This document shows positions 1-34,958 of a stretch of 34,958 nucleotides of DNA, piece by piece. Position numbers and translations under genes: made by a program. Within the stretch, counting starts at the first letter, position 1; each line of letters opens with the position of its first letter. Origin of the DNA: an uncultured Bacteroidales bacterium (lineage in GTDB: Bacteria; Bacteroidota; Bacteroidia; Bacteroidales; FEN-979); the NCBI GenBank assembly GCA_903875045.1, contig CAIQUS010000252.1:1-34958 (forward strand), given 5' to 3'. Under the pieces are notes generated by a model. The model was not told the origin of the DNA, searched no databases, and saw only the letters and a program-made list of their open reading frames with translations.

Positions 1-351
1 TGGAAAACCGCTTTTTCTTTGTTACTGCACCGGCAAAGAAACAGCTTGGCAAAAAGAAAACCGGATGAAAACGGGGTGCTTTTGAAAAAAGCAACCAAAA
101 GCCCACACACTATACTCAAAATTCTCTGCAAAGGTAACCTCATGAAAATATCATGTCACTAAAGGCGGCTCACCTGGTCATCTGATCATGGCTTCGGGGT
201 GAGCCTCCCGTTGGGTTCATTCAGATTGAAAAACCAATCTGACCTGAACCTTTGTTCCAGAATTTTCATTCCGGTATTTGGTAAGGCAGAAATTTTTCTA
301 AACCGGCGAGCCAGATGCCAAAATAAGTCCTCGGGGCACGGGGCAACAAAC
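1..351. other. left-edge region without a supported gene
   Basis: No convincing coding region lies upstream of the ATG at 352, although that reading frame stays open back to an ATG at 199. The stretch holds an inverted repeat (GGCTCACC at 167-174 and GGTGAGCC at 198-205) with a 23-base loop. Inside the loop, 171-188 matches part of the dispersed repeat found at 29502-29921 at about 15 of 18 bases. The hairpin overlaps the 199 start, which is one reason for preferring 352. Confidence 0.4.
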
Positions 352-819
352 ATGTCAAAGTTATCAGAAGTATTAAAGCCTACAAACGGAAAATCACAGC
401 CAGGACAGGTTATGGTTGTAAGGCCAAGTTTCTCTTCTTTTGAGCCGGAAACGGTCGAAGAAATTGCACCGGTTGAAGTTCCTGAACCTGTTGCAGAAGT
501 GAAGCCGGAGCCGGTAGTCGAAGTGAAGTCGGAACCGGTGAAAGTTGTCAAGCCGGAATTAACCCTCCTGGAGAAAATCCTCAAGGTTGAAAATCTCCAG
601 CTCATCATCGAAAAAAGGGCAAAGTTGGTGCAAACCCGCTCTGAACTTGAACGCTTCCAGATTTCATCCAACGATTTCAACTGTTCAATGCGGCTGAATG
701 ACTCAGATGGGAACGTTTTCACCACCAGCTTCACCCCCGGAGTTAAAAAGGTGATTGATTTTCTAAAGTCCTCATTCGATGGGAGCATTTCAGAAGCTGA
801 AGACAAGATCAACTTCTGA
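352..819 (+). CDS. hypothetical protein with a Pro/Val/Glu-rich linker
   Basis: I do not recognise the family. From the ATG at 352 the product is 155 residues; the same frame extends to an ATG at 199 (206 residues), but that start lies in a hairpin and the added part is unremarkable. The middle is a low-complexity linker built from repeated VEVPEP/VEVKPEP-like units, which suggests an extended spacer. The C-terminal ~75 residues look globular: a charged helix around LLEKILKVENLQLIIEKR, then a beta-rich part ending with a helix (VKKVIDFLKSS). There is no signal peptide or membrane segment. A strong terminator follows 6 bases after the stop, so it is probably the last gene of its transcript. 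It could belong to a mobile element whose body lies left of the window; nothing visible settles that. Confidence 0.6.
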   Translation: MSKLSEVLKPTNGKSQPGQVMVVRPSFSSFEPETVEEIAPVEVPEPVAEVKPEPVVEVKSEPVKVVKPELTLLEKILKVENLQLIIEKRAKLVQTRSELERFQISSNDFNCSMRLNDSDGNVFTTSFTPGVKKVIDFLKSSFDGSISEAEDKINF

Positions 820-824
820 TGATT

Positions 825-862
825 CGGGAGTTCCACCCTGGGGGGCGGAACTCCCGTTTTTT
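825..862 (+). terminator. Rho-independent terminator
   Basis: A perfect 10-bp stem (CGGGAGTTCC at 825-834 with GGAACTCCCG at 847-856) with a 12-base loop is followed by six T residues at 857-862. It closes the small gene ending at 819. Confidence 0.9.
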
Positions 863-942
863 ATGGTCGTAAAGGGGAAATTCTCGAAAATAGTTATTAA
901 TCATTACATTATTTGACAAAACCTTGGTTATTGTATTAATGA

Positions 943-1089
943 AGGTCTGATATGATTTTAATAGTGGAAATTGAAAATAACATTCAGAGAGATAAACTGG
1001 TAAATGATGAACTGTTGAAAAATAACTGGAAAGTTTTGCGCTTCTGGGGCAGGGATATCCAAAAGAATATCGACTTTTGCTTACACTGA
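943..1089 (+). pseudogene. 3' remnant of a vsr-like very-short-patch repair endonuclease
   Basis: The frame opens after a stop at 940-942 and ends at TGA 1087-1089, with a possible ATG at 952 giving only 45 residues. The translation contains EIENNIQRDKLVND followed by NWKVLRFWGRDIQKNIDFCL. In Vsr endonucleases the C-terminal end has this layout: an IxxNxxRD helix, then a W-x-V-L/I-R-F/I-W strand, then a terminal helix. The family is normally about 130-150 residues, so the N-terminal two thirds, with most of the catalytic residues, are missing. In intact loci vsr-like genes commonly accompany a cytosine-5 methyltransferase and an HNH endonuclease. An HNH gene does follow 27 bases later, so this is probably the scar of a truncated restriction-modification locus. 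The short open frame may still be translated, but activity is not expected. Confidence 0.65.
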
Positions 1090-1116
1090 AAATCGTAATG
1101 TATTTGCTAAATAGCT

Positions 1117-1890
1117 ATGAAAGACGGTCAACGACTTTGGACAAGAGAAGAACTTATCCTCGCCATCAATTTGTATTGTAAAATTCCATTCGGCAAACTT
1201 CACAGAACCAATCCGGAGATACTTAAATTATCGCAACTTATTGGTAGAACAGCAAGTTCAGTAACATATAAATTAGTTAATTTCGCAAGTTTAGACCCAA
1301 GTTTAAAAGCACGGGGAATCAAAGGAGCCTCAAATGCAAGTAATTTAGATAAGAAAATTTGGAATGAATTTTATAGCAATTGGGAAATCCTGCCATATGA
1401 AAGTGAAAAACTTAAAGCGTCTATATACCATACATCCATTGAAAAAGAAAATTTGATTAATGAACTAGATTTACCTCGAGAAGGCAAAGTTCGCGACCAA
1501 ATTGTTAAAGCCCGGGTTAATCAATATTTTTTCAGACAAAGTATTCTTGCTTCATATAATTTTACCTGCTGTATCACTGGTATTAAGCAATCTGAACTCC
1601 TAATAGCAAGCCACATCAGACCTTGGGGTTTGGATGAAAAAAATCGTTTGAATCCAAGAAATGGAATTGCAATCAATGCACTTCATGATAAGGCTTTTGA
1701 AAATGGACTTTTGACAATAACACCAAATTTTCAAATAAATATTTCATCAATTTTGCTAAAACAAACAAACAACGAAATTGTAAATAATTATTTCATCAAA
1801 TACCATGGTAGTAATATGATACTTCCATCCCGATTTTTACCAGATACGGAATTTTTACATTATCATAATCAGGAACGATTCAAACCTTAA
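1117..1890 (+). CDS. HNH_2-family endonuclease (probable restriction enzyme)
   Basis: The 257-residue product has an HNH_2-type nuclease domain at roughly residues 145-215. A CCITG turn is followed by a SHI-x-PW motif (first catalytic His), then LNPRNGI (Asn) and NALHDKAFE (second His), and then the typical GLLTI strand. The N-terminal ~70 residues form an HTH-like region (WTREELILAINLY, then IGRTASSVTYKL), the arrangement seen in HNH enzymes encoded beside cytosine methyltransferases and vsr genes. The matching methyltransferase is absent here and the adjacent vsr-like gene is truncated. The enzyme is therefore either an orphan or needs a methylase elsewhere. It is more AT-rich than the phage operon to its right, which fits separate acquisition. 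The start is the first ATG after the vsr remnant. Confidence 0.85.
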   Translation: MKDGQRLWTREELILAINLYCKIPFGKLHRTNPEILKLSQLIGRTASSVTYKLVNFASLDPSLKARGIKGASNASNLDKKIWNEFYSNWEILPYESEKLKASIYHTSIEKENLINELDLPREGKVRDQIVKARVNQYFFRQSILASYNFTCCITGIKQSELLIASHIRPWGLDEKNRLNPRNGIAINALHDKAFENGLLTITPNFQINISSILLKQTNNEIVNNYFIKYHGSNMILPSRFLPDTEFLHYHNQERFKP

Positions 1891-1893
1891 TTC

Positions 1894-2121
1894 ATGGAAA
1901 ATATTAAACTTCTTCAAACAGTTTCCGATATATCATACATAGCTGGTTATTCCAATCATTATTCCGGTAATTCAAGGTTTGATATCGCACAATACATTGC
2001 CTGGGCAAAAGAGTTTGAAAATATCCACCAAAATACAAATTGGGATTTTGATGATTATATGCTTTTGATAGAAGCATTTGCAAATAGAAAAATCCAAGAA
2101 TTTTCCGTTTATTTCAAATAA
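1894..2121 (+). CDS. small hypothetical protein downstream of the HNH endonuclease
   Basis: The product is 75 residues and starts 3 bases after the HNH stop, so it is almost certainly co-transcribed. I do not recognise it. It is rich in aromatic and acidic residues (YIAGYSNHYSGNSRFDIAQY; later WDFDDYMLLIEAFANRK), has no signal peptide or membrane segment, and looks like a short alpha-helical soluble protein. The tight coupling suggests an accessory or inhibitor of the endonuclease, but this is inference from position only. Confidence 0.6.
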   Translation: MENIKLLQTVSDISYIAGYSNHYSGNSRFDIAQYIAWAKEFENIHQNTNWDFDDYMLLIEAFANRKIQEFSVYFK

Positions 2122-2208
2122 TCTTCCTAAAAAAACCTTTAAAACCAATGGTCATCAGTAATTTGAAACCCATCTTTCAAAATACAATAAAAAAAATATC
2201 ATAAAACA

Positions 2209-2238
2209 TTGCAGGATCCCGAATTTGTTGTATATTTG
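2209..2238 (+). promoter_or_regulatory. Bacteroidales-type promoter for the Abi RNA and gene
   Basis: A TTG at 2209-2211 and a -7 box TATATTTG at 2231-2238 are separated by 19 bases, matching the Bacteroidetes sigma-70 consensus (TTG, about 19-21 bp, TAnnTTTG). Transcription should begin near 2243-2246, immediately before the hairpin RNA. Confidence 0.75.
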
Positions 2239-2242
2239 CATC

Positions 2243-2293
2243 AACAGTACCCGTTTTGCATACCATAAGAACTGCAGGCGGGTCATTTTTTTT
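2243..2293 (+). ncRNA. short terminator-ended RNA upstream of the Abi_2 gene (abiF-type RNA candidate)
   Basis: Between the predicted start site and the gene lies a compact hairpin. ACCCG (2249-2253) pairs with CGGGT (2279-2283), and TTTGCA (2255-2260) pairs with TGCAGG (2273-2278, using G-U pairs) across a 12-base loop, leaving one bulged base. Eight T residues at 2286-2293 follow, so most transcripts would end as an RNA of about 50 nt just 9 bases before the ATG at 2302. Structured RNAs located just upstream of abiF-type Abi_2 genes are a described class (the abiF RNA motif). The position and layout fit; identity with that class is inferred. A simple attenuator is the alternative. Confidence 0.55.
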
Positions 2294-2301
2294 ATATCCC
2301 T

Positions 2302-3201
2302 ATGGCAAATAAGCCCGCATACACAATTGATGATCAAATTCAACTACTCAAATCACGGGGATTGCAATTCCTGGATGAAACACAAGCTATTCATTGGCTC
2401 AAAAACATAAGCTACTACAGGCTTAAAGGCTATTGGTGGGATATGCAGGCCGATAGCGTAAACCACCTGTTCAATCCTAATTCATATTTCGAAGATGTCA
2501 TAGACCGCTATAACTTCGACCGTCAATTGCGCATCATCCTTTTCGATTCTATCGAACATATTGAAATTGCATTGCGTGCCAAAATGATTTACCACTTATC
2601 ATTGGCCCACGGTGGATTGTGGTACTTAAACAATTCTCTGTTTACAGACACGACAAAATATTGTCAACAACTGGTTGATTTAAAATCAGAATTTAACCGA
2701 AGTCAGGAAAAATTTATCAAAGATCAAAAAACACGTTACCCTGGTACCGATGCCGATGCTTGGAAAATAATTGAAGTAGCTTCATTTGGTACAATATCAA
2801 AATTTTATAAGAACTTACATCATCAGTTACCAGAGAAATCAATCATTTCAAAAGAAATGGGTCTGAATTTGCACAGTGAATTGTCAAGCTGGTTGGAGTC
2901 GATTGCATACCTGCGCAACATCATTGCACACCATTCACGTCTCTGGAGCCGAAACATGGTCAAAACACCTATTGTACATCTGAATAATCCAGCTGGCTTA
3001 TGGTTTTCTCAAAGCCTTCAGCCAGTGCAAATAAAAAAGCCATTTCTAATAATTTCCTGTCTGATTTACTTATGCAATGTCATTAACCCCAGCCATCAAA
3101 TAAAATTAAAACTTATAGAACTATTTACCAGCAATCCCAATATTCCTATCTATAAACTTGGTTTCTTGAACGATTGGAAGGCAGAACCTATTTGGAGATA
3201 A
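2302..3201 (+). CDS. Abi_2 family HEPN protein (AbiF/AbiD-like abortive infection)
   Basis: The 299-residue protein matches the Abi_2 family pattern: an N-terminal QIQLLKSRGL region, YYRLKGYWWDMQ, then YNFDRQLRIILFDSIEHIEIALRAKM in pieces across residues 70-100. A HEPN RNase signature R205-N-I-I-A-H210 (R-x4-H) sits in the C-terminal half. Abi_2 proteins act in anti-phage abortive infection, probably as RNA-cleaving toxins. The length is normal for the family and there is no membrane segment. It has its own promoter and a short upstream RNA that could act as its antitoxin or attenuator. It lies between a broken restriction locus and a phage-type operon, a typical cargo position. The start at 2302 is the first ATG after the terminator-like hairpin. 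Confidence 0.88.
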   Translation: MANKPAYTIDDQIQLLKSRGLQFLDETQAIHWLKNISYYRLKGYWWDMQADSVNHLFNPNSYFEDVIDRYNFDRQLRIILFDSIEHIEIALRAKMIYHLSLAHGGLWYLNNSLFTDTTKYCQQLVDLKSEFNRSQEKFIKDQKTRYPGTDADAWKIIEVASFGTISKFYKNLHHQLPEKSIISKEMGLNLHSELSSWLESIAYLRNIIAHHSRLWSRNMVKTPIVHLNNPAGLWFSQSLQPVQIKKPFLIISCLIYLCNVINPSHQIKLKLIELFTSNPNIPIYKLGFLNDWKAEPIWR

Positions 3202-3391
3202 TTGGAAAAGCAGGAAAATAAAACCCCAAAATAATTACGCGCTGAATTCCAAACCCTCACCAACCTTTTCGCGAATTCAGAAGCAGATTTAAACTCCCCG
3301 ACTTTAGCTTACCCGATCCTCCCGCAATGTTTCCCGTGGCCTGGTAAATCCTGTCCTTTATTAAAATCCCCCGCGATCTTAATATTGCGGC
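3202..3391. other. junction between defence genes and phage-type operon
   Basis: There is no supported gene here. The plus-strand frame from 3235 to 3417 is open without an ATG near its start and reads LRAEFQTLTNLFANSE at first. This loosely resembles the N-terminus of the protein encoded at 7714-8217 (YLRYFQTLAAQHSS). It may be the decayed end of a related tail gene, or chance. No clear promoter for the downstream operon was found. Confidence 0.25.
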
Positions 3392-3736
3392 ATGACAACC
3401 GGATTTATCCAGCTTAGCGAAGTCCTCGAAAACATGAAGCAGTTTGACGAAACGGGCAAACCTGTTTCGTTTCATGTCAAATTCATCACCGCTGATCGCA
3501 AATTAAATACCGGAGGGGAAATTATCGATATCCCATCCGGAAGGTATTGTATTGGCAAAAGAAACGGGGAAGTGGTGTTCGACTCCCGGTGGCCTTCCAG
3601 GAATTCCGAAGTCAGCGGGCGTGATCCGCACCACTGGTCCAATGCCACCCGCAACATCCTGTTGCCAAACGGGCGGATCCGCAAACTTCACATCCGTCTG
3701 ATCATCGAATTTAACCACAAAAAAGTCTTTTTCTAA
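3392..3736 (+). CDS. conserved-looking phage cluster protein, function unknown
   Basis: The product is 114 residues and its stop overlaps the start of the portal-like gene by one base (TAATG), so the two are translationally coupled. It is a basic beta-rich protein without signal or membrane segment; key stretches are FHVKFITADRKLNTGGE, HHWSNATRNILLP and IRKLHIRLIIEFN. I recall similar small proteins ahead of portal genes in Bacteroidetes phage-like loci, but know of no assigned function. It could be a small head-tail connector or regulator. It opens the operon, and all following genes up to 19255 read in the same direction. Confidence 0.65.
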   Translation: MTTGFIQLSEVLENMKQFDETGKPVSFHVKFITADRKLNTGGEIIDIPSGRYCIGKRNGEVVFDSRWPSRNSEVSGRDPHHWSNATRNILLPNGRIRKLHIRLIIEFNHKKVFF

Positions 3737-5061
3737 TGGAAAGAATTATCATATCTGGTAATTACGCCATCCTGCCTGGTGCAAAAGCCATTGTGTCGCC
3801 TTCATTGGCCAGCGCGGATTCCGGGAAACCTAAAACGGTTCAGCCCCTGGATCAATCCCCCAGCGAATGGTCGAACTGGGGGGAATCGAATCAATTCCCC
3901 CAGGAAGTGCTGGCAGAACTGACTAAAAATTCTGTCGCACTTCGCGCGCTTGACAAACGCAAGCGCGTTCACTTCGGACGGGGATTGATCGCCTACCGGG
4001 AAAAAACCGATGCAAACGGAGAAATCACCAAAGAAACCGTGACCGATCCGGAAATTGTTGAGTTTTTCCGCCTTAATCAGATCAATCTTTTGTGGGTTGA
4101 CCTGATCATGGGACTTGAAACTTTTGCCAACAGCTGGCTGGAATTCATCCTCAATAAGGGGAAAGACAAGATCAACAGGGTTTTCGTGAAAGACCCTGCC
4201 TATTGCAGGCTCTCTAAGATGGATGCAAGCAGCCGGATTCCGTTTATGTATTACAGCGCACAATGGGAAAACAACCCGAGTTTTGACAATGTCCTGGTTG
4301 CCCGTTTACCGATGTTTAATCCCGAGTTATACGATGGCGCCAAATACAAAGACCCGCAGTTTGCGTACCATGTATATTACCGCTCCTTCAACAAATCGTA
4401 TTATCACCTCCCTTTGTGGAATTCGGTACGTGCCAATAAATGGATGAACATCGCCAACAGTGTGCCGGTGCTCAAAGCTGCCATCATGAAAAATCAAATG
4501 ACCATCAAGTATCATATCCAGATACCCGATGATTATTTTACCTCCCGTTTCCCTTCCCCGGATTTTACCAAAGAACAGCGCGAAGCCAAGCGCGTGGAAG
4601 TCCTGACAGACATGAACGCATTTCTGGCCGACGTTGAAAACAGCGGGAAGGCTTTTATCAGCTACGCTTTTTATTCAAAGGTCAAACAGGATTACCTCAC
4701 GGGATGGAAGATCGAAGTCATTCAGAATAAACTTGACAACGCTGCCTATCTTCCCGACAGCCAGGCTGCCAATTCTGAAATTCTTTTCGCAATAGGGGTG
4801 GACCCATGCCTGATCGGTGCCGGCCTTCCCGGTGGGAAAATGGGGGCAGGTAGCGGTTCAGATAAGCGCGAAGCTTACTGGATGCTCAATGCCGACATGG
4901 GGACAGACCGCTCGGTCAGTCTTTCCCCATTGTATTTTATCCGTGATTTCAATAAGTGGGACCCGGCCATCCAATTTGATTATGTCACTGTTGACACTTC
5001 TCAAACACAAAATGAACACCCGACCAAGACCGCCAAACGTATTGATAAAACCCAATCCTGA
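3736..5061 (+). CDS. portal-like phage protein
   Basis: The product is 441 residues, within the usual size range for portal proteins (the DNA-gate dodecamer at the capsid vertex). The C-terminal part has ILFAIGVDPCLIGAGLPGG followed by a Gly/Ser-rich loop, then SGSDKREAYWM and SPLYFIRDFNKW. I associate this GSDxREA-type pattern with Bacteroidetes phage portals. The N-terminal part (ALRALDKRKRVHFGRGLIAY) and the amphipathic helix ANKWMNIANSVPVLKAAIMK also suit a portal fold. The ATG overlaps the preceding stop by one base, and the stop overlaps the next start (TGATG). No terminase gene precedes it and no capsid gene follows, which is unusual for a portal gene. The call rests on pattern memory and position. 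Confidence 0.6.
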   Translation: MERIIISGNYAILPGAKAIVSPSLASADSGKPKTVQPLDQSPSEWSNWGESNQFPQEVLAELTKNSVALRALDKRKRVHFGRGLIAYREKTDANGEITKETVTDPEIVEFFRLNQINLLWVDLIMGLETFANSWLEFILNKGKDKINRVFVKDPAYCRLSKMDASSRIPFMYYSAQWENNPSFDNVLVARLPMFNPELYDGAKYKDPQFAYHVYYRSFNKSYYHLPLWNSVRANKWMNIANSVPVLKAAIMKNQMTIKYHIQIPDDYFTSRFPSPDFTKEQREAKRVEVLTDMNAFLADVENSGKAFISYAFYSKVKQDYLTGWKIEVIQNKLDNAAYLPDSQAANSEILFAIGVDPCLIGAGLPGGKMGAGSGSDKREAYWMLNADMGTDRSVSLSPLYFIRDFNKWDPAIQFDYVTVDTSQTQNEHPTKTAKRIDKTQS

Positions 5062-6068
5062 TGCCACTCGTATTCAATATTGCCCAAATCAGGCTTGCCT
5101 ACCCAATTGCCATTTCTAATGTCATTGGAACCTGGCAGCCATTCATTGAAGATACCCAGGAGTTGTTCATTCGTCCTATTCTGGGAGATGCTTTATTTGA
5201 ACACCTTTCAATCTTTTCCAATGATATAGCTGATGAACCTACGGCAGGAATAGCCCCACCTGTGAAAACTATACTTATTCTTACCCTGCGCAAAGCTGTC
5301 TCACTTTACGCCCTTCATCTGGGCATTGATCAGATTGCATTGAGTATATCCGGAGCTGGTGTGCAAGTCCTTCAAAGTGATACCCACAAACCGGCTGCAG
5401 TCTTTTCCATCATGAACCAAAAGGATGTTTTCCTTTCCAGGGCACACAGGCAGATTGACCTGGCGCTAGGCTTCATCAAGAAAAATCCTGCAACCATCAC
5501 CGGTTATGCCTTACCGGCAAATCCTTATTTCATCCGCAGCGCAGATGAATTTCAGAAATACTCTGACATCCATGGCTCCCGCAGGGTTTTTCTTTCACTG
5601 CTGCCTATTATCGGCAATATTGAAATGAAATTCATCCGCCCGACACTTTCCCCAGTTCAGTTCGATGCACTTAAAACAGCCTTCCGGTCAGAAACAACCC
5701 TTTCGGCAGATAATCAGGCACTGCTTGAGATTATCCTCCCGGCACTGGTCCATCTTACGATGTCCCGGGCCTTGCTTGAAATTCCTATTGATACCCTTGA
5801 CTGGGGTATTTTCAATAATTCAAACAGTACCTTCAACAGTATTCAAACCAAAAGCCAGGCAAACCGTGAAAGAATCTCGGCCATGCAAGCCGCCAACGAG
5901 CGTGATGGTGAAGCGGAACTCAAAATGCTGCAGGAATTTCTGGATAACAATGCTTCTGCAAATAAATATCCGCTCTATTTTGCTTCCAGCCGATATGCGG
6001 GGCCGGAAAACTCGGTCAAACGGGGTGAATTCCTGAACGATGCCACCAATTCCATTTTCGTTGTTTAA
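5061..6068 (+). CDS. DUF6712-like phage structural protein
   Basis: The 335-residue protein resembles the DUF6712 family found in Bacteroidetes phages and phage-like clusters. Evidence is the N-terminal FIEDTQELFIRPILGDALFE segment, two mainly helical halves, and a length typical of the family as I remember it. The role is unknown. Its place directly after the portal-like gene suggests a head-tail connector or adaptor, since helical adaptors commonly follow the portal or capsid genes. Both ends overlap neighbouring genes by one base, so it belongs to one translational unit with the portal-like gene. No transmembrane segments or signal peptide are visible. It could in principle be a divergent capsid-region protein, but nothing in it suggests a HK97-type capsid fold. 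Confidence 0.65.
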   Translation: MPLVFNIAQIRLAYPIAISNVIGTWQPFIEDTQELFIRPILGDALFEHLSIFSNDIADEPTAGIAPPVKTILILTLRKAVSLYALHLGIDQIALSISGAGVQVLQSDTHKPAAVFSIMNQKDVFLSRAHRQIDLALGFIKKNPATITGYALPANPYFIRSADEFQKYSDIHGSRRVFLSLLPIIGNIEMKFIRPTLSPVQFDALKTAFRSETTLSADNQALLEIILPALVHLTMSRALLEIPIDTLDWGIFNNSNSTFNSIQTKSQANRERISAMQAANERDGEAELKMLQEFLDNNASANKYPLYFASSRYAGPENSVKRGEFLNDATNSIFVV

Positions 6069-6304
6069 TGCTAAAATTCTTTCTCATGAATGAAACTTCA
6101 ATTCTCCTAGCCATCATTGCCATCCTGCAAGGGGCCTATCTGGTGGGCCAGAAAAACCAAAGAGACGATTTTAAAGAGATGAGTGTAAAGCTTGATCACT
6201 GGGTTCAGGCTTTTATCAAACTCAGTGCAGAACATGATTCCAACCATCTTGAACCCAAAAAACCAATTCTTCATAAACATACTGTAAAAAAAGAAAAACC
6301 ATGA
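6068..6304 (+). CDS. small membrane protein, possible holin or lysis accessory
   Basis: The product is 78 residues with one strongly hydrophobic N-terminal segment (about residues 8-26, SILLAIIAILQGAYLVG) and a charged, Lys-rich C-terminal tail. The ATG overlaps the previous stop by one base; a second ATG at 6086 would remove six residues. Its stop overlaps the next gene by 4 bases (ATGA), and that next gene looks like a unimolecular spanin. The pairing suggests a lysis function, for example a small single-pass holin or pinholin, inferred from topology and neighbour only. It could equally be a membrane anchor used in particle assembly. Confidence 0.5.
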   Translation: MLKFFLMNETSILLAIIAILQGAYLVGQKNQRDDFKEMSVKLDHWVQAFIKLSAEHDSNHLEPKKPILHKHTVKKEKP

Positions 6305-6897
6305 AAAATGTACTTCTTTCAATCGCCATGTTCATCCTGGTCACCGGTTGCACCGTTTCCAAACAGGTAAGCCGTCAATTAGAAAAATCCACCACTGAAA
6401 CAGAATCCCAGGCAGAAACCAATTCAAATTTAATCCGCAAAGCCACCACAGATGCCCATACCACAACAAACTCCAAAACGACGATAAATGTCGATACCTC
6501 ATTTACCTCACCAGGCTCTCAATTGTCCGGTGAAAAACCGCTTTCAAATTTGTTAAATGGAGATTCTCTATCCGTGGAAACATCAGATTTGAAAGGGGTT
6601 GTTTCCTTGGATACCCTTACCGGCAGGGTAAGTTTCCGGGTAACTGAAAAGCCAAAAGTGTTCCCGCTCAGGTATAACAAGACTACCGAAAGCCAGCAAA
6701 CCATCGACACGAATGTCGATGAGAAGCAACGATTGATCACCACTTCGGCCAGTGATAATAAGGCTTCTCAGGTGTTGAAAAAAGAAAACATTGAAAAAGA
6801 TATTAAACGATCAATACCCTGGGGATGGTTTATAGCCATTGCAATTTTTGCTGTGATTGTCTTTTTCTTTATCAAGGCTGTCAAAGGTTATCGCTAA
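6301..6897 (+). CDS. probable unimolecular spanin (lipoprotein with C-terminal TM segment)
   Basis: The 198-residue protein starts with a lipoprotein signal (hydrophobic segment, then lipobox VTGC with Cys17). It ends with a transmembrane segment (WFIAIAIFAVIVFFFIKAV, about residues 175-193) and a short basic tail. Between them lies a long Ser/Thr/Gln-rich region with predicted extended or coiled structure. An outer-membrane lipid anchor plus an inner-membrane C-terminal helix in one chain is the defining topology of u-spanins such as phage T1 gp11. U-spanins fuse the two membranes at the last step of lysis. At 198 residues it is longer than T1 gp11. The 4-base overlap with the upstream membrane protein supports a lysis pair. 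An ordinary lipoprotein with a hydrophobic tail is the alternative. Confidence 0.6.
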   Translation: MKNVLLSIAMFILVTGCTVSKQVSRQLEKSTTETESQAETNSNLIRKATTDAHTTTNSKTTINVDTSFTSPGSQLSGEKPLSNLLNGDSLSVETSDLKGVVSLDTLTGRVSFRVTEKPKVFPLRYNKTTESQQTIDTNVDEKQRLITTSASDNKASQVLKKENIEKDIKRSIPWGWFIAIAIFAVIVFFFIKAVKGYR

Positions 6898-6908
6898 AAT
6901 TCCCCATC

Positions 6909-7721
6909 ATGCACAGCATCCGGATAAGCAAATTCGAAGTACTGATTCCTTCCACCTGGAACGAATTAACCGCCGGCCAATTGGTTTATATCAGCAGGTT
7001 GTTTAACAGCAAATGCACTGTCATCGAATTTAAAGTCGTGGTGCTGCATAAATTCTTAAGCGTAAACAAACGCCTCTGGCATTATCTCTCAGCTGTTGAC
7101 ATTTACAATTTAGGCCATTCATTGAGTTTTCTTTTTGAAGAAGTAAACCTGACCAGGTCTCTCATCAAAACAACCCGCTCCAAACGTTTCCCTTTTCCTC
7201 GTTATTATGGCCCGGCTGATGGGTTGTCGACCAGCACCTTTGGCGAATTCACCAAGGCACAGGTGAGGTATGAACAGTACTGCCAAACTAAAAATCCGGA
7301 TTCACTCAATGAATTGGTGGCCATTCTGTACCGAAGAAAACGGCTGTTTTGGTTTATAAACCGGCACTTTACCGAAAGCCCCGATCCCCGGGTCCGGTTT
7401 TGGGACCGTACCCTTTTAGCAAGAACACGGCATATCGCATCAATTCCGGATGAGACAAAATATGCCATATTCCTTTTCTTTTCAGGTGTGATGGGATCAT
7501 TGCCTGCAACTTTCCCCAATGTTTACAAGCCAAAACCCTCATCGAAAACCACCGGGCAGAACAGCTGGTCAACGCTGATCATCTCGCTTGCCGATGGCAA
7601 GACAGACGATGAGAGCCTTAACCGTATCATGAATTCCAATCTTTACAATGTGTTCCTGGGAATGGAACAGAAATCAATCGAGTATTTTGAATTCCTTAAA
7701 AAACACCCAGCAAATGACTGA
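6909..7721 (+). CDS. phage cluster protein between connector and tail genes, unknown
   Basis: The product is 270 residues from the ATG at 6909. The frame is open back to 6825, but that part lies inside the spanin gene and has no family look. I do not recognise a domain. It begins with IPSTWNELTAGQLVYISRL, a motif that recalls small tail-assembly or packaging accessory proteins of Bacteroidetes phages. It is otherwise basic, aromatic-rich and helical, with FLFFSGVMGSLPATFPNVY in the middle. There is no signal peptide. Its last 8 bases overlap the next gene. In siphophages the slot before the tape measure often holds tail-assembly chaperones, so that is a possible role, inferred from position only. 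Confidence 0.6.
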   Translation: MHSIRISKFEVLIPSTWNELTAGQLVYISRLFNSKCTVIEFKVVVLHKFLSVNKRLWHYLSAVDIYNLGHSLSFLFEEVNLTRSLIKTTRSKRFPFPRYYGPADGLSTSTFGEFTKAQVRYEQYCQTKNPDSLNELVAILYRRKRLFWFINRHFTESPDPRVRFWDRTLLARTRHIASIPDETKYAIFLFFSGVMGSLPATFPNVYKPKPSSKTTGQNSWSTLIISLADGKTDDESLNRIMNSNLYNVFLGMEQKSIEYFEFLKKHPAND

Positions 7722-8217
7722 TGTTCGCGCTTATCTCCGATATTTTCAAACCCTTGCCGCCCAGCATAGCAGCATCAATGATTTTTTTTCCATGGATATC
7801 AACGAACCGCTTGCAGCGCTTCGTGATGGTATAACCTATCCGGCTTTGATTGTGAATTCTCAAACCGGTAAATTCCTGGCTGCAAACAATGACAATACCC
7901 TGGATGAAATACACGGTGGTTTTATAATCATTGATAGAATGGCCAACCACGCCGATTTTTCAACAGAAATGCTAATACTCCAGGGCCTCAAAGAAATCGG
8001 TACAGACATCATTGCACGAATGCACCATGATTCATTGTTCGTTGGGGCCATACAGGGTTTCAATGTTAATTCTGTGACTTATCAAATGATCGATGGAATA
8101 TTTGATTCCTGCGCCGGGTTCATGTTTTCTTTTAAAATAACATCACCAATCAATCTGGTATATGATCCGGTGAAATGGTCTGTCCCGGGAATTCCTGTGG
8201 GAAGATTCATCTATTAA
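7714..8217 (+). CDS. tail-terminator-like / neck protein
   Basis: The product is 167 residues from the ATG at 7714, which overlaps the preceding stop region by 8 bases; a longer frame from 7648 runs inside the upstream gene and is unlikely. The sequence is alpha/beta with an N-terminal helix (RAYLRYFQTLAAQHSS), a YPALIV strand and a C-terminal strand-rich part. This, together with its position two genes before the tape measure, suits a tail-terminator or head-tail joining protein. I do not see a diagnostic motif, so the function is inferred from order and size. The next gene, 21 bases downstream, looks like a gp10-type neck protein, which supports the neck assignment. Confidence 0.5.
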   Translation: MTDVRAYLRYFQTLAAQHSSINDFFSMDINEPLAALRDGITYPALIVNSQTGKFLAANNDNTLDEIHGGFIIIDRMANHADFSTEMLILQGLKEIGTDIIARMHHDSLFVGAIQGFNVNSVTYQMIDGIFDSCAGFMFSFKITSPINLVYDPVKWSVPGIPVGRFIY

Positions 8218-8238
8218 CCAGCATTTAATTTCAAAACA

Positions 8239-8667
8239 ATGGCCAAAGTTAAACTCACCCCGATTGAAGTTGCAGATGCCTGGGCTTTCTATACCATCAA
8301 GATTTGGAAAGAAAAGATGCGTAAACTTCGCATCAGTCAATCCGGTCGGCTTGACACTTCATTTCTTAAAAATGTGGTCGGCACCCCCCAAGGCGGTGTG
8401 ATCTCCATTCAATTTTCTTTTCTCTACTACGGAAAATTCGTTGACATGGGCGTAGGCCGCGGGGTCAAAATCGGTGATGTTTCTGAAAATAAAATCTCCC
8501 GTAGGCTTGAAGGCCGGATGCTGGGCAACCGCCGAAGGCCAAAGAAATGGTACGGGAAAACCTTTTATGCGGAAGTATCCACTCTGAAAGAAATCCTGGT
8601 CAAAGAGTACGCCCATAAAGGTGTTTTACAGATCGTAGAAAATTTGAATGATCATTCAATCCACTAA
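8239..8667 (+). CDS. HK97 gp10-like neck/tail-completion protein
   Basis: The 142-residue basic protein contains ISIQFSFLYYGKFVDMGVGRG followed by RRPKKWYGKTFYAEVSTLKEIL in segments. The YGKFVDMG(T/V)G pattern is typical of HK97 gp10-like and related minor tail or tail-completion proteins, where a YA-x-x-vExG motif lies at this position. Such proteins sit at the junction between neck and tail tube. The gene is followed 2 bases later by the tape measure gene. Normally the major tail-tube gene would intervene here; it does not. Confidence 0.55.
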   Translation: MAKVKLTPIEVADAWAFYTIKIWKEKMRKLRISQSGRLDTSFLKNVVGTPQGGVISIQFSFLYYGKFVDMGVGRGVKIGDVSENKISRRLEGRMLGNRRRPKKWYGKTFYAEVSTLKEILVKEYAHKGVLQIVENLNDHSIH

Positions 8668-8669
8668 TT

Positions 8670-11600
8670 ATGGCAATCAATGAAGTCGCCAGGGCAGAGG
8701 TAATCCTCAATGGCCAGAAAGCAAATGCAACGCTCAAAGAACTGGAAAACGCTGCAAAACAACTCAATGCCGAGCTTCGTAAGCTCCCGACGAATTCGGC
8801 TGAGTTTGTAAAAAAGACAGAGGAGTTCCAGGCAGTAAAGAAACGGCTCAGTGAAATCAAACAGGAGATCGTGGGAACTGAATCGGCAATGAGCAAATTT
8901 GCCGACTGGACGAACAAGTATTTTCAGGCAATTACGATGGTGGCCGCAGCCGGTACCGGCTTCGGGCTTGTATTGAAAGGAATGATAGATAATGCTTCCG
9001 CATTGAGCGATTCCCTTGCAAATATTCAGAAAACTACCGGCATGACTGCCGAAGAGGTAAGCAGGCTCAATTCTGAATTCAAAAAATTTGATACCAGGAC
9101 CTCCCGGGAAGAATTACGTCAAATGGCAAATGTAGCCGGGCAGCTCGGGATTGAGAAAAATTCAATCCTCCCGTTTGTCGAAGCAATTGACAAACTCAAT
9201 GTCGCCCTTGGTGATGAAATCCAGGGCGGCGCCGAAGAGGTGGCAACCTCCATGGGCACCCTTCGCAATGTTCTCACCGATATGAAATCAGACAACGTTG
9301 CCGAAGACCTGCTTCGCATCGGCAACGCGATCAATGACCTTTCGGCAGCCGGCTTCGCCACTGCCCCGGTGATGGCAGACTTCGCCAACCGCATTGGTGG
9401 GGTAGGAATAAACCTGGGGCTTTCGTCAGGACAGGTGATCGGGCTTTCTGCCACCATGCAGGAGCTGGCCATCCATGTTGAACGCGGGGGCACGGCGGTG
9501 GTGAAAATCCTTTCCAAAATGACCACCAACACCGATGAATTTGCAAAGGTGGCCGGGATGCCGTTAAAGGAATTCACTGAATTGGTAGATTCAAACCTTT
9601 ACGGTGCTTTCGTTAAAGTCTTGGAAGGATCAAAAAGGGCTGGCGAGGGGGCAACCATCCTGGGCAAGATGATCAAAGAAATGGAAATTTCCGGTATCGG
9701 TGCAGCCGAAGTGTTTTCCAAACTTGGCTCAAACACCGAACTTCTGGCCGAGAAAGTAGCCTTGTCCGGCAATTCTTTGCTCAGCACCAGCGGTATCCTG
9801 GAAGAATTCGAAATCAAAAACACTACCCTGGGCGCTTCGCTTGATAAACTTGGAAAGGACTTCAACAGTCTTATGTCATCCCGGGCAGTCATTGATATGC
9901 TTACAAGCATGATGATGAGCGTAATTGGCCTTGTAGCCTGGCTTAAGGTATTGCCCAAGACAATCAAGGATAACGCCGTAGCACTGACAGTTCTGACAGG
10001 CGCCACCCTTGTCTACATTGCTGGCATTACACGTTCAATGCAAATTACCGTGCTGAATAACCTTCTGATGAAAGAAGGTATCCTGCTAAGGGCGAAAGAT
10101 GCAATTGTGTTGGAATATCTCATCGTAAAAGAAAGACTTTTTGCCTTTGCAAAAACCGAGGGTACCATCGCCACAAAGATTGCCACCATTGCCCAATGGG
10201 CATGGAATGCGGCCCTTACCGCCAATCCCATCGGGCTTGTCATTGCCGGGATTACCGCCCTGGTTTCAGCAGTTATGATCTATGATAGAACAAGCAAGGC
10301 TGCAGTGGCACTCGAAAACTCCAAAGTTAATTTAACAATGGCCCTTACTTATGCCAATACAGCACTTAAGGAATCTTATGAGAAAATTTCTGCTCAAATG
10401 CATATTCTAAATATCAGCAGCGCTGCCGAAAAAAAAGATTTGCAGGATAAAATAGACCTCACGATCAAACAAACAGAAGCGGATATTCTGTATTTAGAAA
10501 CAAAGCAAAAAAGGATCGGTGCAGAATCTGCCAAACCTACCGGATGGCAAACATTTTTAGCGATGACTGAACCATTGCCTGCAAATATGAATAAAGCCAA
10601 AGACTATTATTCCTGGAAAAACAGTAAAGATGCAATGGGCGAATTTGATGAAGGTATTTACGCATTGAAGGCAACTCTCCAACAATTAAAGGATGAAAAA
10701 TTTGCCATCAATGATATCATCAATGCTGAAACCAAAGGCGATAAAATTTATGGCAATCTGCTTCCAATGCTTGAGCAAAAACTCAAATATTATCAAACCG
10801 CCCGTAACAATGTTGCTGCCGGAAGTGAAGAGTTTCTCAGAATTCAGGAAAAAATTAAAAAAGTTCAACAGGAAATCAGCAAATATGATAAGAGTGATTA
10901 TTCCTCGCCTGAAGATGCCAAAAAATCGAAAATTGAAGCATTAAAATCCAGTTACGAAAAACTTGGTGAAGAGATCAAAAAATATATTGAATTACTCAAG
11001 GATCAGGTTGTGTCCGATCCCAAACAGGCCGTAATCACTGCCAATAAAATTAAATCCTTACAGGCAGAAAAGCAAAAAATCGATGACCTGGTGGGGTCAT
11101 TGGTTGACCTCAAAAACGCCAAAGAAAAGACCGATTACGAGAAACTTAACGAAGAAATCAAAAAATACACAGAGCTGCTGCAGGATCAAATAATAAACGA
11201 TCCCGCTCAGGCAACGGTCACCGCTGACAAGATCAAAAGGCTCGAACAGGAAAAGCAAAAGATTGACGACCTGGTTAAGTCCATGACACAGCTAAAAGAA
11301 CTTGATATCGATGAGCTTCTTTATAAAATGTCAGATGGTGCATTAGGTGGCCGGGATGAAACCCCGACAGAAGAATTTGACCGGGTTACAGGTGGCCTTA
11401 TCGGTCCCATGAATGGATCAGATGAAGAGGATCCGGAGACAAAGCTTGCAAGAGAAAATTATGAAAAAGAAAAGTGGCTCAAAAAAGCAAATTTGGTTCT
11501 CGACTATGCTTCTTTTGCCGCCGATACCCTTTCATCTTTGAATGATACAATAACTTCCAATGAGAACCTTCAGCTTGAAAAAGATGAAGCCACCAACCTC

Positions 11601-12317
11601 AAAAAACAACAAAACCTTAAAAACAGGCTGAATGCCGGACTGATTACCCAAAAGCAGTATGATGCTGCCGTGGTCAAAATGGAAGGTGAACTGTCGGCAA
11701 AAAGGCGAAAAATGGAACATGACCAGGCCATAAGGAACAAAGCCATTGCCGTGGTACAGGCCGGGATCAATGTTGCCCAGGGCATCACTTCAGCGCTTGC
11801 TGGTGTACCACCGGCTTCGTACGTCATGGCAGTTTTGACCGGCGTTCTTGGCGCCATCCAGATCGCTGCCATCCTGGGCGCGGAAGTCCCGCAGGCTGAA
11901 AAGGGGAGGTACAACGTCACTGGCCGGGATGATCATAAATCGTACAAAAATGTTCCCTGGGCCGGGGCAGCCACCACCGGGCTTTACTCCACGCCAACAC
12001 TAATTTCAGAAGCCGGTCCCGAATATGTGATCGATGCCAAAACCACGCGCAACCTCCAGCTAAATTACCCTGGCGTAATTGATGCCATCAACTTCGCCCG
12101 GGTGCCGCAGTTTGCCGCTGGCAATTATCCCAAAACTGCACAGGACGGCACCAGTGCCCAGGCTTCCCAATCGGTTTTTGAAAACGGGCTGCTGATGGCA
12201 TTGAATGAATTCAACGCCCACGCCCGGCAGGGAATCCGCACGTTTGTCGTATATGATGATGTCCGTGATTCAGCCAGTACTATGAATGAAATTGAAAATA
12301 ATGTAAAAATCGGATAA
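8670..12317 (+). CDS. phage tail tape measure protein, TP901-like
   Basis: The 1215-residue protein sets tail length and is expected inside the tail lumen. The N-terminal ~80 residues are a coiled-coil. About residues 85-400 match the TP901-type core (SLANIQKTTGMTAEEVSRLN; MANVAGQLGI; GIGAAEVFSKLGSNTELLAE). Hydrophobic segments follow around 415-545 (LTGATLVYIAGI; WNAALTANPIGLVIAGITAL). A long charged coiled-coil follows to about residue 1010, including a tandem 61-residue duplication at residues 762-884. The C-terminal part is a Gly/Ala-rich region (VMAVLTGVLGAIQIAAILG) with the SEAGPEYVIDAKTT ending common in these proteins. This is the most secure phage call in the window. At 1.5 angstrom per residue it implies a tail near 180 nm if the rule of thumb holds. 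It starts 2 bases after the neck gene. Confidence 0.95.
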   Translation: MAINEVARAEVILNGQKANATLKELENAAKQLNAELRKLPTNSAEFVKKTEEFQAVKKRLSEIKQEIVGTESAMSKFADWTNKYFQAITMVAAAGTGFGLVLKGMIDNASALSDSLANIQKTTGMTAEEVSRLNSEFKKFDTRTSREELRQMANVAGQLGIEKNSILPFVEAIDKLNVALGDEIQGGAEEVATSMGTLRNVLTDMKSDNVAEDLLRIGNAINDLSAAGFATAPVMADFANRIGGVGINLGLSSGQVIGLSATMQELAIHVERGGTAVVKILSKMTTNTDEFAKVAGMPLKEFTELVDSNLYGAFVKVLEGSKRAGEGATILGKMIKEMEISGIGAAEVFSKLGSNTELLAEKVALSGNSLLSTSGILEEFEIKNTTLGASLDKLGKDFNSLMSSRAVIDMLTSMMMSVIGLVAWLKVLPKTIKDNAVALTVLTGATLVYIAGITRSMQITVLNNLLMKEGILLRAKDAIVLEYLIVKERLFAFAKTEGTIATKIATIAQWAWNAALTANPIGLVIAGITALVSAVMIYDRTSKAAVALENSKVNLTMALTYANTALKESYEKISAQMHILNISSAAEKKDLQDKIDLTIKQTEADILYLETKQKRIGAESAKPTGWQTFLAMTEPLPANMNKAKDYYSWKNSKDAMGEFDEGIYALKATLQQLKDEKFAINDIINAETKGDKIYGNLLPMLEQKLKYYQTARNNVAAGSEEFLRIQEKIKKVQQEISKYDKSDYSSPEDAKKSKIEALKSSYEKLGEEIKKYIELLKDQVVSDPKQAVITANKIKSLQAEKQKIDDLVGSLVDLKNAKEKTDYEKLNEEIKKYTELLQDQIINDPAQATVTADKIKRLEQEKQKIDDLVKSMTQLKELDIDELLYKMSDGALGGRDETPTEEFDRVTGGLIGPMNGSDEEDPETKLARENYEKEKWLKKANLVLDYASFAADTLSSLNDTITSNENLQLEKDEATNLKKQQNLKNRLNAGLITQKQYDAAVVKMEGELSAKRRKMEHDQAIRNKAIAVVQAGINVAQGITSALAGVPPASYVMAVLTGVLGAIQIAAILGAEVPQAEKGRYNVTGRDDHKSYKNVPWAGAATTGLYSTPTLISEAGPEYVIDAKTTRNLQLNYPGVIDAINFARVPQFAAGNYPKTAQDGTSAQASQSVFENGLLMALNEFNAHARQGIRTFVVYDDVRDSASTMNEIENNVKIG
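10953..11318 (+). repeat. tandem 61-residue duplication inside the tape measure gene
   Basis: Two in-frame 183-bp units (10953-11135 and 11136-11318) encode similar coiled-coil segments. Both begin YEKL-x-EEIKKY and both contain EKQKIDDLV. The DNA has diverged more than the protein, so the duplication is not recent. Repeats in tape measures usually reflect lengthening of the tail. Confidence 0.8.
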
Positions 12318-12318
12318 T

Positions 12319-13944
12319 ATGCTTTCATTATTTGTAAACGGCACATCACTCGACCTTTCCAAAGATATTTCTATTACCATGAAATATGCTTCTCCCGTTT
12401 TTAATACCATCGGAGACCATACCTATCCTTTTAAGCTCCCGACAACACCGCTCAATGTTTCAATCCTCGGGTTTAAACACCGCATCGAAAACGCGGGTGA
12501 TCCCTACCAGCAGTTTGATGCTTCTCTTAAATGGAATGGGTTTTTGCTTTTGCAGGGAAGTTTGAAAATTATGAAAGCAGATTCATCACTTTATGAAGTA
12601 ACCCTGTTCATGGATAAGGGCGATTTCTATTACCGAATGAAGTCCCAAAGCCTGCAGCAGATTGATTTCGGGGAAATTGATTTCGCAAATGAAAATGCAC
12701 GAACAGTTTATATTAATGGATGTTCAGAGAAATTTTATCCCGACCGCAATGTTTCTTTCCCGCAGATTATTAATGAATTGTACCTCGACCCGCCAACAGA
12801 GGATTACATTCAGAAGTATTTCAACTATTATGATGACGCCATTATTTACCCTCAGGCTACTACATCCCCGAATCGGTCTCTCATAGTCCCGATGCTTTTT
12901 TTGCCCTTCGTTCTCAATAAGGTAATCGACAAACTTGGCCATACCTGGAATGATTCCTTCTTTTCAATAAACCCTGACTTTAATGAAGTTGTTATTTTCA
13001 ATTCCGTTGATTGCAATGATGGTCCAGCCGGATTTTTTCAGTACCCTCTGAACAAATTACTGCTCAATTACCATGTCCCAAAACTGACAATATTTGAATT
13101 CTTCAACGGTTTGGAAACATTTTTCAACCTCAGGTTGTTTGTCAACAGCAAGACAAAAGCCATCCGGATAGTATCTCTGGATGATATTGTCAATTCTGCT
13201 GTTTACACCGATGGCTTTAAATATATCCTGTCAACCGCTATCGAGCTTTCAGATAAAATTACCGGGTTTAGTTTGTCCATGGATATTGATTCCGATGACA
13301 GTTTTGCTGACGAGCTTTCAAAATATGATGAAACCAAATTAGGCAGAATAAAAGATACGGTTCAATCATTTTCTGATCTCCCGATCTGGCCGGGGGCTTC
13401 CCAGGATGAAATAAGGTTTGTGATCGATGACAACCAGTTTTATCGAATGAATTCACAGGTATGGACACTTTTTAATATCAACAGCATGACCACATATACC
13501 AAATTTCTTTACAAAATGGCCCAGGGGATAGCGCTTTCCACAAAGGTTTCATCCCTGGGAGATGTTGTCCATGAAAATGTAAGGGTTTCCAATAAACGAG
13601 CGAATTGGACAGAAATAGCATTCCGTTTATTCTTTATAAAACCTGTTTTTGAAGTAAACTTTTTTGTAGCCATGATGGGTAGGTCCTTTAACAATAATAC
13701 CTCGCTGTTCTATTCAGGGGCCACCGGCCTTTTTGCCAAACAATTCAAATCATTCCTTGACTTTCAAATGAACACCAAGCCGGTTAAAATCATTGCTCAA
13801 ATCGATTATCTGGAGCTTCAAAACCTTGATTTTTCCAAAAAATATATGATTAACGGAAACAAGTACCTGCTGAGCGAAGTCCAGGTTGCCATCACAAACA
13901 ACGGATTCAAGCCTGCCACAATAAAAGCCTTCACCTGCTTCTAA
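12319..13944 (+). CDS. distal tail / baseplate hub-like protein
   Basis: The product is 541 residues and starts 1 base after the tape measure stop. The N-terminus (LFVNGTSLDLSKDISITMKY, then HTYPFKLPTT) follows a pattern I associate with Bacteroidetes phage baseplate proteins. In those, a short beta domain resembling Dit or hub N-termini is followed by a large tail-hub domain. The C-terminal half is beta-rich (KPVKIIAQIDYLELQNLDF; KYLLSEVQVAITNNGFKPAT), as in hub proteins that carry the tail tip. No signal peptide is present. Position immediately after the tape measure is where Dit/Tal genes sit in siphophages. The function is inferred from order plus pattern. Confidence 0.6.
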   Translation: MLSLFVNGTSLDLSKDISITMKYASPVFNTIGDHTYPFKLPTTPLNVSILGFKHRIENAGDPYQQFDASLKWNGFLLLQGSLKIMKADSSLYEVTLFMDKGDFYYRMKSQSLQQIDFGEIDFANENARTVYINGCSEKFYPDRNVSFPQIINELYLDPPTEDYIQKYFNYYDDAIIYPQATTSPNRSLIVPMLFLPFVLNKVIDKLGHTWNDSFFSINPDFNEVVIFNSVDCNDGPAGFFQYPLNKLLLNYHVPKLTIFEFFNGLETFFNLRLFVNSKTKAIRIVSLDDIVNSAVYTDGFKYILSTAIELSDKITGFSLSMDIDSDDSFADELSKYDETKLGRIKDTVQSFSDLPIWPGASQDEIRFVIDDNQFYRMNSQVWTLFNINSMTTYTKFLYKMAQGIALSTKVSSLGDVVHENVRVSNKRANWTEIAFRLFFIKPVFEVNFFVAMMGRSFNNNTSLFYSGATGLFAKQFKSFLDFQMNTKPVKIIAQIDYLELQNLDFSKKYMINGNKYLLSEVQVAITNNGFKPATIKAFTCF

Positions 13945-13986
13945 TTTGTCCTTTATGTTTTGTACTTCAAAACTTAATATTGTGCC

Positions 13987-15606
13987 ATGATCACACTACA
14001 AACCACCCCGCCCGAAGTCTTTTTTGCCGGGAACCCGGTCCTTTACAAAATTGGCACGGATAACCAGCTTGAATATGCAGGGCAGTTTTGCAGTTTTGAC
14101 ATTGTTGTCACTGCTGCTGATACTACCGCAGGTCACACTATTTCTTTTGCTTTCCCTTCAAAAACAATTCTTTTCTCTACCGCCACCACCCCCGACGATT
14201 CAGGTACCCAAATCCTAAAGGCCGTCAATTCAGCCAATTTCGCAACCTGGGCGCAAACCCTTTTTGACTGCTTTCAAAGCAACTTTGAAATCTCATCCCG
14301 CTTTCAAATTACCCTCGGTGGCGCTACCGGCTACAACCGGACTATTTCTTTCACCGCCATTGAAAAAGGCGCTTCAAGCAATTGTTTGATCACCCACAAT
14401 CTTGTAACCGTCACGGTAATGTCATTTGTATCAGGCCTCAATGCCGTCATGCAAAATGATTTCTGCATTGTCGGCAGTCTTTGGGACCAAGATATGCGAC
14501 TGTTGGCTTCTGATGTTAAACCGGTTGATAATTCCGGAAATGTGACTTTCGATTTTTCAGAATATCTGAGCGCGATGCTCGATTATAAATCGATGCCACA
14601 TTTCACTTTCCCGTTTGATCCGGATGTCAATATGAAACTGTTTTCTGATTTCGTCATGCCTTTTTACGCCAGCTTCGCTGAGCGTTATGGTGGGGGGACC
14701 AAAAAACTTCATTTTGATATCCTTAAAAATGCTTTCCCGGGAGGTTTAAACCGCGAAACATTAATGTTTTACAACTCCAATGATACTGACTTCTTTTCAA
14801 TTCCGGACAACCTTAAATGTTTCATGACCTGGGCACCAATGGTCAAGGTTTCTGATAAAATAGTCCCTGAAAAACTGTTTTTTTATATTGGCCCAAAACC
14901 CACATTTGACGTAATTGAGATAAATGTAAACGTACATTTTACAAATGGCACATCTCAGCTTTTAGAAGGTGGTGGCGCGGTTTTCATGAATTCAGTAATC
15001 GAATGTTCAGTTGGTTATGCCCAGTTAAAGTTCGACACATTGTTTCCAGCACTGACTATTTCATCCTGGGACGTTTGGCTCTCCATATCCGGCACACCCT
15101 GTTCAGAAGTCAGGACATTCATCATTGATCCGGCCATTTACGAAAACGAGCGTATTTTCATCTTTCAGAACAGTTTTGGCCGCGCCTACGATGTAGTGCG
15201 GTTCACCGGAAAGGGTTCGGTAAACCTTTCAATTGATTTCTCAATTGGGAATGCTGAAAATATCGATGATTTCAGCATATTTAATTCTCCTGCAAAGAAA
15301 TTCAGCCCGGCAGAATCTCAAAGAATGGTAACGAACTCAGGGTGGATCAGCCGGGAGATGAAAGATTACCTGCGTGAAATGCTTTTGTCACGGCAGGTTT
15401 TCGAGTATAAAGATGATTTGCTTTATCCCATTGTGATTACCACCAATTCCGTGAAGGAACATTTCATAGATGATGAATATCTCTACAGCCTCGAACTGGA
15501 ATACGACCGGGCGTACCGGGATTTTTTTTTTTCAAGGTTTGACCCCTGGATGATTTTCTTATCCGGATCCCAATACTGCGATGAATACAGCGACGATTAC
15601 AGCTAA
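13987..15606 (+). CDS. minor tail / baseplate protein
   Basis: The 539-residue protein is beta-rich throughout, with FTAIEKGASSNCLITH, AFPGGLNRETLMFYNS and a C-terminal LYSLELEYDRAYRDF segment. No family is recognised with certainty. Paired with the preceding hub-like gene and followed by adhesin genes, it probably forms part of the tail tip. It is separated from the upstream gene by 42 bases containing a weak -7-like box (TAATATTG), so an internal promoter is possible. A run of eleven T residues at 15522-15532 lies near the 3' end. Slippage there would alter only the last ~28 residues. Confidence 0.55.
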   Translation: MITLQTTPPEVFFAGNPVLYKIGTDNQLEYAGQFCSFDIVVTAADTTAGHTISFAFPSKTILFSTATTPDDSGTQILKAVNSANFATWAQTLFDCFQSNFEISSRFQITLGGATGYNRTISFTAIEKGASSNCLITHNLVTVTVMSFVSGLNAVMQNDFCIVGSLWDQDMRLLASDVKPVDNSGNVTFDFSEYLSAMLDYKSMPHFTFPFDPDVNMKLFSDFVMPFYASFAERYGGGTKKLHFDILKNAFPGGLNRETLMFYNSNDTDFFSIPDNLKCFMTWAPMVKVSDKIVPEKLFFYIGPKPTFDVIEINVNVHFTNGTSQLLEGGGAVFMNSVIECSVGYAQLKFDTLFPALTISSWDVWLSISGTPCSEVRTFIIDPAIYENERIFIFQNSFGRAYDVVRFTGKGSVNLSIDFSIGNAENIDDFSIFNSPAKKFSPAESQRMVTNSGWISREMKDYLREMLLSRQVFEYKDDLLYPIVITTNSVKEHFIDDEYLYSLELEYDRAYRDFFFSRFDPWMIFLSGSQYCDEYSDDYS

Positions 15607-15617
15607 AAATTAATTCT

Positions 15618-15959
15618 ATGACTTACAATACCGTACTTGAAGCCATCCAAAACGCCCTTTCCCTTCGCCCTTCAGGGACGAAGGTACAGGTGGCCGACCA
15701 TGAAGATGCAGAAATAGCAATCCTAGATTACATCGAACAGCAACGGCCACGAAAAGCCCATGCAAGTGCCACTTCTGATGTGAATTGTGAATTGACCTGG
15801 GATGCAGCATTTACTGATACCAATTATTCCTTTGTTGTCAATGGGTTTGATGCACTTGGAAATCCCTGTCAAATTACACTTATAAGTAAAACCGCTACGA
15901 AAATCACCATCCAAACCTTTGTGGATGCTACCATCCACGCAATTGCAAATTCTTACTAA
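15618..15959 (+). CDS. small tail-associated protein, unknown
   Basis: The product is 113 residues. The first ~45 are helical and charged (TVLEAIQNALSLRP; AEIAILDYIEQQRPRKAHAS) and the rest is a small beta domain (YSFVVNGFDALGNPCQITLI) resembling short fibre or carbohydrate-facing domains at phage tail tips. It lies 11 bases after the baseplate-like gene and 10 bases before the large adhesin gene, so it is probably a fibre attachment or collar component. There is no signal peptide, in contrast to the next gene. The function is inferred from position. Confidence 0.55.
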   Translation: MTYNTVLEAIQNALSLRPSGTKVQVADHEDAEIAILDYIEQQRPRKAHASATSDVNCELTWDAAFTDTNYSFVVNGFDALGNPCQITLISKTATKITIQTFVDATIHAIANSY

Positions 15960-15969
15960 ACCAAATAAA

Positions 15970-18900
15970 ATGAGAAAGTTAATTATGTTTTTCCTGGGCA
16001 TCTTATGGCTTGGGGCCATTGCCCAGCAGCCAACAACGATGTTCAACAGGGTCCAGTTCAAGGCAGGTGGTTCCTTGTATAAAATCAACCAGACAGCCGA
16101 TTCCATCGCTTTTGATGATATCTACTACTCTTCTGCTTTTCGCAGGAAGGTCGTAAATTCTGTTGCTTATGTCCGTCCGAGCCATACAAATGACAGGATC
16201 GCATACCCTGGCATCAAGCAGTTTACTGTTCAGGTCCCGGTTACCAAACCCTGTTTTGTGATGTACAACCCGGTTGATGATGGCCTCTATGGCCAGGATG
16301 AGCAAGGAGTAGGAGGGGGGACCGGAACAATTGAAGAAATTGACGTTGCAAATGTCGTTTCCCGCAATGAAAAAGGTATTGTTGTCCCTACTAAATTTAG
16401 TATGATTGATGTAATTCCTCAAACCCAACCTATTTCAATCGGAGATTCCCTTCAGGGAGGCATAGTCTTTTATATCCTGCAGCCCGGAGATTTTGGATAT
16501 GATGCAAATGTTCAACAAGGATTTGTTGCTTCAACAGCAAATCATGTTTCACTTTTACCCTGGGGTTGCTACACACCTGGTGCTGCCTTCGGTACACTTG
16601 CTGATATTGGCAAAGGATATGCTAATTCAGAATTAATTGCTGCTGGATGCTCGGAAACCGGCATCGCCGCTAAGTATTGCCTTGACCTTGTTTTGAATGG
16701 GTATGATGATTGGTTCCTGCCATCCAAGAATGAGCTGCTCCAATTATATGCCCAAAGGAATGTTGTAGGCGGGTTTGGCGCAGGGTATTATTGGTCGTCA
16801 TCTGAATATGATAACAACCTTGCATGGGATGTTTATTTTGGCAATGGATATTCCGACCATTTTATTCGTTCTACTCAAAAAATAATCCGGCCAATCCGAA
16901 AGTTTTCTACTGCCGGTACACTCAAAACTGACAAATTGATGGTGAATGGGAAAACTGTCACCGTCAATGCAAACTGTGTTTTACCCCAGGTCATTCCTGA
17001 TCAGGTTTACCCTGAGGATGGTATTCCCGTAGTTATTGATGGACAATGGGATCATTCCATGGTAGATAATAGTGAAACATGGAATAGCAATGTTTCCAGT
17101 CAATGGGTTACAAATGGGTCAAATATAAGTTACAGCGATGGTAGTGTTACCATTCATGGTACACTTGGGCCAGAATTAGCTTTACCATTGGTTTCACCAA
17201 ATTATACCTTAAATTCATCCAATTGGAGATATTTAACATCACCTGATCGCATTGAGAAATATGGCACAATGAAATTTCCTGTATCTGTAAATTCAAGCCT
17301 GTTCGCATGTGAAGTAGGGTCCATTTATTTTATCTCTGTCTCAATCACTTCATCAAATAATAATTCAGGTATTTTTTTAGCTTGTGGCGGAGTAATGCCT
17401 ATGACCAGTCTAAAGATCAATGGTTCAGGAACACTAACCGGATATTTCCGCGCTGTTACAACTAATGGATATTCAATTGCTCCTGAATCATCTGGAAGCC
17501 TTTTTACCGTTAGCAGTATCTCGGTTAAAAAGGTCACTCCTACAACTGGAAACCTTGAAATCGGACAAAATTTAAAGGTTAATGGTGATATTTTAGGTCC
17601 GGATGGCAATACAGGATTAATTCACTTTGGAGCATCTCCGTTTCTAAATTACAGTTCTATATATAGCCCTATCACTATGAGTTTTCTAAATGCATCAAAC
17701 AACTTAAATTCATTGGCTGCTTCAAGTTTATGCCTTGGTGCTACAACTATTAATGGGCCATTTTCGTTGCAAATTGCTGGTGCCGCACAAATTCAAACAA
17801 TCAAAGGTGGCATTGCCGTTAATAGCACGCTCGATTTATGGTCATCAAGTCACTCAGGAGCAATTACAGGCATAGGTTTGAATTTTTATAATGGGGCAGG
17901 AGATAGGATCATGTCCCTGGGAAACGATAAGAATGTTTGGATTGACAATATCTCAGTATTAGCCGGGACTGCAGCACTTAATATCATCAAAACGAAGTCA
18001 CCAGATTTTCTCGCACAATTCAGAAATTCAAATAATATAGAAAATGCGCTTGATTCAGCCACATTCATCCTGCAAGATGGCACTGTTGGACAATATGGGC
18101 CTGGTGGAAATACCGGAATTGTTTCTTATTCAGGTGACAGTGATGAAAAAGTCACAATCAAAGTAGCCGATTACCCTATCGCATCATTCCGTCGCAGAAA
18201 TACTGCATTAAGTCTTACAAACCAATCTGGTCAAATGGATTTTGTTATATCCGATGAACCTCTCACTGCAGGTTACGAAGGAGTAAAAGGTTCTTTTGGC
18301 TCAGGGGCCGGGTATGCCTATGTAAAATATCAAAGCGATGAAGATAATTCAGGCGCTTGGGGTGCTATATGTTATCGTGATGCTAATGGCGATTTCGGTT
18401 GTTCTGATGACCAACAAATTCAAAACATGCAGCTAAGCGGTACACTCATCGCTACTGGGGTTTCTGTATCAACCGTTGGCGGAGATGCTATTTTGAATAT
18501 TATACCTGATTATGATGATGATCCCACTGCAGCCGTTGGTTTGAGATATAATGAAGGTCCATGGCTCGCTTATGGAAACCCTGCCAATAATCAATATTTC
18601 TTTGGAAATGGCCAAATTGATATAAATGCCCAAACTCATCTCATTCGAACTGTTGGGACATTGCAACCAGACACGATTTCATCATATCAGGAATACACTC
18701 TACAAATGAGCACTGGAAATGTTGTAGCAGCAACAGGAATAACAAAAGCCATGCTTGGGTCATTTATGTACTACAATGGAAATTCTGCAATAGACATAAC
18801 CGCTAACCCTCAGATATTCGCTGCTAAAAATGGGAGAAAGATTATGATTGTAGGGTCAAGTAATACAAATACACTGAAACTCGATAACGGTAGCGGATTG

Positions 18901-19008
18901 GCTTTAGCCGGTGGTGCATCCATTACCCTCGGGCTTGCTGACAATATTGAATTAATGTATGTTACAGGTTTGGCGGTATGGATGGAAATTTCACGTTCAA
19001 ATAATTAA
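15970..19008 (+). CDS. large adhesin/fibre protein with signal peptide and DUF1566 (Lcl) domain
   Basis: The product is 1012 residues from the ATG at 15970; the frame is open to 15919, but that overlaps the upstream gene. The N-terminus (MRKLIMFFLGILWLGAIAQQ) is a clear Sec-type signal with a cleavage site after AIA. Residues ~155-312 form a DUF1566/Lcl C-terminal domain: GGIVFYIL, then YDDWFLPSKNELLQLY, YYWSSSEYDN and RPIRKF. This C-type-lectin-like fold is often used for ligand binding. The remaining ~700 residues are beta-repeat, Gly/Asn/Ser-rich fibre-like sequence. Virion fibres are normally assembled in the cytoplasm, so a secretion signal is odd. The protein may be exported to the cell surface or be a moron. 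It is more AT-rich and Asn-rich than upstream genes, suggesting recent exchange. No reverse transcriptase or template repeat of a diversity-generating retroelement was seen. Confidence 0.75.
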   Translation: MRKLIMFFLGILWLGAIAQQPTTMFNRVQFKAGGSLYKINQTADSIAFDDIYYSSAFRRKVVNSVAYVRPSHTNDRIAYPGIKQFTVQVPVTKPCFVMYNPVDDGLYGQDEQGVGGGTGTIEEIDVANVVSRNEKGIVVPTKFSMIDVIPQTQPISIGDSLQGGIVFYILQPGDFGYDANVQQGFVASTANHVSLLPWGCYTPGAAFGTLADIGKGYANSELIAAGCSETGIAAKYCLDLVLNGYDDWFLPSKNELLQLYAQRNVVGGFGAGYYWSSSEYDNNLAWDVYFGNGYSDHFIRSTQKIIRPIRKFSTAGTLKTDKLMVNGKTVTVNANCVLPQVIPDQVYPEDGIPVVIDGQWDHSMVDNSETWNSNVSSQWVTNGSNISYSDGSVTIHGTLGPELALPLVSPNYTLNSSNWRYLTSPDRIEKYGTMKFPVSVNSSLFACEVGSIYFISVSITSSNNNSGIFLACGGVMPMTSLKINGSGTLTGYFRAVTTNGYSIAPESSGSLFTVSSISVKKVTPTTGNLEIGQNLKVNGDILGPDGNTGLIHFGASPFLNYSSIYSPITMSFLNASNNLNSLAASSLCLGATTINGPFSLQIAGAAQIQTIKGGIAVNSTLDLWSSSHSGAITGIGLNFYNGAGDRIMSLGNDKNVWIDNISVLAGTAALNIIKTKSPDFLAQFRNSNNIENALDSATFILQDGTVGQYGPGGNTGIVSYSGDSDEKVTIKVADYPIASFRRRNTALSLTNQSGQMDFVISDEPLTAGYEGVKGSFGSGAGYAYVKYQSDEDNSGAWGAICYRDANGDFGCSDDQQIQNMQLSGTLIATGVSVSTVGGDAILNIIPDYDDDPTAAVGLRYNEGPWLAYGNPANNQYFFGNGQIDINAQTHLIRTVGTLQPDTISSYQEYTLQMSTGNVVAATGITKAMLGSFMYYNGNSAIDITANPQIFAAKNGRKIMIVGSSNTNTLKLDNGSGLALAGGASITLGLADNIELMYVTGLAVWMEISRSNN

Positions 19009-19030
19009 TAACCAATCTAAATTAGGAATT

Positions 19031-19255
19031 ATGAACAATTTATCTAAACATGGCAAGCTAAATAAATTTGACCTCCTTAAAACCATGATCATTGTGATCG
19101 GAACCTCTATCATGGGAAGCCTGATCCCGGTTATCACAACCGGACATTTTCCCGAGAAAGAACAAATTAGCCTGATTATAGGTACTGCAGTTGGAGCTGG
19201 TTTTACATATCTGCTCAAACAAGTCCGGACTGATTCAAATGGTACTATTTATTGA
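19031..19255 (+). CDS. holin-like membrane protein
   Basis: The product is 74 residues from the ATG at 19031, preceded by an AGGAATT that could serve as a ribosome site; the frame is open to 18959 inside the adhesin gene. Two hydrophobic segments (IIVIGTSIMGSLIPVI and ISLIIGTAVGAGFTYLL) flank a short loop with charged residues. A Lys-rich N-terminus and a short polar C-terminus complete a class II holin topology. It is the last gene of the tail operon, a usual place for lysis genes, and is followed by a terminator. No endolysin was recognised next to it. Confidence 0.6.
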   Translation: MNNLSKHGKLNKFDLLKTMIIVIGTSIMGSLIPVITTGHFPEKEQISLIIGTAVGAGFTYLLKQVRTDSNGTIY

Positions 19256-19277
19256 GGTCTCAAGGTGTTTTTTAATA

Positions 19278-19308
19278 AAAATGGCCAGAAATTCTGGCCA
19301 TTTTATTT
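19278..19308 (+). terminator. Rho-independent terminator closing the tail operon
   Basis: A perfect 13-bp inverted repeat (AAAATGGCCAGAA at 19278-19290 with TTCTGGCCATTTT at 19292-19304) is followed by a T-rich stretch. The A-run on the left lets it act on the opposite strand too, so it may also end the convergent recombinase transcript. Confidence 0.85.
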
Positions 19309-19447
19309 TCTGATTTCCATTACGGTCAGAACAACTAGAAAATCAATTTTGCCGATTACTACCCGAAATGGGTAGTCGGCACCGTTCTTTGTGGGGAACT
19401 AAATTGAAAAATGTTTTAAAACCTTGTCGGATATTTAAGACCCGTTC

Positions 19448-20647
19448 CTAGCTAAAGAAAGGGTGATCCTTTAGTTTTTTAGCTGTCTCCAGCTTTGTGA
19501 CCCTGATGTATTTTAAGAAGGATTCTGTTTTCCTGTGTCCGGTAATCTCCATGATATCATGCATAGGAATTCCGGCCAAATAAGCATTTGTTGCAAAGGA
19601 TCTTCTGGCTGTGTGGGTTCGTATCTCCAGCCACTTATTGATATTGCCGCTTCTGACTTTATTGCTATAGGCCATTTGACCGATGAAACGCATACCATCA
19701 TTTGTTTTCTGCAACGAAAGTACCCCGAGTTTGTTCCCGTATTTAGTCAGGATTTCTACAACCAGTGGCTTTACAGGGATGATAACAGGTTCATCTGTTT
19801 TTTGAGTCCTGACATAAAGGTTGCCATCATGAATATTCTCAAGTGTTACCTTCGTCCAGTCAGAGTGTCTGAGTCCTGTAAAGCAGTTTAATACGAATAT
19901 ATCACGAATTCTCCGTTTTTCAGGGATATCCATCGGATATTCGTACAATGCCTGGATTTCATCCGTTGTCAAATAAACCGTGTCGACATCTACTTTAATA
20001 ACTTTGAAGTCACGCCTAAGATATTCCTGGTTAGTCGTAATTTTATCTTCAACAGCTTCAGTCATCAATCGCTTGACACGCTTAATATGAGAACCGACAG
20101 TATTGGGCTTCAATCCGATTTCTTTCAGATACCCGGTAAACTTTAAATAGAAGTCTTTGCCGATGGTTTCAAAGTCAACCTTGAACCCTTTTTTCTCCTG
20201 GAAATTTTCCAAATGTGTTTTCAAACCATTGTAATGCGATACATGGGTAGGATTGAATTTGTCTTTATAGCGTTCCTGAAATATTCCAATGAAAGACAGA
20301 AAAGTAGTTTTAAGGACTATTTTCTCCTCCTTTCTTCCAATGAAAACCTGGTAGGAATCCTTCAATTCTTTGGACTTTCTTTTAACCTCATCCTTTGTAT
20401 ATATTGATTCTGAGGGAAATAATTCATCATATTTATTTAACAGGAAATTTGTGATTTCACGTAAGCGCTTGTTATTTTCGGCATTTTCTTTTAACGGCTT
20501 GATTTTTTGATCATCCTGATCCCAGGCTTTTACTGGTACAGATAATCCAGTCGAAAGTCTTAATCTTTCATGATTGAATGTTAAAGCTATTATTAACAAT
20601 GTTTTACCATTGGTTTCTTTATACGGATAGTACTTCACGGTTGCCAT
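19448..20647 (-). CDS. tyrosine recombinase / phage-type integrase (int1)
   Basis: The 399-residue protein has an N-terminal arm-type DNA-binding domain (PYKETNGKTLLIIALTFN), a SAM-like core-binding domain (~105-200) and a C-terminal catalytic domain. The catalytic set is complete: R260 in TGLRHSD, the beta-hairpin Lys in TQKTDEP, H345 and R348 in HTARRS, His in TGHRKTES, and the nucleophile Y380 in LKYIRV. It would integrate or excise the element that carries it. It is convergent with the tail operon, and its promoter lies in a perfect inverted repeat. A tRNA-Arg fragment lies 170 bp upstream of its start. It probably belongs to the left element, though its own attachment sites are not proven. 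Confidence 0.93.
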   Translation of the reverse strand: MATVKYYPYKETNGKTLLIIALTFNHERLRLSTGLSVPVKAWDQDDQKIKPLKENAENNKRLREITNFLLNKYDELFPSESIYTKDEVKRKSKELKDSYQVFIGRKEEKIVLKTTFLSFIGIFQERYKDKFNPTHVSHYNGLKTHLENFQEKKGFKVDFETIGKDFYLKFTGYLKEIGLKPNTVGSHIKRVKRLMTEAVEDKITTNQEYLRRDFKVIKVDVDTVYLTTDEIQALYEYPMDIPEKRRIRDIFVLNCFTGLRHSDWTKVTLENIHDGNLYVRTQKTDEPVIIPVKPLVVEILTKYGNKLGVLSLQKTNDGMRFIGQMAYSNKVRSGNINKWLEIRTHTARRSFATNAYLAGIPMHDIMEITGHRKTESFLKYIRVTKLETAKKLKDHPFFS

Positions 20648-20665
20648 AATTGAGGAGTTTTAATA

Positions 20666-20706
20666 GTTGCCTAGCAAATATACGGCTAGTCAACTAGCTA
20701 GGCAAC
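20666..20706 (-). promoter_or_regulatory. int1 promoter bracketed by a 10-bp inverted repeat (operator candidate)
   Basis: On the minus strand a TTG (+ strand CAA, 20703-20705) and a -7 box TATATTTG (+ strand 20675-20682) are 20 bases apart, a good Bacteroidales promoter. The arms GTTGCCTAGC (20666-20675) and GCTAGGCAAC (20697-20706) are perfect inverted copies that cover the -7 end and the -33 element. A nested CTAGT-CA-ACTAG dyad lies at 20686-20697. Binding here, by the recombinase or a repressor, would shut the promoter. Confidence 0.65.
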
Positions 20707-20755
20707 TTTGCTTTAAAAAGTTATAAACAGGGGACAAACGGCTGTAAACCGCTGT

Positions 20756-20783
20756 AAAAAAAAACCAGCAATGACGCTGGTTT
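20756..20783 (-). terminator. minus-strand terminator downstream of the tRNA remnant
   Basis: The stem AAACCAGC (20762-20769) / GCTGGTTT (20776-20783) is followed on the minus strand by a T tract (+ strand A run, 20756-20764). It lies just past the 3' end of the tRNA-Arg fragment and is probably the original tRNA terminator. Confidence 0.8.
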
Positions 20784-20818
20784 CGGTGTGATGTGCCTGA
20801 TGTTCAAGGGGTGTTTTG

Positions 20819-20860
20819 TGATCCCGGCGCGATTCGAACGCGCGACCCACAGCTTAGAAG
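20819..20860 (-). other. 3' half of tRNA-Arg(TCT), probable attachment site
   Basis: Read on the minus strand, this is an exact tRNA 3' half. It has an anticodon loop CTTCTAA (anticodon TCT), a 3' anticodon stem GCTGT, variable loop GGGTC, T arm GCGCG-TTCGAAT-CGCGC, acceptor strand CGGGATC and discriminator A. The 5' half is missing: beyond 20860 the sequence does not pair with GCTGT and has no D arm. Mobile elements that insert into tRNA genes leave such a 3' duplicate at one end. Given the orientation, the element should lie to the right, with the intact tRNA at its far end, outside this window. Confidence 0.75.
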
Positions 20861-20961
20861 ATATTACCATCACCATTTTACACCGTATATAAACCATGTG
20901 TAACAAGTCTAAAGAATTGATAAAAAGTTAATTATAAAAATATTTAATCTGTTGAAAATGG

Positions 20962-20989
20962 TTGCATAAGGTTAAAAATAGTATATTTG
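20962..20989 (+). promoter_or_regulatory. promoter of int2
   Basis: A TTG at 20962-20964 and a -7 box TATATTTG at 20982-20989 are 17 bases apart, slightly short of the usual spacing. Transcription would start near 20996, inside the tandem repeat, which argues against the alternative TTG translation start at 20962. Confidence 0.6.
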
Positions 20990-21013
20990 GGGGCAATTTT
21001 CGGGGCAACTTTC
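20990..21013 (+). repeat. tandem 12-bp repeat at the int2 transcription start
   Basis: GGGGCAATTTTC (20990-21001) and GGGGCAACTTTC (21002-21013) match at 11 of 12 bases and abut the -7 box. They could be a repressor operator or arm-type recombinase sites. Confidence 0.6.
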
Positions 21014-21018
21014 GTACT

Positions 21019-22251
21019 ATGGAATCAAAAACATTATTGGCGCTTGATCGCAGATCGCAAAGAAAAAATGAGACCTATCCAATATGCCTTGCGCTTTACC
21101 ACAAAGGTACAAAAAGCTATATCAATTTAAAGGAATATGTTCTGGATGATTTTTGGGATCAGAAAAATGGAATGGTTCTTAAAGGTGCGGAAGTATTTCC
21201 AAGCCTTTCCTGGGTAAATTCAAAAATTACCGGGAAAAAAGTTGATGCGAATAGGCTTATTAAAAGCCTGGAGGGATCTGGCCAGCTTAATCAGATAACG
21301 CACCAGGAGCTAAGGAGAAGGATTCAGAATAAATCTACCCAGGCATCATTTTCGACCTACCTTGATAATTTAATCTCAGAATTTGCCACAAATGGAAATC
21401 ACGGACAGGTAAGAATATACACAGGAGCAAAAAGTTTTCTGAAAAATTATGCTGATCCTGACAAGGATTTTAAATTCGAGGATATCAATTACAAGTTGCT
21501 AAAAACTGTTGAAGGAAAATTTAAACCAAGGATGCCGGGTTGTAAAAATGGACTATCTGTGCAGCTGCGAACAATCAGGGCGATATGGAACAGGGCAATA
21601 AAGGAGGGGTTGGTGAGTGTCGAACAATATCCCTTCAAAGATTATAAAATTCAAACCTCAAAATCACATAAAACGGCAATAAGCTCTGATGATATTAGGC
21701 GTATAAATGGATTAAAGTTGCCGGTAAACACTTCTGCATGGCACTGCAGGAACATGTTTCTTTTTTCTTTTCATACAATGGGTATGAATTTTGCCGATAT
21801 TGCTTGTCTGCAGGTAAAAAACATAAAGGAAGATAATATTACTTACACCAGGTCAAAAACCAAAAAGGCAATATCGGTACAATTGAATGATAACATCAGT
21901 AAATTATTGAAAAACTACATAGAAAACAAAGCACAAAATGATTACATATTCCCGGTAATTATTAACGCTCATAATGCACCTGCTGAAATTCAAGCCTATC
22001 ATAGTGTCGCTAATCACGCATTAAAAAGATGGGCAAAGAAATTATCAATTAATCCATCATTGTCCTTTAATACTGCTCGTCACTCCTGGGCAACAATAGG
22101 TAAGGAGTTAGATATTCCCATTGCAGTTCTGTCTGAGGGGCTTGGACATGCTGATATTGGTACAACTCAAATTTATCTCGACTCATTTGATAAAAAACGG
22201 ATTAATGATGCCAATACTCAGATAACTGAATTCATGTTACAGCAGAAATAA
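21019..22251 (+). CDS. tyrosine recombinase (int2) with variant active site
   Basis: The product is 410 residues from the ATG at 21019; a longer frame starts with TTG at 20962, but that overlaps the promoter. It has an N-terminal arm domain, a SAM-like domain (~105-205) and a catalytic domain. The nucleophile Y386 (TTQIYLDSF), a GH pair (GLGHADIG) and R354 in NTARHSW are present. The box I Arg is replaced (N257 in MGMNFAD) and the usual box II His is N351. Loss of box I Arg is known in some Bacteroidetes recombinases such as IntDOT, so activity is still plausible. It starts 160 bases from the tRNA-Arg fragment and reads away from it, the usual arrangement for an integrase at one end of its element. 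A terminator lies about 200 bases downstream. Confidence 0.9.
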   Translation: MESKTLLALDRRSQRKNETYPICLALYHKGTKSYINLKEYVLDDFWDQKNGMVLKGAEVFPSLSWVNSKITGKKVDANRLIKSLEGSGQLNQITHQELRRRIQNKSTQASFSTYLDNLISEFATNGNHGQVRIYTGAKSFLKNYADPDKDFKFEDINYKLLKTVEGKFKPRMPGCKNGLSVQLRTIRAIWNRAIKEGLVSVEQYPFKDYKIQTSKSHKTAISSDDIRRINGLKLPVNTSAWHCRNMFLFSFHTMGMNFADIACLQVKNIKEDNITYTRSKTKKAISVQLNDNISKLLKNYIENKAQNDYIFPVIINAHNAPAEIQAYHSVANHALKRWAKKLSINPSLSFNTARHSWATIGKELDIPIAVLSEGLGHADIGTTQIYLDSFDKKRINDANTQITEFMLQQK

Positions 22252-22300
22252 GCTGGCTGTTGCATATAATCGCTCAGGAAGATCATTATTCCCTGATAAG

Positions 22301-22397
22301 TCATTCACCTGGTCACATCATCACATCAGCATCAATTGCCCCGCTCCCTTCGGTCCATTGCACCAGATACCCATCCGGATCACTGGCACCGGCTCCC
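22301..22397 (+). repeat. dispersed repeat copy (unit A)
   Basis: This 97-bp stretch shares the ordered blocks TCATTCACCTGGTCACAT, GCATCA, CCGCTCCCTTCGGTCCATTG and CGGATCACTGGCACC with the tandem copies at 29502-29921. It starts 50 bases after the int2 stop and is non-coding. Confidence 0.75.
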
Positions 22398-22446
22398 AAT
22401 ATTGAAAATAAACAATGAAATAAAAGAAGGAATTAGATAGGAACAA

Positions 22447-22474
22447 AAAAGCCGCCCATTTCTGAACGGCTTTT
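22447..22474 (+). terminator. Rho-independent terminator after int2
   Basis: AAAAGCCG (22447-22454) pairs with CGGCTTTT (22467-22474) over a 12-base loop. A run on the left and T run on the right make it potentially bidirectional. The region from 22252 to 22691 otherwise holds only the two repeat copies. Confidence 0.75.
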
Positions 22475-22633
22475 ATAGATGCGACAGTTTTACCTGACTA
22501 TTCAACCTACCCTGCAAAGATACCAAAAAAAAATATGGTGCCTATGGCTCATGTTTATAAAAAAGTAATACGACAAGTAATGACCCCTGTATATTAGGCC
22601 AACACCACAGGGTTTCCGATCCATGCCAGAAAG

Positions 22634-22688
22634 GTAGGTTTATTCACATGGTTACAGCATCACATCGGAATCACTGGCACCGGCTCCC
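22634..22688 (+). repeat. internally deleted dispersed repeat copy (unit A)
   Basis: GTAGGTTTATTCACATGG is followed after a short middle part by GGAATCACTGGCACCGGCTCCC-type sequence. The ends match the other copies, but the ~45-base centre is missing. It abuts the 3' end of the minus-strand gene at 22692. Confidence 0.65.
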
Positions 22689-22691
22689 GGT

Positions 22692-22904
22692 TCATTTTTT
22701 AATGATTCTATTGAGTTTTTTCATTACCCGGGCCTCGCTAACAAATCCGGTACGGCCCTCAACCATCCTTTTTAATAACTCCTGATCCTCAGCATCATCT
22801 TCGTTGATAAATTTGATTCCCTTAAATTTCTCGGCCATAACCCTGGCTGTTTCTATCAGCGCTTTGCCAGCCTTTGTACGCTCATTTATCTGTATAGTTG
22901 TCAT
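22692..22904 (-). CDS. small hypothetical protein, antitoxin-like
   Basis: The product is 70 residues. The N-terminus (MTTIQINERTKAGKALIETA) resembles the ribbon or helix start of small antitoxin-type or DNA-binding proteins; the C-terminus is helical and basic (VMKKLNRIIKK). No toxin gene is adjacent: the next gene on the same strand encodes a small unknown protein of different character. It may belong to the switch region transcript that also contains the XRE regulator. The function is unknown. Confidence 0.6.
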   Translation of the reverse strand: MTTIQINERTKAGKALIETARVMAEKFKGIKFINEDDAEDQELLKRMVEGRTGFVSEARVMKKLNRIIKK

Positions 22905-22931
22905 GATGCAAAAATTAGTAATTAAATTGAT

Positions 22932-23138
22932 TTATATCCAGTTGAACCGGGAGCAATGGGCAAATATTTCAATTTCGTCAGATTCATATTTATGTCCATC
23001 AAATGACATATAATGATATTTACAGCCCCAAAATCCAAAATATTCATACCAATCTGAGCCGGGAATGATCTGAAAAAGGTCACCTTTTGACAGTTCACTG
23101 ATCTTTGAAATTTTCATTTTTTTCGGAGATTTCAACAT
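22932..23138 (-). CDS. small hypothetical protein, aromatic-rich
   Basis: The product is 68 residues, or 61 if translation starts at the second Met (23117: MKISKISELSKGDLF). It is an SH3-like small beta protein by appearance (GDLFQIIPGSDWYEYFGFWG), rich in Trp/Tyr/Phe/His and without signal peptide. It lies between the 70-residue gene and the XRE regulator, all on the minus strand, so co-transcription with the regulator is likely. I do not recognise the family. Confidence 0.55.
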   Translation of the reverse strand: MLKSPKKMKISKISELSKGDLFQIIPGSDWYEYFGFWGCKYHYMSFDGHKYESDEIEIFAHCSRFNWI

Positions 23139-23235
23139 GATCGGTTGCGGTTAACAAAACAAGTCTTATGACCCTTGATCATTCTTGTAATCACTCCCGA
23201 TCATCGGTGTCGACTTTGTTGACAATTTTGAATCA

Positions 23236-23652
23236 CTATATTATCCCGTGGCTTTTGTTTTTCCGCTGGTCCCGTAATGATTTGTATAATCCGTATTGTT
23301 GAGACAGCTTTACGATCTGGGGGAACTCATATAAAGAAGCTGATAAAGGAATCTCATCGGCAGAATTATCATTACTACTAAGCAGGACACTGGATAAATA
23401 AAACTCCAAAGCGTCTATTTTATCATTTAAGGCCAGTACCTCATCCTCAAGTGTCGGAAAAAAATACGAGAACGGAATGCCATATTCTTTTATGATCATA
23501 AAAAGACCATTAGCGTCTATTGCAGATTCTCCCTTTATAATACTCGTAACAGTATTTCGATTTTTTCCAATCAACCTCGACAGGTCTTTTACCGTAATAT
23601 TATGTTTTTCAACATATTGACGTAATTTGTCTTCAACCTTAATGTCATCCAT
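23236..23652 (-). CDS. XRE-family repressor-like regulator
   Basis: The 138-residue protein has a helix-turn-helix of the Cro/CI (XRE) type at about residues 8-62 (VEKHNITVKDLSRLIGKNRN, then TVTSIIKGESAID). The C-terminal region is leucine-rich and helical, suited to dimerisation, with no LexA-type peptidase motif. It is divergent from the excisionase-like gene at 23782, with about 130 bases between them holding a strong promoter and a palindrome. This is the arrangement of a lysogeny or induction switch (CI-like, or Stl-like in phage satellites). Without a peptidase domain, derepression would probably need an antirepressor partner, as Stl does. Confidence 0.8.
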   Translation of the reverse strand: MDDIKVEDKLRQYVEKHNITVKDLSRLIGKNRNTVTSIIKGESAIDANGLFMIIKEYGIPFSYFFPTLEDEVLALNDKIDALEFYLSSVLLSSNDNSADEIPLSASLYEFPQIVKLSQQYGLYKSLRDQRKNKSHGII

Positions 23653-23683
23653 AGCTTAATTTTTATTTATTATTGGTATTTTC

Positions 23684-23720
23684 TTGACATTAGTGTTTAT
23701 TTTATTATATTTGTGCACAA
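23684..23720 (+). promoter_or_regulatory. rightward promoter with overlapping palindrome (switch operator)
   Basis: TTGACA at 23684-23689 and the -7 box TATATTTG at 23706-23713 have 19-base spacing counted from TTG, an ideal Bacteroidales promoter. The palindrome TTGTGCACAA (23711-23720) overlaps the end of the -7 box and the start site. It is a natural operator for the divergently encoded XRE protein. Confidence 0.7.
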
Positions 23721-23781
23721 TATTTAAGCATGTCGCATTAATTATTATATTCAAGTGGTAAATATAACAAATATTTCGCAT

Positions 23782-24048
23782 ATGAGCACAGGTATAGCAA
23801 TTTTTAATATTTCCGAAATGAAGGATGTGATAATAGAGGCCCTAAAAGAGCATGACGAGGACAAGAAGAAAAATGCCACGATCGAATCATTTTCCATACA
23901 TCATGTCGCAAAACTTTTAGGCAGGGCTGATCGGACGGTATTAAGTCTCGTTAAGAAAGGGATTATAAAGGCAACAAAAGACAAGCGCATAATGAGCACG
24001 GAGCTTGAAAATTACATTAACAACAGCCAGGAAAATCAAGATGAATAG
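23782..24048 (+). CDS. HTH_17/MerR-like excisionase-type protein
   Basis: The product is 88 residues from the ATG at 23782; a GTG at 23755 would add nine residues and cannot be excluded. The C-terminal half is a winged-helix of the excisionase/MerR sort: FSIHHVAKLLGRADRTVLSL, then VKKGIIKATKDKR. The N-terminal part is a short charged helix. It is the first gene behind the switch promoter, so it would be made only on induction. Such proteins act as recombination directionality factors or regulators. A second protein of the same fold follows. Confidence 0.7.
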   Translation: MSTGIAIFNISEMKDVIIEALKEHDEDKKKNATIESFSIHHVAKLLGRADRTVLSLVKKGIIKATKDKRIMSTELENYINNSQENQDE

Positions 24049-24115
24049 GATTGAATTTAAAAAATTAGTGGCAATCATACATTTATTAATCATTAACATA
24101 TAAATTTCTAGGCAA

Positions 24116-24406
24116 ATGGAAGTAATCGTAATTGAAACTGCTGCATTTCACAACCTCATTGACCAGGTAACCAAGCCGCTTTTTGATGAGATTCGTCAGA
24201 TCAGGAAGGAACTTTCGGATAAATCACTCGAAAACGAATGGATGGAAGAGGAAGAGGTAATGAAGCTGCTGAAAATTACCAGCAAAAGCTGGCTCAGCGA
24301 GTACCGGGTATCAAATAACCTTCCATGCTATAAAGCGGGCCGTAAATATTCCTACAAGCGGGCTGATATTATGAAATTTATTGAAAAACGCAGGGCAAAC
24401 AGGTAA
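24116..24406 (+). CDS. HTH_17 excisionase-family DNA-binding protein
   Basis: The product is 96 residues. The pattern EEEVMKLLKITSKSWLSEYR followed by LPCYKAGRKYSYKRADIMKF is the Bacteroidetes HTH_17 (excisionase family) signature, in which the wing carries the K/R-x-YxR/K-x-x-D-I motif. The N-terminal ~45 residues form a helical or coiled-coil region. It lies 67 bases after the first excisionase-like gene, in the same direction. One of the two is probably the excisionase for int2; the other may regulate the replication genes. Confidence 0.75.
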   Translation: MEVIVIETAAFHNLIDQVTKPLFDEIRQIRKELSDKSLENEWMEEEEVMKLLKITSKSWLSEYRVSNNLPCYKAGRKYSYKRADIMKFIEKRRANR

Positions 24407-24662
24407 TTTATAAACAACATAGCAATATGAAAGGTGTAAAATTGAAAAGTAATTTATTTAATGGGAGGAATTAATTGGAAAATATTTCAAAGAGGGGATA
24501 ACTCATCAACTAGTCCTCACTAAAAAACAAGAACAACGACAAGAAGGTCGTGAAAAGTTTCATTTTTAAGTGAAACGTGATTTCATTCTCTGAGACAACG
24601 GATAATAACATAAAGTAAACTATGAGTAAGCTAAAATAAAATAATAGAATCCTTTAAAAAAG

Positions 24663-24691
24663 CAAAAGCCGTGGTGTAAACACGGCTTTTG
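24663..24691 (+). terminator. Rho-independent terminator
   Basis: A perfect 11-bp stem (24663-24673 with 24681-24691) with a 7-base loop and T-rich descending arm. It separates the switch transcript from the HTH/replication genes. Confidence 0.75.
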
Positions 24692-24727
24692 TAATCAGTA
24701 ATTTTTTAAACTTAAACCTTATTAACG

Positions 24728-24847
24728 ATGCACAAAGATAATAAACTTTTAAATTATCAGATCGCAGCCAAAAAACAAGAGATATCCATCCCTACGGACT
24801 GCATCAAAGTTACAATTACCCATCCATCAAGATTATTATCGTATTAA
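24728..24847 (+). CDS. possible 39-residue small protein
   Basis: The ATG at 24728 opens a 39-residue frame (MHKDNKLLNYQIAAKKQEIS at the start) ending at TAA 24845-24847, 15 bases before the next gene. It has balanced composition and no recognisable motif. Support is only the short distance to the next gene and its position just after a terminator, so it may be chance. Confidence 0.3.
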   Translation: MHKDNKLLNYQIAAKKQEISIPTDCIKVTITHPSRLLSY

Positions 24848-24862
24848 TGCATAGGATAGGGT

Positions 24863-25075
24863 ATGAAAAAATCTAAGATTAAAGAACTAAAGGAAGAAAT
24901 TGAGGGTCTAAATTTTTTAATGGACGAATTTAGGCATGATGTTTTGGCAGAACATGACCGGGCTAACCAGATTGAAAAGAAACTTTTAAAATTCAAAGAG
25001 AAGGAAGGGATATACTGGCGGGAGGTGATGAATAAAAAAGTTAGACCGCTTCGTAAAGAATTGTTTCGGAATTAA
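24863..25075 (+). CDS. small coiled-coil protein
   Basis: The product is 70 residues, highly charged and almost entirely helical (KKSKIKELKEEIEGLNFLMD; ANQIEKKLLKFKEKEG), with heptad-like Leu/Ile spacing. There is no signal peptide or membrane segment. The following disrupted frame at 25139 encodes a similar short coiled-coil, so the two may be related accessory proteins. The function is unknown. Confidence 0.6.
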   Translation: MKKSKIKELKEEIEGLNFLMDEFRHDVLAEHDRANQIEKKLLKFKEKEGIYWREVMNKKVRPLRKELFRN

Positions 25076-25114
25076 CGACACATTAAAAACCAAATCGAAT
25101 TACATCAATCTATT

Positions 25115-25308
25115 GTTTAATAACAAAAATATCAAAACATGGAACCAGTTAATTTGATTGAAAAACTTAAATGAGAAAACCAACGTCTTAATGAAAGACT
25201 TGAGCTTTATGAAGGGATGATGAAAGATAAAAATTTCGTTATTGAGTTAATGAAAAAAAAAATTCAATATGAAAAATCATTTTATAGTTTAATAACAAAA
25301 ATATCAAA
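25115..25308 (+). repeat. pair of 22-bp perfect direct repeats, 172 bp apart
   Basis: The segments 25115-25136 and 25287-25308 are identical over 22 bases (core TTTAATAACAAAAATATC). The first precedes the ATG at 25139 and the second encodes the end of the same disrupted frame. This looks like a small duplication or recombination scar. Confidence 0.75.
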
Positions 25309-25315
25309 GAATTGA
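25139..25315 (+). pseudogene. short coiled-coil gene interrupted by an in-frame TGA
   Basis: ATG 25139 is followed by MEPVNLIEKLK and a TGA at 25172-25174. The same frame then continues with ENQRLNERLELYEGMMKDKN and further charged helix to a TGA at 25313-25315. The continuous coiled-coil pattern across the stop suggests a nonsense mutation, with 57 sense codons in all. The tail of the frame lies in the second copy of the 22-bp direct repeat, so the 3' end may not be original. Readthrough or restart at the internal Met codons (25217-25222) is possible but unsupported. Confidence 0.5.
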
Positions 25316-25376
25316 ATTGAGAAGACACCAGACATTGTTCACATAAAAATTACATTCTCAAATAGTTAATAAAACC

Positions 25377-25697
25377 ATGTTAATTAGGCAAAGACAAATT
25401 AGGGTATTACAGGAATTTGTTATTTCAGAACGACTGGAAGCGGATGACAAACAGGCAATCATTGACCTTGTAATAACACTCCAACGGCAAGGCTCATGTG
25501 TGATCTATAAAAGTGATTTAGCCAGGGAGTATGGGGTAACGCCTATTACATTCAATAAGCGAATTAAGCAGACGGAAGGATTGTGGAATGAGCTATATGA
25601 GAAATATGGATACACAAAATGGAGAAAATATTTCTTTCCATCGGAGGTAGAGCTTATTAAAAAATGCTTAGGCGATCCGAAAACAAAAACAATTTAA
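25377..25697 (+). CDS. small HTH-module protein (copy A)
   Basis: The 106-residue product has a helical N-terminus (RQRQIRVLQEFVISE) followed, at residues 43-101, by a module shared with three other proteins here. It consists of a helix-turn-helix (SDLAREYGVTPITFNKRI), a linker, then a FFPSEVELIKKCLGDP ending. The closest relative in the window is the minus-strand protein at 29973-30305 (both contain GYTK and a F-x-P-x-E-x-x-x-I ending). The module looks like a small DNA-binding unit. Placed ahead of the primase-helicase, it may help origin recognition or control replication genes. No described family was recognised. Confidence 0.65.
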   Translation: MLIRQRQIRVLQEFVISERLEADDKQAIIDLVITLQRQGSCVIYKSDLAREYGVTPITFNKRIKQTEGLWNELYEKYGYTKWRKYFFPSEVELIKKCLGDPKTKTI

Positions 25698-25737
25698 CAA
25701 AGGTCAAAATCAGCAGTGGCATTAATGGTGGACGATA

Positions 25738-25968
25738 ATGGAAAAAATCAATGAAGATGCAGGAAAACGTTTCATTGGCTTCTCGGAAGTTGCAAGTGAA
25801 TTTGGTGTATGTGCGGGGACATTGAAAAGAACGATCCTTCGGAAATCAGCGTTGCTCCGGCAACTGCAGGAAGATGGATTCTCTATTGAAAACAATCGGC
25901 TGCCAGGAAAGCTTCTCACACCAAATCAGGCCAATTTGATAAGAAAAAACCTGTTAGGATATGAATAA
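25738..25968 (+). CDS. small HTH-module protein (copy C)
   Basis: The 76-residue product is almost only the module: FSEVASEFGVCAGTLKRTIL (residues ~15-34), a variable linker, then LLTPNQANLIRKNLLG (residues ~59-74). This is the same order as in the 106-, 110- and 138-residue proteins. Its stop overlaps the next start region by 8 bases, so the two are translationally coupled. It is probably DNA-binding by the HTH pattern, with partner unknown. Confidence 0.65.
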   Translation: MEKINEDAGKRFIGFSEVASEFGVCAGTLKRTILRKSALLRQLQEDGFSIENNRLPGKLLTPNQANLIRKNLLGYE

Positions 25969-26377
25969 GGTACCATTTAAGGATGCCGTTACCCTTGGTC
26001 AGGTTGCCTCGTGTTATCACAGAGACCGAAAGACCTTCCGTAAAATGATCGGTCCGCTCATTGACGGACAACTATCTTATCTCAAGGACGGCCGTATCCG
26101 AAAAATATTTCCGTGTGATCTAAGGTTGATCGCTGAATTTCTTGGAGATATCGAATACAGAGCAATCTTTCCAAAAATTACCCTGGGTTCAATTGCAAAG
26201 TCATATGGTTGGTCTGTGGCTCAACTTACAAGAAACATTGCGCCAATTCAAAAGGAGCTTAGAAGCGCAGGATTGGTTCCAGGGAAAGCATTAACACCTC
26301 TTCATGCTCAGATAATATTTAATCACCTGGGTATTCCGGAGGATGAAACACCGCTGAAATATTTCAAATTTTACTGA
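25961..26377 (+). CDS. two-module HTH protein (copies D1 and D2)
   Basis: The 138-residue protein contains the module twice. Residues ~10-63 read TLGQVASCYHRDRKTFRKMI, then a linker, then FPCDLRLIAEFLGD. Residues ~72-124 read TLGSIAKSYGWSVAQLTRNI, then LTPLHAQIIFNHLG. A protein with two such units could bind two adjacent DNA sites. It overlaps the preceding gene by 8 bases and is followed 80 bases later by the primase-helicase gene. The phased GGTAAA sites at 29298-29352 are a plausible target, by inference. Confidence 0.65.
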   Translation: MNKVPFKDAVTLGQVASCYHRDRKTFRKMIGPLIDGQLSYLKDGRIRKIFPCDLRLIAEFLGDIEYRAIFPKITLGSIAKSYGWSVAQLTRNIAPIQKELRSAGLVPGKALTPLHAQIIFNHLGIPEDETPLKYFKFY

Positions 26378-26457
26378 TACCCACATTTAACCTAAAACCA
26401 ATTCAGACATTAGATTTTATTATTTAGTCAACAACAAATCAAGTACACACCAAAACG

Positions 26458-29133
26458 ATGAATTCCAATACTCCTACAACAAAAAAAAGAATTCCGGAAC
26501 ACGTCATTCAACAGGTAAGGGAGCTTGATATTTCAGATGCCCTGGCTCCATATCTTGACATTACTAAAAATGGTTCCGGATTAAAGGCCATTTGTCCGTT
26601 TCATAACGATACAACACCAAGCCTTTCTATAAGCCCTTCAAAAGGAATATACAAATGCTTCCCTTGTGGTGCATACGGAACAGATGCCATCAGTGTTGTG
26701 ATGAAAGTAAAAAGTGTCGAATTTCTTGAGGCAGTCAGGATTATCGCCGCTGATCACAAGATCGAAATACAGGAAGAGGAATTATCAGAGGGGCAGGAAG
26801 AGGCTTATAAAAAGCGTGAGGCCATTTTCAATGTAAATAAATGGGCTGCCTCATGGTACTCAATACAATTGAAAGAGAAAGCTAATGCCAAGGCTCTGGA
26901 ATATGTTAAATCAAGGTGGAACGATGAATCTGTAGAATCTTTTTGTATTGGTTATGCGCCTGGCGGAGAGCATACTTTTATTACTGCAGCCAAAGAGTCA
27001 GGATATCAGGAAGCATTACTCTTGGAGGCAGGGTTGATCACCGAAAGCAAGAATGATGGAAAGGAAAACACGTATTATACTTTCAGGAACAGAATCATGT
27101 TCCCGGTTCATAATAAAAATGGCAACGTTTGTGCGTTTTCGGCCAGGGTTGCCCCCGGCAATAAGGATAAGGCAAAATACATCAATACCCGCGATACTGA
27201 ATTCTATCATAAAAGCAAAATATTATATGGCCTACATATCGGGAAACCATCGATCAAAAAACAAAATAATGTTTACCTGGTTGAAGGAAACTGCGATGTG
27301 GTCAAGCTTCGCCAGATAGGTGTCTGCAATTGTGTTGCTTTATCAGGTACCTCATTAACCATTCAACAGATTGAAGAGCTAAAGAAGATAACCGAATGTT
27401 GCACCCTGATCCCTGACATGGATCCAGCGGGCGAAGCTTCTGCCATCCGGTCAGCAAAACTGATTATTAAACATGGTCTGTTCTGCAAAATAATACCACT
27501 CCCAGCCGGCGATATAAAACAGGACCCGGATTCATTCTTTACTGATAAAGTTCAGTTTGATAAATATGTGAATGGCAATGATGAGGAAAAGGGACATAAG
27601 AAGGATTACATTTTTTACCTGGCCGAGACAGAAAAGGATAATTGCAAAGAGCCTGATCAAAAGGCCAGGCTGATAGCTGATATCACCTCCATGGTGTTAT
27701 CTCTTCCGGAAGCCACCCATGATGATTATTTTACAGAGCTTGGGGGGATTATAACACCAAAAACGTTATGGAAAAGGAAAAATTTAAAAGCAGCGATAGC
27801 AACTCATAAACAGAAAACCAAAAAGGAGGCAAAAGTTATTGATGCAGCCAGGGCTGAGAAAAATGAACCCGAATATAAGACCGGACTGGCAAAGGAAGCA
27901 AAAAAATATATCAGGGTAAGAACAGATTTTTATAAAAGAAGCTTTACGTTAACGGCAAAAAAAGAAAAAGCAGCAGCATTGTTTTATTGGAAAAAAGGCA
28001 CCATTACCGAAGATTATGGTAGAGATATCATTAAGTATATTGCCAAATACGATTCATTCGTAAATATTCCTGATAATTCTCAAGAATATAAAGCTGAATA
28101 TTTATTGGATGGGAATAACTACTTCAATTTATTTGAACAATCAAAATATATTCCTTCCATTGGTAAAGTGAGCGTAACACTGGATTTTTTAAAACATATA
28201 TTCCAGGATAAATTTGATGTAGCATTAGACTACATGAAAATATTATATGAGAACCCGGTTCAAAAATTGCCTGTGATATGCCTGGTATCAAAAGTACAAG
28301 AAACAGGAAAATCAACATTTCTGCGATGGGTGTGCAATATTTTTGATGGTAATGGAATCATACTTGGAAATGAGGATTTTGCCGGTAAATTCAATTCTCA
28401 TTTTGCCGGAAAATTGGTAATTGGTATTGATGAATCATTCATTGACAGGAATCTTATTAAGGAAAAGATAAAACGGCTGGTAACCGATGAATTTATTAAC
28501 CTGGAAGCAAAAGGCCGTGACGTTATCAAGGTTGATTTCATTGGCAAGTTTATTTTACTGAGCAACAAGGAAAGCAACTTTATTCAGATGGAAGATGAAG
28601 ACAACAGGTTTTTCGTTTGTAAAGTACCGCAAATAAAAACCAAGGATCCTGATCTGGACAAGAAGCTAACTGCAGAAATTCCTGCTTTCCTGCATTATCT
28701 GAAGGCTCATGAACTTGTTTATGAGCAAAAAAGCCGACTTTGGTTTGATTCAAAAGTGTATGAAACAGATGCACTGCGAAAAATCGTAATGACAACCAGA
28801 AGCAAAGTTGAAAAAGAGATGATTCAATGGTTTGAATCTATTTTTGATACTTCTGAGAATTACACTGAAATAGAAATTATACCCAGGAAGCTTGCAGATT
28901 ACATTGGGAAAAATCTTAAATCAATAAATGCTTTACCTATTGAAATCGAACGAATTTTAAAGGAAGAATGGAATTTGATTCCGGATAAAAACCAAAAGTT
29001 TTATCATCCATATATCAAGGAGCACCATGATCCATCGGAAGATATGGTAGTTTCAACAATTGGTTTTGAGCGCCATACAGGAAAGCCATATAAGATTTCA
29101 CGGTCCTTCATTGATTCAAAAATTCAGATTTAA
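26458..29133 (+). CDS. primase-helicase fusion (CHC2 zinc finger, TOPRIM, SF3-like ATPase)
   Basis: The 891-residue replication protein has three parts. A CHC2-type zinc finger lies at residues 46-70 (C46, H49, C67, C70 in CPFH...CFPC). A DnaG-type core follows, with a TOPRIM domain at ~270-335 (YLVEGNCDVVKL; IPDMDPAGEA). The C-terminal AAA/SF3 (D5-like, DUF5906-type) helicase has Walker A QETGKST (~613-620), Walker B VIGIDES (~652-658) and sensor FILLSNKES (~698-706). It should prime and unwind DNA at the element's own origin. Such fusions are typical of phages, phage satellites (P4 alpha, PICI pri-rep) and some plasmids. Its ATG is 80 bases from the HTH gene, and a terminator and then an iteron-like array follow directly. 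Confidence 0.92.
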   Translation: MNSNTPTTKKRIPEHVIQQVRELDISDALAPYLDITKNGSGLKAICPFHNDTTPSLSISPSKGIYKCFPCGAYGTDAISVVMKVKSVEFLEAVRIIAADHKIEIQEEELSEGQEEAYKKREAIFNVNKWAASWYSIQLKEKANAKALEYVKSRWNDESVESFCIGYAPGGEHTFITAAKESGYQEALLLEAGLITESKNDGKENTYYTFRNRIMFPVHNKNGNVCAFSARVAPGNKDKAKYINTRDTEFYHKSKILYGLHIGKPSIKKQNNVYLVEGNCDVVKLRQIGVCNCVALSGTSLTIQQIEELKKITECCTLIPDMDPAGEASAIRSAKLIIKHGLFCKIIPLPAGDIKQDPDSFFTDKVQFDKYVNGNDEEKGHKKDYIFYLAETEKDNCKEPDQKARLIADITSMVLSLPEATHDDYFTELGGIITPKTLWKRKNLKAAIATHKQKTKKEAKVIDAARAEKNEPEYKTGLAKEAKKYIRVRTDFYKRSFTLTAKKEKAAALFYWKKGTITEDYGRDIIKYIAKYDSFVNIPDNSQEYKAEYLLDGNNYFNLFEQSKYIPSIGKVSVTLDFLKHIFQDKFDVALDYMKILYENPVQKLPVICLVSKVQETGKSTFLRWVCNIFDGNGIILGNEDFAGKFNSHFAGKLVIGIDESFIDRNLIKEKIKRLVTDEFINLEAKGRDVIKVDFIGKFILLSNKESNFIQMEDEDNRFFVCKVPQIKTKDPDLDKKLTAEIPAFLHYLKAHELVYEQKSRLWFDSKVYETDALRKIVMTTRSKVEKEMIQWFESIFDTSENYTEIEIIPRKLADYIGKNLKSINALPIEIERILKEEWNLIPDKNQKFYHPYIKEHHDPSEDMVVSTIGFERHTGKPYKISRSFIDSKIQI

Positions 29134-29165
29134 TAAGAGCCTTTAGAGTATAGTTTTTGATTATG

Positions 29166-29194
29166 AACCGGTCTCAATAGAGCCGGTTTTTTTG
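29166..29194 (+). terminator. Rho-independent terminator after the primase-helicase
   Basis: AACCGGTCT (29166-29174) pairs with AGA-CCGGTT (29179-29188, one bulged G) over a CAAT loop and is followed by a run of T residues to 29193. Confidence 0.8.
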
Positions 29195-29297
29195 TTTTAA
29201 CTATTTTATATTTCGCCTGATATTTTATTAATAGTCAATAAATCATTTACTGCGTTTACTATATTACATAAACCCTTATCTATCTAAGTAAATAGAG

Positions 29298-29352
29298 GGT
29301 AAATTGAAGGTAAACAAATGGTAAATTTACCGGCGTTTACCGGCCATTTACC
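29298..29352. other. phased GGTAAA/TTTACC array, putative replication origin
   Basis: Three GGTAAA sites start at 29298, 29309 and 29320 (exactly 11 bp apart). Three TTTACC sites start at 29326, 29336 and 29347. The two sets meet in the palindrome GGTAAATTTACC at 29320-29331. Spacing near one helical turn puts all sites on one face of the DNA, as in iterons bound by a replication initiator. Upstream (29200-29290) is very AT-rich, with two further TTTAC matches. The location immediately after the primase-helicase gene is where satellites such as SaPIs keep their origin. A large operator is the alternative. Confidence 0.6.
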
Positions 29353-29501
29353 GGTTATAATATTGTAATACAGTGCTTTATATCAAAAGTAAATTGGTAA
29401 ATGAAAAACATGAAATTAAAAAAATATTTTCCATGATGAAAACTATTTTTTCAATCGCTGGTCACCCCCCCCCCAGGGTTACCGGTCCCTGGCAGAAACG
29501 C

Positions 29502-29921
29502 AGGTTCATTCACCTGGACACAGAGCATCACGTTAGGATCATTGCCAGGCTCCCTTCGATCCAGTTCACACAGGCACCCGCCCGGATCACTGGCACCATT
29601 GCCCCGGATCGCTTCATTACAGGCCATTGGTAAAGGGTTTCAGGATCATTCAGCAAGGTTAGGTTCATTCACATGGTCACATGATCAGCATCAGGATCAT
29701 TGCCCGGCTCCCTTTGATCCAGTTCACACAGGCACCCGCCCGGATCACTGGCACCATTACCCCGGATCGCTTCATTACATGCCACTATTGCTGGGATTCA
29801 GGATCATTGCACCTTGATGGATCATTCACATGGTCACTGGATCAGCATCAGGATCATTGCCCGGCTCCCATCGGTCCATTGCACCGGGTGCTCATCAGGA
29901 TCACTGGCACCAGCACAGGGT
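29502..29921 (+). repeat. tandem dispersed-repeat block (three copies of unit A)
   Basis: Three copies start near 29502, 29661 and 29819, a period of ~158-159 bp; the last is shortened. Shared blocks in order are TCATTCACATGGTCAC, GATCAGCATCAGGATCATTG, CCCGGCTCCC, TTCACACAGGCACCCGCCC (first two copies) and GGATCACTGGCACCA. Copies 1 and 2 are nearly identical over long stretches. Several frames stay open across the block, but the translations are low-complexity and differ in frame, so it is not taken as coding. Related single copies lie at 22301 and 22634. A run of ten C residues (29465-29474) precedes it. The 29195-29972 region otherwise contains only the origin candidate. Confidence 0.8.
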
Positions 29922-29972
29922 CAACTTTTGTCATAATAGCAACTACTCAATTTATGGAATGATCCTGAGCGG

Positions 29973-30305
29973 TCAGATTTTTACCGGAATTGCGCCAAGA
30001 TGTTTTTCGATAATTTCTATTTCGGCAGGGAGAAATAATTTTTGATATTTCGTGTATCCGCTCTTTCTATTAAAATCCTCAATTAGTTCAGCCGATGTAT
30101 TAAGTCTTCGGTTTAGAGTCTGTTTTGAAAATCCATATCGGGATGCTAACTCTGTTTTTGATATACTGCCTAATTCAGGCGATTTTAGTTTTGAAATCAA
30201 ATCCTTTAAAGCCAGAATTTGTTCATCATTTTCACTGTGATACCAAACATGATTTCTTAGAGCCTCTATTTGTATCCTTGTTTTTGCATGGCGATCGTTG
30301 ATCAT
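29973..30305 (-). CDS. small HTH-module protein (copy B)
   Basis: The product is 110 residues. Residues ~48-105 carry the same module as copy A: KTELASRYGFSKQTLNRRLN, then GYTKYQKLFLPAEIEIIEKH and LG. The N-terminal helix region differs (AKTRIQIEALRNHVWYHSEN). It lies on the opposite strand beyond the repeat block, so this family is spread around the putative origin rather than in one operon only. A structured RNA candidate lies ~90 bases upstream in the same direction. The function is probably DNA binding; specificity is unknown. Confidence 0.65.
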   Translation of the reverse strand: MINDRHAKTRIQIEALRNHVWYHSENDEQILALKDLISKLKSPELGSISKTELASRYGFSKQTLNRRLNTSAELIEDFNRKSGYTKYQKLFLPAEIEIIEKHLGAIPVKI

Positions 30306-30390
30306 TCGTGTCTATTTTGCCAGGAAAAATTGTTATACTACCTGGATTGGAAATAGCTGAAGTCAGTATGTTTAAAATTTTCACTCGCAA

Positions 30391-30505
30391 GATAATAAAA
30401 AAAAGGTTCAAAATTGGTTCCTTTACTCGGGCTGCAATTGCCTGGAGTCTGAACAAACCCTGAACCTTTTTTGTAAGCTCAACAGAGTTACCTGCAGCAA
30501 GTCTT
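30391..30505 (-). ncRNA. candidate rod-like small RNA with intrinsic terminator
   Basis: On the minus strand a -7 box TATATTTG (+ strand 30512-30519) is followed by a GCAGC/GCTGC hairpin. A long nested structure then follows: AAAAAAGGTTCA (+ 30461-30472 reversed) closes with TGAACCTTTTTT (+ 30399-30410). Inside it TTTGTTC pairs with GAACCAA (one mismatch), then ACTC with GAGT, then GGC with GCC. It ends in eight U. This gives an RNA of about 110 nt. No good -33 element was seen. The rod is nearly symmetric, so transcription from the plus strand (six U) or a DNA-level role is also possible. The region 30306-30760 has no convincing protein gene. Confidence 0.45.
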
Positions 30506-30760
30506 ACGCTGCAAATATATAAAATATTGGAAGATTGGTCAGGAAGAAAATAAACACATCTAAATCCGAGGCAAGGAATCCGGATACGAGGGATCAGTTT
30601 TTCGCTCATGGGACAACATTCTTTGTGTTTTTATTCTGACAAGTCGCATTATTATACATTATCAAACATATTCGACATTAATATAACGTATCGGGTAAAA
30701 TCCCTGTGTTGAGAAAATGAGCGGTAGTAGTTTTGCTTTAGTTTATCAAAGATTAAGCTT

Positions 30761-31090
30761 ATGGAAAGATCAAAAAACGCAAATCCAAACAAGATGACAA
30801 AGCAATTCAAACTTATTACAGACGATGGCGGCCATGAAATCATTGCTTACGAGCGTGCAGCCCTGAAAGCATATTACAAGGCCAAAAAAGACCTGATTGA
30901 AGCGATGGAGGATGAAGATTCTGAAATTGAATCCGGATTCGTTACGCTGATGGTCAGGAACATCAACGACGACACGTTTAAAGGCACCGAATGGGAGACT
31001 TATCAGGAATATGTCGTAGAACCTGATCCTGATGATGATGACCTTGGCGACATCAATGAGGATAATGTCGATGATGACGACAACGATTAA
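30761..31090 (+). CDS. acidic-tailed hypothetical protein
   Basis: The product is 109 residues, or 98 from the second Met at 30794 (MTKQFKLITDDGGHEIIAYE), which looks like the true domain start. It has a small alpha/beta body with a helix ALKAYYKAKKDLIEAME and a strongly acidic C-terminus (EPDPDDDDLGDIN, then NVDDDDND). DNA-mimic and anti-restriction proteins are often acidic, and this gene sits beside a restriction-modification gene; that is only a suggestion. A -7-like box TAGTTTTG lies at 30728-30735 upstream, and a terminator follows. The gene is convergent with the type ISP gene. Confidence 0.65.
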   Translation: MERSKNANPNKMTKQFKLITDDGGHEIIAYERAALKAYYKAKKDLIEAMEDEDSEIESGFVTLMVRNINDDTFKGTEWETYQEYVVEPDPDDDDLGDINEDNVDDDDND

Positions 31091-31115
31091 ACAAAAGCTT
31101 TTTTTGAAATGATGG

Positions 31116-31150
31116 CGGGTTTACTGGCATGAACCCGTCATTGTTTTTTT
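31116..31150 (+). terminator. Rho-independent terminator
   Basis: CGGGTT (31116-31121) pairs with AACCCG (31132-31137), with flanking imperfect pairing, followed by seven T residues at 31144-31150. It ends the acidic-protein transcript. Confidence 0.75.
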
Positions 31151-31236
31151 ATGACAACTTCGACCGCTTACCCTTCTTCTCCACCGCAAACAAACCCGAC
31201 ATTAAGTTTGCTAAATATTTGATTACTAATTATTTT

Positions 31237-34200
31237 CTATTCTATTTCAATGTTATTAATATCCTTCATAATTCTATCCGTCTGTGTCAAGGCAACAATG
31301 ATTTTTTGATAATGTAGAATATCATCAAACAACAGCTCACGTTCTTTCCGGTCTTTCAGCCATTTCTGAGCAGGTTGGTAGCCACCGATGAAAAACTCCC
31401 ATGCTACCTGTGGCACGTTGGCAAAATATTGAGCTTCGTTAATATACACGTTGCCATTTTCATAGCGTATTTTGCCTACAATGTTGCTTCCACCCACCGG
31501 ATATTGGGTCATAAGTTTGCTTACAACCGGGCTTTCCAACAGGTGTATTTGCCGTAATTCGCTGCCAAGTGCAACCAAAAGCCAAAATGTAACAGGATCC
31601 TTTGGATAAGGCACACGCGGAAAATCAATTTTCAGGAACTCCTTGTATTTATCGCGGTACGTTGGCGAATGTAGAACGGCATATATATAATCCAGTAAGT
31701 CAATCGGGGCAAAAGTATCCGGTGTTTGCTCCTTTTCGTTAGTGAAGCGTAAGCCTAACTTATCTCCTATCTGCTTTACTATTTCGGCGTTTAGGTTGGG
31801 GGTGCGTTCGGTTGTATGTTCTATGGTTTGTTGGAAGGTGGTTGCGGGATAGAGGTAGAGAGGGAAAGTAGTACAAGTATCAAGAGAGGAAATAGCATCT
31901 TTTCCAACAATAGCTTTATTTATCCAAAATGTTCCTTGTTCTCCATTTCTAGATTGTCTAAATGTAGATAATCCCCAATTTTCTCCTTGAAGAAAGTGAT
32001 GCATCACTTTTTCTCGTCCACGATCAATTAAACTACTTTCATAATAGCAATATCTCTTATCAAACGGACGATAATCAATAAATGTAATTTTATTTCTATC
32101 AAATGATCCAGATTTACGAGCAACAGAAATTGACCAATCACCGTTATTTTTTATATGAAACTTATTTGTGATTGTATTTTCGTCTACGCTGTGATCATAG
32201 AATTCACTTATTCTTTTTGACAAAGTTTCCGAACTAAAATCAACAACGAAATGATCTCTATGTGTTTTAATCCCAGAAGAACTCAATTCGAAAAGTTCTT
32301 CAATTTTAAATCCTTCTTCATACATATCGCTTCCAACAAAGTCCTTTTTTACAAAATAGTAGTTAGGCTCAAGACAATCCAATTTGTTCCATTCTAAAGA
32401 ATTTATGGAATTTTCATTCAAAAAATCATACTTAACCTCCCTTTTTCCAAACAAATCAGAATGAAACACTTCCCCTAATGCGCTTTTCTTTTTCTTGCCT
32501 GTTTTCACGAAAATATTTATACTCACGCCTTGCATAATATCAAATACATTTTGGTCGGGTGAACCATCGGGGCAAACTTCCTTTTTCTTTGCGTTGCCGT
32601 GCAAATCGAGTATGTATATCTTATCAAAACTTTGCAATAAATGCTTCCGCATCTGGCGGTGTATAATGCCATCGAGAAAACTGTTGTTGGAAATATAAGC
32701 CAAAATCCCGTCACCGTTTTTATCAATGAAGTGTTGCCCGAAACGGATAAATTTTATGTAATCGTCGGAGAGAGGCTGGATATTCCTTTCATTTAAATCC
32801 TTTTTGTAGTCGGCTGTCAGCTTTTCAATCCATTCGCTTTTATTGGTGCTGCTTACACTATACGGCGGATTCCCTGTTACCACCATCACCGGCGTATCCC
32901 TTTTCACATGGTTTGCTTCGTTGGCTTCGGTACTCAGCCAGTTGGCAAACAGGGTTCCGGTATCGGCATGGTGCTCTTCGAGACTGTTGGTAAGGTATAT
33001 GCGGAAACGCTGTTCGTTTTTCGGCACATAGCCGGTTTCCCTCAATAGCAAATCCAGTTTAAGGTGCGCCATGGCATACGAAACCATCAGTATTTCAAAC
33101 CCATTCAAGCGGGGTATAAGGTGCTTTTCCACATAATCGCTCCAAATGCCTTCCTGCCCTTTAAACTTGGCGTGAATTTGTTTGATAAGTTCAGCAATAA
33201 AAGTCGCCGTTCCTGTTGCTGGGTCGAGGAATTGCACACGGTGTACCAGTTTTTCAATCTGATTTTTCACACCCGGAACATTTACTTTAATGGTAGTCAT
33301 TGAATTATCGGCTAATCCATTGGCAATACCAAATTCGGTAATCAAAATGTAATCAATGGCACGAACAATAAAATTAACCACAGGTTCGGGTGTGTACCAT
33401 ACGCCACGAGCTTTGCGCAAGGCAGGGTCGTACGACGTTAAAAAGGTTTCGTAAAAATGGATAATCGGGTCCTGAGTTTGGGTTGAGCTGCCAAAGTTTT
33501 TCAACAGTTCGGCGACATCGGTAGCACGAAACACATCGGCCAGGCCATCCACAATCCACGAAATACGGCTGTCTAAATCGTAACCAGCCACATATTGAAA
33601 CAGTTTGCGCAGGAATGGGTTTGTTTTTGGAATCAAATCGGCTGCTTCCTGCCGTGTAAAAGTATCAAGTGAGGTATCATGCAAACGTGCTGCAAACATT
33701 CCGTATGCAATGGTTTGCGCATATACATCAGCAAAACCAGTGGCGTTTATATCGTGTATAAGTATTTGCCTGAAGGCAAGAAACTGGTCTTTGAGTGAAC
33801 TGTTTTCCTGGTTGTCCTCATCGCTTTCGAGAGCTTTCCCAATCACATCGGCAAGCATCCGTGCTTTCGCAGCCATCATTTCGGCCAATTTCCGTGAACT
33901 CTTAATGGTTTGCCCCTGGTAAGCGCAGAAATCCTTTATCAGTGCTTCAAAGTGTGAGTAGTTGTCGGGTAGCGGAATAAGTTTGCCGTTTCGTATTTCG
34001 GCAATTCGCACAGCGGTTTTGTATCCGCCATCTAAGTAAAATTGAAAATCAATGTAATCGGTTATAATGAGGTTATCGAGCGAAGCCTTGTAGCGGTCGA
34101 ATTGTTCTTTGAAAAGTTTGTCGTTCAGGTTCTCACCAATGTTTTTCGCTTCGATGTATCCTACTGGGATGCTTTTACGGGTTATGATATAATCGGGCGC

Positions 34201-34353
34201 ACCGCAACTTATACGTTGGGGTTCGTTGGTGGCTGCAATACCTGTAACCATGCCCTCAAGCAGTTGTTGCAAATCTCCTCTGTAAGTATGTTCGGTAGCA
34301 TTGCCAAGTTTATATCGTTGGTTTATATTGCAAAGGTATTGGGCTAAATTCAT
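31237..34353 (-). CDS. type ISP-like restriction-modification protein without helicase
   Basis: The 1038-residue protein carries three units. An N-terminal PD-(D/E)xK nuclease has D54 in GAPDYII and E68-A-K70 in VGYIEAKN. An N6-adenine methyltransferase has motif I FLDPATGTATF at ~374-384 and motif IV GNPPYSV at ~492-498. The large C-terminal part (after ~640) resembles the type ISP specificity domain (DYIYAVLHSPTYRDKYKEFL; VPYPKDP). Classical LlaGI/LlaBIII enzymes are about 1570 residues, with a superfamily 2 helicase between nuclease and methylase. Here only ~300 residues separate them, so the translocase is missing. It would modify its own sites and may cut by a type IIG-like mode, protecting the host or the island from phages. 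It has no partner gene in view and is convergent with the acidic-protein gene. Confidence 0.85.
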   Translation of the reverse strand: MNLAQYLCNINQRYKLGNATEHTYRGDLQQLLEGMVTGIAATNEPQRISCGAPDYIITRKSIPVGYIEAKNIGENLNDKLFKEQFDRYKASLDNLIITDYIDFQFYLDGGYKTAVRIAEIRNGKLIPLPDNYSHFEALIKDFCAYQGQTIKSSRKLAEMMAAKARMLADVIGKALESDEDNQENSSLKDQFLAFRQILIHDINATGFADVYAQTIAYGMFAARLHDTSLDTFTRQEAADLIPKTNPFLRKLFQYVAGYDLDSRISWIVDGLADVFRATDVAELLKNFGSSTQTQDPIIHFYETFLTSYDPALRKARGVWYTPEPVVNFIVRAIDYILITEFGIANGLADNSMTTIKVNVPGVKNQIEKLVHRVQFLDPATGTATFIAELIKQIHAKFKGQEGIWSDYVEKHLIPRLNGFEILMVSYAMAHLKLDLLLRETGYVPKNEQRFRIYLTNSLEEHHADTGTLFANWLSTEANEANHVKRDTPVMVVTGNPPYSVSSTNKSEWIEKLTADYKKDLNERNIQPLSDDYIKFIRFGQHFIDKNGDGILAYISNNSFLDGIIHRQMRKHLLQSFDKIYILDLHGNAKKKEVCPDGSPDQNVFDIMQGVSINIFVKTGKKKKSALGEVFHSDLFGKREVKYDFLNENSINSLEWNKLDCLEPNYYFVKKDFVGSDMYEEGFKIEELFELSSSGIKTHRDHFVVDFSSETLSKRISEFYDHSVDENTITNKFHIKNNGDWSISVARKSGSFDRNKITFIDYRPFDKRYCYYESSLIDRGREKVMHHFLQGENWGLSTFRQSRNGEQGTFWINKAIVGKDAISSLDTCTTFPLYLYPATTFQQTIEHTTERTPNLNAEIVKQIGDKLGLRFTNEKEQTPDTFAPIDLLDYIYAVLHSPTYRDKYKEFLKIDFPRVPYPKDPVTFWLLVALGSELRQIHLLESPVVSKLMTQYPVGGSNIVGKIRYENGNVYINEAQYFANVPQVAWEFFIGGYQPAQKWLKDRKERELLFDDILHYQKIIVALTQTDRIMKDINNIEIE

Positions 34354-34958
34354 TTTTCAAATTCGTTTCAAATATCTACAAATGTATCAATTTTCGCTGG
34401 GTTGTCGGCCAGGAAACAGCTCTTTTGCACTAAGAAAAGGTCTTATAAGGCTGGCTGTAGCTGGCTCCAATTTAAGAAAATCCTTTTTTCGTAGTCGGTC
34501 ATCAAAACTTTACTCACAATGTGAGTATAAGATTCGACAAAGATCAATAAAATCCATTATAATGCCTATTTTTATCCTGAAAGAAGAAAGATGAGAAGTT
34601 AAATGTTGCAAAAGTTCTCAATTTATAACCGTTGTAACCCCCGGAAAGCTGCTTTCAGGGTATAATGGTATTATATTTTATGGCATTGATACATTTTCAC
34701 ATTTAAAAAAATAAGGTTTAAGTAGGTTTTCGGAAACTAATTGATACATTTGTATTGAAAATGGCATCAATAAATAGTTGCCATGAAGCTTAAAAGAATG
34801 AATCCAGCTTTTTAACATTTTTTATTTCACACACTAAAACCGGAGGTCAAAGGAAAATAACAAACGAATCATAAGACTGCGTCTCATTCTGTTTCTCTGC
34901 TCTGAAAATCGCCAATTTAAAATGCACATGAGGAACCCGGAAGGTGAACGCACCCCAA
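34354..34958. other. right-edge region upstream of the type ISP gene
   Basis: There is no supported gene in these 605 bases. On the minus strand TACATTTG (+ strand 34379-34386) is a possible -7 box for the type ISP gene, though a -33 partner is unclear. The 14-base string at 34377-34390 recurs inverted at 34741-34754 (TTGATACATTTGTA), and TTGATACATTTT is at 34686-34697. A dyad TACTCAC-AAT-GTGAGTA lies at 34511-34527. A frame opens at 34923 and runs off the edge with too little to judge. Confidence 0.4.
34511..34527. promoter_or_regulatory. dyad, possible operator upstream of the type ISP gene
   Basis: Perfect 7-base arms (TACTCAC and GTGAGTA) flank AAT, about 160 bases upstream of the start of the restriction-modification gene. 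It could be a regulator site. No regulator gene is adjacent. Confidence 0.3.

Follow-up and report, generated by a model that had tools for sequence, protein, structure and literature searches.

The junction of A and B

The window, by which we mean the whole stretch of DNA analyzed, is an entire contig of 34,958 nt from a Bacteroidota genome. It contains two integrated elements in tandem, A on the left and B on the right, which meet at a 43-base att core at 20818-20860 (- strand). The core is the 3' half of a tRNA-Arg(TCT) gene; 42 of its 43 bases match C35:4076-4118, which belongs to the intact tRNA-Arg(TCT) gene at C35:4074-4150. This bears out the tRNA-Arg fragment described in an initial annotation of the region and sets the left boundary of B, of which 14.1 kb (20861-34958) is visible. 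No third copy of the core was found in the genome with up to two mismatches allowed, and ARAGORN found no intact tRNA in the window. The order int2, tRNA half, int1 also occurs at two other tRNAs (L105 and L112).

Element A (1-20817, + strand) carries head-tail and tail genes, recognized from PHROG tail matches, Pfam and PADLOC searches, and synteny with phages in related genomes and IMG/VR. It includes an HNH gene (1117-1890), an AbiD-like gene (2302-3201) and a tape measure gene (8670-12317), and the tyrosine integrase gene int1 (19448-20647, - strand; PF00589 E 2.6e-13) lies next to the core. On this evidence, A is a tailed prophage belonging to a group of temperate phages that we call A-type. 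Homologs of int1 (60-70%) end homologous tail clusters in three relatives, G017:C31, G025:C24 and G013:C5. These prophages differ among themselves. Int1 in G017:C31 lies directly against an intact tRNA-Lys, in line with the order in the window. The nearest tRNA in G013:C5 and G025:C24 is a tRNA-Arg(CCG) at the end opposite int1. The bounds of these two prophages are provisional, because no exact att repeat of 16 bp was found in them and they show just 15-18 bp of similarity.

The integrase of B, int2 (20962-22251, + strand), reads away from the tRNA half, as originally annotated. It matches PF00589 (Phage_integrase E 1.1e-20), Phage_int_SAM_5 and Arm-DNA-bind_5, and comparison with relatives places its true start, in all likelihood, at the ATG at 21019. 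Its leader contains a 12-bp tandem repeat (20986-21009, + strand) that may serve as integrase arm sites. Relatives of int2 carry a repeat of the same kind in the leader and at the far ends of their elements, at one fixed distance from the tRNA. We found no match to int2 in viral contigs, and at 1e-100 the only match among 393 genomes of the order was G000 itself.

We asked whether B is a separate element or, as the initial annotation had allowed, half of one rearranged prophage. Three observations support a separate B. The int1-ended tail clusters described above lie in genomes that have no int2 match at E 1e-40. Int2-type elements occur with other DNA in the place of int1, which by eye is apparent host DNA in L101, L104 and L067. 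Finally, two exact copies of a 43-bp att sequence, about 10.9 kb from each other, enclose an int2-type element in G064:C57, and int1 lies outside this pair.

The right end of B is beyond the contig. A 12-bp tandem repeat (C35:4005-4028) lies in the flank 3' of the intact tRNA-Arg(TCT) gene, at the same offset from the tRNA as the repeats at other right ends, and it matches the int2 leader of the window at 15 of 24 positions. At one fixed place, 11 of 49,676 background positions score as high; among random 150-bp windows, the best match does so in 35 of 400. The L101 leader fits the C35 flank equally well, and at another place in this flank the G064 motif also attains 15, a score seen in 9 of 400 random windows. 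The assignment of this flank as the right end of B is suggestive only. The end of C35 encodes a T9SS-sorted protein of a family that is multicopy in these genomes, so that an empty site there is also possible.

Regulators, replication genes and cargo of B

Two small genes follow int2 on the - strand. One encodes a 70-aa protein (22692-22904) that is 59% identical to a protein in G008:C143, a contig that also has a 29% match to the gene at 23755-24048 and a match to the N half of the B primase. The other is a 68-aa ORF (22932-23138) with no match in PADLOC or PHROGs. Next, an XRE-type repressor candidate (23236-23652, - strand; HTH_3 E 9.3e-8) diverges from an HTH/excisionase-like protein (23755-24048, + strand; phrog_66 E 1.4e-3, HTH_17 below cut-off). 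The divergent XRE/excisionase pair of the initial annotation therefore stands. The operator proposed with it is less clear: one direct repeat of 9 bp (89% for the second copy) is present, as are inverted repeats rich in AT, but the signal is weak.

The small HTH genes reported downstream were also recovered. A second HTH_17 protein is encoded at 24116-24406 (+ strand; HTH_17 E 2.4e-8). It weakly matches phrog_9452, a terminase small subunit family (E 8.4e-4), but its best match is to the HTH family phrog_668 (E 9.5e-10), and the terminase match looks like a shared HTH. The remaining + strand genes before the primase encode a 70-aa ORF (24863-25075) with a weak match to phrog_1009 (E 7e-3), a family with no assigned function; a DUF4248 protein (25377-25697; E 7.8e-8); a very weak DUF4248-like protein (25738-25968; E 0.033, below cut-off); and a 138-aa protein with no family match (25961-26377). 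A further DUF4248 protein is encoded at 29973-30305 (- strand; E 3.2e-6, just over the cut-off).

The gene at 26458-29133 (+ strand) encodes a DnaG-type primase (N half) fused to a DUF5906 helicase (C half), with Pfam matches to CHC2, DNAG_N, Toprim and DUF5906 that agree with its annotation as a primase-helicase. The N half is 49-51% identical to L048/L049 and 45% identical in the A-type IMG/VR contig 3300046710_000506. The C half is 49-56% identical to stand-alone DUF5906 proteins, including those of the islands described below. Searching with the primase returned 217 matches in phage records, all under 60% identity and none covering 80%, and 583 relatives in genome contigs, the best 80 of which are 33-38% identical. 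The whole protein had no match in viral contigs. Two PADLOC DRT-type matches fall on the DnaG-type N half, and we read them as that domain.

A candidate replication origin (29245-29402, no strand assigned) lies directly behind this gene, where the initial annotation had placed an origin-like array. Here GGTAAA iterons of both orientations surround AT-rich stretches. Seven GGTAAA/TTTACC motifs fall within 29285-29405; across 200 order-2 Markov copies of the window, no 120-bp segment held more than three. GC-rich tandem repeats of about 158 bp (29462-29929, + strand), with diverged copies at 22281-22699, are a feature separate from the iteron array.

Further right are encoded a 109-aa acidic protein with no family match (30761-31090, + strand) and, as cargo, a Type ISP (IIG-type) restriction-modification enzyme (31237-34353, - strand; Type_ISP_C E 7.1e-87, PADLOC REase_MTase_IIG). 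The latter is the restriction-modification cargo of the initial annotation, although it lies beyond the end given there (31150). Among the 14 B proteins scanned in PHROGs and the 12 scanned in Pfam, we found no structural, lysis, large-terminase or relaxase family; portal, capsid, tail and terminase genes of a tailed prophage were likewise not found in the visible 14.1 kb, which stops at 34958. The window has no homolog of the A-type TerS at E 1e-8, and the sole TerS homolog found in this genome at E 1e-10 is on C72, beside a TerL. We detected no packaging signal common to A and B: their longest shared words are 14 bp (n = 7, where 20 simulated copies averaged 6.1), and the terminase region of A is off the contig.

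TerS-bearing islands with the same helicase and origin

The DUF5906 helicase recurs in a set of islands in related genomes that also carry a homolog of the presumed small terminase (TerS) of A-type phages. This protein is named from its gene position alone; neither PHROGs nor Pfam names it, and a structure search found no significant PDB match (model pLDDT 74). TerS homologs gave 38 matches in 61 genomes. The counts that follow cover the 30 matches with loci and leave out the other eight. TerL adjoins TerS in 21 loci, six have the helicase and no TerL, and three have neither, two of these being cut by contig ends. In the tree built here, the phage label takes in L421, where no TerL was seen, and L390, where the contig ends after TerS.

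The six islands with a homologous helicase are L043, L044, L045, L046, L047 and L056. Clusters of four to six iterons lie directly behind the helicase gene in L043, L045, L046 and L047, whereas nine other loci have at most one to three iterons in their richest 120 bp. The helicase-iteron pairing is also present in L044 and L056, and hence in all six. Aligning the origins of five islands with that of the window gave a mean column identity of 77%. In four islands, TerS shares 68-72% identity with the protein of an A-type prophage; for L044, the sixth island, identity to the A-type protein is just 46%. L044 also carries the defense genes AbiEi/AbiEii. By eye, a tRNA 3' half lies upstream of int in L043, L045 and L047. 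What is new here is that the helicase and GGTAAA-iteron origin of B recur in six islands that have TerS and lack TerL, like TerS-bearing PICIs.

The nature of B and its relation to known satellites

We consider it slightly more likely than not that B is an integrative, self-replicating element of the phage-satellite type, lacking particle genes, replicated from its own origin and carried in the particles of a helper phage. Under this model, int2 would insert B at the anticodon loop of the tRNA-Arg(TCT) gene. The 3' half of that gene would already have been supplied by prophage A, which would account for the tandem arrangement. The XRE repressor, opposed to the excisionase-like protein, would keep B silent until induction led to excision. 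The fused primase-helicase would then open the iteron origin behind its own gene and replicate B, and the DNA would reach new cells inside helper particles. The restriction gene would meanwhile defend the host, and the part of B beyond the contig would also be free of particle genes. The sequence itself shows the left boundary, the tandem order, the genes of the visible 14.1 kb and the helicase-origin pairing conserved with the TerS-bearing islands. This reading is favored by the left boundary, the separateness of B from A, the shared helicase and origin, the occurrence of TerS without TerL in the islands, the defense genes that islands carry, and the order of genes after the primase. Weighing against it are the right end and further length of B beyond the contig, the lack of a TerS homolog in the window, the lower identity of the L044 TerS, the naming of TerS from gene position, the int2 relatives on phage-like elements in G008, the tRNA site shared with prophage A, and a primase N half whose type A-type phages share.

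An alternative that we regard as unlikely is that B represents the early half of another complete temperate prophage, in tandem with A, whose late genes would lie in the unassembled gap. Besides the phage-type primase N half, the int2 relatives in G008 favor it. Two of these (60-63%) are on phage-like elements: one on C71, whose probable far end is on C113 with an endolysin (phrog_7 E 1.4e-46), and one on C133, with LPD3, RadC, reverse transcriptase and M15 peptidase genes. A probable prophage in G008 also uses tRNA-Arg(TCT); the flank of this tRNA matches the leader repeat of the C71 int2 at 24 of 24 positions, and an endolysin gene lies further inward, with methylase and ResIII-type restriction genes after it. 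However, the helicase-origin module of B is of the TerS-island type, and its primase is followed by repeats, an opposed gene and cargo instead of the apparent late genes seen by eye in A-type phages. Conjugation of B as a mobilizable island or integrated plasmid seems improbable. RadC, a common gene on Bacteroidota mobile islands, is present in islands with the same helicase and origin, but no relaxase family was found among the scanned B proteins, and in six islands a presumed packaging protein of phages accompanies the helicase-origin module. More improbable still is a single phage comprising both A and B, seen as a circle or concatemer that has a central attP and integrases on both sides. 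Read around, the contig does give the order int, regulators, primase, gap, head, tail, int, and the same junction recurs in L105 and L112. The evidence that separates B from A argues against this reading, and we dropped it as largely refuted by the bounded G064 element.

More tentatively, and with rather less confidence than in the satellite reading itself, we suggest that the DUF5906 helicase and GGTAAA-iteron origin may define an undescribed satellite lineage in this family of Bacteroidota. The other members found would carry a helper-derived TerS, and the window would represent a branch without TerS that acquired a phage-type primase, moves by means of a prophage-type integrase and docks in a tRNA site rebuilt by a prophage of the helper family. 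Phage satellites are well known from Firmicutes and Proteobacteria (PMC6092414), and we found no description of helicase-origin-TerS satellites of Bacteroidota in the titles and abstracts searched. A searchable signature of this kind would let such satellites be counted in Bacteroidota, connect them with candidate helper phages, and explain the movement of defense genes such as restriction enzymes and AbiE among these bacteria. The tandem docking of A and B at one tRNA gene also prompts the question of whether B profits from sharing the site of A.

We compared B with PICIs and P4 by gene order and features. The initial annotation called B PICI-like. Its gene order and a replication module common to TerS-bearing islands agree with that label, which stays provisional. 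B shares with PICIs an integrase, opposed regulators, a xis-like gene, a fused pri-rep, and accessory genes; as in the SaPI and EcCICFT073 types described in PMC6092414, its origin directly follows rep on the 3' side and has AT-rich DNA between sets of iterons. Four points keep us from filing B as a PICI: the contig stops short of its right end, B has no linked TerS, relatives of int2 are on phage-like elements in G008, and its tRNA site is also a prophage's. By one PICI criterion, the attachment site is never used by prophages, whereas int1 of A abuts the same core. TerS homologs, present in some PICIs only, are absent from visible B and present in the six related islands.

Like A-type phages (G013:C5, G025:C24 and the IMG/VR contig), B has a phage-type primase N half, but those phages have a terminase pair, tail genes and apparent late genes after the primase. 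P4-like satellites carry an integrase, a fused primase-helicase and defense cargo, and B has all three; Psu, Sid, Delta or capsid-sizing families, however, were not named among the scanned proteins of the visible 14.1 kb. B differs from the TerS-bearing islands in having no visible TerS and in its integrase, which is 23-32% identical to theirs where compared. Its phage-type primase is fused to the helicase, whereas in L043, L045 and L047 the primase is a gene of its own beyond the origin (recognized from CHC2/Toprim in L043 and L045 and by eye in L047). What B and these islands have in common is the DUF5906 helicase and, directly downstream of it, the same iteron origin.

The junction between A and B

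The window is the whole of contig C252 (34,958 bp) in an assembly of 253 contigs. Because both of its ends are assembly ends, neither prophage A nor element B is complete within it. Positions 20818-20860, on the minus strand, hold the 3' half of a tRNA-Arg(TCT) gene from the anticodon loop to the end, in agreement with the tRNA-Arg fragment described in the initial annotation. We located the intact gene, which the annotation had left to be found, at C35:4074-4150, and 42 of the 43 bases of the core are identical to it. No third copy with up to two mismatches was found in the whole source genome. The Por_Secre_tail family on C35 and the relatives recovered in searches point to a Bacteroidota host.

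The core is flanked on the left by int1, the integrase of A, with a spacer containing a terminator-like hairpin, and on the right by int2, the integrase of B. By eye, int1 and the hairpin spacer resemble the end of an A-type prophage (homologous to A) in G017:C31, and that prophage end adjoins an intact tRNA-Lys gene. The simplest account is that A inserted first, rebuilding the tRNA, and that B later entered at the anticodon loop, with A's half tRNA left over. Within A, positions 1117-3201 carry an HNH nuclease and an AbiD-like gene amid head-tail genes; the G017:C31 prophage appears by eye to have a methylase-like gene at this place.

The initial annotation allowed that B might be half of one rearranged prophage. 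An int2 element in genome G064 argues against this idea, as it is bounded by two exact 43-bp tRNA-Val half copies ~10.9 kb apart, with int1 outside. Genomes G017, G013, and G025, which contain int1-ended A-type prophages, gave no int2 match at E 1e-40. The G+C content is 37.8% in B, 42.1% in A, and 44.1% in 15 kb of C35. We conclude that A and B are separate elements.

GC-rich repeats of ~158 bp occur at 29462-29929 and 22281-22699. Within the source genome they are confined to C252 at E 1e-3; a search of 19 further genomes showed similar stretches near contig ends, beside ordinary-looking genes, in three (G001, G005, and G003).

Relatives of int2 and their attachment sites

We compared 12 int2 relatives. 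Two share the window's junction of int2, tRNA 3' half, and int1: L105 (G064:C57) at tRNA-Val(CAC) and L112 (C237 of the source genome, G000) at tRNA-Val(TAC). Three others (L101, L104, and L067) have a tRNA 3' half with, by eye, apparently ordinary chromosome beyond it, and five (L107-L111, 38-40% identical) adjoin an intact tRNA-Gly gene; L106 and L103 were left unplaced. Relatives of int2 also drive phage-like elements in G008.

Copies of the arm-like 12-bp repeats in the int2 leader are also present where int2-type elements end on the far side, and their distance from the tRNA is constant. The leader repeat matched at 17 of 24 positions at the G064 far end, and at all 24 both in G008:C113 (the probable far end for C71) and in G009:C185, which has the same flank; none of 400 background windows was as good in any of these cases. 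By match count alone, G000:C16 (the probable far end for C237) scored 23/24. The leader repeats are also the basis for pairing C71 with C113 and C237 with C16. At the same place relative to the tRNA, C35 matches the B leader repeat at 15 of 24 positions, a hint, short of proof, that this flank may hold B's right end.

Several of these loci have further features. The complete, att-bounded 10.9-kb element at L105 5388-16310 encodes a replication initiator of family phrog_2562 along with a series of small proteins; by eye, several of these have a membrane helix at one terminus or look beta-rich. Seven of the small proteins searched in PHROGs gave nothing better than E 0.05, and four searched in Pfam gave no match. 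The element may represent either an unknown small virus or a satellite that encodes particle proteins itself. The source genome has several elements at tRNA-Val(TAC) copies (C237, C16, C25, and C111; L112, L381, L058, and L382), including the int1/half tRNA/int2 junction and one far end that leads into a half tRNA and then another integrase. Two intact tRNA-Val(TAC) copies each have an island-like end alongside, one with a DUF5906 fragment. The int2 relative in G008:C133 (L101/L102; 63%) stands at the head of a mobile element in which domains of RadC, LPD3, M15 peptidase, and reverse transcriptase occur, perhaps a diversity-generating retroelement.

A helicase and candidate origin shared with islands bearing a presumed TerS

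The primase-helicase of B is a fusion protein. Proteins of G008:C143 and G009:C509 share 49-51% identity with its N half, and G008:C143 also has B's 70-aa gene (59%) and, weakly, its xis-like gene (29%). The C half matches DUF5906 proteins that stand alone in related genomes, at 49-56% identity. The origin-like array noted in the initial annotation was upheld: directly past the primase-helicase stop codon, seven GGTAAA units in both orientations fall within 120 bp, compared with a maximum of three in 200 simulated windows. A homologous helicase with an iteron cluster behind it recurs in six islands of related genomes. The first four tested (L043, L045, L046, and L047) have four to six units in a cluster starting directly behind the homologous helicase, and L044 and L056 (six units in L056) have such a cluster too; nine other loci have at most three units by the same count. 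An origin alignment of five islands and the window has 77% mean column identity. We read the array and the DUF5906 helicase, from sequence, as a candidate origin with its cognate helicase.

In the islands, a gene for a protein of 207-212 aa comes after the candidate origin. Its homolog lies directly before the large terminase gene in three A-type prophages (phrog_2 in the two tested), and a TerL-like ORF follows it in 13 of 14 IMG/VR loci, the fourteenth contig stopping there. We named the protein TerS from this position; neither family databases nor a fold search supported the identity. A TerS profile gave 38 matches in 61 genomes, 30 with loci: 21 next to TerL, six next to a DUF5906 helicase without TerL (G017, G019 (two), G020, G022, and G029), and three next to neither, of which two are cut by contig ends and the third is L421. 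The presumed TerS is 68-72% identical to the homolog in prophage G013:C5 in four islands and 46% identical in L044. On a 42-sequence tree, one fully supported group within the phage sequences holds five of the island TerS proteins; the sixth lies elsewhere on a long branch, so two changes are needed. By eye, a tRNA 3' half lies just before the integrase gene in three islands, and no capsid genes were seen in the fetched stretches, which stop short of the far ends. Island cargo includes AbiEi/AbiEii in L044 and RadC in L046. In L044 (G019:C20), reading by eye also showed type I restriction genes and a protein of DUF262 type.

The nature of B and its relation to PICIs

Scans of B proteins (14 in PHROGs and 12 in Pfam) returned integrase, regulators, replication, restriction, or no match, in line with the annotated lack of structural, terminase, and conjugation genes. 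The annotated restriction-modification cargo is present as a gene for a single-chain enzyme assigned by sequence family to Type ISP. The HTH protein at 24116-24406 weakly matches a terminase-small-subunit family (phrog_9452, E 8.4e-4), but HTH families match better. The xis-type HTH protein encoded by L046 behaves alike (phrog_141), so we take the match for a shared HTH.

B has a satellite-type origin, helicase, and gene order, with cargo directly past the replication genes and no particle genes in view. With modest confidence, we consider B most likely a phage-satellite-type element. The more specific annotation of B as a PICI-like satellite stands only in part: gene order and the helicase-origin pair favor it, but a prophage uses the same tRNA site, no TerS is linked to B, and int2 relatives lie on phage-like elements. 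For these three reasons, we did not file B as a PICI.

Titles and abstract beginnings yielded no satellites or PICIs of this kind in Bacteroidota (Bacteroides, Bacteroidetes, Bacteroidales), a weak negative given that most subscription papers fell outside the search, and the word stem "bacteroid" is absent from PMC6092414. That paper places the PICI origin immediately 3' of the initiation gene, as an AT-rich region between two iteron sets, and the helicase-origin arrangement of B and the islands fits this plan. The TerS-bearing plan of PICIs is fitted better by the six islands (L043-L047 and L056) than by B.
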